DNA from: an uncultured Oscillospiraceae bacterium
GTDB lineage: Bacteria; Bacillota; Clostridia; Oscillospirales; Oscillospiraceae
Length of the DNA stretch: 64,000 nucleotides
Reading direction: 5' to 3'
Assembly (NCBI GenBank): GCA_947626265.1
Contig: CANQRM010000009.1
Coordinates: 1 to 64,000 of the forward strand
The notes under the pieces were generated by a model that searched no databases, was not told the DNA's origin, and worked only from the letters and a program-made list of their open reading frames with translations. The translations under genes and the position numbers were made by a program. This document shows, in pieces, positions 1-64,000 of this stretch (its first letter is position 1; every line of letters starts with the position of its first letter).

Positions 1-978
<978 letters not shown>

Positions 979-1020
979 AGTCTCTTAAGTTCCTCGCTGG
1001 CGCCAAATATGTAACGATTT

Positions 1021-1050
1021 ATTATACACTACCGGGAAGGCAAATTACAA
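1021..1050 (-). promoter_or_regulatory. Promoter of uvrA
   Basis: On the minus strand TTGTAA (1050-1045) is followed after 18 bp by a perfect TATAAT (1026-1021), about 40 bp upstream of the uvrA start. No LexA-type operator was recognised around it. Confidence 0.6.
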
Positions 1051-1076
1051 CAAAAAGAGCAAAATTAATGGACCAT

Positions 1077-2033
1077 TCAAAACTTGCTGTCCCCGCTTGG
1101 ATGGGTCAATGGCAGACCCGCGCATATCTCCTCCGTGAGGGCGCGCATCTCCGGTCCTTTCCGGGCCCTCCCAAGGCGCTTTGCATAGGCCTCACCGCCC
1201 TCAAAGCTGCCCAGCATCAGCGTCCATATGGCCTTCATCCGGTTCATGGCGCTGGCAGGGCCTCCAAAGGCGGCGGTGTACGCCTCCCACAGTTCGTTGT
1301 TGAATGACGTCAGCGCTTCCCGGCCCGGCTCAGCTCCTCCAAGGCACAGGACCAGCGCCGGGTCTGCCACCAGGCCACGACCGACCATGACTGCATTAAG
1401 CCCGGGAAAGCGTTTTTCCAGCGCGCGTATATCTGCGGCCGTTGTCACGTCGCCGTTATAGCAGACCGGCGCCCAGCTGGCTGCGAGGGCGTCCACAAAA
1501 GCGTCCGGATGGACCGGGCCATCATACATCTCCTTCGCCGTGCGGGCGTGGATGATGAGTTCAGATATGGGATAGTCGTTGTATATGTCCAAAACAGAAC
1601 CAAATTCCGCCGGGTCCCGGACGCCCAGGCGGGTCTTCACGGATACCTTTATGGGCACAGCGGCAAATATGCCGTCCAGCAGCCGCCGGAGGCTGTCAAG
1701 GTCTCCCAGCAGGCCTGCCCCCTTCCCCTTGGCGGTGACGGTGCCGGAGGGGCAGCCCACGTTCAAGTTCACTTCCTCATAACCCATGTCCGCAAGCGCA
1801 TTAGCCGCCCACAGGAAGTCCTCGGCGTTTTTGGTGAGCAGCTGGGGCGTCAAGGGTATGTCTACATTGTTTTCCGGGGCAATCTGTCGCAGCTCCCGGG
1901 GCGGGAAGACGTGGTTCTGGGTAGGGCTGAGAAAGGGCGTGAAATACATGTCCACGCCCGGAAAATACCGCCGGTGCAGCCGGCGGTAGATATGGTCCGT
2001 GATGCCCTCCAGGGGTGCAAAATACAGCTTCAT
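1077..2033 (-). CDS. tRNA-dihydrouridine synthase (Dus family)
   Basis: This flavoenzyme reduces specific uridines in the tRNA D-loop region to dihydrouridine using FMN and NADPH. The 318 residues match the usual Dus length. The start APLEGITD is typical of the FMN barrel. The signature NVGCPSGTVTAKGKGAGLL (residues 91-109) carries the catalytic Cys94, and the later IIHART and NGD motifs line the FMN site. It is the short form related to DusA/B/C; the exact target uridine cannot be told. It is transcribed away from the gene starting at 2114. There is no good Shine-Dalgarno sequence before the ATG, and the only clear promoter places the transcript start at or next to the ATG, so the mRNA may be leaderless. 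Confidence 0.93.
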   Translation of the reverse strand: MKLYFAPLEGITDHIYRRLHRRYFPGVDMYFTPFLSPTQNHVFPPRELRQIAPENNVDIPLTPQLLTKNAEDFLWAANALADMGYEEVNLNVGCPSGTVTAKGKGAGLLGDLDSLRRLLDGIFAAVPIKVSVKTRLGVRDPAEFGSVLDIYNDYPISELIIHARTAKEMYDGPVHPDAFVDALAASWAPVCYNGDVTTAADIRALEKRFPGLNAVMVGRGLVADPALVLCLGGAEPGREALTSFNNELWEAYTAAFGGPASAMNRMKAIWTLMLGSFEGGEAYAKRLGRARKGPEMRALTEEICAGLPLTHPSGDSKF

Positions 2034-2039
2034 ATGCCC

Positions 2040-2069
2040 ATTGTATCACAAGCCAACCCTTGCGCACAA
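2040..2069 (-). promoter_or_regulatory. Promoter of the dus gene
   Basis: TTGTGC (2069-2064), 18 bp, TACAAT (2045-2040) on the minus strand. The -10 ends 6 nt before the ATG at 2033, which would give a leaderless transcript. Confidence 0.45.
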
Positions 2070-2088
2070 GGGTCCGGTGTGGTACACT
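2060..2088 (+). promoter_or_regulatory. Promoter of the gene at 2114
   Basis: TTGCGC (2060-2065), 17 bp, TACACT (2083-2088) on the plus strand, followed by AAAGGAGCG just before the ATG at 2114. It overlaps the divergent dus promoter. Confidence 0.5.
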
Positions 2089-2113
2089 TTTTCCGCGGAA
2101 AGGAGCGCGGCAC

Positions 2114-2797
2114 ATGGCAAGAGAGATATGGTCCGCCAAGGACATGGAGGCCCTGGCCCTGGATTGGGGTTTCCTCCCCTTTTTCAAAAATGACATCCCC
2201 GGCTTCTCCATTGAAGAACACACCCCGCCGGAGCTCTGGTATGACAGCGAGACCGGCGAATGGGGCCCCTGGGACTGGAAGGGTCCTGTGGCCAGCGCGG
2301 GCACCTGCGTGTACGGCAAGCTCTTCTGGAAGAAGGCAGGCTTCGTGAGTTTGGAGTGGTTTCCCGACCTTGCCAACCTCCGCCGGGACGGCTATGACTT
2401 TGACGCCCGGTTCGACGACGGGCTGGCCTCTTATAAGGACAGGGAGCTCTATGACGCCATCGCCCGGTGGGGTTCCCTGCAGACCGGACATCTCAAAAAG
2501 ACCTGCGGCTATGGGGGCAAAGACGGGAAAAAGGGCTACGAGACCTGTATCACCCGCCTGCAGATGCAGACCTATATCAACGTGGCCAACTTCGACTATG
2601 CCCAGGACAAATACGGCCGCCCCTACGGCTGGGGCATCGCCCGCTACACCACCCCGGAGGCCCAGTTCGGCGCCGGCGCCGTCACCGCCGCCTACAGCCG
2701 GAAACCTGCTGAATCCCTCCGCCGGATGCTGGAGCACCTCACAAAGCTCCTGCCCCAGGCCACGGAAAAGCAGCTGTTGAAACTTTTGAACATATGA
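2114..2797 (+). CDS. Conserved hypothetical protein, possibly AlkZ/YcaQ-related
   Basis: A soluble 227-residue protein rich in aromatic residues, with no signal peptide or membrane segment. Its N-terminal half contains FLPFFKNDIPGFS and GPWDWKGPV; the middle contains DLANLRRDGYDFDARFDDG, then TRLQMQTYINV. I recall similar stretches in a clostridial family sometimes labelled AlkZ-related, after the DNA glycosylase AlkZ/YcaQ, but no catalytic signature can be verified here and the function should be treated as unknown. The ATG at 2114 follows AAAGGAG at good spacing; an upstream in-frame ATG at 2015 lacks one. It faces the convergent dapF and ends at a shared hairpin. Confidence 0.75.
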   Translation: MAREIWSAKDMEALALDWGFLPFFKNDIPGFSIEEHTPPELWYDSETGEWGPWDWKGPVASAGTCVYGKLFWKKAGFVSLEWFPDLANLRRDGYDFDARFDDGLASYKDRELYDAIARWGSLQTGHLKKTCGYGGKDGKKGYETCITRLQMQTYINVANFDYAQDKYGRPYGWGIARYTTPEAQFGAGAVTAAYSRKPAESLRRMLEHLTKLLPQATEKQLLKLLNI

Positions 2798-2801
2798 AAA
2801 T

Positions 2802-2831
2802 GAGCGTCACCCATATGTTTGGGTGACGCTC
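2802..2831. terminator. Bidirectional terminator between the 2114 gene and dapF
   Basis: A perfect 11-bp stem GAGCGTCACCC / GGGTGACGCTC with an 8-nt loop sits between two convergent stop codons. On the minus strand it is followed by TTTT, so it serves dapF best. Confidence 0.75.
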
Positions 2832-2839
2832 AAAGTTTG

Positions 2840-3679
2840 TCAGACAGTCAATTCCTCGTCGGTTACAGTCCCCTTGCAGACGATGTTGGTGGGACCGGTG
2901 AGGTATATGTCCGCGACCCGGTCACCCTCCCTCTCCACGTCGATGGTGAGGGTGCCGCCGGGCATGTGCACGGCCACGCCGTGGCCGGACACCTTCCCAA
3001 GCAGCGTCAGCGCGGCCGCGGTGGACCCGGCGCCGGTGCCGCAGGCATAGGTGAAGTCCTCCACCCCGCGCTCATAGGTCACCGCCCGGAGGCTGTCCGG
3101 GCCCAAAAAGTCATAGAAGGTCACGTTGGCGCCCTTGGGGAACGCGGGATGGTAGCGGAGCGTCTTGCCCAGGGCGCGGAGTGCCTCTTTGTCTGCGTTT
3201 TCAAGCCACTCATAGTGCGTAACGGCGTGAGGCAGGCCGGGGCTGCCCAACTCCACATAGGCGCATATGCGGGCCTTCCCGTCCACCTCCACGGTCTTCT
3301 CAGGCTCCATGACCGTAGGCGGATTGAGACGCACCCGGTAATGGCGAGCATCGATGCGCGTGCCCGTCACCGTGCCGGACATGGTCTCCACACGCTGTGT
3401 CTCCCCAGCCAGGCCAACTTCATAGCCATAGCGGCAGATGCACCTCGCGCCGTTGCCGCACATCTCCCCCACGCTGCCGTCGGCGTTAAAAAAGAGCATG
3501 CGGTAGTCCCCGCCATTCTCTGCCGGGCGCACCACCATCATGCCGTCCGCGCCGATGGAGAGATGCCGCTCACAGAGGGTCTTCGCGATATAGGAAAGCT
3601 TTTCGTCGAGAATAGTCTCGGCCATATCATTCAGGACAATAAAATCGTTCCCCGCCCCGTTCATCTTCCAAAAGTCCAT
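2840..3679 (-). CDS. dapF: Diaminopimelate epimerase
   Basis: DapF interconverts LL- and meso-diaminopimelate, the last step before lysine and the peptidoglycan cross-linking amino acid. The 279 residues match the family. The two catalytic cysteines sit in MCGNGARC (Cys74) and YACGTGAGST (Cys213), and the N-terminus has the usual MNGAGNDF. The ATG at 3679 lies 7 nt after GGAGG; an ATG at 3685 is in frame but touches the Shine-Dalgarno sequence, and longer forms run through the upstream HAD gene. The start region sits next to the HAD stop codon, so the two genes are probably translationally coupled. Confidence 0.95.
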   Translation of the reverse strand: MDFWKMNGAGNDFIVLNDMAETILDEKLSYIAKTLCERHLSIGADGMMVVRPAENGGDYRMLFFNADGSVGEMCGNGARCICRYGYEVGLAGETQRVETMSGTVTGTRIDARHYRVRLNPPTVMEPEKTVEVDGKARICAYVELGSPGLPHAVTHYEWLENADKEALRALGKTLRYHPAFPKGANVTFYDFLGPDSLRAVTYERGVEDFTYACGTGAGSTAAALTLLGKVSGHGVAVHMPGGTLTIDVEREGDRVADIYLTGPTNIVCKGTVTDEELTV

Positions 3680-3681
3680 CG

Positions 3682-4320
3682 TCATCCCTCCAACGATTTC
3701 AGATATCCGGGCAGCTCTGTAATGCTGTCCAGCACCGGCGCACCCGTAGCATTGAGCCGCTCCACGCTCTGATGTCCCCCGGCGATGAGCACGCACCGGC
3801 AGCCGATGCTTTGGGCCACCTCAAAGTCATGGACAGTATCGCCCACGAACAAGGCATCCTCCGGCGCCAGACCCTCCCGGCGCATATACCCGGCGGCCAG
3901 GCCCGCCTTGCCGCCGCCCAGGTCGTCCGACATGCCCAGCACTGCGAAAAAAGCACCATCCAGGCCGTGGGCCCTCACCTGCCGCTCCAGGTCGTCCTGC
4001 CGGGAGGCGGAGGCCAATATCTGTCGCGCGCCCATGGCGTTCAGCGCCTCCAGCGTCTCCCGGGCCCCCGGCACCAGTGGGCAGTCCTTCTCATGGGCCC
4101 GGTAGTCGGACATATACTCCTCCGCCAGGTCCAGGAAGTCCTCCCCAGCCAGGTCCAAGCCCGCAAGGGCGTAGTAATCCTTCACGGGAAAGGTGAATAT
4201 CTTCCGATACCGCTCCAGCGCCCCGATGGGTTTGAGGCCCCGGCGGGCAAGGATGCGGTCCATGATGTCCAGGCAGATTTGCATATCGTCCAGCAGCGTG
4301 CCGTTCCAGTCCCAGATCAC
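3682..4320 (-). CDS. HAD-superfamily hydrolase, phosphoglycolate-phosphatase-like
   Basis: A haloacid dehalogenase-fold protein of about 212 residues. Motif I is VIWDWNGTLLDD, with Asn where the usual DxD has the second Asp; motif II is ASAS; motif IV is VGDTVHDFEVA. The cap between about residues 15 and 90 is helical, as in the phosphoglycolate phosphatase group. The substrate is unknown. I chose the GTG at 4320 because AGGGG lies 8 nt upstream; a TTG at 4326 is nearly as good and a longer ATG start at 4410 has no ribosome site. It is first in a two-gene unit with dapF. Confidence 0.85.
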   Translation of the reverse strand: MIWDWNGTLLDDMQICLDIMDRILARRGLKPIGALERYRKIFTFPVKDYYALAGLDLAGEDFLDLAEEYMSDYRAHEKDCPLVPGARETLEALNAMGARQILASASRQDDLERQVRAHGLDGAFFAVLGMSDDLGGGKAGLAAGYMRREGLAPEDALFVGDTVHDFEVAQSIGCRCVLIAGGHQSVERLNATGAPVLDSITELPGYLKSLEG

Positions 4321-4356
4321 TGTCAAATCCCCTGCCCCCTTTCCAGGCTTTCTATC

Positions 4357-4386
4357 AACATAGCACGGATGCCGCGGTCCTGTCAA
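4357..4386 (-). promoter_or_regulatory. Promoter of the HAD-dapF unit
   Basis: TTGACA (4386-4381), 18 bp, TATGTT (4362-4357) on the minus strand, about 36 bp before the chosen GTG start. Confidence 0.55.
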
Positions 4387-4397
4387 CGCGGGGCCGG

Positions 4398-4426
4398 TTG
4401 ATTTTCCCAATGGTACAAGCTATACT
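4398..4426 (+). promoter_or_regulatory. Promoter of the recQ-methyltransferase gene
   Basis: TTGATT (4398-4403), 17 bp, TATACT (4421-4426) on the plus strand, followed by GGGAGG before the ATG at 4458. Confidence 0.6.
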
Positions 4427-4457
4427 GGACACGAGCAAAACGGATGGGAGGCTGAAC

Positions 4458-7115
4458 ATGGACAAGCGCGAGGCTCTGCGAAATTACTTTGGGCATAACG
4501 CCTTCCGCCCCGGGCAGGAGGCGGTCATCGACGCGCTGCTGTCCGGCCGGGATGTGATGGGTGTGATGCCCACCGGCGGCGGCAAGAGCGTCTGCTACCA
4601 GATCCCCGCCCTGCTGCTCCCGGGCGTGGCGCTGGTGATCTCCCCGCTGATCTCCCTCATGAAGGACCAGGTCATGGCCCTGCGGGCCGCCGGGGTCCCC
4701 GCGGCGTACATAAACAGCTCCCTCACCGCCGACCAGGTGCGGCTCGTGTACCGCAACCTGCGGGCCGGCCAGTACAAGATCCTGTATATCGCTCCGGAGC
4801 GGCTGGACGGCGAGGGCTTTGCCGCCCTGGCCAGGGAACTGTCCGTCTCTCTTGTTGCGGTGGACGAGGCTCACTGCATCTCCCAATGGGGCCAGGATTT
4901 TCGCCCCAGCTATCTGCGCATCACAGACTTTTTGCAGAAGCTGCCCCGGCGGCCGGTACTGGGGGCCTTTACCGCCACGGCCACGGCCCAGGTCCGGGAG
5001 GATATCCGCCGCATTCTTGGCCTGCGGGACCCCCTGTGTATGGTGACGGGCTTTGACCGGCCCAACCTCTATTTTGACGTGCAGCAACCCAAGGACAAGC
5101 GAAAGGCCCTCCTGGACGCGCTGGACCGGCGTCAGAACAAATGCGGCATCGTCTACTGCGCCACACGCAGCACTGTGGAGCAGCTATGCGCTGCTCTGCA
5201 GGAGCGCGGCGTTCCCGCCACCCGCTACCACGCCGGTCTGGACCCGCTGGAGCGGCGGCAGAATCAGGAGGATTTTCTCTTCGACCGCCGCACCGTGATG
5301 GTGGCCACCAACGCCTTTGGCATGGGCATCGACAAGTCCAACGTGAGCTATGTGATCCACTACAACATGCCCAAGAGCCTGGAGGCCTATTATCAGGAGG
5401 CCGGCCGTGCGGGCCGGGACGGCCAGCCGGCGGACTGCATCCTGTTCTACAGCTCCCGGGACGTGCAGACGGCGAAGTATCTCATCCAGAACAGCGAGGA
5501 AAACCCCGATCTGACCGCGGCGGAGCGGGCGGACGTCATGCGCCGGGACATGGTCCGGCTGGGCGTCATGACCGGCTACTGCAAGACCACAGGCTGCCTG
5601 CGGGGCTATATCCTGGACTATTTCGGCCAGGAGCATGCCGACCGGTGCGGAAACTGCGGCAGCTGCGCCGCGGCCTACACTGCGGCGGACATGACCCGGG
5701 AGGCTGTGACGGTCCTGACCTGCGTCCGGCAGGTCCGGGAGCGGCTGGGGTACGACCTGGGCCTTACCCTGCTGACCCAGGTCCTCCGGGGCAGCGCCTC
5801 CCAGCGGGTGATCTCCCTGGGGCTGGACCGGCTGGGCACCTATGGGAGCATGAAGGATGCGGCCCAGCAGACGGTCCGGGACTATATCGAGCGGCTGACG
5901 GAGCTGGGGTATCTGCGCACCGACCCGGTCCATGGCGGCGTCGGGCTGACAAAGCGTGCGGGAAACGTACTGTATCAGGGCGAGCGCGTGCAGCTTTTGC
6001 AGCGGACCGGCACAGCCGGCAAAGACGCACCAATGCCCCGCAAAACAGCTTCCACTCTGCCGGCCGCCGAGGCGGACAGCGGCCTTTTCGATGCCCTGCG
6101 GGCTCTGCGCACCCGGCTGGCACGGGAGGAACGTGTGCCGCCCTACGTGATCTTCTCCAACGCCTCCCTGGCGGACATGGCCGCGAAGGCGCCCCAGACG
6201 CCGGAGGGATTTTTGTCCGTCTCCGGCGTGGGTCAGGCCAAGGCCCGGCGATACGGCGAGATGTTCCTCGCCGCGATCCGCGAATACGAAACGAGCGGCC
6301 AGGCAGGACAGGCGGAGAAGACAGAAAAGACGCCCGGTCCTCTGGACGCCTACTATGAAAACTGTGACGAGGACAGCCGCCTGACGGCCACCCGCTGGGG
6401 GCAGGTGGAATATCTCACCACCATGCGGTATATCCGCCGGTATCTGTATCCCGGCTGCCGGGTGCTGGACGTGGGCGCTGGAACAGGCCGGTACAGCCAC
6501 GCCCTGGCCCGGGAGGGCTATGCCGTGGACGCCGTGGAGCCGGTGGAGCACAATATCGAAGTATTCCAAAGGAACACGCGCCCCGGGGAATCCGTGTCGG
6601 TCCGCCGTGGAGACGCCCGGGACCTGTCTGCCTTTGCCGGTGATACATACGACCTCACCCTCCTGCTGGGGCCCATGTACCACCTGCACACCGAAGAGGA
6701 CCGGCGCAGGGCGCTCTCGGAGGCGCTGCGGGTCACCCGGCCGGGCGGCGTGATCTTCGCCGCCTACTGCATGGGCGACGCGGCCCTGCTGGCCTATGGC
6801 TTCGGACAGGGAAAAATACGGGAGCTGCTGGACAAGTGCGACATCGACCCGAAGACCTTCGACGGCTTTCCCCGGCCCTGGGACCTTTTTCATCTGAGCC
6901 GCGTGGAGGACATTGATCGGCTCCGCCGTGGCCTTCCGGCGGTCGGCCTGCACCGATTCGCCGCGGAGGGTTACGCAAGACACCTGGGCGGCCGGCTGGA
7001 GGCTATGGACGACGAAACGTTCCGCTTGTTCCTGCGATACCATTTCGCCGTCTGCGAGCGGACGGGTTTGCTGGAGATGTCCAACCACGTGGTGGACGTG
7101 TTCCGGAAAAACTGA
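4458..7115 (+). CDS. recQ: RecQ helicase fused to a class I SAM-dependent methyltransferase
   Basis: An 885-residue protein. Residues 1-610 form a complete RecQ 3'-5' DNA helicase: Walker A TGGGKS (39-44), DEAH (136-139), the QEAGRAGRDG motif (313-322), zinc cysteines C380, C397, C400 and C403, a winged-helix RQC region to about 520, and an HRDC domain at about 541-612 (LSVSGVGQAKARRYG). A short Lys/Glu/Gly linker then leads into a methyltransferase at about 630-885, with the SAM motif VLDVGAGTGRYS (669-680), an acidic VEPVEHN and the later LLLGPMYHL. The frame is continuous, and I see no stop codon or internal ribosome site at the junction. The start at 4458 follows GGGAGG. The methyltransferase substrate is unknown. 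Confidence 0.95.
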   Translation: MDKREALRNYFGHNAFRPGQEAVIDALLSGRDVMGVMPTGGGKSVCYQIPALLLPGVALVISPLISLMKDQVMALRAAGVPAAYINSSLTADQVRLVYRNLRAGQYKILYIAPERLDGEGFAALARELSVSLVAVDEAHCISQWGQDFRPSYLRITDFLQKLPRRPVLGAFTATATAQVREDIRRILGLRDPLCMVTGFDRPNLYFDVQQPKDKRKALLDALDRRQNKCGIVYCATRSTVEQLCAALQERGVPATRYHAGLDPLERRQNQEDFLFDRRTVMVATNAFGMGIDKSNVSYVIHYNMPKSLEAYYQEAGRAGRDGQPADCILFYSSRDVQTAKYLIQNSEENPDLTAAERADVMRRDMVRLGVMTGYCKTTGCLRGYILDYFGQEHADRCGNCGSCAAAYTAADMTREAVTVLTCVRQVRERLGYDLGLTLLTQVLRGSASQRVISLGLDRLGTYGSMKDAAQQTVRDYIERLTELGYLRTDPVHGGVGLTKRAGNVLYQGERVQLLQRTGTAGKDAPMPRKTASTLPAAEADSGLFDALRALRTRLAREERVPPYVIFSNASLADMAAKAPQTPEGFLSVSGVGQAKARRYGEMFLAAIREYETSGQAGQAEKTEKTPGPLDAYYENCDEDSRLTATRWGQVEYLTTMRYIRRYLYPGCRVLDVGAGTGRYSHALAREGYAVDAVEPVEHNIEVFQRNTRPGESVSVRRGDARDLSAFAGDTYDLTLLLGPMYHLHTEEDRRRALSEALRVTRPGGVIFAAYCMGDAALLAYGFGQGKIRELLDKCDIDPKTFDGFPRPWDLFHLSRVEDIDRLRRGLPAVGLHRFAAEGYARHLGGRLEAMDDETFRLFLRYHFAVCERTGLLEMSNHVVDVFRKN

Positions 7116-7120
7116 AAAAT

Positions 7121-7148
7121 GCCCGGCGTTTCCCAGGAAACGCCGGGC
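7121..7148 (-). terminator. Terminator after the GH112 gene
   Basis: A 13-bp perfect stem GCCCGGCGTTTCC / GGAAACGCCGGGC with a 2-nt loop. On the minus strand it is followed by ATTTTTC, making it the terminator of the ABC transporter-GH112 operon; it may also stop recQ transcription from the other side. Confidence 0.8.
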
Positions 7149-7160
7149 ATCGCCGTATAT

Positions 7161-9320
7161 TCACATGCCGAACCACTTGATCTCGTTGGGAGCAAGCGCC
7201 AGGGAGAAGGACGATCTGTCCGTGTACACGGTGGTCTCCTGGGGCTCATAGGTGTTGTTCACCACGCAGTACCGGCCGCTGTCCGGGTAGGCGTGGACCT
7301 CGGCGTTCACGTTGGAGGAAAACCATTTATGCAGCGCCCCCTCGCTGTGGCTGGCCCACAGCACAGCCCGGTGGAGAAGGCGGCAGTTTTGGAAGGAGTA
7401 CGGCAGGCCGGAGATATACACGGCCCGGCCCCGGCCAAAGCCGTTCACCGCCAGCTGTACTTCCCTGTCCCGCTGAACCAGTATCTCCGCCTCCGGCAGG
7501 GCGTACATGCTCTTCTTCCCCTCGCCGAAGTCCACTTCTCCGTCGGCGTCCGCAAGGATGAAGTGGTCCGGGTGCCCGTCCCAGTTGTACTTATCATAGT
7601 TCAGGGTAAAGCCTGTCTCCTTCTCCACACCCAGCACGCCGGCCAGCTGGATATACCGTCCCTGGTACTGGTGGCCGGCCGGTTCTCCCACGCCGATGAG
7701 GCCGCCGCCGTTCCAGACGAACCGCTTTATGGCGGAGGATATGCGTGGGTCCTCCCATACCGCGCCGCCGGTGTGGGCCGTGTCCCCGTCGCCGATGTTC
7801 AAGAGGACGTCCACCCCGTCCAGCACAGCGGGGTCCGCCAGGATGTCGTCAAAGCTCAAAAAGCGCACGTCATAGGGCGCGCCGGACAATGCCTCGATGA
7901 CTCCAGCGTAAGAATAGTTCTGCTTGTAGTAAAGGGCGTGGTGGACCATGTGGCAGCCCCAGGAGCGAGCTTTGCCCCAGGAGTTGAGCACAGCCACAGT
8001 CTTCACGCACCAGGGCCTATGGCCCTTGATGGCGTCGTAGAGCTCCCGGAATTCGCCGCAGACGGTCTGCACGTAGTCGATGAACTCCGGAAACTCACAG
8101 GCCAGTTTCAGATACCCGCCGTAGCCGATGCGGTCCACGGGCTTGCGCAGTATGGCCCGCCGGGCGGTGACCCAGTTCTCCTTTGCCTCTTTCACCGGGT
8201 CCCCGCCGGGATGGAAGGTGTCCGGGAAGAAGTAGGGCAAAAAACGCCCCTCGGTGTACCTCACGCCGGGGATGTCGGAGATGAGCCGCAGGGTAGCGCC
8301 GTTGCCCACGCTGCCCACCACCGCGTCCAGGCCGATGGAGGCGAACTCCTCCATGTAGGGCTCCGTGCCGATCCAGTGGTCCCCCAGGAACATCATGGCT
8401 TCCTTGCCATATTCGTGGGTAATGTCCACCAGTTCCTTCGCCAGCGCGGCCACCTCCCGGCGCTGAAAGGCCATGAAGTCCTTGTATTCCTTGCTCGGCA
8501 CCCGGTACTGGTTGTTGTAATACCCCTGGTCGATGATGTACTCCGGCCGGAAGGGATAACCCACCTCCTGCTCAAACTTCTCCAGGATATAGGGGCTCAC
8601 GGAGGCGGAGTAGCCGTACCAGTCCACGTACTTCTCCCGCTTCAGTTCGTCAAAGACGAGGGTGAACTGGTGGAAGAACGTGGTGTAGCGTATCACATCC
8701 ACATAGGGGTGGTCCTCAATGAACCTTCGCAACCGCTCCAGGGAGAAGGCGTGGGTCTTGGGCTGGCGCACATCGAAGGTGATCTGGTGTTCAAAATCCT
8801 TCCAGCCGTTGGTGACGGCGTTGTACATGTGCACTGGGTCCCAGATGAGATAGGCCAGGAAGCTCACGGTATAGTCATGGAATGGCGCAGGCTCATCGAT
8901 GATGACGCAGCCGCTGTCCGCGTCATAGCGCCAGGCGTCCGGGGAGAGAGGCTGACCCGTGGTCCGGTCCATGACCTCCCACCAGCGGCGGATGTCATCA
9001 CGGTCGTTCACGGCCATGAGCTCCGGGCTCACGCCCTGCATGAGGCGGATGGTGAGCGGTCCGCCCCCGGCGGTGTGGAAGCCGGTCATGATGTAGCACT
9101 GCTGGACCTCGTCGGGATTGGCTTTGGCCCAGGCGTTATCCTTGCGGGTAGTGTAATAGGTGGAATATATCTTCGCGCCGGCGTCCTTCAGCTCCGGGGG
9201 AAAATCGGTGCCGTCGCAGTCGCGGATGGCGTCCGCCCCCCACCGTTCCATGAGCTCCAATGTCTGGGGCACCACGTCGAAGTCGGTGGGGATGGTGACA
9301 CGCCCGGTCTTCTTATCCAT
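7161..9320 (-). CDS. 1,3-beta-galactosyl-N-acetylhexosamine phosphorylase (GH112)
   Basis: This cytoplasmic enzyme cleaves galacto-N-biose (mucin core 1) or lacto-N-biose (milk oligosaccharides) with phosphate, giving galactose 1-phosphate and GalNAc or GlcNAc. The 719 residues match the family length and there is no signal peptide. The likely general acid is Asp314 in FLGDHWIGTEPY, aligning with Asp313 of the Bifidobacterium enzyme (from memory). Other family stretches are RVTIPTDFDV and the C-terminal amidotransferase-like and beta domains. It is the last gene of an operon with a sugar-binding protein and two permeases, which points to import of the disaccharide. Which of the two disaccharides it prefers cannot be read from sequence. 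No N-acetylhexosamine kinase (NahK) gene is in the window. Confidence 0.93.
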   Translation of the reverse strand: MDKKTGRVTIPTDFDVVPQTLELMERWGADAIRDCDGTDFPPELKDAGAKIYSTYYTTRKDNAWAKANPDEVQQCYIMTGFHTAGGGPLTIRLMQGVSPELMAVNDRDDIRRWWEVMDRTTGQPLSPDAWRYDADSGCVIIDEPAPFHDYTVSFLAYLIWDPVHMYNAVTNGWKDFEHQITFDVRQPKTHAFSLERLRRFIEDHPYVDVIRYTTFFHQFTLVFDELKREKYVDWYGYSASVSPYILEKFEQEVGYPFRPEYIIDQGYYNNQYRVPSKEYKDFMAFQRREVAALAKELVDITHEYGKEAMMFLGDHWIGTEPYMEEFASIGLDAVVGSVGNGATLRLISDIPGVRYTEGRFLPYFFPDTFHPGGDPVKEAKENWVTARRAILRKPVDRIGYGGYLKLACEFPEFIDYVQTVCGEFRELYDAIKGHRPWCVKTVAVLNSWGKARSWGCHMVHHALYYKQNYSYAGVIEALSGAPYDVRFLSFDDILADPAVLDGVDVLLNIGDGDTAHTGGAVWEDPRISSAIKRFVWNGGGLIGVGEPAGHQYQGRYIQLAGVLGVEKETGFTLNYDKYNWDGHPDHFILADADGEVDFGEGKKSMYALPEAEILVQRDREVQLAVNGFGRGRAVYISGLPYSFQNCRLLHRAVLWASHSEGALHKWFSSNVNAEVHAYPDSGRYCVVNNTYEPQETTVYTDRSSFSLALAPNEIKWFGM

Positions 9321-9347
9321 AGCGGAAATATCCTTTGTCTTCTTTTA

Positions 9348-10205
9348 TCAGCCCTTCACGCCGCCGGCTGTCACGCCGGAGATGATGCGCCGGCTCATGA
9401 ACAGGTACAGCAGGAACGTGGGCAAAAACACGATGATGACCGCGGCGAAGAGCCCGCCGTAGTTGCCGGAGTACTTCATGGAGTTGACGATCTGCAATAG
9501 GCCCACGCCCACGGGGGTCATCTCCTTTCCGGAGGTGAAGATGAGAGCCATGAAGAACTCGTTCCACGTGGACAGGAAATTGAAGATGGTCACCGTGATG
9601 ATGGCCGGCTGGATGAGCGGCAGCATGATGACCCAGAAGGTGCGGTTGGCGGAGCAGCCGTCGATGGCCGCGGCCTCCTCATAGTCGTGGCTCAGCGTGG
9701 CGAAGAAGTCCAGCATATAGATGGCCGTATAGGGCACGCGCATGAAGATATATAGAACGATGAGCAGGATGCGCCCGCGAATGCCCCACTTCACCGCGAG
9801 AGAATAAAGCGGCATGATGATCATGATGGCCGGCACGCTCATGGAGATGACGAGGCATATACGGATGGCCCGGCTGCCCATGAACTTCCACCGGCTCAGC
9901 ACATAGGCCGCCGGGGCCGCGATCAGCAGCACCCCCGCGCAGGAGACCACGGAGTACAAAAGGGAGTTTCCAAAGAATATCGAGACATTCTGAGTGGTCC
10001 AAGCGGTGACGTAGTTCTCCCAGTGGAACCCGGAGCCGAACTTCATCACCTGCCCGGTCATGATCTCCCGGGAGGTGGAGAGGCTCGCGCCAATGATCCA
10101 GGCCAGCACCACCACCAAAAAGCCCACATAGGCGATCACCACCAGGTAGCCGGGAAGCATCTTCAGTTCATGTTTCCAGTTGACGCGCTTTTTTGTCTTT
10201 TCCAT
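9348..10205 (-). CDS. Sugar ABC transporter permease (MalG/CUT1 type)
   Basis: A 285-residue inner-membrane subunit with six hydrophobic segments. The EAA loop YEEAAAIDGCSANRTFW contacts the ATPase. Its length and the long periplasm-side loop after the first segment are as in MalG-like proteins. It lies between the partner permease and GH112 in the same transcript, so galacto-/lacto-N-biose is the likely cargo. No ATPase gene is in the operon; a shared MsmX/MalK-type ATPase elsewhere would be needed, as in many Firmicutes CUT1 systems. Confidence 0.93.
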   Translation of the reverse strand: MEKTKKRVNWKHELKMLPGYLVVIAYVGFLVVVLAWIIGASLSTSREIMTGQVMKFGSGFHWENYVTAWTTQNVSIFFGNSLLYSVVSCAGVLLIAAPAAYVLSRWKFMGSRAIRICLVISMSVPAIMIIMPLYSLAVKWGIRGRILLIVLYIFMRVPYTAIYMLDFFATLSHDYEEAAAIDGCSANRTFWVIMLPLIQPAIITVTIFNFLSTWNEFFMALIFTSGKEMTPVGVGLLQIVNSMKYSGNYGGLFAAVIIVFLPTFLLYLFMSRRIISGVTAGGVKG

Positions 10206-10220
10206 CGCTTCCCCCTCCTG

Positions 10221-11114
10221 TCAGTATTCCAGGTCGTTGCTCTTCAGGAGCTTTTCGGTGATCACGTACACGACGATGATGATGATCGTCAGCACCACGC
10301 CCACCGCGGCGCCGGCGCCGGCGTCGCGCTCAATGACGCCCTTGCCGCCGAAGACCGTGTCATAGAGGTATATGACCGGCACGATGGTGGAGCCCTCCGT
10401 CTGCACCGGTGAGAACAGCTTCGACCACAGATAGAACGTGGCGGCGTTGATGGTCCAGAAGGTGATGGTGGTCTTCACGATGCCCTTCAGAAGGGGCAGG
10501 GTGATGGAGAAAAACTGCCGTCCCTTGCTGGCACCGTCGATGGTGGCGGCCTCGTAGAGGTCCGTGGGGATGCCCTCGATGCCGCTGATGTAGATGAGCA
10601 TGTAATAGCCCACGCTGCCGTAGATGAACGCGGCGATCATGGCCCAGAGCTTGGCGTCCGTGCCCAGCCATCGTACTTTATCAAAGCCAAGGAACGTGAC
10701 GAGCTGATTCAATAGGCCGTAGTCGTAGTTGAAGATGTACTGCACCCACATGGTGGCCAGGGCCACGGCGGAGATGACGTTGGGCAGGTAGATGGCCGCC
10801 CGGAAAAAGCCCTGGAAGCGTATCTTGCTGGTGAGGATCACTGCGATGAGCAGAGAAAGCGCCAATGTGATGACGCCGCCCACGATCCAGATGGCCAGGA
10901 AGTTTTTCAGGGACGTGATAAAGCTGGCGTTGTGGAATATCTTCACGTAGTTTGCAAAGCCGTTGAAGGTCCACTCCCCCACGCCGCTTGTCAGGTCCTC
11001 CACGCGGAACACGCTCATGATCACCGTCCGGAGCACGGGATAGACGTACATCAGCAGCAGGCATATCACCGTTGGCGCCATGAACAGAAATATCAGCGTC
11101 CGGTTTTTCTTCAT
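10221..11114 (-). CDS. Sugar ABC transporter permease (MalF/CUT1 type)
   Basis: A 297-residue membrane subunit with about six hydrophobic segments and the EAA loop LYEAATIDGASKGRQFF that docks on the ATPase. It pairs with the permease encoded next, 15 bp downstream. The N-terminus (MKKNRTLIFLFMAPTVICL) is the usual start of this family. A hairpin with a T-tract separates it from the binding-protein gene, which would lower permease expression relative to the binding protein. Confidence 0.93.
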   Translation of the reverse strand: MKKNRTLIFLFMAPTVICLLLMYVYPVLRTVIMSVFRVEDLTSGVGEWTFNGFANYVKIFHNASFITSLKNFLAIWIVGGVITLALSLLIAVILTSKIRFQGFFRAAIYLPNVISAVALATMWVQYIFNYDYGLLNQLVTFLGFDKVRWLGTDAKLWAMIAAFIYGSVGYYMLIYISGIEGIPTDLYEAATIDGASKGRQFFSITLPLLKGIVKTTITFWTINAATFYLWSKLFSPVQTEGSTIVPVIYLYDTVFGGKGVIERDAGAGAAVGVVLTIIIIVVYVITEKLLKSNDLEY

Positions 11115-11136
11115 GAAAGTCCCCCCTCTCGCTATT

Positions 11137-11166
11137 AAAAAACAGGCGGCACCGAAGTGCCGCCTG
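11137..11166 (-). terminator. Intra-operon terminator-like hairpin between binding protein and permease genes
   Basis: A 10-bp perfect stem CAGGCGGCAC / GTGCCGCCTG with a CGAA loop (TTCG on the minus strand), followed there by TTTTTT (11142-11137). It looks like a strong intrinsic terminator or RNA-stabilising hairpin just after the binding-protein stop codon. Confidence 0.8.
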
Positions 11167-11179
11167 CCTCAGTCAGGGA

Positions 11180-12391
11180 TCAATACAGAGCGTCCATGGC
11201 GGCGCAGAAATCAGCGCCAGTCTCATACTTGCCCTCAAACAGCTCCGTGAACATGGTCTTCATGTCGCCCCAGGCGGGGTGGGTGTTCAGAGAGCCGCAC
11301 CAGGTCATGGGCTTGTCGGCGGCCTTCAGGGTCTCGATGGTGCCGGTCAGAGCCGCAGGAGCGGTGTTGTTGGGGTCAGCGGGGATCTGGGCGGCCTCGT
11401 CGGCCATCTTCTGATCCCACTCGCCGGTGACCAGGAACATGATGAAGTCGAAGGCTTCCTGGGGATGCTCGCTGTAGGAGGCGATGGCCAGGGAGTTGGC
11501 GCCGGCGTAAGCGGCGGTGGGCTCCGCGCCGCCGTCAACGGCGGGATAGTTGAACAGGCCCCAGTTGACCTCTTCGCCCACGGCGGCATTGACCTCAGCG
11601 GTCACGTAGTTGGCGCACACCACCATGGCGGCGGTGCCCAGGCCCACCTTGGTCTGGCTGGAGGGATACTCGTCAGGAGCGCCGTCGGCCAGGTAGCCGG
11701 CGTTGACCAGGTCGATGATGTCCTGAGCGGCCTGAACGGCGCCCTCGCTCTCGGCCCAGCCGCCGTTATCCCGCAGCTCAGCGATGCCGTCCTCGCCCAG
11801 ATAGCGGACCAGGTGATAGTAGAAGGAGAAGTTGGTGTAAGCGCCGTCCTGCGCAAGAGGAGCGATGCCCGCGTCCTTCAGCTTGGCGCACACGTCCAGG
11901 AACTCGGCCCAGGTGGTGGGCTCGGCCTCGATGCCGGCCTCGGCGAAAGCGTCCTTGTTATAGAACACGCCGCCGACCTGGGGCTGCTCGGTGATGGAGT
12001 TCAGGTAGCCGGCCCAGGCGATGGACTGGTCGTTAAAGCAGGCATAGCCCTCGTAACCGGCGGCCTCGGCCATCTCAGTGAGGTCATAGGTCCACTCGGT
12101 GTAGACCTGGCCGATGCGGTTGAAGTCGTCCTCGAAGATGTCGATGGCGTCGCCCGCGTCCAGAGAGGCGGTGAGCAGGGTGTTGATGTCGCGGCCCTTC
12201 CACTCGATGTTCACGTGGATGCCGGTCTCGGCCTCATAGGCCTCGGCAGCGGCGGCGATGACGTTGGCCTGGGGCTCGCCCTCGTTCCACATGGACCAGA
12301 AGTTGATCTCGGTACCGCCGTCGGCGAAGGCAGTGCAGCCCAGCGCCAGGATCATGGCGGCCACGAGGATCATGCTGAGAAGCTTCTTCAT
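11180..12391 (-). CDS. Extracellular sugar-binding protein of the ABC transporter
   Basis: A 403-residue family 1 solute-binding protein. The N-terminus MKKLLSMILVAAMILALGC is a signal sequence. LALGC could be an atypical lipobox, with Cys19 as the lipid anchor expected of a Gram-positive binding protein, but AFA before DGG also fits ordinary signal peptidase cleavage. The mature part starts TEINFWSMWNEGEP, a common opening in this family. It is the first gene of the operon and lies downstream of a promoter with a putative AraC operator. Its ligand is inferred from GH112 to be galacto-N-biose or lacto-N-biose. Confidence 0.92.
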   Translation of the reverse strand: MKKLLSMILVAAMILALGCTAFADGGTEINFWSMWNEGEPQANVIAAAAEAYEAETGIHVNIEWKGRDINTLLTASLDAGDAIDIFEDDFNRIGQVYTEWTYDLTEMAEAAGYEGYACFNDQSIAWAGYLNSITEQPQVGGVFYNKDAFAEAGIEAEPTTWAEFLDVCAKLKDAGIAPLAQDGAYTNFSFYYHLVRYLGEDGIAELRDNGGWAESEGAVQAAQDIIDLVNAGYLADGAPDEYPSSQTKVGLGTAAMVVCANYVTAEVNAAVGEEVNWGLFNYPAVDGGAEPTAAYAGANSLAIASYSEHPQEAFDFIMFLVTGEWDQKMADEAAQIPADPNNTAPAALTGTIETLKAADKPMTWCGSLNTHPAWGDMKTMFTELFEGKYETGADFCAAMDALY

Positions 12392-12461
12392 GGGTAGATC
12401 CTCCTAAAAAATATTTGTGTAAACGCGCATTTTTGAGACTTTTGCCTCATCCTTTACACTC

Positions 12462-12489
12462 AGTATACACTTTTCCCTTGACAAAACAA
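12462..12489 (-). promoter_or_regulatory. Promoter of the sugar ABC-GH112 operon
   Basis: TTGTTT (12489-12484), 16 bp, TATACT (12467-12462) on the minus strand, about 70 bp before the ATG at 12391, which follows AGGAGGATC. The -35 is poor, as expected for an activator-dependent promoter. Confidence 0.55.
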
Positions 12490-12506
12490 TCAAAATATTG
12501 TTTAAC
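12478..12506 (+). promoter_or_regulatory. Promoter of the araC-type regulator
   Basis: TTGACA (12478-12483), 17 bp, TTTAAC (12501-12506) on the plus strand, about 110 bp before the regulator ATG. It overlaps the divergent operon promoter and the putative regulator sites. Confidence 0.45.
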
Positions 12507-12523
12507 TTTTTATAGATATTGTT
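12495..12523. promoter_or_regulatory. Candidate AraC-family operator: two direct repeats two helical turns apart
   Basis: ATATTGTT occurs at 12495-12502 and again at 12516-12523, exactly 21 bp apart, in the same orientation. AraC-family activators commonly bind such direct repeats just upstream of a weak -35. Here the repeats lie immediately upstream of the -35 of the ABC-GH112 promoter and overlap the -10 of the regulator gene, allowing activation of one and autorepression of the other. Confidence 0.45.
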
Positions 12524-12615
12524 GTTTTTAGATAATTTGCAAAAATCATGGGCATACTGTAATTCTTTGTTTAGATAAAGTCCATAACTTGCCAACAGCA
12601 TTTGGGAGGTTTACA

Positions 12616-13452
12616 ATGAGCACACAGCAATACGTACTGGACCGGGCTGCCGGTTATCCTGCGCTGGACAGCGCGCGGCTCCTCTACGTGACCAGCGCCC
12701 AATACAGCGCCGAGTGGGCCAGCGCCGAGCATACCCACACCTGCGCGGAGCTTTTCTTCGTCACCGGTGGCAGCGGGGCCATGCAGGTCGGCCAGGTGCC
12801 CTCCCCCATGGTCCCGGGCGACCTGATGGCGGTGAACGCCGGCGTGGCCCATACGGAGGTGAGCGAGATGCCCGACCCGCTGGAATATGTGGTGCTGGGC
12901 GTGGACGGACTGGAGACCCTGGCCGGGCCGGAGGGCTTTGCCCTGGTCCACGGGTTTTGCCACCAGCGGCAAGTGGCCCAGAGCCTTAACATGCTCCTGC
13001 AGGAGGCCCAGCGGGGGCAGAGCGGCTATGAGAGCGTGTGTCAGGACCTTCTGCATATTCTGCTGCTTCTGCTGGTCCGCCACCGTGGCTCCATTCTCCG
13101 CCCGGTGCCCCGGGAGCAGAAGGCCGGGCGGGAATGCAGTCTGGTGCGCCGGTATATCGACAGCCATTTCAAGGAGAGCATCACCCTGGACGGGCTCGCC
13201 GCCGTTGCCCACCTCAACAAGTACTACCTGGCCCACGCCTTCCAGAAGGAATACGGCGTCTCCCCCATCCGCTATCTCACCGCCCGGCGGATACAGGAGA
13301 GCAAATTCCTCCTGGCGGAGACGGACCACAGCCTATCCCATATCGCCCAAGTGCTGGGCTTTTCCTCCGCCAGCTACTTCTCTCAGTGTTTCCACCGCAT
13401 CGAGGGCGTCAGCCCCAAGGAATACCGCCAGGGCGAGCGCAGAAAGAGGTGA
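12616..13452 (+). CDS. AraC-family transcriptional regulator
   Basis: A 278-residue regulator with an N-terminal cupin-like sensing domain (about residues 1-170, with THTCAELFFVTGG and VPGDLMAVNAG) and a C-terminal double helix-turn-helix DNA-binding domain (about 175-275, with LDGLAAVAHLNKYYLAHAF and the second-helix stretch IAQVLGFSSASYFSQCF). It is divergent from the sugar ABC-GH112 operon and is the probable activator of that operon in response to an imported sugar. The start at 12616 follows GGGAGG by 6 nt. The next gene begins 6 nt after its stop. Confidence 0.93.
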   Translation: MSTQQYVLDRAAGYPALDSARLLYVTSAQYSAEWASAEHTHTCAELFFVTGGSGAMQVGQVPSPMVPGDLMAVNAGVAHTEVSEMPDPLEYVVLGVDGLETLAGPEGFALVHGFCHQRQVAQSLNMLLQEAQRGQSGYESVCQDLLHILLLLLVRHRGSILRPVPREQKAGRECSLVRRYIDSHFKESITLDGLAAVAHLNKYYLAHAFQKEYGVSPIRYLTARRIQESKFLLAETDHSLSHIAQVLGFSSASYFSQCFHRIEGVSPKEYRQGERRKR

Positions 13453-13458
13453 CATCTC

Positions 13459-14178
13459 ATGACATGCTTTTTCACAAGTTCTCCCATGGTCCCGGATACG
13501 CCGGACCTGAACCCCGCCAACGGCTTTATCCATGAACTCCATCTGGCTCTTCCCTATCCCTGCCGGGCGCTGTATATCTGCTCCGACCCGGACGGCTGGG
13601 AGAAGACGGACCTCTACGCCGCCGGCACGGCCGAGTCCATGGAAAAGGCGGGCTTTGCCTTTTCCTCCTTCGACGTGCTGGACGGCCGGAATGTGGACGA
13701 CGCAGCCGGCCTCATCGATAACGCCGACCTCATCATCCTCTCCGGCGGCCATGTGCCCACACAGAATGCCTTCTTCCGGGCCATCGGCCTCAAAGAACTG
13801 CTGGCTGGGTTCGACGGCGTACTCATGGGCATCAGCGCTGGAAGCATGAACAGCGCATCGACCGTCTATGCCCATCCGGAGCTGGAGGGCGAGGCCATCG
13901 ATCCGGATTATGAGCGGTTCCTGCCCGGTCTGGGCCTCACCGAGGCCAATATCATCCCCCATTTCAACATCATCGCCGGAGACACGCTGGACGGGCTGGA
14001 CCTGTTCGACGACATCGCCATCCCAGACAGCGCGGGCCATACGTTTTACGTCCTGCCCGACGGCAATTATATCCTCTCCCGGGATGGGAAGGAAACGCTA
14101 TACGGCGAGGCGTATGTCATCCACGACGGTGAGATGAAGCAGATCGCCGGGGACGGCGACGCCATCCCTCTGAATTGA
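13459..14178 (+). CDS. Peptidase family S51 protein (dipeptidase E / cyanophycinase-like)
   Basis: A cytoplasmic 239-residue protein with the class I amidotransferase-like fold of peptidase E. The nucleophile elbow is GISAGSMNSA, with Ser126, and LSGGHVPTQ precedes it. In the family a Ser-His-Glu/Asp set cleaves Asp-X dipeptides; a candidate His lies in IIPHFNI. Dipeptide specificity is inferred only. It is co-transcribed with the AraC regulator (6-bp gap; its Shine-Dalgarno AGAGGTGA overlaps the regulator stop), so it may be induced with the glycan locus and handle glycopeptide remnants, but that link is speculative. Confidence 0.87.
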   Translation: MTCFFTSSPMVPDTPDLNPANGFIHELHLALPYPCRALYICSDPDGWEKTDLYAAGTAESMEKAGFAFSSFDVLDGRNVDDAAGLIDNADLIILSGGHVPTQNAFFRAIGLKELLAGFDGVLMGISAGSMNSASTVYAHPELEGEAIDPDYERFLPGLGLTEANIIPHFNIIAGDTLDGLDLFDDIAIPDSAGHTFYVLPDGNYILSRDGKETLYGEAYVIHDGEMKQIAGDGDAIPLN

Positions 14179-14192
14179 TACATAGGCATAAG

Positions 14193-14224
14193 AAAGCCCC
14201 GGCGGATGCTTCCGCCGGAGCTTT
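14193..14224. terminator. Bidirectional terminator between the S51 peptidase and GH13 genes
   Basis: Inner stem CCGGCGGA / TCCGCCGG with a TGCT loop, extended by AAAGC / GCTTT after one mismatch. It lies between convergent stop codons. Confidence 0.7.
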
Positions 14225-14232
14225 GTCATAGT

Positions 14233-16131
14233 TCATTTCATTTGGCACTGGATGAAGTAGTTTTTCCCTGCCGGGACGGTCAGCTCCACGCTGTTTTCGT
14301 CCAGTGGCCGCCAAGAGAGCTTCTCCCCCATCACGTCCGTGTCCTTCAGCCCTGCCGCGCCGACGGCGCCCAGGGGCAGGCGGATACACGCGTCTTTATC
14401 ATCGGAGTTGATGACGGCCACGAATGCCTCGTCCTCTGTGAACCGGGCGATGGCGGCGGTATAGCCCTGGGCGCACAGGAACTTCATTCCACCCCGGGAC
14501 AGGGCCGAGTGGTCATGTTTCAGGTGGGCCATGGTGCGGCAGACCCTGTACTGCTCGCCGCCGGTAAAGTCCCGGCCCCAGGGCATGGGATAGCGGCAGC
14601 CCTCGTTGGTGCCTAAGGTGCCGTCCACGGCGGCCTCGTCGCCGTAGTAGATGCTGGCTGCGCCGGTGAGGATGAACTGGAAGTACACCGCGCCCCGCCA
14701 TGCCATGGGCGATATAGCCGGGTCGTTGTGCAGCCGGCTTATATCGTGGCTGTCGAAGAGGTTGAACTGGTTTTCCCACATTGCCCAGGGCATTTTCGCC
14801 AGGTGCTGCACTACCCTCTCCTTCAGATCCGCCGCCGTCATCTTACAGGGCAGGCCCCGGAGCACCGGGTCGTGCTCCAGGAAGTGGTCGTCCTGGCCGA
14901 AGAACTGCCGGATGGGCCGGCCGCAGGTGAAGTAGCTCATGGGCGAGTCCCACTCGTCCCCCTGCATGTACTGCGCGCAGTCACCCCAGTCCTCCGCCAG
15001 GATGTATGCCTGGGGATTTTCCTCCCGGATGGCACGGCGTATCTCCGGCCATACCTCGTGGGAAAGCTGTATATCGTCGTTGCGGGCGAAGGTGTCCGCC
15101 ACGTCGAAGCGCCAGCCGTCGATGCTGTAGGGCGGCTTGAGCCACTTGCGAAGGACCGAGTCCTGGGCCTGATAGACAACATCCCGCAGTGCCTGGGAAG
15201 TATAGTTCAGAGTGGGCAGGTTCTGGTTGCCGAACCAGGCGTGATAGGCGTTGCCCGGGCCGAAGAAGTAATAGTCCCTCTCCTCTGCGCCGGGGTTGTT
15301 ATACGCTCCGGTGGACTTATCGAAGAACATCCCGTCCCGGTTGAACCAGCGGTGGTTGGCACCGGTGTGGTTGATAGAGATGTCCAGAATGAGCTTCATG
15401 CCGTTTTCGTGCAGCGCCTTGGACAGCTCCGCCAGCGCCTCATCCCCGCCAAAGTGGGGGTCCACATGGAAGTAATCCACGCAGTCGTATTTATGTACCG
15501 AAGGGGCCCGGAAGATGGGGTTCAGATACAGCGCCGTGACGCCCAGCTCCTTGAGATAGGGTATCTTCTGCCGGATGCCCTGCAGGTCCCCACCAAAGAA
15601 GTCCAGGCAGAAGCCCTGCTCATAAGCAAGCGGCGCCGCCTCCCAGTCCATGTGTATGGTCGGATGGCCGTCCTGGGCGTATTCTCCGGGCTGCACATCG
15701 TTGGCTGGGTCCCCGTTGCAGAAACGTTCGGGGAATATCTGGTAGAAGACCGCTTCTTTCACCCATGCGGGCTGGACATAGTCCGTCAGCAGCACGAAAT
15801 CGCAGGAATGGTCGGGCATACAGGTGGATATCCCCTTCTGGGTATAAAACCACACCGCCTCGTCCGTCACCAGATAGAACTGGTACTGCATTCGCCGCTC
15901 CGTGATGGGCATCTCCGCCTCGTACCAGGCGAGACCCCGTTCCACCCGGACTTTCCTTGCGTGGGCCATCTGCACCAGGCCGTTTCTCAGCCAGCGCAGT
16001 ATCACATGGCGCACCGGGGCGCCGTCATAAAGGCGCAGGGATACGGTGACCGTCTCGCCCAGCCTGGGGCTGGGATTTGATACGAACATAGCCGTACCAT
16101 CGGAGTATACGCTTTCCTGCCAGTTTTCCAT
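14233..16131 (-). CDS. Alpha-amylase family GH13, neopullulanase / maltogenic amylase-like
   Basis: A 632-residue cytoplasmic glycoside hydrolase (no signal peptide). Residues 1-120 form a beta-rich N-terminal domain like that of neopullulanases. The barrel follows with the four GH13 regions: DISINH (250-255), GWRFDVAD with nucleophile Asp343, ILAEDWGD with acid Glu380, and FDSHD with Asp463. The N-terminal domain places it in the cyclodextrinase/neopullulanase/maltogenic amylase group (GH13_20), which acts on imported maltodextrins. It has its own promoter and the Shine-Dalgarno GGAGG. Confidence 0.92.
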   Translation of the reverse strand: MENWQESVYSDGTAMFVSNPSPRLGETVTVSLRLYDGAPVRHVILRWLRNGLVQMAHARKVRVERGLAWYEAEMPITERRMQYQFYLVTDEAVWFYTQKGISTCMPDHSCDFVLLTDYVQPAWVKEAVFYQIFPERFCNGDPANDVQPGEYAQDGHPTIHMDWEAAPLAYEQGFCLDFFGGDLQGIRQKIPYLKELGVTALYLNPIFRAPSVHKYDCVDYFHVDPHFGGDEALAELSKALHENGMKLILDISINHTGANHRWFNRDGMFFDKSTGAYNNPGAEERDYYFFGPGNAYHAWFGNQNLPTLNYTSQALRDVVYQAQDSVLRKWLKPPYSIDGWRFDVADTFARNDDIQLSHEVWPEIRRAIREENPQAYILAEDWGDCAQYMQGDEWDSPMSYFTCGRPIRQFFGQDDHFLEHDPVLRGLPCKMTAADLKERVVQHLAKMPWAMWENQFNLFDSHDISRLHNDPAISPMAWRGAVYFQFILTGAASIYYGDEAAVDGTLGTNEGCRYPMPWGRDFTGGEQYRVCRTMAHLKHDHSALSRGGMKFLCAQGYTAAIARFTEDEAFVAVINSDDKDACIRLPLGAVGAAGLKDTDVMGEKLSWRPLDENSVELTVPAGKNYFIQCQMK

Positions 16132-16162
16132 TTCTCTGTCCTCCGGGAGGTTGGTGGGGTAC

Positions 16163-16192
16163 AGTTTACAATATCTTCCACCCTGCTGTCAA
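16163..16192 (-). promoter_or_regulatory. Promoter of the GH13 gene
   Basis: TTGACA (16192-16187), 18 bp, TAAACT (16168-16163) on the minus strand. It begins just downstream of the carB stop codon and about 31 bp before the GH13 ATG. Confidence 0.5.
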
Positions 16193-16195
16193 TCG

Positions 16196-19367
<3,172 letters not shown>

Positions 19368-19375
<8 letters not shown>

Positions 19376-20465
19376 GGCGCTTTTCCTCCTCCATCATGGC
19401 GATAAAGCGGTCAAAGAGATGGCCGCTGTCCTGGGGCCCCGGGGCGCTCTCCGGGTGGTACTGCACGGAGAAAATGCGGTCGCGCTCACAGCGCACCCCC
19501 TCCACCGTGCCGTCCAGGATATTGACATGGGTCAACTCCAGCCCCGTCCCGGCAAGGCTCTCCTTATCCACGGCATAGCTGTGGTTCTGGCTGGTGATCT
19601 CGATCTTCCCCGTGTCAAGGTCCCGGACCGGGTGATTGCCGCCCCGGTGGCCGAATTTCAGCTTATAGGTCTTCGCCCCATAGGCCAGGGAAATGATCTG
19701 ATGACCCAGGCAGATGCCGAAGATGGGATATTTCCCCCGCAGGGTGCGGACAAGCTCTATGACCTGGGGCACGTCCTCCGGGTCCCCGGGGCCGTTGGAG
19801 AGGAACACCCCGTCGGGCCGCAGCGCCTCAACTGCGTCAGCGGGTGTATCATAAGGCACCACCGTCACGTCGCAGCCGCGCTCGTTCAGGCTCCGCACGA
19901 TGTTCAGCTTGATACCGCAGTCCACGGCCACCACATGGAATTGGGCATCCTCCACCCGGCTCTCCCAGGGCTCCTTGCAGCTCACCCGCCGCACCACGTC
20001 CCGGGGCACATCTGTAACTGCCAGTATCTCCAAAGCCTTATCCAGGGGCGTATCCGCGTCGGTGACGAGGGCCTTGCGGCTGCCGTAGTCCCGGATGCTC
20101 CGGGCCAGGCGGCGGGTGTCGATACCCTCAATGCCGGGGATATGATAACGCTTCAGCACCGCGTCCAATGTCTCAGCGCACCGGAAGTTGGAGGGCGCGT
20201 CGTTATAGTGCCGCACCGCCATGGCGCCGATGGTGGGCGTGGCCGTCTCATAGTCATCGTCCGCCATGCCGTAGTTGCCGATCAGGGGATAGGTCATGAC
20301 CACCATCTGGCAGGTATAGGAGGGGTCAGACATGATCTCCTGGTATCCGGCCATGGAGGTGTTGAACACGATCTCGCAGACTTTGTCCTCCCGGTCCCCG
20401 AAACCACGGCCTATATATTCGCTGCCGTCGGCCAGCACGATCTTCCTGTCCCGTATCTCGCCCAT
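19368..20465 (-). CDS. carA: Carbamoyl-phosphate synthase small (glutaminase) subunit
   Basis: CarA releases ammonia from glutamine for CarB. The 365 residues have the N-terminal CPSase small-chain domain ([15 protein letters not shown]) and a class I glutamine amidotransferase domain with the nucleophile Cys252 in FGICLGHQI and the HPE motif near the C-terminus. The ATG at 20465 lies 7 nt after GGAGG. A longer frame with an upstream ATG runs through the attenuator and is not the likely start. Only 2 nt separate the ATG from the stop codon of a 54-codon leader ORF, suggesting coupling. Confidence 0.97.
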
Positions 20466-20467
20466 GC

Positions 20468-20632
20468 TCACGCCTCCCCCGCGCCATAAAAAATCCCGGC
20501 CTGCGAAAATGGTTTCGCAGATACCGGGAAATGAAAACGATTTGATTTGGGAACGGATGTTCCCTTGAAATAGAGGGACAAAAGAGAATGAGGCGCCAGG
20601 GCCGACACACACGGGCAGCCGAGCCTTTTCAC
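20468..20632 (-). CDS. Putative carAB leader peptide
   Basis: A 54-codon ORF starts with GTG, 7 nt after a strong GGAGG, begins VKRLGCPCVSALAPHSLL and ends in TGA 2 nt before the carA ATG. It runs straight through the attenuator hairpin. The peptide has no run of arginine, so amino-acid starvation control seems unlikely. The RNA has U-rich stretches before the hairpin, as in the pyrBI leader of E. coli, where translation closely following RNA polymerase at low UTP prevents termination. That it is translated is inferred from the ribosome site and coupling; chance cannot be excluded. Confidence 0.45.
   Translation of the reverse strand: MKRLGCPCVSALAPHSLLSLYFKGTSVPKSNRFHFPVSAKPFSQAGIFYGAGEA
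20488..20528 (-). terminator. Attenuator hairpin in the carAB leader
   Basis: On the minus strand: outer stem CCCGG / CCGGG, inner stem CTGCGAAA / TTTCGCAG, loop CCAT, then A and TTTTTT (20493-20488). This intrinsic terminator ends 22 nt before the carA ATG, so transcription into carAB must be regulated by read-through. Confidence 0.85.
20549..20564 (-). promoter_or_regulatory. Possible pause hairpin in the carAB leader
   Basis: A perfect 6-bp stem GGGAAC / GTTCCC with a 4-nt loop, 20 nt upstream of the attenuator and followed by a U-rich stretch. Its position resembles transcription-pause hairpins in attenuated leaders. Confidence 0.4.
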
Positions 20633-20658
20633 GCCTATCCCTCCCTCCGTTTTCCCAA

Positions 20659-20687
20659 ATTCTAGCACGGGGAAAAGGGCCTGTCAA
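20659..20687 (-). promoter_or_regulatory. Promoter of carAB
   Basis: TTGACA (20687-20682), 17 bp, TAGAAT (20664-20659) on the minus strand: a near-consensus promoter giving a leader of about 185 nt before carA. Strong initiation followed by an attenuator is the usual design for termination control. No PyrR binding-loop consensus was found in the leader. Confidence 0.8.
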
Positions 20688-20693
20688 TTCGCA

Positions 20694-21311
20694 TCAATGG
20701 ATGAAATTTGTGGCCACACGGGGCTCTGTTTTGGGCAGTCCGTATTGCTCCCTGCCCAAGGCGATGCACTTCATGAGGAAGGCCATGTTCCGGGCCAGGG
20801 TCCGCATGGTCTGTAGGCCCTCCCCGTCCTGGGCCGCCTCCCCCTTTGCCAAGCCGTGGACACTGTTCCAATACTGGCTGGAGGCCACGGGCATGCCGGA
20901 GATGGTGAAGTATTTATTGAGCTCGTCGAAGGTGGCGGACAGGCCGCCCCGCCGGGCCACTACCACGCTGGCGCCCACCTTCATGGTCTTGTCGAAGGGC
21001 GTGCTGTAAAAGAGCCTGTCCAGCAGGGCCACGAGGGTGGCGTTGGCGGAGGCGTAATATACAGGGCTCGCCACCACCAGGCCGTCGCATGCCTCGAATT
21101 TCGGCGCAATCTCGTTCACAGCGTCGTCAAAGACGCACTTGCCCTTCTTTGCGCAGCCGTTGCAGGCCATGCAGCCCCGGATGGCCCGGCCGCCCACCTG
21201 GATGGTCTCCACCTCTATCCCCTCTTCGGCAAAGACTTTCTCCATCTCTGCTAGGGCGACGGACGTATTCCCATTCACCCGGGGGCTGCCGTTGAGCATC
21301 AGTACTTTCAT
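20694..21311 (-). other. Internal start: flavodoxin-like part with its own Shine-Dalgarno
   Basis: AAAGGAG lies 8 nt before the ATG at 21311, which begins MKVLMLNGSPR, the usual N-terminus of stand-alone flavodoxin-family reductases (205 residues). This suggests that the second domain is also, or mainly, made as its own protein from the same mRNA. Confidence 0.55.
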
Positions 21312-21896
21312 AGCATACTCTCCTTTTTGTCGTCTGTATGTATCTCTCTCCGTCACCACGATGGGCACGGGCCTGTCCAACGGTCCGATAGGGATAGCCT
21401 CCCGCATGAGCGTCTTCGGGCACACTGCGGCCGCCGGGCCGGCATACACTGCCAGAAAGCGGTCATAATACCCGCCCCCGTGGCCCAGCCGGTCCCCCGC
21501 CACATTGCAAGTCACGCAGGGTATCACGGCGAAGTCTATGGCCTCCGGGGGCACAAGCTCGCTCTCAGCAGGAGGCTCCAAAATGCCGTATCTCCCCGAC
21601 GCCAGCGTATCCAGCTCTGTTACAACGCGGAACTCCATGAGACCGGGTCCGGTACACACCGGCAACGCAAGATGCTTCCCATCTGCCAGCACCCGCCGCA
21701 GAAAGGGCCATATATCCGGCTCGTTTGCTGTACTTGCAAAGGCCAGCACCGTCCCCGCCACCCGATACTCCGGCAGCGCCGCCAGCCGCTTCCCTATTGC
21801 GGCGCCGGCCATGCGCAGGTAGTCTTTTGACAGCAAATTGACGGCAGCCGCGATTTCCTTACGAAGTTTTAGTTTTTGTTCTGGTAAAGATTTCAT
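20694..21896 (-). CDS. 5-formyltetrahydrofolate cyclo-ligase fused in frame to a flavodoxin-like / NADPH-dependent FMN reductase protein
   Basis: One continuous 400-codon frame. Codons 1-195 encode 5-formyl-THF cyclo-ligase (MTHFS), which converts 5-formyl-THF to 5,10-methenyl-THF with ATP: N-terminal KLKLRKEI and C-terminal GDRLGHGGGYYDRFL. There is no stop codon. The frame passes into a 205-residue flavodoxin-fold protein (MKVLMLNGSPRVNGNTS) with the FMN loop GSPRVNGNTS and a cysteine set CMACNGCAKKGKC (Cx2Cx2Cx5C), like iron-sulfur flavoproteins. The second part has its own start signals at 21311, so both a fusion and a separate flavoprotein are possible. The ATG at 21896 lacks a good Shine-Dalgarno sequence. 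The gene lies directly behind the tRNA terminator. Confidence 0.85.
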   Translation of the reverse strand: MKSLPEQKLKLRKEIAAAVNLLSKDYLRMAGAAIGKRLAALPEYRVAGTVLAFASTANEPDIWPFLRRVLADGKHLALPVCTGPGLMEFRVVTELDTLASGRYGILEPPAESELVPPEAIDFAVIPCVTCNVAGDRLGHGGGYYDRFLAVYAGPAAAVCPKTLMREAIPIGPLDRPVPIVVTERDTYRRQKGEYAMKVLMLNGSPRVNGNTSVALAEMEKVFAEEGIEVETIQVGGRAIRGCMACNGCAKKGKCVFDDAVNEIAPKFEACDGLVVASPVYYASANATLVALLDRLFYSTPFDKTMKVGASVVVARRGGLSATFDELNKYFTISGMPVASSQYWNSVHGLAKGEAAQDGEGLQTMRTLARNMAFLMKCIALGREQYGLPKTEPRVATNFIH

Positions 21897-21910
21897 AGCT
21901 AATTTTTTAC

Positions 21911-21942
21911 GGAAAAGCACCTGCATTCGCAGGTGCTTTTCC
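21911..21942. terminator. Terminator after the tRNA-Ser genes
   Basis: A 14-bp perfect stem GGAAAAGCACCTGC / GCAGGTGCTTTTCC with a 4-nt loop; the TTTT lies in the stem base. It begins 2 nt after the CCA end of tRNA-Ser(GCU) and ends only 14 nt before the cyclo-ligase ATG, so that gene needs read-through or an internal promoter. Confidence 0.8.
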
Positions 21943-21943
21943 G

Positions 21944-22035
21944 TGGCGGAGAAGGCGGGATTTGAACCCGCGCTGCGCTCATCACGCACTACTCCCTTAG
22001 CAGGGGAGCCCCTTCGGCCACTTGGGTACTTCTCC
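21944..22035 (-). tRNA. tRNA-Ser (anticodon GCU)
   Basis: A 92-nt class II tRNA with acceptor stem GGAGAAG / CTTCTCC, anticodon loop CTGCTAA inside CTCCC / GGGAG (anticodon GCU, reading AGC/AGU), a long variable arm, the T-loop GTTCAAATC, discriminator G and an encoded CCA. It is the second gene of a two-tRNA transcript. Confidence 0.97.
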
Positions 22036-22086
22036 AAGCCGAAGTCATATATTCACTCGGGACCGGACCCGGGACCGTCATAAAAA

Positions 22087-22175
22087 TGGCGGAGAGAGAG
22101 GGATTCGAACCCCCGGCCCCTTGCGGAGTCACTGGTTTTCAAGACCAGCTCCATAAACCACTCGGACATCTCTCC
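22087..22175 (-). tRNA. tRNA-Ser (anticodon UGA)
   Basis: An 89-nt class II tRNA with acceptor stem GGAGAGA / TCTCTCC, anticodon loop CTTGAAA inside CTGGT / ACCAG (anticodon UGA, reading UCN), a long variable arm, the T-loop GTTCGAATC, discriminator G and an encoded CCA. Confidence 0.97.
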
Positions 22176-22187
22176 GCATGCCCGAAC

Positions 22188-22216
22188 ATATTAGCACATA
22201 AACGCACGTCTGTCAA
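22188..22216 (-). promoter_or_regulatory. Promoter of the tRNA-Ser pair
   Basis: TTGACA (22216-22211), 17 bp, TAATAT (22193-22188) on the minus strand. Transcription would start a few bases before the first tRNA, giving a very short 5' leader. Confidence 0.8.
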
Positions 22217-22320
22217 ATGAAATCGCCGTCATAAGGGAGAATTTTTCCGCCGGGTATGGGCTTGGGCGGAAAAGTATGGTAATATAAGCAAAAGATAATT
22301 TCCCCGGGAGGAATTTCCAT

Positions 22321-23931
22321 ATGATCACCGTTGAGAACCTTTCCCTTCAGTACGGAAGCCAGGTACTTTTCTCCGGCGCGGACCTGCAGTTCACCGCCGG
22401 CAACTGCTACGGCATCATCGGCGCCAACGGCGCGGGCAAGTCCACGTTCCTGAAGCTGCTGTCCGGCCAGGAGGAGCCCACCAAAGGCCATATCTATATT
22501 GACCCCAAGTGCCGCATGAGCGTGCTCCGGCAGGACCAGAACATGTTCGACGACTGCGCCGTGCTGGAGACGGTCATCATGGGCAATCCCCGGCTCTATG
22601 AGTGCGGAAAGGAGAAGGACGCCATATACGATAAGCCGGACTTTTCCGACGCCGACGGCATCCGTGCGGCGGAGCTGGAGGAGGAATATGCCGAGCTGGG
22701 CGGCTGGGAAGCTGAGTCCGACGCGGGCAGGCTCCTGCAGGGTCTGGGCATCCCCGTGGCGCTGCATCAAAAGCAGATGACTGAGCTGGAGGGGCGGCAG
22801 AAGGTGAAGGTGCTGCTTGCCCAGGCCCTCTTCGGCCACCCGGACATCATATTGCTGGACGAGCCCACCAACAACCTGGACCTGGCCTCCACCGTGTGGC
22901 TGGAGGACTTTCTCATGGACTATGAGGGCACTGTGCTGGTAGTGAGCCACGACCGGTACTTCCTCAACAACATCTGCACCCACATCGTGGACATCGACTA
23001 CGGCAAGATCCGCATGTACGTGGGCAACTACGACTTCTGGTACGAGTCCAGCCAGCTGATGCAGAAGCTCATCAAGGACCAGAACAAGAAGGCGGAACAG
23101 AAAATAGCGGAGCTGCAGAGCTTCATCGCCCGCTTCTCCGCCAATAAATCCAAATCCCGTCAGGCCACCAGCCGCCGGAAGCTGCTGGATAAGATCACCG
23201 TGGAACAGATGCCCGCCTCCTCCCGGCGCTATCCCTGGGTGGGCTTTAAGGCGGAGCGGGAGCCGGGCAAGGACCGGCTCTTCGTAACGAACCTCTCCAA
23301 GACCGTGGACGGCGTCAAGCTCATCAACAACGTCTCCTTCATCATGGGCAAGGAGGACAAGATCGCCATCATCGGCGCCAATGAAAACGCCATCACCTGC
23401 CTTTTCCAGCTGCTGGCCGGGGAGCTGGAGCCCGACGAAGGCGAGATCAAGTGGGGCGTATCCACCACACAGAGCTACTTCCCCCGGGACTTCGGCCCCT
23501 ACTTTGACGGCTGCGACCTGGAGCTCATGGACTGGATGCGCCAGTTCTCCACCGACAAGCGGGAGAGCTACCTGCGCACCTTCCTGGGCCGGATGCTCTT
23601 CTCCGGGGACGACGTATACAAGAAGGTATCCGTCCTCTCCGGCGGGGAGAAGATGCGCTGCATGATATCCAAGACCATGCTGGAGGGGGCCAACGTGCTC
23701 ATGTTCGACCAGCCCACCAACCACCTGGACCTGGAAAGCATAGCCGCCCTCAACAACGGCATGACCGCCTTCCCCTACAACATCCTCTTCTACAGCCACG
23801 ACCACCAGCTGACCCAGACCGTGGCCAACCGCATCATCGAGCTCACAGAGGACGGCTGCATCGACCGGCAGTGCACCTATGACGAGTATATGCACATGAT
23901 GGGCCGGGACCAGAACGAGATCGTGGAGTGA
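22321..23931 (+). CDS. ABC-F family ATPase (YbiT/Uup-like), with a degenerate second site
   Basis: A 536-residue soluble protein with two ATPase domains and no membrane segments, the ABC-F plan of ribosome-associated translation factors. Domain 1 has an intact Walker A (GANGAGKS, 34-41), Walker B and catalytic Glu181 (LLDEPTNNLD), but its signature is TELEGRQK instead of LSGGQ. Domain 2 has LSGGE (439-443), but its Walker A reads GANENAIT (352-359) without the GK, and its catalytic Glu is Gln464 (MFDQPTNHLD). One composite site should therefore be active and the other dead. The charged inter-domain linker is about residues 240-310. GGAGG precedes the ATG. Confidence 0.9.
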   Translation: MITVENLSLQYGSQVLFSGADLQFTAGNCYGIIGANGAGKSTFLKLLSGQEEPTKGHIYIDPKCRMSVLRQDQNMFDDCAVLETVIMGNPRLYECGKEKDAIYDKPDFSDADGIRAAELEEEYAELGGWEAESDAGRLLQGLGIPVALHQKQMTELEGRQKVKVLLAQALFGHPDIILLDEPTNNLDLASTVWLEDFLMDYEGTVLVVSHDRYFLNNICTHIVDIDYGKIRMYVGNYDFWYESSQLMQKLIKDQNKKAEQKIAELQSFIARFSANKSKSRQATSRRKLLDKITVEQMPASSRRYPWVGFKAEREPGKDRLFVTNLSKTVDGVKLINNVSFIMGKEDKIAIIGANENAITCLFQLLAGELEPDEGEIKWGVSTTQSYFPRDFGPYFDGCDLELMDWMRQFSTDKRESYLRTFLGRMLFSGDDVYKKVSVLSGGEKMRCMISKTMLEGANVLMFDQPTNHLDLESIAALNNGMTAFPYNILFYSHDHQLTQTVANRIIELTEDGCIDRQCTYDEYMHMMGRDQNEIVE

Positions 23932-23942
23932 CCTCTCCCCTG

Positions 23943-24584
23943 TCAGCCCTGGCGTATCATATCCCTGAGAGCGGCGGCCACCACCGGGCAGGCGGCGGCG
24001 TACCCCTCCCCGCTGGGATGGAGCCCATCATAGGAATAGCCGTCCTGCAGCCGCCCATCCTCCGTGCGAAGGGCGCTGAACACATCCACGTATGTACAGC
24101 CCAGTTCAAAGGCCGCGCCCTCCAGCCGTCCGTTCAATGTCATGATGCGCCGGTTGAAAAGGAGCGGGCTGCCCTCCACGATGGGATAGACGGACTGCAG
24201 CAGGATCTTTGCCTTGGGCACGTGCTCCTGGATGCCCTGGATGATGGCCCGCAGATTTGCGACGATGACATCCTCCGGTATATCCTCATAGAGGTCGTTC
24301 ACGCCCCCCAGGATCACCACGATATCGGGCTGGCGGTCATATACGGCCTGGATCCTATCCAGCATGTCCCCGGTGGTATCGCCGGCCACGCCCAGATTCA
24401 CCGCATTCAGACCCGGATAGTATTCCTCCAGGTCGCAGAAGTCCGTGATGCTGTCGCCGAAAAAGACGGCCCTGCCGTCCCAGTTGGAAAAAACGTATTC
24501 ATCGGACGGCGCACCGCCAAGCAGCCCTGTCGCCATATTCAAACCTACCAAAAGCAGAAGGATATGCATATACAATGCGCTCAT
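23943..24584 (-). CDS. SGNH/GDSL-family hydrolase, membrane-anchored or secreted
   Basis: A 213-residue esterase-fold protein. An N-terminal hydrophobic segment (HILLLLVGLNMATGLLGG) suggests a signal anchor. Block I is VFFGDSITD with the nucleophile Ser, block III is LGGVNDLYED, and block V is DGLHPSGEGY with the Asp-His pair. These are the marks of SGNH hydrolases, which remove acyl or acetyl groups from lipids, sugars or cell-wall polymers; the substrate is unknown. I chose the ATG at 24584, 10 nt after GGAGG. A nearer ATG at 24589 is out of frame and stops at once. Confidence 0.86.
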   Translation of the reverse strand: MSALYMHILLLLVGLNMATGLLGGAPSDEYVFSNWDGRAVFFGDSITDFCDLEEYYPGLNAVNLGVAGDTTGDMLDRIQAVYDRQPDIVVILGGVNDLYEDIPEDVIVANLRAIIQGIQEHVPKAKILLQSVYPIVEGSPLLFNRRIMTLNGRLEGAAFELGCTYVDVFSALRTEDGRLQDGYSYDGLHPSGEGYAAACPVVAAALRDMIRQG

Positions 24585-24630
24585 GCCATGTATACCTCCT
24601 CCGCCGCGCCGAAATGGCCGGCGGTTTTTG

Positions 24631-25446
24631 TTATCTTGCCCGCAGCTCCCAGAAGGCCACCGCCCCGGCGGCCGCCACATTCAGGGAGTCTACCCCGTGA
24701 GCCATGGGAATGCGCACGGTCCAGTCGCAGGCGGCGACAGTCGTGCTCTTGAGCCCGTCCCCCTCCGTGCCCAGCACGACGGCAAGGCGGGGTTCCGCCT
24801 TGAGCGCCGGGTCGTCGACGGGCACTGAATCGTCGCTCAGGGCCATGGCCGCCGTCTTGAAGCCCAGGGCGTGCAGCCGGGCCATGCCCTCCTCCGGCCA
24901 GCCGGGAAGATAGGCCCAGGGCACCTGCAGCACCGTGCCCATGCTCACCCGCACCGCCCGGCGGTTCAGGGGGTCGCAGCAGCTCTCGGAGAGCAGCACC
25001 CCGTCCATGCCAAGGGCCGCCGCAGAGCGGAACACAGCTCCCACGTTGGTACTGTCCGTGATGTCCTCCAATACGGCCACGCGCCGTGCGCCGGCGCATA
25101 CCTCCTCCACCGTTTTGGGTGTGGGCCTTGCCATCGCGCAGAGGATGCCCCGGTTCACGGTGTAGCCTGTGAGCTTTTCCAGCACCTCCCGGTCCGCCGT
25201 GTATACCGCGGCGTCCGGACACAGCGCCATAAGCTCCGCACCCTGACCTGTCAGGTGCCGCCGTTCCATCAAGAGCGCCTTTGGCGCGCAGCCCGCCGCC
25301 AGCGCCACCCGGATGGCCTTGGCGCTCTCGCATATGAATACGCCCTTTTCCGGCTCCAATCGATTGCGAAGCTGGGCCTCCGTGAGCCGGGCGAACATGT
25401 CCAGCTCCGGCGCGGCGATATCCGTTATCTTGATGATCTTGTCCAT
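24631..25446 (-). CDS. SpoU/TrmH-family RNA 2'-O-methyltransferase
   Basis: A 271-residue SPOUT enzyme that methylates a ribose 2'-OH of rRNA or tRNA with SAM. The N-terminal domain is a substrate-binding region (about 1-105). The trefoil-knot catalytic domain has the three motifs NVGAVFRSAAALG, VVLGTEGDGL and IPMAHGVDSLNVAAAGAVA. The RNA target is not evident. The start is 10 nt after the pcrA stop, so the two genes form an operon with the SGNH hydrolase gene likely following. Confidence 0.92.
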   Translation of the reverse strand: MDKIIKITDIAAPELDMFARLTEAQLRNRLEPEKGVFICESAKAIRVALAAGCAPKALLMERRHLTGQGAELMALCPDAAVYTADREVLEKLTGYTVNRGILCAMARPTPKTVEEVCAGARRVAVLEDITDSTNVGAVFRSAAALGMDGVLLSESCCDPLNRRAVRVSMGTVLQVPWAYLPGWPEEGMARLHALGFKTAAMALSDDSVPVDDPALKAEPRLAVVLGTEGDGLKSTTVAACDWTVRIPMAHGVDSLNVAAAGAVAFWELRAR

Positions 25447-25456
25447 ACCGCGCCTC

Positions 25457-27601
25457 TCACAGTTTCCTCAGTTTCGCCCGGAAGGAGATGGCCCGGGGCG
25501 TGTCCATGCCGTCGAAGCGCACGATGTGGGCGCCCTTTTCCGTGTTCACATCCACCACAGTCCCAGACCCCAGGATATCGTGGGCTACCCGGTCCCCCAC
25601 GGCAAAGGTCTGCCCCTCCATGTTCTCCGGCAGGTATTTCTCCGTCACGGCGATATACTCCCGGGCCTCGGCGATCAGCCCCTCCCGGGGCGGCTGGGTG
25701 TACTCCACGCACGCCGGGTCGATGTCCAGGATGAACCGGGAGGGATACCGGGGCGAGCCGTCAGTATTGCGTCCCTCCGCCTCGGTGAGGAAGAGACGCT
25801 TTTCCGCCCTCGTCATGGCTACGAAGGCAAGTCGCCTCTCCTCCTCCATGGCCGGCAGGGTCCGGGTCCTGCGGGAGGGGAATATGCCCTCGTTCATGCC
25901 GCACAGGAACACATAGGGAAATTCCAGGCCCTTGGCCGCGTGGACGGTCATCAATTTCACCTTATCTCCCGGCTCGGCGGCGTCGGCATTGGTAAAGAGG
26001 GCCACGTGATTCAGGTAGTGCTCCAGCGTGGCCTCCTCCCCGCAGGTGGTCTCGTACTCATATACCGCCTGCTTCAGCTCCGCCAGGTTATCAAGCCGCT
26101 CCTGGCTGCCCTCGGTGCGCAGGGCCTCCTCATAGCCGCTCTCGTTGAGGATAGCGGACAGCACCTCGCTCACCGGCCGCCGGGCATAGTCCGCGGCATA
26201 GCGCTCTATGAGACTTACGAAGGACGCCGCCTTCGTGCCCTTGAAGATATCGTCCTCCAGAGACCGGGTCAGGGCGTCGTAGAGGGAGCAGCCCAGCCTC
26301 TCCGCCGCTTTTTCCAGGTATTCCATCCGCCGCCGGCCCATGTTTCGCTTGGGGCTGTTCACGACGCGGCGGAAGGAGAGGTCGTCCTTATAGGCGATCA
26401 TGCGCAGGTAGGAAAGGGCGTCCTTTATCTCCATGCGGGCAAAAAACTGTACGCCGCTGTAGATGGTATAGGGGACCTTGCGCTTTAAGAGCACCTCCTC
26501 CACCGACCGGGTCACATAGTGGGCCCGGTAGAGGATGGTCATATCCTTGTAGGGCACGCCCTGGTCGTGGAGTTCATTCAATTGCAGGGATATCCACTCC
26601 GCCTCCGCTTCGGCGGTCTTTGCGTGGTGACAAAGCACGCTCTCCCCCGCCGGGAGCTGCGGTATCAGGTCCTTCTTGATGCGGTTATGGTTTTTGTCGA
26701 TAAGGGAGTTGGCCGCGGCCAATATCTGGGGCGTGGAGCGGTAGTTCTCCATCATCATGATGGTCTTCGTTCCGGGAAAACGCCGGTCGAAGTCCAGCAG
26801 AAACTTCACGTCCGCGCCCCGCCAAGTGTAGATGGTCTGGTCCGGGTCTCCCACGATGAACAGGTTCTTGTGATAGCCGCACAGGGCCTCCATCAGCTCA
26901 TACTGAAGCGTGTCGATGTCCTGAAACTCGTCTATCATGATGTATTCCAGGCGTTTTTGCCACTTGAGCCGGATATCCTCGTGTTTCTGGAATATGTAGA
27001 GGGTGAATTTGATGAGATCGTTATAATCCAGACCGAAGCACTTTTTCTCCTGGTAGAGGTAGCCGTAGAAGATGATATCCCGGGCGGACGTGGCCTTGTC
27101 ATATTTCTCCCGCAGGCTGTCCAGGTCCATGGCGATCATGTCCAGGTAATACTCCGGCCGCTTGAAGAGCTTTTCGATCTCGATCATATCCCGGGCAGCG
27201 GCAAAGGTCATGTCCCGCAGTGTGAGGCCCCGTTCCTCATAGATGATGCGGAGCATGGCGTCGATGTCGGAGTTGTCCAGCACCAGAAAGCTTTTGGGGT
27301 ACTGGACGGCAAAGCTGTCCTCCTGCAGGACAGAGACGCAAAAGCCATGGAAGGTGTTGATATAGCCGGTGTCGTTGTCGCCGGTGAGATTATGGATGCG
27401 CTGGCGCATCTCGTTGGCAGCCTTGTTGGTGAAGGTGACGCACAGGATGTTTCCCGGCAGAATGCCAAGATCGTTCACAAGATAGGCAAAGCGGTGGGTC
27501 AGAGCACGGGTCTTGCCGGAGCCGGCTCCGGCGATGACGCGCACGTATCCTTCCGTCGTTGTGACCGCCGCCCGCTGGGCGTCGTTCAGCGCACAGTCCA
27601 T
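25457..27601 (-). CDS. pcrA: UvrD/PcrA-type ATP-dependent DNA helicase
   Basis: A superfamily 1A 3'-5' helicase of 714 residues, used in repair and in clearing proteins from DNA. Walker A is GAGSGKT (25-31); later motifs include IMIDEFQD, VGDPDQTIYTWRGA, ENYRSTPQI and TVHAAKGLEFPYVFL. The C-terminal tail (FAVGDRVAHDILGSGTVVD) is the Tudor-like RNA-polymerase-binding module typical of PcrA. It is slightly shorter than Bacillus PcrA. The ATG lies 7 nt after GGAGG. Confidence 0.93.
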   Translation of the reverse strand: MDCALNDAQRAAVTTTEGYVRVIAGAGSGKTRALTHRFAYLVNDLGILPGNILCVTFTNKAANEMRQRIHNLTGDNDTGYINTFHGFCVSVLQEDSFAVQYPKSFLVLDNSDIDAMLRIIYEERGLTLRDMTFAAARDMIEIEKLFKRPEYYLDMIAMDLDSLREKYDKATSARDIIFYGYLYQEKKCFGLDYNDLIKFTLYIFQKHEDIRLKWQKRLEYIMIDEFQDIDTLQYELMEALCGYHKNLFIVGDPDQTIYTWRGADVKFLLDFDRRFPGTKTIMMMENYRSTPQILAAANSLIDKNHNRIKKDLIPQLPAGESVLCHHAKTAEAEAEWISLQLNELHDQGVPYKDMTILYRAHYVTRSVEEVLLKRKVPYTIYSGVQFFARMEIKDALSYLRMIAYKDDLSFRRVVNSPKRNMGRRRMEYLEKAAERLGCSLYDALTRSLEDDIFKGTKAASFVSLIERYAADYARRPVSEVLSAILNESGYEEALRTEGSQERLDNLAELKQAVYEYETTCGEEATLEHYLNHVALFTNADAAEPGDKVKLMTVHAAKGLEFPYVFLCGMNEGIFPSRRTRTLPAMEEERRLAFVAMTRAEKRLFLTEAEGRNTDGSPRYPSRFILDIDPACVEYTQPPREGLIAEAREYIAVTEKYLPENMEGQTFAVGDRVAHDILGSGTVVDVNTEKGAHIVRFDGMDTPRAISFRAKLRKL

Positions 27602-27682
27602 GGTATGACCTCCTTCCCGCTATACCGCCATTATCCATACACGCTGTCCCAAAGGACGGACAGCAGAACATATTTCCCGATA

Positions 27683-27711
27683 ATTATAGCATATTTCCCC
27701 TCTTCTGTACA
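27683..27711 (-). promoter_or_regulatory. Promoter of the pcrA operon
   Basis: TGTACA (27711-27706), 17 bp, TATAAT (27688-27683) on the minus strand, with an extended -10 (TGCTATAAT). Confidence 0.65.
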
Positions 27712-27717
27712 TGGAAA

Positions 27718-27743
27718 CGTCCCCCGCCCGCAGGCGGGGGACG
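27718..27743 (-). terminator. Terminator of the purine operon after fhs
   Basis: An 11-bp perfect stem CGTCCCCCGCC / GGCGGGGGACG with a 4-nt loop, 12 bp after the fhs stop codon. On the minus strand a short TTTCC follows. Confidence 0.7.
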
Positions 27744-27755
27744 CGCTGTGTTTTA

Positions 27756-29423
27756 TCAGAACAGGCCAGAGATGACGCCGTTGTCATCCACGTCGATCTT
27801 CTCCGCGGCGGGGACTTTGGGCAGGCCTGGCATAGTCATGATGTCACCGGTCAGCACCACGGCGAAGCCGGCGCCGGCGGAGACCTTGACCTCCTTCACC
27901 GTGACGGTGAAGCCCTCCGGCGCACCCAAGAGTGCCGGGTCGTCGGAAAAACTGTACTGGGTCTTGGCGATGCACACGGGCAGGCCGCCGAAGCCCAGGT
28001 CCGCGAGCCGCGCGATCTGCTTCTGGGCGGCGGGCAGGATGCTCACGCCCGCGCCGCCGTAGACCTTCTGCACCACGGCCTCGATCTTCTTGTCCAGAGG
28101 CATATCCAGCTCATAGCTGAAATGGAAGTCCGGCTTCTCCTCCTCACAGACCCGGACCACCTCGGCGGCCAGGTCGGTGGCACCGGCGCCGCCCTTGGCC
28201 CAGAAGTCACCCAGGACCGCCTTTACGCCCAGCCTGGCGCAGGAGTCGATGACCTGCTGCACCTCCGCGTCCGTATCCGTGGGGAAGCGGTTCACCGCCA
28301 CCACACAGGGCAGGCCGTAGACGTTTTTGATGTTGGACACATGCCGCAGGAGGTTCGGCATGCCCTTTTCCAGGGCCGCCAGGTCCTCATGGCCAAGATC
28401 GGTCTTGGGCAGGCCGCCGTGCATCTTGAGTGCCCGGATGGTGGCGACCACCACCACCGCAGAGGGTGTCAGCCCCGCGTAGCGGCACTTGATGTCCAAA
28501 AACTTCTCCGCACCCAGGTCCGCGCCGAAGCCTGCCTCCGTGACGGTGTAGTCGGCCAGCTTCATGGCCATGCGGGTGGCCAGCACGCTGTTGCACCCGT
28601 GGGCGATGTTGGCAAAGGGCCCGCCGTGGACGAAGGCCGGGGTCCCCTCCAATGTCTGGACCAGATTGGGCTTCAAAGCATCCTTCAGAAGGGCTGCCAT
28701 GGCGCCCACGGCCTTCAGTTCCTTGGCCGTCACGGGTGCGCCGTCGTAGGTATAGGCCACCACGATGCGGCCGAGGCGCTCCTTGAGGTCATGGATGGAC
28801 GAAGCCAGGCAGAACACCGCCATGATCTCCGTGGCCACGGTGATATCGTAGCCGTCCTCCCGGGGCACGCCGTTCACGCGCCCTCCCAGACCGTCCACCA
28901 CATGCCTGAGCTGGCGGTCGTTCATGTCCACGCAGCGCTTCCAGGTGACGGTCTTGGGGTCGATGTTCAGGGCGTTGCCCTGGTAGATGTGGTTATCCAG
29001 CATGGCGGCCAAGAGGTTGTTGGCCGCGCCGATGGCGTGAAAGTCCCCGGTGAAGTGGAGGTTTATGTCCTCCATGGGCACCACCTGGGCATAGCCGCCG
29101 CCGGCCGCGCCGCCCTTCACGCCGAACACGGGCCCCAGAGAGGGCTCCCGCAGGGCCAGGATGGCGTTCTTGCCGATGCGGCGCATGCCGTCGGCGAGAC
29201 CTATACTGGTGGTGGTCTTGCCCTCGCCCGCGGGTGTGGGGGTGATGGCCGTCACAAGAATGAGCTTCCCGTCGGGACGGCTGCTCTCATTCAGGAGGGC
29301 ATAGTCCACCTTGGCCTTATACTTCCCGTAGGGCTCCAGGTACTTTTCGTCCACGCCGGCGCGCTGGGCGATGACGCCGATGGGCTCCATTTTACAGGCC
29401 TGGGCGATCTCGATATCGGTCAT
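27756..29423 (-). CDS. fhs: Formate-tetrahydrofolate ligase
   Basis: Fhs makes 10-formyl-THF from formate, THF and ATP. The 555 residues match the family, with the P-loop [19 protein letters not shown] at about 61-79. The ATG at 29423 lies 8 nt after GGAGG; a TTG 6 nt upstream is less likely. It is the last gene of the purine operon, 16 nt after guaB. The placement is sensible because PurN and the AICAR transformylase in the same operon each consume 10-formyl-THF. Confidence 0.97.
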
Positions 29424-29439
29424 GAGCAAGTCCTCCTTG

Positions 29440-30942
29440 TTACTTTATGGCGCTGGTGTTGCGCAGGGTCACGTCGTGATAGCCGCCCTCCACAATGCTG
29501 GTCTCGCTGACCAGGGTGAGCTTGGCGTCCCGCTGCAGGTCGGGGATGGTGGTGACGCCGCAGTTGCACATGGTGGATTTGACCTTATAGAGCGTCTTCT
29601 GCACGTTCTCATGCAGGCCGCCGGCGTAGGTGACGTAGCTGTCCACGCCCTCCTCGAAGCTGAGGCCCTCGCTGCCGCCCAGGTCGTAGCGCTGCCAGTT
29701 CCTGGCCCGGTTGGAGCCCTCGCCCCAGTATTCCTTCACCATGGTGCCGTTGATGTTCAGCTTGGGGGTAGGGCTCTCGTCAAAGCGGGCGAAGTACCGG
29801 CCCAGCATGACGAAGTCCGCGCCCATGGCCAAGGCCAGGGTGATGTGATGGTCATGGACGATGCCGCCGTCGGAGCAGATGGGCACATATATGCCTGTCT
29901 CCTGGAAGTACTCGTCCCGGGCCTTGGCAACCTCGATGACCGCCGTGGCCTGGCCCCGGCCGATGCCCTTGGTCTCCCGGGTGATGCAGATGGAGCCGCC
30001 GCCGATGCCGACTTTTACGAAGTCGGCGCCCGCCTCCGCCAGGAAGCGGAACCCGGCCGCGTCCACCACGTTGCCCGCGCCCACCTTCACGCTCTCGCCG
30101 TAATGCTCCCGTATCCATTCGATGGTGCGCTTCTGCCAGATGGAGTGGCCCTCGGAGGAGTCGATGCACAGAGCGTCCGCCCCGGCCTCCACCAGCGCCG
30201 GCACCCGCTGGACGTAGTCCCGGGAGTTGATGCCCGCGCCCACCATGAGGCGCTTTTGGGTGTCCAGGAGCTCCTCGGGATTTTCCTTGTGGCTGGCGTA
30301 GTCCTTGCGGAAGACGAAGTATTCCATTCGTCCGTCGGCGGAAACAATGGGCAGAGCGTTCAGCTTGTGGTCCCAAATGATGTCGTTGGCCTCCTTGAGC
30401 GTCGTGCCCTCGGGGGCGGTGACCAGCTTGTCAAAGGGCGTCATGAAGTCCCGGACAAGCTCCGTGGTCTCCATGCGGCTGACGCGGTAGTCCCGGCTGG
30501 TGACCAGGCCCAGAAGCTTGCCGTTCGCGGTGCCGTCCTCGGTGACGGCCACGGTGGAAAAGCCGTTTTTCGCTTTCAGAGCCAGGATATCCGCCAGGGT
30601 GGCGTCCGGGGTCACGTTGGAGGCGCTGACCACGAAGCCGGATTTATAATTCTTCACCCTCGCGACCATGGCCGCCTCGTCCTCGATGGTCTGGGAGCCG
30701 TAGATGAAGGAGAGGCCCCCTTCCCGGGCCAGGGCGATGGCCAGGGTGTCGTTGGACACGGACTGCATGATGGCCGACACCATAGGGATACTCAAAGTGA
30801 TGGCCGGCTCCTCCCCTTTTTTGAACTTTGTGAGGGGCGTTTTCAGACTGATGTTGGCCGGGATGCACTGCTCGGAGGTATACCCGGGGATTAGGAGATA
30901 CTCGTTAAAGGTGCGGGATGGTTCGCTGCAATACTGTGCCAT
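29440..30942 (-). CDS. guaB: Inosine-5'-monophosphate dehydrogenase
   Basis: GuaB oxidises IMP to XMP with NAD+, the committed step to GMP. The 500-residue protein has the barrel, an inserted CBS pair at about residues 95-215, and the catalytic loop [12 protein letters not shown] with Cys319. The mobile-flap stretch and the C-terminal EGG are present. It lies 17 nt downstream of purL in the purine operon, so IMP made by the upstream genes can flow to guanine nucleotides. Confidence 0.97.
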
Positions 30943-30959
30943 GGTCTTTCCTCCTTGTG

Positions 30960-33900
30960 TTATCTGAAATACCGGACCGCGGCCCGGAAAATGCCCGTGT
31001 CATACCGGCCGGGGACGTTCTTATAAAGGCTGTCGCCCACGCGCTCGGAGTGGCCCATCTTCCCCAGCACCCGGCCGTCGGGGCTGGTGATGCCCTCGAT
31101 GGCGAACACGGAGCCGTTGGGGTTGTCGGCGGTGTCCATGGAGGGCACGCCTGCAAGGTCAACATACTGGGTGGCGATCTGTCCGTTGGCGGCGAGCTTT
31201 CTCACCAGCTCCTCCGAGGCCAGGAACCGGCCCTCGCCGTGGGAGATGGGCACGGTGTAGACCTCGCCGGGCTTGGTATCGGCCAGCCAGGGGCTCTTGT
31301 TGGAGGCCACACGGGTGCGCACGATGCGGGACTGGTGCCGCCCGATGACGTTATAGCTCAGGGTGGGGCAGTTCTCGTCCGTATCCACGATCTTTCCGAA
31401 GGGTACCAGCCCCAGCTTGATAAGCGCCTGGAAGCCGTTGCAGATGCCAAGCATCAGCCCATCCCGCTGCTCCAAAAGCCTCGTCACCTGCTCCCGGACG
31501 GGGCCGCCGCGGAAGAAGGCGGCGATGAACTTGGCGCTGCCCTCCGGCTCGTCGCCGCCGGAGAAGCCGCCGGGGAGCACGATCATCTGGGCCCGTTCGA
31601 TGGCCTTGGCCGCCCGGTCGATGCTGGCGGCGGTGTCCGCCGCGGTCAAATTGCGCACCACCAGTATCTCCGCCTCGCCGCCGGCCTCCATGACCGCCCT
31701 GGCGGTGTCATACTCGCAGTTGGTGCCGGGGAACACGGGGATGAATGCCCGGGGCCAGGCGTGTTTCACCGCCGGGGCTTTATGCTCATTTGCGGTAAAG
31801 GTGAACGCCTCCACGGGACCGGTCTCAGCCGTGCGGGTGGGATACACGTCCTCCAGCACAGCCTCGTTCAGGGCCAGCAGCTCGTCGACAGGGGCGCTGT
31901 CGCCGCCCAGGTCGATCGTCGGCTCCGCCGTGGTAACACCCACCTTTCGGGCGTAGGGGCAGTCGGTATCGCCCGTCAGCTCCGCCACGATGGCCCCGTA
32001 AAAGGGGATGTGCCACATGTCCCCCGTCATCTCTTCGTTGGCCTTGAACCCGATCCGGTTGCCGAAGGACATCTTCATCACCGCTTCGGCGGCGCTCTCC
32101 TCGATGGCCCAAGCGGCCTTCACCCTGCCCTGTTGGGCCAGAGCGTGGAACGCCTCCCAGGCGGCCTTCGTGTGCTCCGGCACGTCGCCGCCGAACACAT
32201 ACACCGGGTGCCCCGCCTCTTTGAACTCGGGCGAGAGCACGTCCCCTGCCTGAATGGGGGCGATGGCGAAGGAGATCAGCGTGGGCGGCACGTCCCGGTC
32301 CATAAAGGAGCCGGACATGGAGTCCTTGCCGCCGATGGCCGCGCAGCCGTAGTCCAGCTGGGCCTCCAGGGCCCCCAGCAGCGCGGAGAAGGGCCTGCCC
32401 CAGCGGGCCGGGTCCTCCCGCAGCTTTTCAAAAAACTCCTGGAACGTCAGGTAAGCGGCCTTATAGTCCGCGCCCGCCGCCACGATCTTGGTCAGCGACG
32501 TGACCACGCTGTCCATGGCCCCGGCATAGGGGTCCACGGTCATCCGGTCCGGGTCACAGCCCCAGGCCATCACGCTGGCCTGGTCGGTGTGCTGGCCCGG
32601 CAGCACCGGCAGCAGGGCCGCCATGGCCTGGGCCGGGGTGGTCTGGGTCCGGCCTCCGAAGGGCATGAGCACGCTGCCCGCGCCGATGGTGCCGTCAAAC
32701 CGCTCCGTGAGGCCACGACGGGAGGCGCACCGGAGGCTCCCAGCCATCTCCCGCAGGCTGTAGAATCGGGCCTGGCCCATGGCGGTACGGTCCTTCTCGG
32801 GCACCGACACCGCCGCGTGCTTCACGGCGCCGTTGGTGTTCAAAAATGCCCGGGAGAGGTCCGCGACAGTCCTCCCCTTCCAGGTCATGACCATCCGGGG
32901 GTTCTCGGTGACCACCGCCACCCGGTAGGCCTCCAGGTTCTCCGCCTCGGCGGCGGCGATGAACGCCTCCGCGTCCTCGGGGGCCACCACTACGGCCATG
33001 CGCTCCTGGCTCTCGGAGATGGCAAGTTCCGTGCCGTCCAGGCCCTCGTATTTCTTGCGCACCGCGTCCAGGTCTATCTGCAGTCCGTCCGCCAGCTCGC
33101 CGATGGCGACGCTGACGCCGCCGGCGCCGAAGTCGTTGCAGCGCTTGATGAGCCGGGTCACGTTCCCGTCCCGAAAGAGCCGCTGTATCTTCCGCTCCTC
33201 GGGGGCGTTGCCCTTCTGGACCTCCGAGGCCATGGTCTGCAGGGATTTGGTGTTGTGGCTCTTGGAGGAGCCGGTGGCGCCGCCGATACCGTCACGGCTG
33301 GTGCGGCCGCCCAGCAATATGACCACGTCCCCGGCCGCCGGCTCTTCCCGGCGCACGTTCTCCGCCGGGGCTGCCGCCACCACCACGCCGCACTCCAGGC
33401 GCTTGGCGATATAGCCCTCGTGGTACATCTCGGCCACATGGCCGGTGGCGAGGCCTATCTGGTTGCCGTAAGAGGAATAGCCCGCCGCGGCGGTCTGGGC
33501 CAGTTTCCGCTGGGGGAGTTTCCCGGGCACGGTATCGTCCACCGCCGCCCGGGGATCGCCGCCGCCGGTGACCCGCATAGCCTGGTGCACATAGGCCCGG
33601 CCAGAAAGAGGATCGCGGATGCAGCCGCCAATGCAGGTGGCCGCGCCGCCGAAGGGCTCTATCTCCGTGGGGTGGTTGTGGGTCTCGTTCTTGAACATGA
33701 GGAGCCAGTCCTGCTCCCTCCCGTCCACTTTGGCGGGCACATGGATGGAACAGGCGTTGATCTCTTCGCTCTCGTCCAGTTCCGGGAGCATGCCCCGCTT
33801 TTTCATGGTCTTCGTCCCCAGGGTGGCGATGTCCATAAGAGTTTCTGGCCGCGCGGCGGCCTTCTCCTCCCCGTAGACCTCCGCCCGCGCCGCCTTGTAC

Positions 33901-34652
33901 TTCTCATAGGCCGTCTTGACGGCGGGGTCCTCTATATCCACGCTGTCCAGATGGGCGGAGAAGGTGGTGTGGCGGCAGTGGTCGGACCAATAGGTGTCCA
34001 CCACCCGCACCTCTGTAAGGGTGGGGTCCCGATGCTCTTCGTTCTTGAAATAGTTCTGAAGGAACTTCAGGTCATCCAGATCCATGGCAAGGCCCAGCTT
34101 GTCCAGCAGGGCGGCCAGGGCCGCATCATCCATGGCGGTGAACCCTTCCACCGTCTGCACATGGTCGGGCACGGCATAGGTCCGCGCCAGGGTCTCCGGC
34201 TTGTCCATGGAGGCGCGGCGGCTCTCCACGGGGTTGATGACGTAGCCGCTGATCTTGTCGATGTCCTCCGCCGTGAGGTCTCCCCGCAGGAGATACACCT
34301 TTGCGTAGGACACAAGCGGCCGCTCTACGCCGGCCATGAGCTGGATGCACTGAGCGGCGGAGTCGGCTCTCTGGTCGAACTGCCCAGGCAGGGCTTCCAC
34401 CGCAAGCACGGTCCACTGCCCCTCCGGCGCGGAGAACGTCTCGTCATAGACCGTGTCCACCTGGGGCTCGGAAAAGACCACGGACCGGGCCTCGTCAAAT
34501 ACCGCCCGGTCGATGTGGTCCACATCGTACCGGTTCAGGATGCGCACTTCCTCCAGGGCCTTGACGCCCAGGAAGTCCCGCAGGTCGGCAAGCACCCCGG
34601 CGCTCTCCGGGGACACCCCCGGCTTTTTCTCTGCATATATCCGATAGACCAT
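30960..34652 (-). CDS. purL: Phosphoribosylformylglycinamidine synthase, single-chain
   Basis: PurL converts FGAR to FGAM using glutamine and ATP. At 1230 residues it is the single-chain large form, with two AIR-synthase-like ATP-binding halves and a C-terminal class I glutaminase ([10 protein letters not shown]; nucleophile Cys1071 in [10 protein letters not shown]). No separate purS or purQ is therefore needed, unlike in Bacillus. It starts 10 nt after purD ends. Confidence 0.97.
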
Positions 34653-34662
34653 ATATTCTCTC

Positions 34663-35931
34663 TCAGTTCTCCAGCGCTTTCAGGGCCCGGCCGCCGATGT
34701 CATGGCGGTAAAAGGCGCTGCCAAAATGGACTTTTTCCACATCGGAATAGGCGGCGTCAATGGCCTTAGGCAGGCTCTCCGCCACGGCGGTGACGCCCAG
34801 CACCCGGCCGCCGCTGGTCAGGAGCTTATCTCCCTCCAGCTTCGCCCCGGCCACATAGACCTGGGCATTTATGCCAGCGTCACAGGTTATCTCATAGCCC
34901 TTCTCATAGCTCTCAGGATAGCCGTCGCTCGCCATGATGACGCAGCAGGCGTGCTTATCCGAAAAACGCACGTCCGTCTTATCCAGCGTGCCGTTCCGGC
35001 AGGCCTGCATGGCCTCCAGGAGGTCCGACTCCATCAGCGGCAGCACCACCTGGGTCTCCGGGTCGCCGAAGCGGCAGTTATACTCGATGACCTTGGGCCC
35101 GTTCGGCGTGAGCATCAGGCCGAAGTAAAGGCAGCCCTTGAAGGGCCGGCCCTCGGCGGCCATGGCCGCGATGGTTGGCTTGAAGACGGTCTCCATGCAC
35201 TTATCGGCGATATCCTTCGTGTAATAGGGGTTGGGGGCCACGGTGCCCATGCCGCCGGTGTTGAGGCCGGTGTCGTTGTCGTGAGCCCGCTTGTGGTCCA
35301 TGGAGGACACCATGGGCTTGACGGTGACGCCGTCGGTGAAGGCCAGCACAGACACCTCCGGGCCGGTCAGGAATTCCTCCACCACGATCTGGTCGCCGCT
35401 GGCGCCGAACTTTTTGTCCTCCATGATGGACTTGACGGCCTCAATGGCCTCCTCCCGGGTCTGGGCGATGAGCACGCCCTTGCCCAGAGCCAGGCCGTCC
35501 GCCTTCACCACCGTGGGCAGCGGCGCGGTCTTCACGTATTCCAGCGCCTTTTCCGCGTCGTCGAACACCTCATAGGAGGCCGTGGGGATGCCGTACTTCT
35601 TCATGAGGTTCTTGGAAAAGACCTTGCTGCCCTCGATGACAGCGGCCTTTTTGTCGGGCCCGAAGCAGGGCACGCCCGCCGCCTCCAGGGCGTCCACCAT
35701 TCCCAGCACCAGGGGGTCGTCGGGGGTGACCACGGCGAAGTCGATAGCGTTCTCCTTCGCAAAGCGCACCGCGCCCTCTATATCCTTGGCGCCGATGTCT
35801 ACACACTCGGCGTCCGCGGCGATGCCGCCGTTGCCGGGCAGGGCGTATATCGTCTCTACACTGGGACTCTCCTTCAGTTTGCGGATGACGGCGTGTTCCC
35901 GGCCGCCGCTGCCGATGACCATGAGTTTCAT
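34663..35931 (-). CDS. purD: Phosphoribosylamine-glycine ligase
   Basis: PurD joins phosphoribosylamine and glycine to GAR with ATP. The 422-residue ATP-grasp enzyme begins MKLMVIGSGGREHAV, with the grasp motifs VVKADGLALGKGV and VIEYNCRFGDPETQ. The start at 35931 follows AGAGGG; longer in-frame starts run into the MutS-like gene and lack a ribosome site. It is separated from purL by 10 bp and from the MutS-like gene by 25 bp. Confidence 0.97.
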   Translation of the reverse strand: MKLMVIGSGGREHAVIRKLKESPSVETIYALPGNGGIAADAECVDIGAKDIEGAVRFAKENAIDFAVVTPDDPLVLGMVDALEAAGVPCFGPDKKAAVIEGSKVFSKNLMKKYGIPTASYEVFDDAEKALEYVKTAPLPTVVKADGLALGKGVLIAQTREEAIEAVKSIMEDKKFGASGDQIVVEEFLTGPEVSVLAFTDGVTVKPMVSSMDHKRAHDNDTGLNTGGMGTVAPNPYYTKDIADKCMETVFKPTIAAMAAEGRPFKGCLYFGLMLTPNGPKVIEYNCRFGDPETQVVLPLMESDLLEAMQACRNGTLDKTDVRFSDKHACCVIMASDGYPESYEKGYEITCDAGINAQVYVAGAKLEGDKLLTSGGRVLGVTAVAESLPKAIDAAYSDVEKVHFGSAFYRHDIGGRALKALEN

Positions 35932-35956
35932 AGTATCCCTCTCTTGCATCCAAATC

Positions 35957-37540
35957 TTATTCCCATGCGCCTGTTTCCAAATATTGCTTCGCCCGGCGCT
36001 CCGCCTTGACCACGAGCGCGGCGTCAAAGCCCATCATCCCCAAAAGCCGGATGGCGTTCCGGGATCGGGCCGGTCCCTCCCGGAGCCGGTAGTCAAAATC
36101 CATGGAACCCTCGCACACCGTCTCCTCAAAGTGGCACATCCGGCACTTTCCCGCCAGCAGGGCGCACAGCTCCAGATCGTGGGTGGCCGCCAGGCAAAGG
36201 ACCCCCGCGTCAAAGAGCGTCTCCAAAATGGCGCTGGACGCCGCGATGCGCTCGGCGGTGTTGGTGCCCCGCAGGACTTCATCCACCACGCACAGGACAG
36301 GTCTTTCCTTTTCCGCCGCCATCAGGATACGGCGAATGGACTTGATCTCCGTGACGTAATAGCTTTCCCCCGCCAACAGGTCGTCCTCTAGGGCCATAGA
36401 TGAATAAACGTAAAACGCGCCGCCCTGATAGCTCTCCGCCGCTGCCGTGCACAGGCTCTGGGCCAGCAGGGCGTTCAATAGCGCTGTACGCAGATAGGTG
36501 CTCTTGCCGGAGGCGTTGGAGCCGGTGAGCAGCATTGGCCCGCCCAGGTCCAGATCGTTGGGCACGGCGGCGTCCAGCAGCGGGTGGACCATGCCCCGGA
36601 CATGCAGTTTCGCCGAGCCGTCAAAGGCGATGTCCGGCACGGCGCACACGTCCATGCTCGCCCGCCAGGAGGCCGCCGCGATGGCCGTATCCAGCCGTCC
36701 CAGGCCCTCGATGACGGCCATCAGATCCTTCTGGTGGGTCCACAGCTTGTTTTTCAGGTACTCATAGGTGATGATGTCCAGCAAGAATAGCGAGGCCAGC
36801 AGATCCCCTGCGTTGCCGGTGTCCATACCGGACACGCCGCCGGTGCGCAGTACAAACCGCAGCTTTTTCAATGCCACGTAAGCGCCCGTCAGCTCCCGGT
36901 CCAGACCCGGTATGCACAGCTTTTGGACCCGCCGCAGGGCAAACACCTCCGCCACCGAGTAGTTGAGGGTATCAAATTCCAGGCGCACCCGACGCAATGC
37001 GAACTCCCGAAGCACCATATTGAAAGACATGAGCATGACCGCCGCCATGATCGGAACGGAGCCCACCGCCCCCAGCACAAGGCAGACCGCGAACGCCGCC
37101 GACAGGGCCGCATAGAGGATGAACCGGCCCCGGCCCCTGGCCTCCGGCGCGAACGCTGTGAAAAGGTCTGAACGCCGTGTCCGTCCCAGCTTGTCCAAAA
37201 TGACCTGGACCTCCAACCGCTTTCCCGGCTCTGCCTCCATGAACGCGATGAGCCTGGCCCGGCGGCCGTATTCCTCCCCGGTCAGGGCAGGATGGCGCAG
37301 GGTATCGTAGAGCACCTGCTCCCCCGGCGTGGACAGGCCCGGATCGATGCGCCTGAACACCCTATCCATATCCAGGTCATGCCAGGTTACATCGTCCACA
37401 CTGTAACCGTTTTCCCGCTCCCGGTGGTAGTCCGACCAGGCCCGGATGCGCTCCATGTCCCCGTCGGTAAAGTACACGTCCGGCTTCTTCCCGAAGGCCG
37501 CCTCCAGCCTGCGGCGTCTTTTTCTGTCAGCGCCGAACAT
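35957..37540 (-). CDS. MutS-family ATPase with membrane segments
   Basis: A 527-residue protein with a C-terminal MutS-type ATPase: Walker A LLTGSNASGKSTYLRT (340-347 core), Walker B VLCVVDEVLRGTNTAER, and the AATHDLEL switch. It lacks the mismatch-reading and connector domains of MutS1. A hydrophobic stretch at about 140-176 looks like two membrane spans, followed by a helical core. This is the short, membrane-linked MutS-related group of Firmicutes; its job is not established and mismatch repair is unlikely. It sits inside the purine operon, 9 nt after the AICAR transformylase stop, though nothing in it suggests purine synthesis. Confidence 0.87.
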   Translation of the reverse strand: MFGADRKRRRRLEAAFGKKPDVYFTDGDMERIRAWSDYHRERENGYSVDDVTWHDLDMDRVFRRIDPGLSTPGEQVLYDTLRHPALTGEEYGRRARLIAFMEAEPGKRLEVQVILDKLGRTRRSDLFTAFAPEARGRGRFILYAALSAAFAVCLVLGAVGSVPIMAAVMLMSFNMVLREFALRRVRLEFDTLNYSVAEVFALRRVQKLCIPGLDRELTGAYVALKKLRFVLRTGGVSGMDTGNAGDLLASLFLLDIITYEYLKNKLWTHQKDLMAVIEGLGRLDTAIAAASWRASMDVCAVPDIAFDGSAKLHVRGMVHPLLDAAVPNDLDLGGPMLLTGSNASGKSTYLRTALLNALLAQSLCTAAAESYQGGAFYVYSSMALEDDLLAGESYYVTEIKSIRRILMAAEKERPVLCVVDEVLRGTNTAERIAASSAILETLFDAGVLCLAATHDLELCALLAGKCRMCHFEETVCEGSMDFDYRLREGPARSRNAIRLLGMMGFDAALVVKAERRAKQYLETGAWE

Positions 37541-37548
37541 GACCTCAA

Positions 37549-38727
37549 TCAGTGGTGGAACAGCCGCATGCCCGTGAAGGCCATGACGATGCCGTACTTG
37601 TCCGCCGTCTCGATGACGTTGTCGTCCCGGATGGAGCCGCCGGGCTCGGCGATATAGGCCACGCCGGACTTGCGGGCACGCTCCACGTTGTCCCCGAAGG
37701 GGAAGAAGGCGTCGCTGCCAACGGTGACGCCGGACTGGGTGGCGATCCAGGCCTTTTTCTCCTCCGCGGTCAGGGGCTCGGGCCGCCGGGTGAATACGTT
37801 CTGCCAGGCGCCGTCGGCCAGCACGTCCTCATACTCGTCGGAGATATACACGTCGATGGCGTTGTCCCGGTCCGGGCGGCGGATATCCGCTTTGAAGGGC
37901 AGGTTCAAAACCTTTTCATGCTGCCGCAGGTACCAGTTGTCCGCCTTATTGCCAGCCAGGCGCGTGCAGTGGATGCGGCTCTGCTGGCCCGCGCCCACGC
38001 CGATGGCCTGTCCGTCCTTCACGTAGCACACGGAGTTGGACTGGGTGTACTTGAGCGTGATGAGGGCCACGGTCATGTCCGTCACCGCCTCAGGGGGCAG
38101 GGTCTTGTTCTTCGTCACGATGTTGGCAAAGGCCTCCGCCGTGACCTTATAGTCGTTCCGCCCCTGCTGGAAGGTGACGCCGTATACGTCCTTGCGCTCC
38201 ACCGGGTCGGGCACATAGGCGGGGTCTATCTTCACTACGTTATAATTGCCCTTTTTCTTCGTCTTCAGGATGGCCAGGGCCTCGGGGGTATAGTCCGGGG
38301 CGATGACGCCGTCGGAGACCTCGTCTTTCAGGTACTTTGCCGTGGCCTCGTCGCAGGTCTCGGAGAGGGCCGCCCAGTCGCCGTAGGAGCAGAGCCGGTC
38401 CGCGCCCCGGGCCCGGATATAGGCGCAGGCGATGGGCGAAAGCTCCGCGTTCGGGTCCACGAAGTATATCTTCCTGTCCGTCTCGGAAAGGGGCTTGCCC
38501 ACGGCGGCGCCCGCCGGGGACACATGTTTGAAGCTGGCGGCGGCGGGAAGGCCCGTGGCCTCGGAGAGCTCCTTCACCAGCTGCCAGGCGTTGAAGGCGT
38601 CCAGGAAGTTGATAAAGCCCGGCTTGCCGTTCAGCACTTGGATGGGCAGGTCGGAGCCGTCCTTCATGAAGATGCAGGAGGGCTTCTGGTTGGGGTTGCA
38701 GCCGTATTTCAGTTCCAGAGAGTTCAT
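37549..38727 (-). CDS. purH: AICAR transformylase, stand-alone (C-terminal domain of PurH)
   Basis: This enzyme transfers the formyl group from 10-formyl-THF to AICAR, giving FAICAR. At 392 residues it contains only the transformylase part of the usual bifunctional PurH. It starts directly with LELKYGCNPNQKPS, and has SFKHVSPAGAAVG, LKYTQSNSVCYVKDGQAIGVGAGQQSRI (part) and SDAFFPFGDNVERA. The IMP cyclohydrolase half is missing and replaced by the PurO-type gene just upstream in the operon. AAAGGAG precedes the ATG. Confidence 0.93.
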   Translation of the reverse strand: MNSLELKYGCNPNQKPSCIFMKDGSDLPIQVLNGKPGFINFLDAFNAWQLVKELSEATGLPAAASFKHVSPAGAAVGKPLSETDRKIYFVDPNAELSPIACAYIRARGADRLCSYGDWAALSETCDEATAKYLKDEVSDGVIAPDYTPEALAILKTKKKGNYNVVKIDPAYVPDPVERKDVYGVTFQQGRNDYKVTAEAFANIVTKNKTLPPEAVTDMTVALITLKYTQSNSVCYVKDGQAIGVGAGQQSRIHCTRLAGNKADNWYLRQHEKVLNLPFKADIRRPDRDNAIDVYISDEYEDVLADGAWQNVFTRRPEPLTAEEKKAWIATQSGVTVGSDAFFPFGDNVERARKSGVAYIAEPGGSIRDDNVIETADKYGIVMAFTGMRLFHH

Positions 38728-38739
38728 ATGCGTCTCCTT

Positions 38740-39444
38740 TCAGCCTTCGTGTTTGTTGGTGATGACGGTATCCCGTTCCCCGGTGGCCAGGTCGATATAG
38801 GACACATAGAGGGACACCTTGTTGTCCTCGTTGAGGGCCGCCCAGACCTGTTCACTCAGGCTTTTTGCGTCGGGCGCGTCGATGGATACCGGGGCAGGCT
38901 CTCCCTCATAGGAGGGCAGCGGATCGCCGTCGGCGGCATAGGTGTGGATGATGTGGCCCATGCCTGCCTTGGGCTTATCGTACTCATAGAAATACCGGCA
39001 GCAGCAGGCGGGGTCGCCGTCAAGGCTCTTCAATATGGACAGCTTATAGCTGCCGTCCGGCTCCACGACGCCGGAGATGCGGGGGGTCCAGTTGGGCCCG
39101 TCGGGCTCAAATTCCCGGGTACGGAGAGCGGCGGCGAAGGTCTGGCCCGCCTGCAGGGCGTCCCGGACGGTATCGGTCTGGTCGCCGTTGGTGACGACGG
39201 TGGCGCCCTCCCAGACCCGTACAGGGTGGTAGATGATGAGGCTGGGGTCCACCATCTTGGCCGGGTCATGGGCCTGGGTGCGGATGCCGTCGTCGGTGGT
39301 CACGAATACCCGGTTGCGGCTGTTGACGCTGCGGCCCATGATGAAGTAGGCGATCACCGCCTTCTTCCCGTCGGCGCTCCGGCCCAGGAAGATGCCCCGG
39401 CCGGGGTAGGTCCTCTCGCGCAGGTACGCTGTCAAATCAGTCAT
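38740..39444 (-). CDS. purO: IMP cyclohydrolase, archaeal PurO type
   Basis: This enzyme closes FAICAR to IMP, the last step of the pathway. The 234-residue protein resembles the PurO/IMP_cyclohyd family first known from Archaea: GRGIFLGRSADGKKAVIAYF near the start, then MGRSVNSRNRVF and YEYDKPKAGMGHIIHTY. It is unrelated in sequence to the N-terminal domain of PurH. It lies 12 nt upstream of the stand-alone transformylase gene, and the two together replace bifunctional PurH. Its start overlaps the end of purN by 8 nt. Confidence 0.88.
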   Translation of the reverse strand: MTDLTAYLRERTYPGRGIFLGRSADGKKAVIAYFIMGRSVNSRNRVFVTTDDGIRTQAHDPAKMVDPSLIIYHPVRVWEGATVVTNGDQTDTVRDALQAGQTFAAALRTREFEPDGPNWTPRISGVVEPDGSYKLSILKSLDGDPACCCRYFYEYDKPKAGMGHIIHTYAADGDPLPSYEGEPAPVSIDAPDAKSLSEQVWAALNEDNKVSLYVSYIDLATGERDTVITNKHEG

Positions 39445-40054
39445 GCTCTTTTCCTTTCATGATCTGGGCGGCCACCATCTCCGCCGCCTGGGGCAGGATG
39501 ATCCACTCCGCCTGTTCCATGACCCGCCGCTGCAAGACCTGCGGCGTGTCGCCGTCCTCTACCAGCACCGGCTTTTGGGCGATGATGCGCCCGCCGTCCG
39601 GTATCTCGTTGACAAAATGCACCGTGGCGCCGGTGACCTTCACGCCCCGTTTCAGGGCCTCCTCGTGGACCTTCAGGCCGTAATAGCCCTTGCCGCAGAA
39701 GGAGGGGATCAGCGCCGGGTGTACGTTCAGTATCCGCTCCGGGAAGCGGTCGGTGAAGTCCTTGGAGAGAATGCTCATGAACCCCGCCAGCACGATCATC
39801 TCCGCGCCGGCGTTCTTCAATGCCTTCAAAATGGCGGCCTCGAATGCCTCCTGGCTGCCCAGCTCCTTCCGGGAGCAGACGACTGTTGGCACACCTGCCT
39901 TTTCAGCCCGGGTCAGGGCGTAGGCGTCCGGCTGGCTGGATACCACCAGAACGATCTCGCCGGAGGGCAGCTTTCCCGCCGCCTGGGCGTCCAAAAGAGC
40001 CTGGAGGTTGGTGCCGCCGCCGGAGACGAACACGGCGATGCGCGTCTTTTTCAT
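39437..40054 (-). CDS. purN: Phosphoribosylglycinamide formyltransferase
   Basis: PurN formylates GAR with 10-formyl-THF. The 205 residues have the N-terminal SGGGTNLQAL and the catalytic set Asn110 and His112 (NVHPALIPSF) plus Asp153 (IPDGG). It overlaps purM by an ATGA-type junction at its start and purO at its end, so translation is coupled through the three genes. Confidence 0.97.
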   Translation of the reverse strand: MKKTRIAVFVSGGGTNLQALLDAQAAGKLPSGEIVLVVSSQPDAYALTRAEKAGVPTVVCSRKELGSQEAFEAAILKALKNAGAEMIVLAGFMSILSKDFTDRFPERILNVHPALIPSFCGKGYYGLKVHEEALKRGVKVTGATVHFVNEIPDGGRIIAQKPVLVEDGDTPQVLQRRVMEQAEWIILPQAAEMVAAQIMKGKEHD

Positions 40055-41094
40055 AGAAGCTGCACCCTCTCTCCGCCCCGGACCACTTCGCCCAGGATAT
40101 AGGCCTCCTCCCCGTTGGCCCGCAGGACCTCGATGGCCCTGTCGGCGTCACCGGCAGCCACGGTCACGGTCATGCCCACGCCCATGTTGAAGGTGTTGAA
40201 CATATCCCGTTCCGGAATGTTCCCGGTCTTTTGGATGAGGTTGAATATGACCGGCGTCCGCATCGCTTTCTTTTCGATGCGCACGCTCAGCCCCTCCGGG
40301 ATGCTCCGGGGGATGTTCTCGTAAAACCCGCCGCCGGTGATGTGGCTCACGCCCTTGACCTGTACGGCCTCCATGAGGGCCAGCACGGGCTTCACATAGA
40401 TACGGGTGGGGGTCAGCAGCGTCTCGCCGACGGAGGCGCCGTCCAGTGCCTCACAGGGGCGGGCAATATCCTTCTCCCCTACGCCGAACACCTTGCGCAC
40501 CAGGGAAAAGCCGTTGGAGTGGACGCCGCTGGAGGGCAGCGCGATGAGCGCGTCCCCCGGTTTTGTAGCGCTGTTGTCCAGCATCTTCTCCCGGTCGGCG
40601 ACGCCCACCACGAATCCGGCCAGGTCGTAGTCGTCCTCGGCCATGACGCCGGGATGCTCGGCGGTCTCCCCGCCGATAAGGGCGCAGCCCGCCTGCACGC
40701 ATCCCTCCGCTACGCCGGCCACGATGGCCGCGATGCGCTCGGGGATATTCTTCCCGCAGGCGATGTAATCCAAAAAGAACAAAGGTCTCGCCCCGGCGCA
40801 GACCACGTCGTTGGCGCACATGGCCACGCAGTCGACGCCGATGGTGTCATGCCTGTCCAGTATCTGGGCGATGCGCAGCTTGGTGCCCACGCCGTCGGTG
40901 CCGGAGACCAGGATGGGCTCCTTCATCCCGGCCAGGTCCGGCCGGAACAGGCCGCCGAAGCCGCCCACGTCGCCCACCACGCCGGGAATATTGGTCCGGG
41001 CGATATGGGCCTTCATCAGCTCCACGGACTTGTAGCCCGCGGTGATGTCCACGCCGGCGGCGGCGTAGCTTTCGGAAAAGCTCTCTTTATTCAT
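40051..41094 (-). CDS. purM: Phosphoribosylformylglycinamidine cyclo-ligase
   Basis: PurM closes FGAM to AIR with ATP. The 347 residues begin MNKESFSESYAAAGVDI and contain VSGTDGVGTKL and GVHSNGFSLVR, typical AIR synthase motifs. The ATG at 41094 follows GGGGAG by 8 nt and overlaps the purF end by 8 nt; an upstream in-frame ATG at 41127 lies deep inside purF. Confidence 0.97.
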   Translation of the reverse strand: MNKESFSESYAAAGVDITAGYKSVELMKAHIARTNIPGVVGDVGGFGGLFRPDLAGMKEPILVSGTDGVGTKLRIAQILDRHDTIGVDCVAMCANDVVCAGARPLFFLDYIACGKNIPERIAAIVAGVAEGCVQAGCALIGGETAEHPGVMAEDDYDLAGFVVGVADREKMLDNSATKPGDALIALPSSGVHSNGFSLVRKVFGVGEKDIARPCEALDGASVGETLLTPTRIYVKPVLALMEAVQVKGVSHITGGGFYENIPRSIPEGLSVRIEKKAMRTPVIFNLIQKTGNIPERDMFNTFNMGVGMTVTVAAGDADRAIEVLRANGEEAYILGEVVRGGERVQLL

Positions 41095-42529
41095 CCCGGC
41101 CTCTCCCCTCGCTGATCTTGTACTCAAAGCGGCTCTTGGAGCTGTTGGTGGGTATCATGGTTGGGTAGTTATTGGTGAAACAGGCGTCGCAGAAGCCCTC
41201 GCAGTCCGCGTCGCCCAAGAGGTACGGCAGGTCCTCGGCCGGCAGGTACCCAAGGCTGTCCGCCCCGATGATGGCGCATATCTCCTCCACCGAGTGGTGG
41301 CAGGCGATCAGGTTATCCCGGGAGTCGATGTCCGTGCCGTAATAGCAGGGATTCAAGAAGGGCGGCGCGGAGATGCGCATGTGTACCTCCGCGCCGCCTG
41401 CCTCCCGCAGCAGACGCACGAACCGGCCGCTGGTGGTGCCCCGGACGATGGAGTCGTCTACCACCACCACCCGCTTGCCCCGGACCACGCTGGCAACGGG
41501 ATTCAATTTGATGCGCACCATGTCTTCCCGGTTGCCCTGACCGGGAGCGATAAAGGTGCGGCCGATGTATTTATTCTTGATGAAGCCCACGCCGTAGGGG
41601 ATGCCGGAGGCCCGGGCATAGCCCAGGGCGGCATCCAGCCCGGAGTCGGGCACGCCGATGACCACGTCCGCTTCCACGCCGTGGCGGGCGGCCAGCCGCT
41701 CTCCCGCCCGGATGCGGGCCTCGTGGACGCTTACGCCGTCGATGACGGAGTCGGGCCGGGCGAAGTAGATGTGCTCGAAGATGCACAGCTTCCGCGGCGC
41801 CTTGCCGCAGTGGTCCCGGATGCTCTGGACGCCGTCCTTGGAGAACATGACGATCTCCCCCGGCTCCACGTCCCGGATGAACCGGGCGTTCACCGCCTCC
41901 AGGGCGCAGCTCTCCGACGCCACCACGTAGGCGCCGTCCTCCCTCTGGCCGTAGCACAGGGGCCGGAAGCCGTTCTCGTCCCGGACCGCCAAGAGCTTGG
42001 AGGGGCTCATCACCACCATGGAATAGGCGCCTTTTATAAGGAACATGGCCTGGTTCACCGCCTGCTCAATGGAGGGAGCGGTGAGCCGCTCCTTGGTGAT
42101 GACGTAGGAGATGACCTCCGTGTCGCTGGTGGAGTGGAAGATGGAACCCTGCAGCTCCAGCGCTTTGCGCAGCTCGGCGGAGTTGACGAGATTGCCGTTG
42201 TGGGCCAGGGCCATGCGGCCCTTGATGTGGTTGACCACCATGGGCTGGCAGTTCTCCCGGCCGCTGCAGCCGGTGGTGCCGTAGCGCACGTGGCCCACGG
42301 CCATATTGCCCTCCGGCAGGTGGCTCAGCACCCGGTTGGTGAACACGTCGCTCACCAGGCCCAGGTCCTTATAAAAGCTGAACAGGCCGTCGTCGTTGAT
42401 GACGATGCCACAGCTCTCCTGCCCCCGGTGCTGCAAAGCGTACAGCCCATAATAGGCGGTGGATACCAGCGGCATCTGCTTCGGCGCGAAGATGCCGAAT
42501 ACGCCGCATTCCTCGTGAAGATTACTCAT
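41087..42529 (-). CDS. purF: Amidophosphoribosyltransferase (iron-sulfur type)
   Basis: PurF makes phosphoribosylamine from PRPP and glutamine, the entry step of the pathway. In the 480 residues, the N-terminal nucleophile Cys8 follows a 7-residue propeptide (MSNLHEE) that must be removed. The PRPP motif is VVVVDDSIVRGTTSGR. Cysteines in RKLCIFEH, NPCYYGTD and CEGFCDAC match the four ligands of the [4Fe-4S] cluster of the Bacillus type, so the enzyme should be oxygen-labile, as suits an anaerobe. Confidence 0.97.
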   Translation of the reverse strand: MSNLHEECGVFGIFAPKQMPLVSTAYYGLYALQHRGQESCGIVINDDGLFSFYKDLGLVSDVFTNRVLSHLPEGNMAVGHVRYGTTGCSGRENCQPMVVNHIKGRMALAHNGNLVNSAELRKALELQGSIFHSTSDTEVISYVITKERLTAPSIEQAVNQAMFLIKGAYSMVVMSPSKLLAVRDENGFRPLCYGQREDGAYVVASESCALEAVNARFIRDVEPGEIVMFSKDGVQSIRDHCGKAPRKLCIFEHIYFARPDSVIDGVSVHEARIRAGERLAARHGVEADVVIGVPDSGLDAALGYARASGIPYGVGFIKNKYIGRTFIAPGQGNREDMVRIKLNPVASVVRGKRVVVVDDSIVRGTTSGRFVRLLREAGGAEVHMRISAPPFLNPCYYGTDIDSRDNLIACHHSVEEICAIIGADSLGYLPAEDLPYLLGDADCEGFCDACFTNNYPTMIPTNSSKSRFEYKISEGRGRDE

Positions 42530-42532
42530 ATC

Positions 42533-43240
42533 TCAGCCCAGGATGCGCTTCATCATCTCGGCGTAGGCGTCCTCCACCCCGCCCAAGTCCCGGCGGAAGC
42601 GGTCCTTGTCCAGCTTCTCATGGGTGGTGCTGTCCCAGAACCGGCAGGTGTCGGGGCTGATCTCGTCGGCCAGGACGATAGAGCCGTCCGAGGTCTTGCC
42701 GAACTCCAGCTTGAAGTCCACCAGGTCCACGTTCACGGCCTTGAAAAAGGCCTTCAGCACGTCGTTCACCTTGAAGGCCATGGCCTTGATGGTGTCCAGA
42801 TCCTCCGGGGTGCACAGGCCCAGGGCCAGGGCGTGGTAGTCGTTGATGAGGGGGTCGCCCAGGGCGTCGTTCTTATAGGAGGTCTCAAAGGTGGGGGCGG
42901 CAAAGACGATGCCCTCCTCCACGCCGTAGCGCTTGGCGAAGGAGCCGGCGGAGATGTTGCGGATGATGACCTCCAGAGGCACGATGGAGACCTTCTTCAC
43001 CACTGTCTCCCGGTCGTTCAGTTCCTTCACGAAGTGGGTGGGCACGCCCTCCTTCTCCAGGACCTGCATCAGGTAGTTTGTGACCCGGTTGTTGATGGCG
43101 CCCTTGCCGGCGATCTGGCCCTTTTTCAGGCCGTTGAAAGCGGTGGCATCGTCCTTGTAGGACACGATCAGAAGCTCGGGGTCCTCGGTGGCGTAGACCT
43201 TTTTGGCCTTTCCTTCGTAGAGCTGCTCTTTCTTTTCCAT
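42533..43240 (-). CDS. purC: Phosphoribosylaminoimidazole-succinocarboxamide synthase
   Basis: PurC joins CAIR and aspartate with ATP to give SAICAR. The 235 residues have the usual start [14 protein letters not shown] and the [15 protein letters not shown] and [12 protein letters not shown] motifs. The ATG at 43240 lies 8 nt after GGAGG; an in-frame ATG 15 nt upstream overlaps that site and is rejected. It is second in the operon. Confidence 0.97.
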
Positions 43241-43267
43241 GATATCGACCTCCATAAAAATGGTTGT

Positions 43268-43765
43268 TTACGTATGATTGAACCGTGCCTCCACGGCAGC
43301 GTTCTTTTCCAGCACCTTCGCCCGGCCCTCGGCCCGGGCTATTTCCAGCTTGTCCGCGAGAGATTGATCCTCCAGCGCCAGTATCTGGACGGAAAGCAGC
43401 GCGGCGTTGACGGCCCCGTCTATCGCTACGGTGGCTACCGGGATGCCGGAGGGCATCTGCACCGTGGACAGAAGGGCGTCAACGCCGTCTAGGTTTTTGC
43501 TTTTCAGGGGAATGCCGATCACCGGCAGAGTGGTGTTGGCCGCAATGGCCCCGGCCAGGTGGGCCGCCATACCCGCGGCCGCGATGATCACCCCGAAGCC
43601 GCGGCTTCGGGCATTCAGGGCGAAGTCCCTCGCCTCCTCCGGCGTGCGGTGGGCGGAGAAGATGTGCACCTCGTGGGGCACGCCATATTCCGCCAGCTTG
43701 TCCGCCGCCTTTTCCGCCACGGGCAGGTCGCTGTCGCTGCCCATGATGATGGCCACTTTCTTCAT
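43268..43765 (-). CDS. purE: N5-carboxyaminoimidazole ribonucleotide mutase
   Basis: PurE supplies CAIR. The 165-residue protein has [16 protein letters not shown] and [14 protein letters not shown], the CO2/nucleotide-binding motifs. No purK is visible in the window, so it could be a class I mutase with PurK encoded elsewhere or work directly with CO2. It is the first gene of the purine operon, behind the ZTP-riboswitch-like leader, with AAAGGAG 8 nt before its ATG. Confidence 0.96.
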
Positions 43766-43792
43766 TTAAAACGCTCCTTTAAAGCAGTCAGA

Positions 43793-43822
43793 GCAGTCCT
43801 ATTTTGCTGCAAATAGAACTGC
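43793..43822 (-). promoter_or_regulatory. Hairpin after the ZTP riboswitch (possible expression platform)
   Basis: A 12-bp stem GCAGTTCTATTT / AAATAGGACTGC (one G-U pair) with a 6-nt loop. It reuses the last GCA of the aptamer signature GGGCA, so aptamer and hairpin could exclude each other. No U-run follows, so it is not a standard terminator. Confidence 0.45.
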
Positions 43823-43887
43823 CCAGACGGTCGGCAAAAACAATGAAATTGGCTTCCTTGCGTTCGCCGCTCACCGTCAGTTGCCAA
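43820..43887 (-). promoter_or_regulatory. Probable ZTP (pfl) riboswitch aptamer upstream of purE
   Basis: The minus strand reads AACTGACGGTGAGCGG, then AAGGAAGC, and ends GCCGACCGTCTGGGCA. The conserved 3' signature C-C-G-x-C-x-G-G-G-C-A and an upstream GxGG...GGAAGC module are the marks of the pfl/ZTP class, which senses ZTP/ZMP when 10-formyl-THF is short. GACGGT (43878-43873) can pair with ACCGTC (43831-43826). Its placement before an operon with purH, purN and fhs fits exactly. Assignment is from memory of the consensus. Confidence 0.7.
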
Positions 43888-43902
43888 TTCATGTGTGTTT
43901 CA

Positions 43903-43923
43903 TTGTTATATTGATTATAACAA
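43903..43923. promoter_or_regulatory. Palindrome over the purine promoter -10 (candidate operator)
   Basis: A perfect 8-bp inverted repeat TTGTTATA-TTGAT-TATAACAA spans the -10. Its position suits a repressor. It does not resemble the Bacillus PurBox. Confidence 0.4.
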
Positions 43924-43943
43924 AGGGTCGGAAGGAAAGTCAA
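43914..43943 (-). promoter_or_regulatory. Promoter of the purine operon
   Basis: TTGACT (43943-43938), 18 bp, TATAAT (43919-43914) on the minus strand. Transcription would start near 43907, about 20 nt before the aptamer. Confidence 0.8.
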
Positions 43944-44034
43944 TTCTTCCCCGCATGTGGAAAAAGACATTTTTCCGCCGAAGAGATGGTAAAATTTAGC
44001 TATTCTGCCCAGTTTGCCCCTCCACAAGAAAATG

Positions 44035-44058
44035 GGCCCCCGGCTGATGCCGGGGGCC
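44035..44058 (-). terminator. Terminator of the M60 protease-anchor operon
   Basis: A 10-bp perfect stem GGCCCCCGGC / GCCGGGGGCC with a TGAT loop, followed on the minus strand by CATTTTCTTG, 15 bp after the stop codon. Confidence 0.75.
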
Positions 44059-44073
44059 AGATGATGTATTTCC

Positions 44074-44982
44074 TTACTGACGGCGCTTTCCGCGGGCCAT
44101 GATGACCGCCAGCAGGCCGCCGCACAGAATGAGGGTCAGCGCCCAGGGCACGAACACGGTCTCGTCCCCCGTGGCGGGGGCCTGTGTGCCGGCCGCCGCC
44201 GGCTGCTGGGTGGCCGCGGGAACGGCGGTATCCGCGGCCCTGGTCATGGGCTCGGAGGTAACAGCGGGCGTCTCCGTGGGCGCTGCGGTCGCCGTGGGCT
44301 CGGTGGTGGGCTCCGGTGTGGCTGTCGGGATAGGGGTGGGCTCCGCCGTGGCGGTGGGCTCCGGCGCTCCGGAGCCGGTGCCGTCGTCATAGCCGTCGCC
44401 GATAATGCCCCCGGCGTTGTTGTCGGTAAATCCGCTGTCGGGCTGCCTTTCGGCAGGAGGCTGGTTCTCAGGCGGCGTCTCCGGCGGGACCTCCATCGGG
44501 TCGTCGGACTGGACCTCGGCGTCCCCCTCCTCTTCCTCGTCCACCACGTTGCGGATGATGGCCCGGGAGCCATAGACGTATATTAAAGAGTTCTCCGCCA
44601 GCGTCACCGTGCCGTCCGCTGGCGCGACCGTGCCAAGCGCGAGCGTGGTGAAGCCATCGGCCATCAGGGGAGACGCCCCGGCGATGTAGATCGTCACGCC
44701 ATCCGCTGTGCGGCTCACATGGGTCATCCGGCCGCCAGCCAGCGTCTCGTCAAAGACGAAGTCCGCGGCGCCTGTGAGCGTCAGCTGCAGGGAGCATATC
44801 CCCTCTCCGGCCATGCTGTCGGAGTGGAGCGTGACCACACCGCCGTCCACCGTTATATAGTCGACGCCGGGCGCGGACGAGGCGTTTGCCTCGCCCTCCG
44901 CCGCCAGCGTGTCGGTCACCGGCATCAGCATTACCGCTGCCAGGACCAAAACTGTCATGAACATATGAAGGATACGTTTCAT
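44074..44982 (-). CDS. Secreted cohesin-like protein with a sortase-type anchor
   Basis: A 302-residue surface protein. Residues 1-28 form a signal peptide (ending DTLAA). Residues about 38-140 form a beta-rich domain whose pattern (ICSLQLTLTGAADFVF, then VTIYIAGASPLMADGFTTLALG) resembles cohesin domains. An acidic stretch (DEEEEGDAEV) and a long Pro/Thr/Glu linker of TPEPT repeats follow. The C-terminus has APATGDE, a hydrophobic span and RGKRRQ, the layout of a sortase sorting signal with APATG in place of LPXTG. It lies 26 nt after a gene for a dockerin-bearing protease. I infer that it displays that protease on the cell wall; the cohesin call is by pattern only. Confidence 0.75.
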   Translation of the reverse strand: MKRILHMFMTVLVLAAVMLMPVTDTLAAEGEANASSAPGVDYITVDGGVVTLHSDSMAGEGICSLQLTLTGAADFVFDETLAGGRMTHVSRTADGVTIYIAGASPLMADGFTTLALGTVAPADGTVTLAENSLIYVYGSRAIIRNVVDEEEEGDAEVQSDDPMEVPPETPPENQPPAERQPDSGFTDNNAGGIIGDGYDDGTGSGAPEPTATAEPTPIPTATPEPTTEPTATAAPTETPAVTSEPMTRAADTAVPAATQQPAAAGTQAPATGDETVFVPWALTLILCGGLLAVIMARGKRRQ

Positions 44983-45008
44983 TTTTCTTTCCTCCTTCCT
45001 CTCCCGCC

Positions 45009-48000
45009 TCAGTCAGCGCCGCCAAGGGTGATGCTGCCCAAGTCTTTTGGCACGTCCACGAACAGCGAGTCGCTCACCAGCCGTTCGCCCTCGTTGGTCA
45101 TGGCGTCATTGACCCGGTAAAGCTCCACCCGGACCCGACCGGGCACCTTAAAGCCCTTTCCGATGTCCATCTCTTCCGGCTCGATCCACCAGACCCAGAC
45201 GCCGTCTGTCACGTCCTGTATCTTTCCGCTGTCGGGCACCTTGGAGAGAATGACCTGGTGAGATACACGTTCACCTGTCTGCGGGTCGACGCCGGTCACC
45301 ACCTCGCCGTTCTCATCATAGAGCATGACAACGTTATAGGCCGCGTTGCCCTTATAGCTGCCGGTGAACACCAGCGAATCCCTGGGGATGGACAGGTCCT
45401 GCTTTTCATCGTATGTGTATGCAGCCTCCAGATAGCCGACAGAGAGCTGGCCGCCGGCCGTATGCACGTCCACATTGTCGCCGGTGGGTCCCAACACGTC
45501 CAGCTCCGCCACGGAGACAGTCGTGTTCTCACTCATCAGCACCAGGCGGATGGCGTCCGCCGCGTAGGTGCTCACATAGCTTTGGTCGCCGTTGGAGAAG
45601 TAGATGATACCATCCCCGTTCAGCGTGCCGGCCGCCGCGTCTATCCACTGGCCGGCCTGACGGACGGCGATCTCGCAGTGGTCGAGGGCCGCGTTCGTAT
45701 ACCGCAGGGCCGTGACCACATGGGTATCGTGGAAGTCTATCTCAATGGCGCCGGCGCCGGCCATGCCGGCCGTGTATATGGTCTCCGCCTTGTTGTCGAT
45801 GGCATACAGGGCGGCATTTTCTTCCACGACCTCCGGGTCATCGGCGCTGACGCCGCCGCTGGTGATGGGGGCGGCCTCCAGGCCCGCGGTGCGGACGGTC
45901 CAGCTGTCCTTGCCCAGGTCGCCGCCGTGCTCCACCTTCACCATGGCGCCCTCCGCCACAGCGGAGCGGTTCAGGTATTTGTCCACCAGCGTGACCTCAT
46001 AGGACACAGTCCGGTTGTTCATAGCGGAGACCACGTCCGTAAAGCTGTTCGTGGTGGTGAAGCCCACGGTCCGGCGCTCGGTCACGCCCCGTTCGATGGT
46101 CCGGCGGACGATCTCATAACCCAGGATATCGCTCTCGGGAATAGCGCCGCTGGGCGTGACGGTGACCGTCACGCGGTTTCGCTGGATCTGGTCGGCCTGG
46201 ACGTCCACCGAGGCGATGGCCGCCGTGGTGCCGTCCGCCGCGAGCGCGCTGCCCGCGCCGTTCAGGGCGTAGAGACGGGCGTCGTCGTTGGCGTAATAGA
46301 TAGCTCTTGTCTCCGCCGGGAGCTGGCTGGCGTAGGCGATCGTCGCCTCGTCAGGTATCTTGCCCCAGCGCACGAAGAAGTCCAGAATGTTCTTCTCCGC
46401 CGCCGCGCAGGCCAGGCGCATCAGGGTCTGGTCGATGTCCGCCCCCTCCAGAGACAAGTTCCCGCCGGGCGCCTTGGAGGGCGTGCGGGCGTAGGTATCC
46501 ACCCGGGCCCAGAACAGGTTCGCCAGCTGCTCATTGTAGTCAGAATAGGTCCTGAAGTTATAGCCCTTATCATAGGCCAGGTGCAGCTGCCAGTACATGG
46601 CCAGCTGTGTGAACACGTTGGAGGCGCTGCCCTTCGCGCCGCTGGTGACCTTTGCGTAGACGTTGTTGTAGTCAAAGCGGACGCTGTCGTTGCTCTCTTT
46701 TGCCTGGGCCAGAACAGCGAAGTAGTTGTTGGTGATCTCGGCGATGGCGTAGGAGCCCTGGTTGATATCGTGGCCGATCTCATGGGCGACGCCCCAGCCG
46801 AAGTAGTTCCCGGACACATATTTGCCGTTTGCGTCGGCGGTGATGCCCACGCAATTGGCCATGCCCGCCGTCTCGGGCCACTCGATGCCGATGTGATCGC
46901 CGGAGGCGTACATGAACGCGCCGGAGAACATCCGCTGATAGCGGATATTCAGGTGCCGGAAGGGTATGCGGTCCACCGCGTCCCTGGCGGAGGCGTTCAG
47001 TCCCTTGTGCTGGTAGAACAGGTACATCATGCTCTCCATGGCGTTCAGGGAGTTCAGCAGCGTCCCGGCATTGCCGCCGCAGCCATTTATGACCTGCTTT
47101 GCGGGCAGGGACAGCATCATAGTGTCCAGCATGATGTCCGTGGCGCCCAGGATGCAGTTTCTCTCGCTGTATTCATAGTTGACCTCGGCGTTGGGCTCCT
47201 CCGCGGCCTGGTGGACCTGGGCGTGCAGGGACTCCATGCTGCCCACGTAGGCGTTCAGTTCGCCCACATAGGCGCTCACCCGCGCAGAGCGCTCGCCGGG
47301 GTCTGTTACCCCGTACAGGTCCAACACCGGCACCTGCACGCCGCCGCTGACCCGCACGGCATACTGCTCCCGGGAACCAGCCCCGCCCATATACTGCACG
47401 TATAGGGCTCCGCCGGACTCCATACCGGTATTGGTCCACACCTTGGGCACAATGATCTCATTGGCACCAATTTTAAGGTTGGAAGTGAGGATCTGGGACA
47501 GGGCGCTGGCCTCGGCGTGATACTGGGTGGCCACCAGCTTCAGCTGGGTGGCGTCGCCGGTCTTCTTGAGGCTGCTGGAGACATAGACCGTGATCTTCTC
47601 CCCCGCCGCCGCGGTGACGCCCAAGGGCTGCCAGGCGTTCAGACCGCCGAAGCCGTGCTCGTCGCCGCTGGCGGTGATGCCGGTATGGACATAGGTGACC
47701 TTCCGCAGGAACTGGTCGTTGAATATCTTCCAGGCAGTCTCCCACTCCTTCAGGAGCAGGTCCTTATCGGGGTTCACGTTGCCGAACTTGTCGACAGAAT
47801 TTTCGATGGCGGTCTTCAGGCTTTCCAGCTGCTCCTTCGTCACCGTGCTCTTCAGCGTGGTGTGCAGGTCGTCGTCATACATCCCGTAAAGCTGCCGTTT
47901 CAGGTCGTCGTAGTGATAGAAGTACACGTCCGCGACGTTGACACGGTTATTGCCGGCCCAGTAGCGGGCCACGCCGATCTGCACCTTCGTGGCGGTGATG

Positions 48001-50432
48001 GGAGAAGGCATGCGCAGGAAGAAATAGGTCCGGCCCTGGCTGTCCGTGCGGCGCTGGCTCGTCATGAAGGATTCGTCGTACAGGTGCTCGGCGCCGCTTT
48101 CATCCCACCAGCGGACCCGGCAATAGGTGTAATCCATGCTGGCGTCGGTGCTCACCATGCCGATGGTGTCCATCTCATAGGGCTGGTCAAAGGTGTAGAT
48201 AAGGCCCACGTTGGCGGGCAGGTTATAATAGCCGCCGTCGTTCCAGGTGCCCCGTTCATAGTAGGACCGGGGATCGCCGTCCACGGTGCCCCAGGCGGAG
48301 CCCGGAGCTGTGTCCAGGGGGCTGTCGAACATGTTGTCCCCGCCGCAGCCCAGGACCGCGGAGGTGATGTGGTTCGTGCCGGGCATGCCGCTCTCGTCGG
48401 CGTTGATGAGGTTAAAGCGGGGCATCTCCGCCGGGTCCAGAGTTATGGTCTTCGCGCTGGCGTGCAGGGACTCGCCGCTCTCGCCAAATTCGTTGACGCC
48501 GGTCACATAGACCTCATACTCCGTCTGGGCCGCACCGGCGAGGCCGGTGAACTCATATTTCGTCCCGGTGAGGCCCTCAAGCTTATGGTACTCCGTCTCC
48601 TCGGGGGTCTTATAGTAGAGGTTATAGGACTGGGTGTCCTTCATGTTCTTCCAGGTGACGGTGATCATCTGGTAGCCGCCCACGGCCTTCACGTTGTCCG
48701 GCTTGTCCGGCCTGCCGGTGGGCTTGGGGGTCACGGTGACGGCGGCGCTCATATCGCTCTTCCATTTGCCGTTGACGGACCGGACCGTGACCGTATAGGT
48801 CTTATAATTCTCTACCTCTTTGGCGCCGAGGTTGGTGCCTGTGCCGCCGAAGTTGGTGACAGTGAGGCTGGTGCCGGTGACCGTATAGGTGTCGGAGACA
48901 TCCCCGTTGGAGACGAACACCTCATAGCCGGTGATGTTCTCGCAGGGATTCCATTTCACGGTGAACTGCCGGCTGCCGGCCGCGGCGGTGACTCCCTGGG
49001 GTATGCTGGTCTGGGGCGCCGGGATGCGGCTTTCCATGCCGTTTACAAACTCCACCTGGCTGATGGAGGCCAGGCTCCCTCCGCCATTGGTACCGGTGAT
49101 GCGGATGGTGACCTTCTTCACGGCCACCTTTCCGTTCAGGTCCACAGTGATGTTTCCGCCGGCATCCATGCTCGCCTGGCCAGCCGCGATGGGCGCAGGC
49201 ATATCCATGCTGATGGCCGCGGCCGCCGCCACAGGCTCTGCGCTGCCGATGGCGTAGGAGGTAAGGGTCCCGTCCGCCAGTTCAACGTCGATATAGCCAG
49301 AGGCGATATTGGTCTTCTCCAGAGTGATCACATCCGCGGTGGCCGTACCGTCCTGCTGGGCCAGATCAAGGGTAAGCGAAACAGGGGCCTCCCGGGATAT
49401 GGGCTTATCCTCACTGTTGCCAATGGTGAATACGCTGCCGTTATCCAGGAACAGATCTTCCTTCGTTCCGGCGAAGACGTCTGCCGTCGCCTCCATGGCA
49501 AAGGCGGCCGCGGGGACGAAATGGGCGGGCGTAGACACCTTCATGGCGGGGTCCATCGCCGCGATGCGCTCGTTTTTCGCCAAAAACTCCGCGTCGGCCA
49601 GGTCTGTAGAGCCGTCGCCGTTCAGGTCGGTGTAACCGTTCCCTGCCTCGCCGGCTACGGCCTTCATCATCACATCCTTGTCGTTCTGGTCCACGTCGCC
49701 GTCGCCGTCCACATCGCCCAGCTGGATAAGGCCCGGATGCCTGTCGGGGCTATAGCCGGTCACCACACCCACCATAAGCTCCAGCAGCACGCCGTCTCCG
49801 GCGGCCAGTTCAACGCTCTGGGTATAGGTGGCGCAGCCCTGGCCGACGGCGGTCAGGGTATAGGTCCCGGCCGGCACGCCGGTGACGCTGCCAACCTCGC
49901 CGTCAGCCGTGACGGGCACGAGACCGAAGAAGGTGTCGCTCTCATTCTTAAGCGACACGGCAAAGGCGGGCGTCCATTCCCCCGTATCCACCGCCATGGT
50001 GATCTTCACATCCACCTGGCCCAGACCGGGCTGTGCCGCAGAGACCACCATAGGTATATCCTCCTCCGCCTCCGGGCTGGGGGAAGGCTCTGAGCTGGGA
50101 GAAGGCTCCGCCGTCTCCTCGGGCGTCACCGTATCCGACGCGCTGTCCTCCACAGCAGGCACATCCGTGGCCTCAGGCTCCGGCGTGACCGTCTCCTCCG
50201 GCGCAGGCTCCGGCACTGCCGTGGGCTCCGCCGTGGGGACAGGCGTTTCCACGACCGGGGGCTCCTCTGTCCCCGGCACCTCCCAGGTCATATCGTCAGA
50301 CGGCATGTCCTGGGGCATGTCCGGTTCCCAGACGCTCCCGTCGTCCGGCAGCATTCCATCCGCCGCCAGCGCCGGGACCGCCATGCCAAACGCCAAAACC
50401 AGCGTCAGGACCGCCGCGATCGTTCTCTTCAT
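45009..50432 (-). CDS. Secreted M60/enhancin-like metalloprotease with dockerin, Fn3 and discoidin-like domains
   Basis: A 1807-residue exported protein. The signal peptide is residues 1-23 (ending AVPALA). Then come a Pro/Glu/Thr linker (about 50-125), a carboxypeptidase-regulatory-like beta domain, and a type I dockerin (about 238-300) with two calcium loops, DVDGDGDVDQND and DLNGDGSTDLAD. Further on are two Fn3 domains (about 480-667) and a discoidin-like domain (about 680-840). The M60 peptidase region (about 934-1344) has HEIGH at 1217-1221 and Glu1232, the gluzincin HExxH...E zinc site. Fn3- and discoidin-like modules follow. M60 enzymes cleave mucin-type O-glycoproteins. The ATG at 50432 follows GGAGAGG. 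There is no wall anchor of its own; the downstream gene may supply one. Confidence 0.87.
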   Translation of the reverse strand: MKRTIAAVLTLVLAFGMAVPALAADGMLPDDGSVWEPDMPQDMPSDDMTWEVPGTEEPPVVETPVPTAEPTAVPEPAPEETVTPEPEATDVPAVEDSASDTVTPEETAEPSPSSEPSPSPEAEEDIPMVVSAAQPGLGQVDVKITMAVDTGEWTPAFAVSLKNESDTFFGLVPVTADGEVGSVTGVPAGTYTLTAVGQGCATYTQSVELAAGDGVLLELMVGVVTGYSPDRHPGLIQLGDVDGDGDVDQNDKDVMMKAVAGEAGNGYTDLNGDGSTDLADAEFLAKNERIAAMDPAMKVSTPAHFVPAAAFAMEATADVFAGTKEDLFLDNGSVFTIGNSEDKPISREAPVSLTLDLAQQDGTATADVITLEKTNIASGYIDVELADGTLTSYAIGSAEPVAAAAAISMDMPAPIAAGQASMDAGGNITVDLNGKVAVKKVTIRITGTNGGGSLASISQVEFVNGMESRIPAPQTSIPQGVTAAAGSRQFTVKWNPCENITGYEVFVSNGDVSDTYTVTGTSLTVTNFGGTGTNLGAKEVENYKTYTVTVRSVNGKWKSDMSAAVTVTPKPTGRPDKPDNVKAVGGYQMITVTWKNMKDTQSYNLYYKTPEETEYHKLEGLTGTKYEFTGLAGAAQTEYEVYVTGVNEFGESGESLHASAKTITLDPAEMPRFNLINADESGMPGTNHITSAVLGCGGDNMFDSPLDTAPGSAWGTVDGDPRSYYERGTWNDGGYYNLPANVGLIYTFDQPYEMDTIGMVSTDASMDYTYCRVRWWDESGAEHLYDESFMTSQRRTDSQGRTYFFLRMPSPITATKVQIGVARYWAGNNRVNVADVYFYHYDDLKRQLYGMYDDDLHTTLKSTVTKEQLESLKTAIENSVDKFGNVNPDKDLLLKEWETAWKIFNDQFLRKVTYVHTGITASGDEHGFGGLNAWQPLGVTAAAGEKITVYVSSSLKKTGDATQLKLVATQYHAEASALSQILTSNLKIGANEIIVPKVWTNTGMESGGALYVQYMGGAGSREQYAVRVSGGVQVPVLDLYGVTDPGERSARVSAYVGELNAYVGSMESLHAQVHQAAEEPNAEVNYEYSERNCILGATDIMLDTMMLSLPAKQVINGCGGNAGTLLNSLNAMESMMYLFYQHKGLNASARDAVDRIPFRHLNIRYQRMFSGAFMYASGDHIGIEWPETAGMANCVGITADANGKYVSGNYFGWGVAHEIGHDINQGSYAIAEITNNYFAVLAQAKESNDSVRFDYNNVYAKVTSGAKGSASNVFTQLAMYWQLHLAYDKGYNFRTYSDYNEQLANLFWARVDTYARTPSKAPGGNLSLEGADIDQTLMRLACAAAEKNILDFFVRWGKIPDEATIAYASQLPAETRAIYYANDDARLYALNGAGSALAADGTTAAIASVDVQADQIQRNRVTVTVTPSGAIPESDILGYEIVRRTIERGVTERRTVGFTTTNSFTDVVSAMNNRTVSYEVTLVDKYLNRSAVAEGAMVKVEHGGDLGKDSWTVRTAGLEAAPITSGGVSADDPEVVEENAALYAIDNKAETIYTAGMAGAGAIEIDFHDTHVVTALRYTNAALDHCEIAVRQAGQWIDAAAGTLNGDGIIYFSNGDQSYVSTYAADAIRLVLMSENTTVSVAELDVLGPTGDNVDVHTAGGQLSVGYLEAAYTYDEKQDLSIPRDSLVFTGSYKGNAAYNVVMLYDENGEVVTGVDPQTGERVSHQVILSKVPDSGKIQDVTDGVWVWWIEPEEMDIGKGFKVPGRVRVELYRVNDAMTNEGERLVSDSLFVDVPKDLGSITLGGAD

Positions 50433-50483
50433 TGCCAGCACCTCTCCTCTGTGACCCTGCCCCGCAGAGTCGGAATATGTCAT

Positions 50484-50512
50484 ATTCTATCAGGTTTACC
50501 ATAACAGTGCAA
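50484..50512 (-). promoter_or_regulatory. Promoter of the M60 protease-anchor operon
   Basis: TTGCAC (50512-50507), 17 bp, TAGAAT (50489-50484) on the minus strand, about 50 bp before the ATG. Confidence 0.7.
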
Positions 50513-50661
50513 GCATTTTATTATGTTATTCCTTATGAATTTACAGTGTCGTTTCAATTTTATAAAATTCCATAAATTGCCATTTTTGGCTGGTGTGATT
50601 AGTTATTCATAACCTTTTGTGCATTCTGTAAAAATTTTTTCCAAAAAATTAGCTGTTTTTA

Positions 50662-50690
50662 TTGAAAAAATTAGTGGAATGGATTATACG
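50662..50690 (+). promoter_or_regulatory. Candidate promoter of the type IV pilus operon
   Basis: TTGAAA (50662-50667), 17 bp, TATACG (50685-50690) on the plus strand, giving a leader of about 110 nt before the first prepilin gene. Confidence 0.5.
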
Positions 50691-50804
50691 GTCATTTGAT
50701 TACATATATTTAATTTTTGTTTTGCACTTCATTTTATCCCACATCAGTAAATGGCGTGCCGGTAAACGGGCCGGACAAACTGTTACGGAGAGGAGGAGCA
50801 GACC

Positions 50805-53800
50805 ATGAGAAAGCAGCGGCGTCAGCGCGGCTTTACGCTGATCGAGCTACTGGCCACGGTGGCGATCACGGTGGTCTTCCTCGCCATTTCCATCCTCGCT
50901 GTCGGGTCCTACCGGAGCAGGTTGAAGATAACAGAGCTGGACAACGAAGCCCGCCAGATATATCTGGCCGCCCAGAACCGGGCCGTGCTCCTCCGCAGCC
51001 GCGGCGCACTGGAACCGCTGCTGAAAGATGGCGGCATGAGTCTCACCGCCGCCAAGGCCGGCGACAGCGCAAAGCTTTTCTATATAACGAACGCAGAGCC
51101 CGACAAAGCCGAGGCTCTTGACCAGCTCCTTCCTGCGGGGACCATCGACCCCTCTCTGCGGGAGGGGCAGTTCTATATCGTCTATGAGCCGGAAAGCGGC
51201 AGTGTTACGGACGCGTTTTATATGGAAGACGGCCAGCTGGATGAGGGTTTCCCCCTCTATTATGCGACCCACCCAGCCTCCGCGGACGAACGCCGGAAAG
51301 ATGACCCCATGGTGGGCTGGTACGGCGGCGATGCCGCCGTGTCCGGCGACGCCTCCGACCTGGAGGAGCCGTATATAAAGCCTATAGAGATCAAAAACGA
51401 GGACACCCTCCGGGCCGAGATCACCTGGATCGTCCCCGCTGAACTGGCTGAAAAAACGGGCGATATGCACCTTCAGGTCACTGTCTCCTATCCCGGTGCA
51501 GATGATATTGACGTCAAAGACCGCTTGCTCTTCACCCCAATCCCCATATCAGCCGCGGACGGCAGTCTGTCCTTTACGGAGGTATATCTTCTGGACAGCA
51601 TGGTGACCGACAAGCAGCTGCAGTTTAAGGACCTGTTCCCTGGCGTGACCAGCTTTGGCGGCAACTTCACCATCCGCGCCCAGATCGAGTATACCGGCGA
51701 GGGCTACATCCCCCACCCTGTCGAGACGGAGGCCAACAGTCTCTTTGCCGACGGCACAGACGAAACTACGGCCTATATCGAATACCTGCGCCATCTGCAG
51801 AACCTGGACCCTGCCTTCTCCGGTGTGAGCAGCAGCATCACCAAGGCCGTGCAGGTCAAGGACGTCGATAAGCCCTCCGAAGCCACCAAGTATATCCTCG
51901 ACGACGCCGATCGCGGTAAGTATGCCCCGCCCGCGATCCACAACTTCCAGCCCATCAGCAACTCTAACCTGACCTCCTACGACGGCCAGAAGCATGAGAT
52001 ACGCTGGCTGTATTCCCACCGCGACGGCAATGCCGGACTGTTCTCAGAGTTTATCGGACCGACCCCTGAAGCAAATGGACCGAGAAAAACGCTCACCGGC
52101 ATCCGCCTCATGAACGCGGACGTTGCCGGCGGTACATATGTGGGCGCGCTGTGCGGCAATGCCAGCGGCGTCGACATCGACGGCTGTCAGGTCTACTGGA
52201 AGGCGGAGAAAGCCGGCGCGGCCAATTTGCAGGACCTGCTGGGCGCGGCGGACGGCAAGACGTATGCCCTCAGTGATTATAAGATCACCGGCGGCACAGT
52301 GGGCGGTCTCATTGGCTATGCCAACAACGTCAAGATCACCAACAGCTCCGCCTCCACCACCGTGAGCGGCGCCACTGTGGGCGGCCTGGTCGGCCAAGGC
52401 GAAAGCCTCACCATCGAGAATTCCTATGCCGACTGCTACCTTGCGGGCAGCTCTGCCGCCGCCGGACTGGCGGGCGATCTGAATGGCACGAACACGCTCC
52501 AGAATGTCTATGCCGCCGGCTTCGTGTCCATGGGCGCCGATTCTTCCGCTGCCGGCCTCTATCTCGGATACAGCTGGGCGGCCGTGCGCAGCAGTTACAC
52601 CGTCATGGCCTACAGCTCCACCGACAACGTCTATCCCCTGGCCCAAACCGGCTGGTTTGGTTCCGACGTATGTTATCTGGGCCAATCTAAACCCGGCGAT
52701 TCCGCCTATTCCGGCAACGGCGCCGCTTTCACTTCTGCGGATAAGCTGAACGGTCTTTCCGGCTTCCACCCTGTCACCAGTACCTATGCTTACAACCTGC
52801 AGCCCGATGTGACTCTGGTCAACTATCCATATCCCGGGCTGGAGGGCCTGGACCATTACGGCGATTGGCAGCCCGCCGCCGTCAAAACGCAGGGCGGCAA
52901 GCTCGTCTATTGGGAGCTGTATGAGGACGGCACCATCGGCACATGGGGCAGCGATGGAAAATACCTGAGGGTAGATACCGACCCGCACGCGCTTGTGGTC
53001 TCCGACGGCTATGCCCTGCTGCTGGATGAAAGCGAGTTCGCAGACGGCCCGGTCACGGTCAAATATAAGCTGAATAATATCTATGATGAGAACGAGTACG
53101 AAGGACACTACAACAACGACGGCTTTATGCTCACCTGTACGGTCCGCGGGACGAAGTATTACCTGGCCGAATTGCCCGCAGAATGTCTCTATGTCAAAGG
53201 CATCTACGGCAATCGCCTCCGTAAGCTGTACGCGACCATAGACGCCGACACTCTTGCCTTCTCCTTTGATCCCCATTTTGCCAGAGAACCCATCGAGGGA
53301 GATGACGCGCCCCCCAGCGCCGGCACAGGATATATCCGCTCAGCCCGGCATCTTTATGACTTGAGCCAGTTTGCAGATTTTTACGGCGAACGCGACTTTA
53401 AGCAAGAACTGGATATCGATTACGCCGCCTATGTTCCCCGGGTAAATGGCATTTTTGGACCTATGCGCCCCAGCTACAATTTCATCAGCAACTATGACGG
53501 TCAGTACCACCATATTTGGAATGTTTCTTTCGATATGACCGCCAGCGGTGAAGCCGCAGGCCTGTTCGGCACTAACAACGGTACCATCAAGAACGTGCTC
53601 TTTGGCGGAGAGGACAGCGAACATGTTGTTGAGATCTCCGGCAGCGTCAAATATATGGGCGCTCTTGCGGGCCAAAGTAACGGAAAAGGAACCATCGAAA
53701 ATTCCAGCGTGAGCTATGTGTCGCTCAACAACACAAGCACCGGTGCCTCCTCTGTCGGCGGCCTTGTAGGTGCGAACTATGGACCCCTCGAAAACTGCAC

Positions 53801-56800
53801 CGTGGGCCATGCGTCGCTCACCAGCGCCAGCACCAGCGTCAACACCGATGAAAGCGTCTGTGTCGGCGGTCTGGCGGGTCAGAATACCGGCCCTGTCGAT
53901 AATTGCGCCGTAGGCTATGTATCACTAAAAAGCACCAGCATCATCTCCAATGCCTATGTCGGCGGTCTGGCAGGTCAGACCAGCGGAACGATCACCAACT
54001 GCTCTGCCTCCACAGACAGCATTACTGCTACCGACGGCAAGGCATGCGGTTTTGCGGGCGACTCCAGCGCTACTATCATAAACTGCTATGCGATCAGCCG
54101 TATCGACGCCGGAAGCGGCACGGCCGCAGGCTTTGCCGTGCAAAGCAACCTCAATATCTCTAACTCTTACGCGGCAGCCGATCTGACCGGCGGTACAGTG
54201 TATCCTTTCGCGCCCAACAGCGGCGATAACTGCTATTATCTGGACAAGGGCGAATATCTGAATGAGCCGTTCATCGCGCCTGAGGGCAGCGGCAGCGCCG
54301 AATCTAAAACCTTTGACGAACTGACCGACCGTGACGCTTCCCTGTTCGATCCCCTGACCGATCCGGAAGGTAACGTTTTCAGATTCCGCTTCCTGGACGA
54401 TGGGAGCGAGCACCGCCTGCCCGCCATCGTAAAGGACGCCAATGGAAATCTCTTCCACTATGGCAACACCGTGTTCGAAGCTCAGGATACATCGGTGGGC
54501 GTATATTACTGGGAGAATGAGGGCGGCAAATATCATTTCCGCGTCGTGGGCTACGATCCTGATTCCGGCAAATATTCCGAGCTCATCAATGACCTCTGCA
54601 CCGGGCACGACGACGGCGTCATCACCGACTACGGCTACGGCTGGTTCCAGTCGCCGGCATTGACCGGCTGGGAATTCAACTCTGAAGGCATCGCTTACAA
54701 TAATGAGACCAACTGGTATGAGGGCGGCCAGCTTGATGCGGTCAATAATGCATTGGCTGACCTTTTGGGCGCCTATACGTTCCACTCCTTCCCCACTGCC
54801 GGCAATGGCGGCGGTGACGGCCTGTGCCTTGACGGAAACAGCGTCGACGGCAGCGGCAAATGGACGATCGGCAAAGCCGTCTTTGAGATCGACCCCTTCT
54901 TCGCCAACGCCATCAACTATAACGTGACTGGCGATCCCTCCGGTCTTGGCACAGCCAAGCCTTACGAGATACGTTCTGTCCGGCAGCTGCAGTTCATCAA
55001 CTGGAACAGCGAAAGCCATGATTGCAGTTCCTGCGTCGACGCAAGCAGCAGCTCTGCATCTGCGTTCCCCTATCTGGGCAGGGACCTTTCGTTCCGGCAG
55101 ACCCACGATATAGATGGTCAGTCCGCCGTCTTCTTCCCCATCGCCGCCCTGCGGGATGCCTCCGGCAGCGGAAACCTGTCTGTCTCCGGCGTCTTCGGCG
55201 GCAGCTATGACGGGCAGAGCTATGTGATCAAAAACATCGACATCGGCGACATCGGCGAACAGGCGAACACCCTCGGCCTGTTCGGCGCTACCCTGGACGC
55301 AAAGCTGACGAATATCATCCTTTATTCCGAAAGCGGCAATAATTCGCTGACGGTCAAAAATGAGCATACCTCCAGCGGCTGGTATTATGCCGGCGGTCTG
55401 GTGGGCCTGGCGATGCAGACGCGGGACGGCGGCGGCATAACGAACTGCGCCGCGGCGGGTTTCACCATCAGCGATGAGACAAAGAACTTTGGCCGGTATG
55501 GCGGCAGCATCGGCGGTCTTGTGGGCGCCGCCAACGTGCAGATAAGCAAGTGCACCGCCGTCAATGATATAAATATCAATTATCAACGCACCAGCATAGA
55601 CCCCATCGGCGTGCGCGCCGGCGGCCTGGCCGGCGCCTGCGAAAGCAGCATCACCTCCTGTTACTCCGGCGGCTCGATCAAGGTCGACCCGAGATGCAGC
55701 GCCAGCAACAATATTGACGCCCGACCCACCAGCCTTTATATCGGCCGCATAGCCGGCGGCATCGATATAAAGGTCAATACGGACCCCTCACTTTACAGCC
55801 GCTATACCTTTATTAGTACCAAGAATTTAGACGTCAGAAACAGCTACAGCTATGCTTCTCTGCCCGCCCAGCTGCTTTCCTTGGACGGACAGTGCTGTCG
55901 CGAGCTTTATAATATCGCCGGCAACGCGGAGCTCGATCCTGCCGGATATGACGCATCGTTTGATATCCACACAAACAGTGTCATCGCTGAAAACTGCCAT
56001 TATTATGATAAGGACTATCCCGCCGGGGAATATGTTGTCCCCCATGATACTGACTGCACCTCCGGACAGCAAATACAAAAGCAAACTTATACCCAGCTGT
56101 CCAACAGCGTATCTCTTGGCAGCGACTTTGGGAAGATCAACGATCAAAATAACAGTCACAGCCCCGTTAGCGAAGACAGGTATAGGGCATATCCCTTCCC
56201 CGCTGTTCTGAAAAGAGGCGGTGAATTTGTCCATTATGGAAAGCTGCCTGTGGAAAAGCTGGCCAGCGCCAGCGCCGTTATGACCGTCGACCTGTTCGCG
56301 GACTATGACGCCGCGAGCGGCGCCGCCTATCAGGACAATCTTATCTGGCCCTCTCAGGATCAGGTATCCCGCATGCCGGGCGGCCAGTTCCGCTCCGAAC
56401 TGACCCAGGTGGTGAACGCAGAGGGCGACGAAAACGCCGAGCCGGTATGCGAGGCGGCGTTCGCGGACGAGAGCGAGACTTTCCCCTCCCCGAAGGCCGG
56501 CCAGCGCATCCTGCGGGTGACCTTCCTTCGTCCCGGCGACGCCACGGTGACGGTGTTCTACGGCCAGCCCGGTGCGGACATCGGTGACTGCGTGGCCCTC
56601 ACCATCCCTGTGACCGACACTGCCGAGCTGCACCTGCAGCCCGCGGATACGGCCGCGCCCAACGGCAGTCTGGATGACAAGGTTGCAGCTTACAGTCTCG
56701 CCGCCGGGAGCGTGACCGCCTTCACCGGGGCCGACACGAAGCTGGAGCTCTACCCCTTCGATAAGAACAACGAACCCATCGCCCCGGAGCTGGAGGAAAA

Positions 56801-58043
56801 GCTCACCGTGAATGTGACCGGCTTTGGCGGCGACGGCGTGTCCCTGATCTCCGCCGCTCCCGTTGAGGACCTGACGCCCGACGCCGAGGACGCCCCCGCC
56901 GCCATTATGCTGGACGGCGCTGCGGCCACATACGGTGTCCAAACCATGACGGTGGACTACAGCTACACCATCGAGGGTATTGACGGCGGCCTCACCGGCA
57001 GGGACGACATCCGCTGTGAAGTAAAGGACCTGACCGTAGAGTCTGAGCCTATCATCTTTGTGCTCCGGGATGGCGCTTTTGCCCCCGGCTCGGTGACCTA
57101 TGGCGCGGAGGACATCCGCTTCACCGTCGACGGCGTAGACGTTGCCGTGGAGGACCTGCGCATCACCAATGCCGTCAGCCCCTCCGGTACCGTTGCCTTC
57201 ACCCTCCATGAGGACGGGACCGTGACGGCTGTGCCGGGCGCTGTGAGCGTGTCCTATGCCCAGGAGCAGACCCAGCTGGACCTGACCTTCACCTACGGCC
57301 CGGCCCGCCACAGCGTCACCATCAGCCCCATGGCCTGCCTCTATGAGGACGGCATGACCCTTCGTCTGGAAGGCGGCGATATGGACGGCGACGGCAGCGT
57401 TGACCTCTATGCCGGCCAGAGCGCGGCCGTGGCCGCCCTGCCGGATGAGTTCTTCGACATTGGACCCACCGCTGAGATGACCGATATGCCGGATATGGCC
57501 GCGGCTGTCTCCGACGCGCCGGATGCGCTGTCCATAGCGCCTGCGGCACCGGAAGATGACACGGCTCCGGAGGATGTGCCCACGCCCGGCGTCGGAACGC
57601 CTGTGCGCGTGGCGGAGTATCTGGATAAGGACTGGACCGTGCAGTGGTCCCTGGAGGGCGCTGCCGCGTCCTGCGTGAGCCTCGCTCCTGACGGCGGGAC
57701 CGCGTGGCTGGCAGTAAAAACTATGCCTGAGATGGACATGACCGAGGGCACGCTTACCGTGACTGTGACCCTTCCTGAGCCCTGGCTGGGCGTGACGTTC
57801 ACCGGCAGCGTCCCCGTTCACATTATCCATGAGAACGCCCCCTCCCCCACACCGGAGCCCACTCCCACGCCTGTCCCGGAGGCGGAGCCTGTGCCCGAAA
57901 ACACAGCGCCGCCCGTTCAGGACGTCACTCCCGCGCCGCCTGTCCAGGAACCGGAATGGCAGCCGGAATGGGAACCCGAGCCGGTGCCGGACGCGCCGGA
58001 TATGCCGGACTTCCTCCCGGAAGAAGAGTTTATTCCTTATTAA
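50805..58043 (+). CDS. Giant type IV prepilin-like protein with GLUG-type repeats
   Basis: A 2412-residue protein that starts as a class III prepilin: a short basic leader MRKQRRQRG, cleavage after Gly9, then FTLIELLATVAITVVFLAISI with Glu at +5. The alpha1 helix is followed by more than 2300 residues, where ordinary pilins have about 150. Clusters of GLUG-like repeats (GGLVGQ, GGLAGQ, GGLVGA followed by I.NS/NC.A) lie at about residues 440-590, 915-1135 and 1460-1690 and suggest beta-helical adhesin folds. Immunoglobulin-like or Ca-binding-like segments follow, then a Pro/Glu-rich tail (2345-2412) with no anchor. It is first in the pilus operon and is probably a tip or minor-pilin adhesin. 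GGAGG precedes the ATG. Confidence 0.85.
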   Translation: MRKQRRQRGFTLIELLATVAITVVFLAISILAVGSYRSRLKITELDNEARQIYLAAQNRAVLLRSRGALEPLLKDGGMSLTAAKAGDSAKLFYITNAEPDKAEALDQLLPAGTIDPSLREGQFYIVYEPESGSVTDAFYMEDGQLDEGFPLYYATHPASADERRKDDPMVGWYGGDAAVSGDASDLEEPYIKPIEIKNEDTLRAEITWIVPAELAEKTGDMHLQVTVSYPGADDIDVKDRLLFTPIPISAADGSLSFTEVYLLDSMVTDKQLQFKDLFPGVTSFGGNFTIRAQIEYTGEGYIPHPVETEANSLFADGTDETTAYIEYLRHLQNLDPAFSGVSSSITKAVQVKDVDKPSEATKYILDDADRGKYAPPAIHNFQPISNSNLTSYDGQKHEIRWLYSHRDGNAGLFSEFIGPTPEANGPRKTLTGIRLMNADVAGGTYVGALCGNASGVDIDGCQVYWKAEKAGAANLQDLLGAADGKTYALSDYKITGGTVGGLIGYANNVKITNSSASTTVSGATVGGLVGQGESLTIENSYADCYLAGSSAAAGLAGDLNGTNTLQNVYAAGFVSMGADSSAAGLYLGYSWAAVRSSYTVMAYSSTDNVYPLAQTGWFGSDVCYLGQSKPGDSAYSGNGAAFTSADKLNGLSGFHPVTSTYAYNLQPDVTLVNYPYPGLEGLDHYGDWQPAAVKTQGGKLVYWELYEDGTIGTWGSDGKYLRVDTDPHALVVSDGYALLLDESEFADGPVTVKYKLNNIYDENEYEGHYNNDGFMLTCTVRGTKYYLAELPAECLYVKGIYGNRLRKLYATIDADTLAFSFDPHFAREPIEGDDAPPSAGTGYIRSARHLYDLSQFADFYGERDFKQELDIDYAAYVPRVNGIFGPMRPSYNFISNYDGQYHHIWNVSFDMTASGEAAGLFGTNNGTIKNVLFGGEDSEHVVEISGSVKYMGALAGQSNGKGTIENSSVSYVSLNNTSTGASSVGGLVGANYGPLENCTVGHASLTSASTSVNTDESVCVGGLAGQNTGPVDNCAVGYVSLKSTSIISNAYVGGLAGQTSGTITNCSASTDSITATDGKACGFAGDSSATIINCYAISRIDAGSGTAAGFAVQSNLNISNSYAAADLTGGTVYPFAPNSGDNCYYLDKGEYLNEPFIAPEGSGSAESKTFDELTDRDASLFDPLTDPEGNVFRFRFLDDGSEHRLPAIVKDANGNLFHYGNTVFEAQDTSVGVYYWENEGGKYHFRVVGYDPDSGKYSELINDLCTGHDDGVITDYGYGWFQSPALTGWEFNSEGIAYNNETNWYEGGQLDAVNNALADLLGAYTFHSFPTAGNGGGDGLCLDGNSVDGSGKWTIGKAVFEIDPFFANAINYNVTGDPSGLGTAKPYEIRSVRQLQFINWNSESHDCSSCVDASSSSASAFPYLGRDLSFRQTHDIDGQSAVFFPIAALRDASGSGNLSVSGVFGGSYDGQSYVIKNIDIGDIGEQANTLGLFGATLDAKLTNIILYSESGNNSLTVKNEHTSSGWYYAGGLVGLAMQTRDGGGITNCAAAGFTISDETKNFGRYGGSIGGLVGAANVQISKCTAVNDININYQRTSIDPIGVRAGGLAGACESSITSCYSGGSIKVDPRCSASNNIDARPTSLYIGRIAGGIDIKVNTDPSLYSRYTFISTKNLDVRNSYSYASLPAQLLSLDGQCCRELYNIAGNAELDPAGYDASFDIHTNSVIAENCHYYDKDYPAGEYVVPHDTDCTSGQQIQKQTYTQLSNSVSLGSDFGKINDQNNSHSPVSEDRYRAYPFPAVLKRGGEFVHYGKLPVEKLASASAVMTVDLFADYDAASGAAYQDNLIWPSQDQVSRMPGGQFRSELTQVVNAEGDENAEPVCEAAFADESETFPSPKAGQRILRVTFLRPGDATVTVFYGQPGADIGDCVALTIPVTDTAELHLQPADTAAPNGSLDDKVAAYSLAAGSVTAFTGADTKLELYPFDKNNEPIAPELEEKLTVNVTGFGGDGVSLISAAPVEDLTPDAEDAPAAIMLDGAAATYGVQTMTVDYSYTIEGIDGGLTGRDDIRCEVKDLTVESEPIIFVLRDGAFAPGSVTYGAEDIRFTVDGVDVAVEDLRITNAVSPSGTVAFTLHEDGTVTAVPGAVSVSYAQEQTQLDLTFTYGPARHSVTISPMACLYEDGMTLRLEGGDMDGDGSVDLYAGQSAAVAALPDEFFDIGPTAEMTDMPDMAAAVSDAPDALSIAPAAPEDDTAPEDVPTPGVGTPVRVAEYLDKDWTVQWSLEGAAASCVSLAPDGGTAWLAVKTMPEMDMTEGTLTVTVTLPEPWLGVTFTGSVPVHIIHENAPSPTPEPTPTPVPEAEPVPENTAPPVQDVTPAPPVQEPEWQPEWEPEPVPDAPDMPDFLPEEEFIPY

Positions 58044-58058
58044 AGAAGGAGAACGCCT

Positions 58059-58910
58059 ATGAAACGCGCCGCGGAAAAACTGAACAGCCGCCGCGGCGCA
58101 TCCATCCTGCTGGCGCTGGTTTTCGTGCTGACGTGTGTGATGGTTGGCATATCCGTCCTCTCCGCCGCCGCCTCCAACGCCGGCCGCACCCACAGCAACC
58201 ATGAAGAGCAGCAGCTCTATCTCTCCCTGTCCTCCGCCCTGCAGCTGGTGGCCGACGACCTGGCCCGGACCAAGTACACGCCCCATGTGTCCGACTTCTG
58301 TACCGTGAGTAAGCGCCAGGAGCCCACGGACGATACGGACGAAGACGGCAACCCTATAATGCGGACTATCACTACCTACACACACTTCTTCAGCGAAGCG
58401 GACGGCTCGGTGAACGGCGGCAGGTTGGGTGACCTCTTTCAAAAGAGCCTTGACATGGTCTTCAATACCGCCATGAGTAAGATCAATTTTTCCTCCTATG
58501 ATTATAAGGCAGGCAATGAAGAGTTCTATTATTCCGGCAGTTTCCCGTCGGTACTCCCCGCCCTCTTCACCCTGACGGTCACGCCGGACCCGGAGAAAAT
58601 GCCCATCGGGGCAGACAAGGATACCTACCACACCGCCCGCAAAGTGGCGGTAGACGTAGAGATAGACGACAGCTACAGCATCACCCTGACGGCCCGTCTG
58701 GCAGAGGACGACGCCGACGCTGACAGCTATTCCAAAAACTTCCGTCTTTCCGCGGAGCTTGCACGCTCCTCCGCTTCCCTGCCGTATATCGACATCCCCA
58801 CATACGGCTCAGACGGCGAGACGTTCATAGCGGCCTCCCCTGCCGTGGAGTGGAAGCAGGGCGTCATCAAGAGCGCCTATGCAGACCCCGACGGAGGCAC
58901 GGCGCCATGA
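58059..58910 (+). CDS. Pilus-associated minor pilin, PilX-like
   Basis: A 283-residue protein with a basic leader (MKRAAEKLNSRRG), then ASILLALVFVLTCVMVGISVLSA (in part), a pilin-like hydrophobic helix that lacks the Glu at +5. PilX/PilV-type minor pilins often differ in this way. The remaining soluble domain has no recognised motif. It begins 15 nt after the giant prepilin and overlaps the next prepilin by ATGA. Confidence 0.7.
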   Translation: MKRAAEKLNSRRGASILLALVFVLTCVMVGISVLSAAASNAGRTHSNHEEQQLYLSLSSALQLVADDLARTKYTPHVSDFCTVSKRQEPTDDTDEDGNPIMRTITTYTHFFSEADGSVNGGRLGDLFQKSLDMVFNTAMSKINFSSYDYKAGNEEFYYSGSFPSVLPALFTLTVTPDPEKMPIGADKDTYHTARKVAVDVEIDDSYSITLTARLAEDDADADSYSKNFRLSAELARSSASLPYIDIPTYGSDGETFIAASPAVEWKQGVIKSAYADPDGGTAP

Positions 58911-59284
58911 AAAAGTCTATCCGAAAACTCCATAACGCCCGGGGCGAGACCCTGGTGGAGGTGCTGGTCTCCGTGCTCATATGCTCTCTGGCCGTGCTGC
59001 TGCTTCTTTCCTACACCACCGCTGCCACCCGCATAGATAAGAGCACTCAGGACCATGACGTGGCCTACTATGCCGCCCTCAACGCCGCGGAGGCCCATTC
59101 CGGCGTCATGCCGGAGGAGACTGACGTTCCCGGCACGCCCGCGCCGGGCAAGGTGACGGTGAGCGCCACCTATCCGGAGAACAAGACCGTCCCGGTCGAC
59201 GTGGAGTATTCCGGCGGCGACGGCGTATATTCCTACGCCGCGCCCACCCCCGCCCCTGCGCCCGGAGAGGGAGGGACGTCATGA
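58907..59284 (+). CDS. Type IV minor prepilin
   Basis: A 125-residue prepilin with leader MKKSIRKLHNARG and mature start ETLVEVLVSVLICSLAVLLL, Glu at +5. The short C-terminal domain ends in a Pro/Ala-rich stretch (PTPAPAPGEGG). The ATG at 58907 overlaps the previous stop as ATGA; an earlier in-frame ATG lies inside that gene. It is a probable pilus priming subunit. Confidence 0.8.
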   Translation: MKKSIRKLHNARGETLVEVLVSVLICSLAVLLLLSYTTAATRIDKSTQDHDVAYYAALNAAEAHSGVMPEETDVPGTPAPGKVTVSATYPENKTVPVDVEYSGGDGVYSYAAPTPAPAPGEGGTS

Positions 59285-59790
59285 AGAGGACCCTTAAAAA
59301 GCTCCGCGCCCAGGGCGGCCTGACCCTTATCGAGACCTTGGCGGCGGCGGTGATACTGACGCTCCTGTGCCTGGCGCTCAATTCCGGCATGAACGTCGCA
59401 ACCCACACATACCGGTCCGTCACCGCCGAATCGGAGACCCAGCTTCTCCTCTCCACCGCGGCGGACGCCCTCACCCAGGAGCTGCGCTTCGCCGAGCCCA
59501 CTTCCACGGCCGGCGGAAAGCTCGTGGAATACACCAGCGCCAGCTACGGCCTTGGCGCAAAGATCAATATCAACGATGATGGCCGTCTGGTGGTCAACGA
59601 TGTTCCCCTTCTCCCCTCCGGCGTGTACGGCAAGAACGGCGTATACGAGCTGTCCTTCCCGGACGGAGGCATCGCCTATGACCCGGACACGAAGCTGTTC
59701 ACCTTCACCCTGCGGGCGGAGCAGAAGGACCTGGCCAGCGCGGAGCAGACATTCACTGTCCGCTGTCTGAACGGAGGTACTGCCACATGA
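59281..59790 (+). CDS. Type IV minor prepilin (PilW-like)
   Basis: A 169-residue prepilin with leader MKRTLKKLRAQGG and mature start LTLIETLAAAVILTLLCLAL, Glu at +5. The globular part resembles minor pilins of the PilW/GspJ sort only in layout. It overlaps both neighbours by ATGA junctions, so it is translated together with them and with the pilus ATPase. Confidence 0.82.
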   Translation: MKRTLKKLRAQGGLTLIETLAAAVILTLLCLALNSGMNVATHTYRSVTAESETQLLLSTAADALTQELRFAEPTSTAGGKLVEYTSASYGLGAKININDDGRLVVNDVPLLPSGVYGKNGVYELSFPDGGIAYDPDTKLFTFTLRAEQKDLASAEQTFTVRCLNGGTAT

Positions 59791-61490
59791 GCATGAAATA
59801 CATACGCCTGGGCGACGTCCTCATCAAGAGCGGCGCCATCACCCCGGAACAGCTGGACGAGGCACTGGCCATGCAGAAGACGACGGGCCAGCGTCTCGGC
59901 ACCGTGCTCATCGACAGCGGCATCATCAAGGAGAGCCAGCTCATCAACGCCCTTACCACCCAGCTGGGCGTGGAATATATAGACCTGAGCACCGTCACCA
60001 TTCCCGCGGACATGGCCCGCATCCTCCCTCGGAGCATCGCGAAGAAGTATACCGTGGTGCCGGTGAAGGCCACCCGGTCGGAGCTCTACCTCGCCATGGC
60101 GGACCCCCTGAACTTCGTGGCCGTGGAGGAGGTCACCGCCGCCACAAAGCGCCGGGTCATCCCCATGATCACCACCGAGGCCGCCGCCCAGCGTGCCATC
60201 CAGAACCTCTACGGCAGCCAGGGTGCCAACAAGGCCATCGAGGAGATGCGCTTCGAGCTCAACAGCCAGGCCGCCACCCCCACCGCGTCGGCCACCGCCA
60301 CGGCGGAGAACCTGGTGGTGGACGAGGAGGACAAGGAGGCCGCCCCGGCCATCCGCCTTGTCAACTCCATCATCGAGCGGGGCTACAACGAGCACGCCAG
60401 CGACATCCACCTGGAGCCCTGCGAGGACAGGATGAGCATCCGCATCCGCGTGGATGGCCTTTTGCATGAGGTCATCGTGGTGCCCAAGGAGCTGGAAAAC
60501 GCCGTGGTTTCCCGCCTCAAGATCATGGCCCGCATGGACATCGCCCAGCGGAATATCCCCCAGGACGGCCACGTGAACATCACTGTCCACGGCGAGACCA
60601 TGGACCTGCGCGTTTCCACGCTGCCCACGGTCTACGGCGAGAAGGTGGTCATCCGTCTTCTGCGGAAAAATCCCGAGCTCATCAGCATGGAGGGCATCGG
60701 CCTTCAGGGGGACAACCTGAAGCTCTTCCAAAAGCTCATCACCTCCACCAAGGAGGGCGCCATCCTCATGGTGGGCCCCACCGGCTCCGGCAAGACCTCC
60801 ACCATGTACACCATCATCGACATGCTGAAGAACGAGACGGTGAACCTCATCTCCCTGGAGGACCCGGTGGAATTTTTCATCGACCAGGTCTGCCAGGTAC
60901 AGATCAACGACCGGGCGGGCCTCACCTTCGCCAGCGCCCTGCGCTCGGTGCTGCGCCAGGACCCGGACATCATCGCCGTGGGCGAGATACGCGACGGCGA
61001 GACCGCGGACATCGCCATGCGCTCGGCCATCACCGGCCACGTGGTGCTCTCCACCATCCACACCAACTCCGCTCTCGCGAGCCTTGACCGGCTTTTGAAC
61101 ATCGGCGTGGAGCCCTACGTGCTGGCGGGTGCCTTGAAGGGCATCATCTCCCAGCGGCTCCTGCGCCGCATATGCCCCGACTGCCGGGAGCAGTACACCC
61201 CCACGGCCCAGGAGCGGGAGTACATGGGCCTTCCCCCCGAGGGGGACGAGGTGTTCTACCGGGGCGCGGGGTGCGACTCCTGCTTCCACACCGGCTACCG
61301 GGGGCGCATCGCCGCTTTTGAGATACTGACCATCACCCCCGAATTCCGCCAGTCCATCTATTCCGGCGACCGCTCCGCCATGGCGGACGCCATGACCAAC
61401 ATGAACTTCCACCCCATCATGGACAACTGCCGCGACCTGGTGCTCCGGGGCGTCACCTCCGTGGAGGAGGTCCGGCGCATCGTCGGCTGA
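59787..61490 (+). CDS. pilB: Type IV pilus assembly ATPase PilB
   Basis: PilB powers pilin polymerisation from the cytoplasmic face. The 567 residues have an N-terminal MshEN domain (about 1-150, with LGDVLIKSGAITPEQLDEAL; this domain binds c-di-GMP in some PilB), Walker A GPTGSGKTST (330-339), the Asp box, Walker B, the His box, and the CPDC...CDSC zinc module near 460-500. It overlaps the preceding prepilin by ATGA. Confidence 0.96.
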   Translation: MSMKYIRLGDVLIKSGAITPEQLDEALAMQKTTGQRLGTVLIDSGIIKESQLINALTTQLGVEYIDLSTVTIPADMARILPRSIAKKYTVVPVKATRSELYLAMADPLNFVAVEEVTAATKRRVIPMITTEAAAQRAIQNLYGSQGANKAIEEMRFELNSQAATPTASATATAENLVVDEEDKEAAPAIRLVNSIIERGYNEHASDIHLEPCEDRMSIRIRVDGLLHEVIVVPKELENAVVSRLKIMARMDIAQRNIPQDGHVNITVHGETMDLRVSTLPTVYGEKVVIRLLRKNPELISMEGIGLQGDNLKLFQKLITSTKEGAILMVGPTGSGKTSTMYTIIDMLKNETVNLISLEDPVEFFIDQVCQVQINDRAGLTFASALRSVLRQDPDIIAVGEIRDGETADIAMRSAITGHVVLSTIHTNSALASLDRLLNIGVEPYVLAGALKGIISQRLLRRICPDCREQYTPTAQEREYMGLPPEGDEVFYRGAGCDSCFHTGYRGRIAAFEILTITPEFRQSIYSGDRSAMADAMTNMNFHPIMDNCRDLVLRGVTSVEEVRRIVG

Positions 61491-61504
61491 GAAGGAGAAC
61501 TTAT

Positions 61505-62599
61505 ATGATGATGAACATCCACGACCTGGTGGACCTGGCCCACCAAAGCCGGGCCAGCGACGTGCATCTTGTCTGCACCCTTCCCCCCCGCTTTCGCGTG
61601 GACGGCACGCTGGTGGACGCCCCGGGCACCCAGCCCCTGCAGGACGCCGACTGCCGCCAGTACGCCCGGGAGCTGTGCGGGGACCACTACAACGAGCTTT
61701 TGAAGATCGGCGAGCTGGACTTCGCCCAGACCATCGCGGGCATCCGCTGCCGCCTGAACGTATTCATGCAGCAGGGCCACTGCTCCGTGGCGCTGCGGTT
61801 ACTCAATGACCACATCCCCAAGATGGAGGAGCTGGGCCTGCCCGCCGTCGCCCAGGAGTTCCCCGGCTACAGCCAGGGCATCGTCCTCATCACCGGCGAG
61901 ACCGGCTCCGGCAAGTCCACCACCCTGGCCTCGGTCCTGGAGCGCATCAACGCAAGCCAGTCCAAGCATATCCTCACCCTGGAGGACCCGGTGGAGTACG
62001 TCTACACGCCCAAGAAGTGCGTCATCAACCAGCGGGAGATCGGCCGGGACACCCAGAGCTTCGCGGCGGGCCTGCGGGCGGCGCTGCGGGAGGACCCGGA
62101 CGTGATACTGGTGGGCGAGATGCGCGACCTGGACACCATTGAGACGGCCCTCACCGCCGCGGAGACGGGCCACCTGGTGTTCGGCACAGTGCACACCAAC
62201 TCCGCCGCCGACTCCATCGACCGTATCGTGGATGTGTTCCCCGCCGAGCGCCAGCAGCAGATACGCCTGCAGCTTTCCATGACCCTCAGGGCCGTGCTGA
62301 GCCAGCAGCTCCTGCCCCGGAAGTCCGGCACGGGCCGGGTCCTGGCCTGCGAGGTCATGAAGGTGGACAGCGCCATCCGAAACCTCATCCGGGAGGGCAA
62401 GACCCCCCAGATCAACAACACCATCCAGACCACGGCGAGCCTGGGCAACATCCTCATGGACAAGACCCTGGCGAACCTGTATAACAAGGGCGACATCTCC
62501 CGGGAGGTATACGAGTCCGCCCTCCGGGACCCCCTGGCGGCGAAGAACGCCCCGGGCGGGCAGCCCGCCGCCCCTGCGCCCAACCGCTATCACTTCTGA
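61505..62599 (+). CDS. pilT: Type IV pilus retraction ATPase PilT
   Basis: PilT depolymerises the pilus, giving twitching motility and DNA uptake. The 364 residues have the N-terminal ASDVHL, Walker A GETGSGKST (131-139), LVGEMRDLDTIETALTAAETGHLVFGTVHTNSA (in part) and a C-terminal tail ending APAPNRYHF. It follows pilB by 14 nt with GGAG before the ATG. Its presence argues for a dynamic type IV pilus and not just a secretion pseudopilus. Confidence 0.95.
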   Translation: MMMNIHDLVDLAHQSRASDVHLVCTLPPRFRVDGTLVDAPGTQPLQDADCRQYARELCGDHYNELLKIGELDFAQTIAGIRCRLNVFMQQGHCSVALRLLNDHIPKMEELGLPAVAQEFPGYSQGIVLITGETGSGKSTTLASVLERINASQSKHILTLEDPVEYVYTPKKCVINQREIGRDTQSFAAGLRAALREDPDVILVGEMRDLDTIETALTAAETGHLVFGTVHTNSAADSIDRIVDVFPAERQQQIRLQLSMTLRAVLSQQLLPRKSGTGRVLACEVMKVDSAIRNLIREGKTPQINNTIQTTASLGNILMDKTLANLYNKGDISREVYESALRDPLAAKNAPGGQPAAPAPNRYHF

Positions 62600-62634
62600 T
62601 AGTCTTCATTCCTGCGGAAAGGAGATGATCTCCC

Positions 62635-63840
62635 TTGCCCTTTTACTACTACCAGGGCGCCTATTCCAACGGTGAGAAGGTCACCGGCACCGTGGAGGCC
62701 AACACCCAGGCGGACGCCGTCGTGCTCATCCGCCAGAGCTGCGACACCATCCTGTCCGTCAGGGAGGTCCACGCCCAGCAGAAGGCCAGGGACTTCACCC
62801 CCTTCAAGAAGGTGGACCCCAAGGCCCTCAGTATCGTCTGCCAGCAGTTCTCCATCATCCTGAAAGCCGGCCTGCCCCTGGTGCAGGCGGTGGACCTGGT
62901 CTCCGGCCAGTGCCAGGACAAGGTCCTGACGAAGATATTAAAGCAGGCGTCGGAGGACGTGTCCAACGGCTGGAGCCTCTCCTACAGCCTGCAGCGGCGG
63001 GCAAAGCTGCCCACCGCCTTTGTGGAGACCATCCGCTCCGGCGAGGAGACCGGCGACCTGTCCGGCGCCTTCGCCCGCATGAGCACCTACTATGACCGCA
63101 TGGCGAAGACGAAGAGCTCCGTCTCCGGCGCCATGATCTACCCCGCCTTCGTGCTTTTGGCGGCGGTGGTTGTGGTCGTCGTCATCGTGACGGTGGCCGT
63201 GCCCGCCATGACCCAGTCCTTCGCCGACATGGGCTCGGAGCTGCCCCTCCCCACCCGCATGCTCATCGGCCTGTCCGACTTCATGCAGGCCCATTTTCTC
63301 CACCTCTTTCTGGGCGTCGCGGCCTTCGCGCTGGCGGTGTTCCTCTGGAGCCGCACCGCCTCCGGCCACATGGCCCTGGCGAAGTTCCGGCTGCGCATCC
63401 CCGTGCTGGGCCGCATCGCCCTCATGAGCGGCGCCAGCCAGTTCGCCCACACCATGTCCGCCATGATGGCGGCGGGCACGCCCATCCTCCAGTCCCTGAA
63501 CGTGGCGGGCCGGAGCATGTCCAACTACTGCATGAGCCATGAGATACTGGCCACCATCCCCGGCGTGGAGTCGGGCAAATCCCTGGGCGAGTGCATGGCC
63601 CGGGCGAAGCACCTGCCCCAGATGCTCATCCAGATGACCGCCGTGGGCGAGAGCACCGGCGCCATGGAGAGCATGCTGGAGATCATCGCGGAGTACTACG
63701 ACAACGAGGTGGACACCGCCACGGCCCGGGCCCTCTCCCTGCTGGAGCCCATCATCATCGCCTTTCTGGCCGTCATCGTGGTGGTTCTCCTGCTGGCCAT
63801 CTACCTGCCCATATTCTCCATGGAAAACGCCATCGCATAG
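62635..63840 (+). CDS. pilC: Type IV pilus inner-membrane platform protein PilC
   Basis: PilC is the polytopic platform that couples PilB and PilT to pilin insertion. The 401 residues contain two T2SF domains, with FVETIRSGEETGDLSGAF and the repeat MTAVGESTGAMESML, and about three membrane spans (about 165-190, 220-245 and 370-395). The start is a TTG at 62635 giving MPFYYYQGAYSNGEKV, the usual family N-terminus; GGAG lies 10 nt upstream, and the nearby ATG at 62625 is out of frame. Confidence 0.94.
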   Translation: MPFYYYQGAYSNGEKVTGTVEANTQADAVVLIRQSCDTILSVREVHAQQKARDFTPFKKVDPKALSIVCQQFSIILKAGLPLVQAVDLVSGQCQDKVLTKILKQASEDVSNGWSLSYSLQRRAKLPTAFVETIRSGEETGDLSGAFARMSTYYDRMAKTKSSVSGAMIYPAFVLLAAVVVVVVIVTVAVPAMTQSFADMGSELPLPTRMLIGLSDFMQAHFLHLFLGVAAFALAVFLWSRTASGHMALAKFRLRIPVLGRIALMSGASQFAHTMSAMMAAGTPILQSLNVAGRSMSNYCMSHEILATIPGVESGKSLGECMARAKHLPQMLIQMTAVGESTGAMESMLEIIAEYYDNEVDTATARALSLLEPIIIAFLAVIVVVLLLAIYLPIFSMENAIA

Positions 63841-63926
63841 ACAACGCAAAACAACCCCATCGAGTACGCGGCCTGACCCACCGCGCTCAGATAGCAGACA
63901 CCATTTTAAAGGAGGAATGAAAAATC

Positions 63927-64000
63927 ATGCGTAAAATGAAGAGCAAGAAGGGCTTTACCCTCATCGAGATGCTGATCGTCGTGGGCATCATCGCGGTGCT
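63927..64000 (+). CDS. Type IV major prepilin, cut by window end
   Basis: The visible 24 codons read MRKMKSKKG, then FTLIEMLIVVGIIAV, a perfect class III prepilin signal with Glu at +5. It is likely the major pilin, since it has the best consensus of all the prepilins here and lies after pilC. The rest is outside the window. GGAGG lies 11 nt upstream; an ATG nearer to it opens a frame that stops after five codons. Confidence 0.93.
   Translation, partial: MRKMKSKKGFTLIEMLIVVGIIAV

Follow-up and report, generated by a model that had tools for sequence, protein, structure and literature searches.

A dockerin-bearing M60 protease and a small wall-anchored partner as a probable one-enzyme surface-display unit in an uncultured Oscillospiraceae bacterium

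Results

Two neighboring genes of an uncultured Oscillospiraceae bacterium, encoding a dockerin-bearing M60 protease and a small sortase-type surface protein, probably constitute a one-enzyme surface-display unit that uses a divergent cohesin-like family. The gene pairing is stronger evidence for such a unit than the fold of the small domain. The window analyzed is the whole 64,000-nucleotide stretch (contig CANQRM010000009.1, assembly GCA_947626265.1), and the features of the locus, all on the minus strand, are as follows.

45009..50432, (-), M60 protease gene, 1807 amino acids plus stop; exported by prediction, without a wall anchor
49767..50030, (-), X-module-like beta domain (aa 135-222), directly before the dockerin
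49575..49721, (-), type I dockerin with two calcium loops (Pfam and loop motifs)
48732..49004, (-), fn3, the best of two stretches (Pfam, E 8.5e-13)
46362..47039, (-), Peptidase M60 domain (Pfam, E 8.6e-11)
46737..46784, (-), HEIGHX(10)E zinc-site motif (aa 1217-1232, motif search)
44077..44982, (-), small wall-anchored partner gene, 302 amino acids
44533..44862, (-), cohesin-like beta domain (about aa 41-150, ~110 amino acids; AF2, Foldseek, and the A1 and A8 alignments)
44077..44178, (-), sorting tail of PATGD, a hydrophobic stretch and a basic end (motif and tail scan)
44035..44058, (-), terminator-like hairpin after the partner gene, GC-rich with 10 GC pairs, from a scan that gave 5 sites overall against 5.7 in shuffles (no excess)

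The protease and its dockerin

The protease start was assigned to the second ATG, at 50432 (MKRTIAAVL...), the mechanical open reading frame beginning 17 codons earlier, and the signal peptide was judged by eye. No hydrophobic tail was found at the C-terminus, and the sequence reads as that of a secreted protein lacking an anchor of its own. The catalytic domain scores 42.3 bits with PF13402 (curated cut-off 25.8), and its zinc site at aa 1217-1232 (HEIGHDINQGSYAIAE) falls within HEXXHX(8,28)E, the M60 motif definition given in PMC3267712. Its PDB relatives include the ZmpC and ZmpA glycopeptidases and an F5/8-type M60 protein.

Both calcium loops of the dockerin are intact (DVDGDGDVDQND, aa 240-251, and DLNGDGSTDLAD, aa 269-280). 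Dockerin_1 stays below the cut-off of 22.9 bits in the whole-protein Pfam scan (18.8 bits, E 0.0019) and exceeds it when the region is scanned alone (24.3 bits, E 3.7e-5); a PF00404 search of the genome gave 24.1 bits at the same cut-off, and this dockerin is the sole match there at E <= 1. Across the genus, PF00404 is found at E <= 1 in all 22 proteases when the dockerin region is scanned as a domain, while the genome search at E <= 0.001 detects none in two of the 22 (G019 and G027). A script recovered loop 1 in 21/22 proteases and loop 2 in 19/22, counts that include a script miss in L042; the second loop is degenerate in L032 and L033. The AF2 model of the dockerin has two helices at low confidence (pLDDT 44-55 in 10-residue blocks).

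The segment preceding the dockerin was assigned as X-module-like because of its position, its strands and a weak CarboxypepD_reg match (E 0.0027, below the Pfam cut-off). Its AF2 model has seven strands (10-residue blocks at pLDDT 65-89). A conserved beta module before the dockerin, as in X-module-dockerins, is a feature of the genus, and its conservation among the 22 proteases is about as strong as that of the dockerin.

The small partner and its anchor

The partner gene follows the protease gene after a gap of 26 nt containing AGGAAGGAGG, and its product consists of a signal peptide, a beta domain, a linker and a sorting tail (PATGDETVFVPWALTLILCGGLLAVIMARGKRRQ). The sorting motif, P-A-T-G-D, differs from the textbook LPXTG. 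The motif, hydrophobic stretch and basic tail of a sortase substrate are all present, and the genome holds 14 PF04203 sortase matches. The initial annotation had read this locus as an exported, anchorless protease with a two-loop dockerin and an HEIGH...E site, lying 26 nt from a gene for a signal peptide, a linker and a sorting tail; Pfam and motif matches, together with the tail scan, bore out this reading.

Pairing within the genus

M60 genes were found in 22 of the 35 genomes of the genus. The partner domain was detected in the same 22 and in none of the other 13, and the partner is the next gene downstream of the M60 gene in every one. Since it is present in 22/22 genomes having M60, the pair is beyond chance. 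A sorting-type tail terminates 22/22 partners vs 0/22 proteases, and P-x-T-[GA]-D is present in all 22 partners, although the partner frames had been picked partly by this tail; the domain itself was found once per genome, in that frame. The purE motif is missing from the fetched stretch in 18 of 21 relatives (some stretches being short), and the pair therefore seems to be kept together while its surroundings change.

The genus also contains pairs of a dockerin gene followed by a cohesin gene in which the cohesins are recognized by Pfam. In the source genome itself, PF00963 detected no cohesin at E <= 0.1, and the combination of a several-cohesin scaffoldin with many dockerin enzymes that marks a cellulosome or mucinolysome was not found. 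The genus profile had no match among 390 further genomes from the class; this search was insensitive, because distant relatives in some of these genomes were later found by gene order.

Pairing across the order and variation of the anchor

The order sampled, which we take to be Oscillospirales, contributed 30 M60 genes in 29 regions. A dockerin was detected in 23 of these genes, 21 of which have a partner homologue beside them, vs one of the seven in which no dockerin was detected (Fisher p 3e-4). Twenty of the 21 partners were identified by an HMM that lacked the row of the locus in question and one by BLASTP; close congeners stayed in the HMM, and the counts are non-independent through relatedness. 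The single partner in the dockerin-less group adjoins the broken gene L200. Two dockerin-bearing M60 genes, L211 and L215, have no clear partner. L211 is a possible fusion, with SLH on the protease itself and a domain in between that is too weak to call. In the reverse test on 394 genomes, the domain gave 25 matches, and all 23 strong ones adjoin M60; 21 of these had supplied profile rows, and two (G143 and G288) had supplied none.

The domain and the dockerin are the constant parts of the arrangement, and the anchor type varies: SLH was found in 18 of 24 partner sequences, a QTGD tail in L212 and membrane tails in L213 and L214, next to the sortase tail of the genus. Display from a two-gene operon had been expected to be unusual and an N-terminal dockerin to be uncommon. 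Both expectations needed correction: the arrangement is no one-off, being shared by at least five families in the sampled order, and every dockerin-bearing M60 protein examined has its dockerin close to the N-terminus.

Relationship of the small domain to cohesins

The AF2 model of the small domain (pLDDT 80.3, pTM 0.73, with the last 14 construct residues below 50) was compared with the PDB by Foldseek. Cohesins, identified by title, take ranks 1-4 and account for 20 of the 50 matches listed; they include ScaE (2zf9) and a Clostridium perfringens cohesin-like module (2jh2), which has the highest TM (0.48) of the listed cohesin matches. All scores among the matches listed are weak (E >= 0.035, TM <= 0.48), and the list further contains CBM2, YcnI, chitinase and integrin entries.

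By sequence, PF00963 detected a cohesin at E <= 1 in 0/22 partner domains of the genus and 0/33 of the wider set, and no usable match came from searching Pfam, NCBIfam and the PDB sequences with the small protein or with its alignments. In hhalign comparisons with 26 Pfam-recognized cohesins (A5), the genus profile (A1) gave a probability of 0.9 (no signal) and the order-wide profile (A8) 16.6 percent (weak); a further run of A8 gave 18.7, and 21.6 with query and target exchanged. None of 100 column shuffles reached the A8-cohesin score. We discounted this signal because A8 scores similarly, at 20.0, against the X-module/dockerin alignment. The order-wide profile does match one Pfam cohesin, L126 (row 26 of A5), at 18.8 bits in the cohesin register, and the other 25 of the 26 do not outscore shuffled cohesins. 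A second weak genome match, G115:C22, lies outside the PF00963 matches, and its sequence looks unlike a cohesin. For the cohesin-like domain proposed initially, with comparison to cohesin structures as its check, a cohesin-like fold gained support as a prediction with weak scores, and the Pfam and profile tests gave no support. As modeled, the domain most resembles the cohesin fold and is divergent from cohesins in sequence.

Discussion

Because the pairing is conserved while the anchor varies, surface display of the protease by its neighbor is the best reading of these data. The protease would be secreted free of any anchor, and the small protein would be exported and then attached to the wall by one of the sortases, as its tail suggests. 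The N-terminal cohesin-like domain of the partner would then bind the protease dockerin in a calcium-dependent manner, with the X-module-like domain bracing the contact, and the M60 domain, judged by its family, would cut a host glycoprotein, probably a mucin O-glycopeptide, at the cell surface. With less assurance, we favor a broader reading, in which a new, fast-diverging cohesin-like family is the partner of M60 dockerins across five or more families of one order, as a minimal natural display of one enzyme on one anchor whose type varies with lineage.

The small protein might instead be a new beta-sandwich adaptor that anchors the protease through another part (the X-module, fn3 or the C-terminus), the dockerin serving otherwise. 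One intermediate is the only sequence link between the domain and cohesins, the X-module-like domain and the dockerin are conserved to a similar degree, and the mirror-tree comparison, itself uninformative, shows no dockerin specificity (domain-dockerin partial r 0.26 vs 0.40 for another protease part). We nevertheless regard such an adaptor as unlikely, given that a partner adjoins none of the six dockerin-less M60 genes other than the broken L200 (1/7 with it), that cohesins head the Foldseek matches and that parallel dockerin/cohesin gene pairs exist in the genus. It is more improbable still that the partner is an independent surface protein, such as a mucin or glycan binder, which is merely co-transcribed while the dockerin docks to another cohesin: the source genome offers no other obvious dock recognized by Pfam, and what recurs in the partners is an N-terminal domain with some anchor. 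Co-occurrence alone does not demonstrate contact, and the FIVAR-like stretches that a simple pattern finds in 13/22 genus partners could bind glycans.

A separate question is the substrate. The display unit could be real and its M60 domain cut another glycoprotein or a bacterial surface protein, which we consider the less likely outcome, though the most plausible of these three alternatives; it is independent of the other two, and its odds are not to be summed with theirs. The best PDB relatives are M60 glycopeptidases, which differ in their exact glycan needs, and the substrate of this branch is a prediction. Mucin is favored by a Bacteroides thetaiotaomicron M60 protein that, according to PMC3267712, cleaves mammalian mucins in a manner requiring metal and the catalytic glutamate.

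If the broader reading is true, cohesin-dockerin pairs can be dedicated two-gene tethers for host-directed proteases. Display by the neighboring protein would add a dedicated tether for a single protease to the plant-fibre and multi-enzyme mucin systems built on this type of assembly, and offers an explanation of how an anchorless protease may stay at the cell. Such systems may be undercounted, since the cohesin-like family is invisible to the Pfam model, and the small pairs (about 110 plus 70 residues) would be suited to studying how cohesin-dockerin recognition diverges. Among the open-licence papers listed, no title or abstract opening mentions an M60 protease with a dedicated cohesin gene.

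ScaE, one of the structural matches found for the small domain, carries a single cohesin and serves a large cellulosome, whereas here one protease would be served by its own neighbor, with a cohesin-like domain unrecognizable as a cohesin by sequence. The ScaE/CttA system of Ruminococcus flavefaciens resembles the present one in its sortase-anchored cohesin (a cohesin-like domain here) and in a dockerin placed after a beta-rich X-module (PMC4266597). The mucinolysome of Limousia shares the gut, dockerin-bearing peptidases and, by prediction, mucin, and its cSca5 is an LPxTG-anchored protein with an N-terminal cohesin; it comprises many enzymes and several scaffoldins, in contrast to the two-gene, one-enzyme unit described here, and the term M60 is absent from the main text of the paper describing it (PMC12997984). 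Clostridium perfringens glycoside hydrolases have cohesin-dockerin pairs outside cellulosomes, as proposed here, but all five cohesins are on the hydrolases (PMC12997984), whereas here the cohesin-like domain is on the wall anchor. ZmpA/ZmpC-type M60 glycopeptidases share the catalytic domain, the present protease differing in its N-terminal X-module-dockerin and separate anchor gene.

Gene Pair and Its Genomic Context

In the source genome (3.2 Mb in 77 contigs), the M60 protease and its small partner protein are encoded by consecutive genes:

45012-50432, minus strand, protease gene, 1807 aa
44077-44982, minus strand, partner gene, 302 aa, 26 nt after the protease gene

The initial annotation of a dockerin-bearing M60 protease with a partner gene 26 nt on is borne out by the ORFs and by the Pfam matches of the protease (M60, 8.6e-11; fn3; Dockerin_1). 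Among solved structures, it is closest to M60 proteins annotated as F5/8 type C domain protein, ZmpC, and ZmpA glycopeptidase. The partner has no Pfam family match at E ≤ 1. The gap between the two genes contains AGGAAGGAGG, and a hairpin with 10 GC pairs lies 3' of the partner gene; no promoter-like site was found on the minus strand between the genes or before the protease gene. A divergently transcribed gene (50805-58043, plus strand) encodes a 2412-aa protein with the N-terminus GFTLIELLATVAI, which we take to be type IV prepilin-like and followed by many GLUG-like repeats; this size is unusually large for a pilin-like protein. The genome has 14 sortase matches, 12 of which form six close tandem pairs (contigs C4, C10, C19, C28, C31, and C38).

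Conservation of the Pair in the Genus

Of the 35 genus genomes of the relatives set, 22 have M60. A search with the genus alignment of the partner domain (the N-terminal β domain) gave one copy in each of the same 22 genomes, and none in the other 13 or in the remaining 64 genomes (Fisher p 7e-10 for co-occurrence in the genus, kinship ignored). The partner is the next gene downstream of the M60 gene in all 22 genomes; its ORF was chosen partly by a P-x-T-[GA]-D tail, and the independent domain search gives the same ORF. This motif, with a hydrophobic stretch and a basic end, forms the terminus of 22/22 partners, and a tail of this type occurs in 0/22 proteases. At E ≤ 1, each of the 22 protease segments matches Dockerin_1; when whole genomes were searched at E ≤ 0.001, no dockerin came up in two of the 22 (G019 and G027). 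A β module directly before the dockerin is common to the 22 proteases, and was modeled by AlphaFold with seven strands at fair confidence, the dockerin helices being of low confidence.

FIVAR-like stretches, defined by a simple pattern, occur in 13 of the 22 partners (e.g., 9001-10104 of relative locus L033) and are absent by that pattern from the window copy. A purE motif accompanies the pair in the window (ORF 43268-43765, presumably purE-like) and in the relative loci L032-L034; the stretches fetched for the other 18 relatives, some of them short, gave no such motif. Three named relatives carry "Lapin" isolate names (rabbit, by the word) and are recorded as uncultured Oscillospiraceae MAGs.

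Distribution and Anchor Exchange Across the Order

Beyond the genus, the pair recurs in other members of the order with different anchors. In locus L153, fetched for its M60 gene, a dockerin-bearing M60 is followed by a gene whose product has a signal peptide, a domain similar to that of the partner, and SLH repeats. M60 occurs in 29 of 394 genomes drawn from the order, own genome counted. For the 30 M60 genes other than the one in the window, the surrounding regions were read, scoring the dockerin with a dockerin HMM and the partner with an order-wide HMM from which the locus's own row was left out. The dockerin was detected in 23 M60 ORFs, and the partner adjoins 20 of these, including L218 with its split M60 frame; BLASTP adds L204 (39 percent identity) as the 21st. 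The exceptions are L215, where the domain of the neighbor is only weakly similar to the partner domain, and L211, whose 2247-aa M60 protein (26-6766, plus strand) carries SLH repeats at its own C-terminus in addition to a dockerin. The anchor of L211 is on the protease, perhaps through fusion with a partner gene. SLH repeats are found in 18 of 24 scanned partner sequences, a count that takes in the end of L211; the L212 partner has a QTGD tail, those of L213 and L214 have membrane tails, the L207 partner is cut by the contig end, and no anchor is visible in the L215 neighbor.

Among the seven M60 genes with no detected dockerin (two in L152, and one each in L200, L216, L217, L219, and L220), only that of L200, with a broken frame, has a partner. 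The HEXXH motif was not seen in the fetched stretch of L217, and the L219 and L220 ORFs are short (408 and 385 aa). The genes in L152 (3913-13167, minus strand) and L216 (3775-8304, plus strand) represent a second M60 type of about 1450-1510 aa from another genus of the order, in which neither dockerin nor partner was detected. Across the 30 M60 genes read, dockerin and adjacent partner are associated with a Fisher p of 3e-4, kinship ignored.

In the reverse search, the partner domain was found 25 times in the 394 genomes, as 23 strong matches (E ≤ 1.5e-15) and two weak ones, one of which is a Pfam cohesin (L126). All 23 strong matches adjoin M60, and they span 12 genera and five families; the sources of 21 contributed rows to the profile, and genomes G143 and G288 contributed none.

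Relation of the Partner Domain to Cohesins

The initial annotation had also described the partner domain as cohesin-like, a claim that the predicted fold favors and the sequence does not. By sequence, the domain would not be classed as a cohesin: PF00963 matched 0/22 and 0/33 members at E ≤ 1, and hhalign comparisons with cohesins were weak. An AlphaFold2 model of the window domain, built from four sequences (pLDDT 80.3, pTM 0.73, last 14 residues unreliable), was compared to the PDB with Foldseek. Cohesins, counted by title with chain A or C taken as the cohesin in complexes, occupied ranks 1-4 and 20 of the 50 rows listed, and included archaeal, cellulosomal, ScaE, and C. perfringens cohesins. 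Because all E values exceed 0.03 and the TM-scores of the cohesin rows are 0.28-0.48, this likeness is a resemblance rather than proof; the domain is also shorter (about 110 residues) than the listed cohesin chains (about 130-210). Judged by its predicted fold, the partner domain is probably cohesin-like. It would bind the protease dockerin in a cohesin-like manner. The partner is probably fixed to the wall by sortase, and mucin is the likely substrate of the protease. Distance-matrix coupling with the partner domain did not single out the dockerin.

Dockerin/Cohesin Gene Pairs Elsewhere in the Genus

The genus repeats the two-gene plan with Pfam-recognized cohesins; none was found in the own genome. 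A gene ending in a Pfam-confirmed dockerin lies directly upstream, on the same strand, of five of the eight Pfam-cohesin ORFs examined; a sixth dockerin gene (L151) precedes an anchored protein whose first domain is unnamed by Pfam:

L145, 2202-4948, dockerin gene and cohesin gene
L145, 13651-16249, dockerin gene and cohesin gene
L146, 1006-3799, dockerin gene and cohesin gene
L149, 5184-8599, dockerin gene and cohesin gene
L150, 6593-10011, dockerin gene and cohesin gene
L151, 4401-9251, dockerin gene and cohesin-like gene

The cohesin matches of L149 (above cut-off in one scan, below it, at 1.1e-4, in another) and L150 (0.002 and 0.011 in two scans) are weak. Among the remaining ORFs, that of L147 runs into the contig edge, and L148 has two cohesin ORFs in tandem with no dockerin gene directly upstream. 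A TGD-type tail ends four of the five downstream cohesin proteins, the exception being L145 15317-16249. No enzyme domain scored above the Pfam cut-off in the proteins of these pairs; two of the proteins contain LRR. These pairs suggest a habit of two-gene surface display in the genus.

Comparison with Known Systems

Among the titles and abstract openings listed from a library of open-licence papers, none described an M60 with an anchor gene of its own. ScaE carries a single cohesin. It is described as a sortase-anchored cohesin protein (PMC4266597), and cSca5 of Limousia as sortase-anchored with one N-terminal cohesin (PMC12997984). In C. perfringens, cohesin-dockerin pairs are described on glycoside hydrolases (PMC12997984), and the domain table of a 2012 M60 survey lists Dockerin type 1 with counts of 2 and 2 (PMC3267712). 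The β module and dockerin of the genus proteases recall the X-module-dockerins, in which the module is described as strengthening the cohesin contact (PMC4266597).
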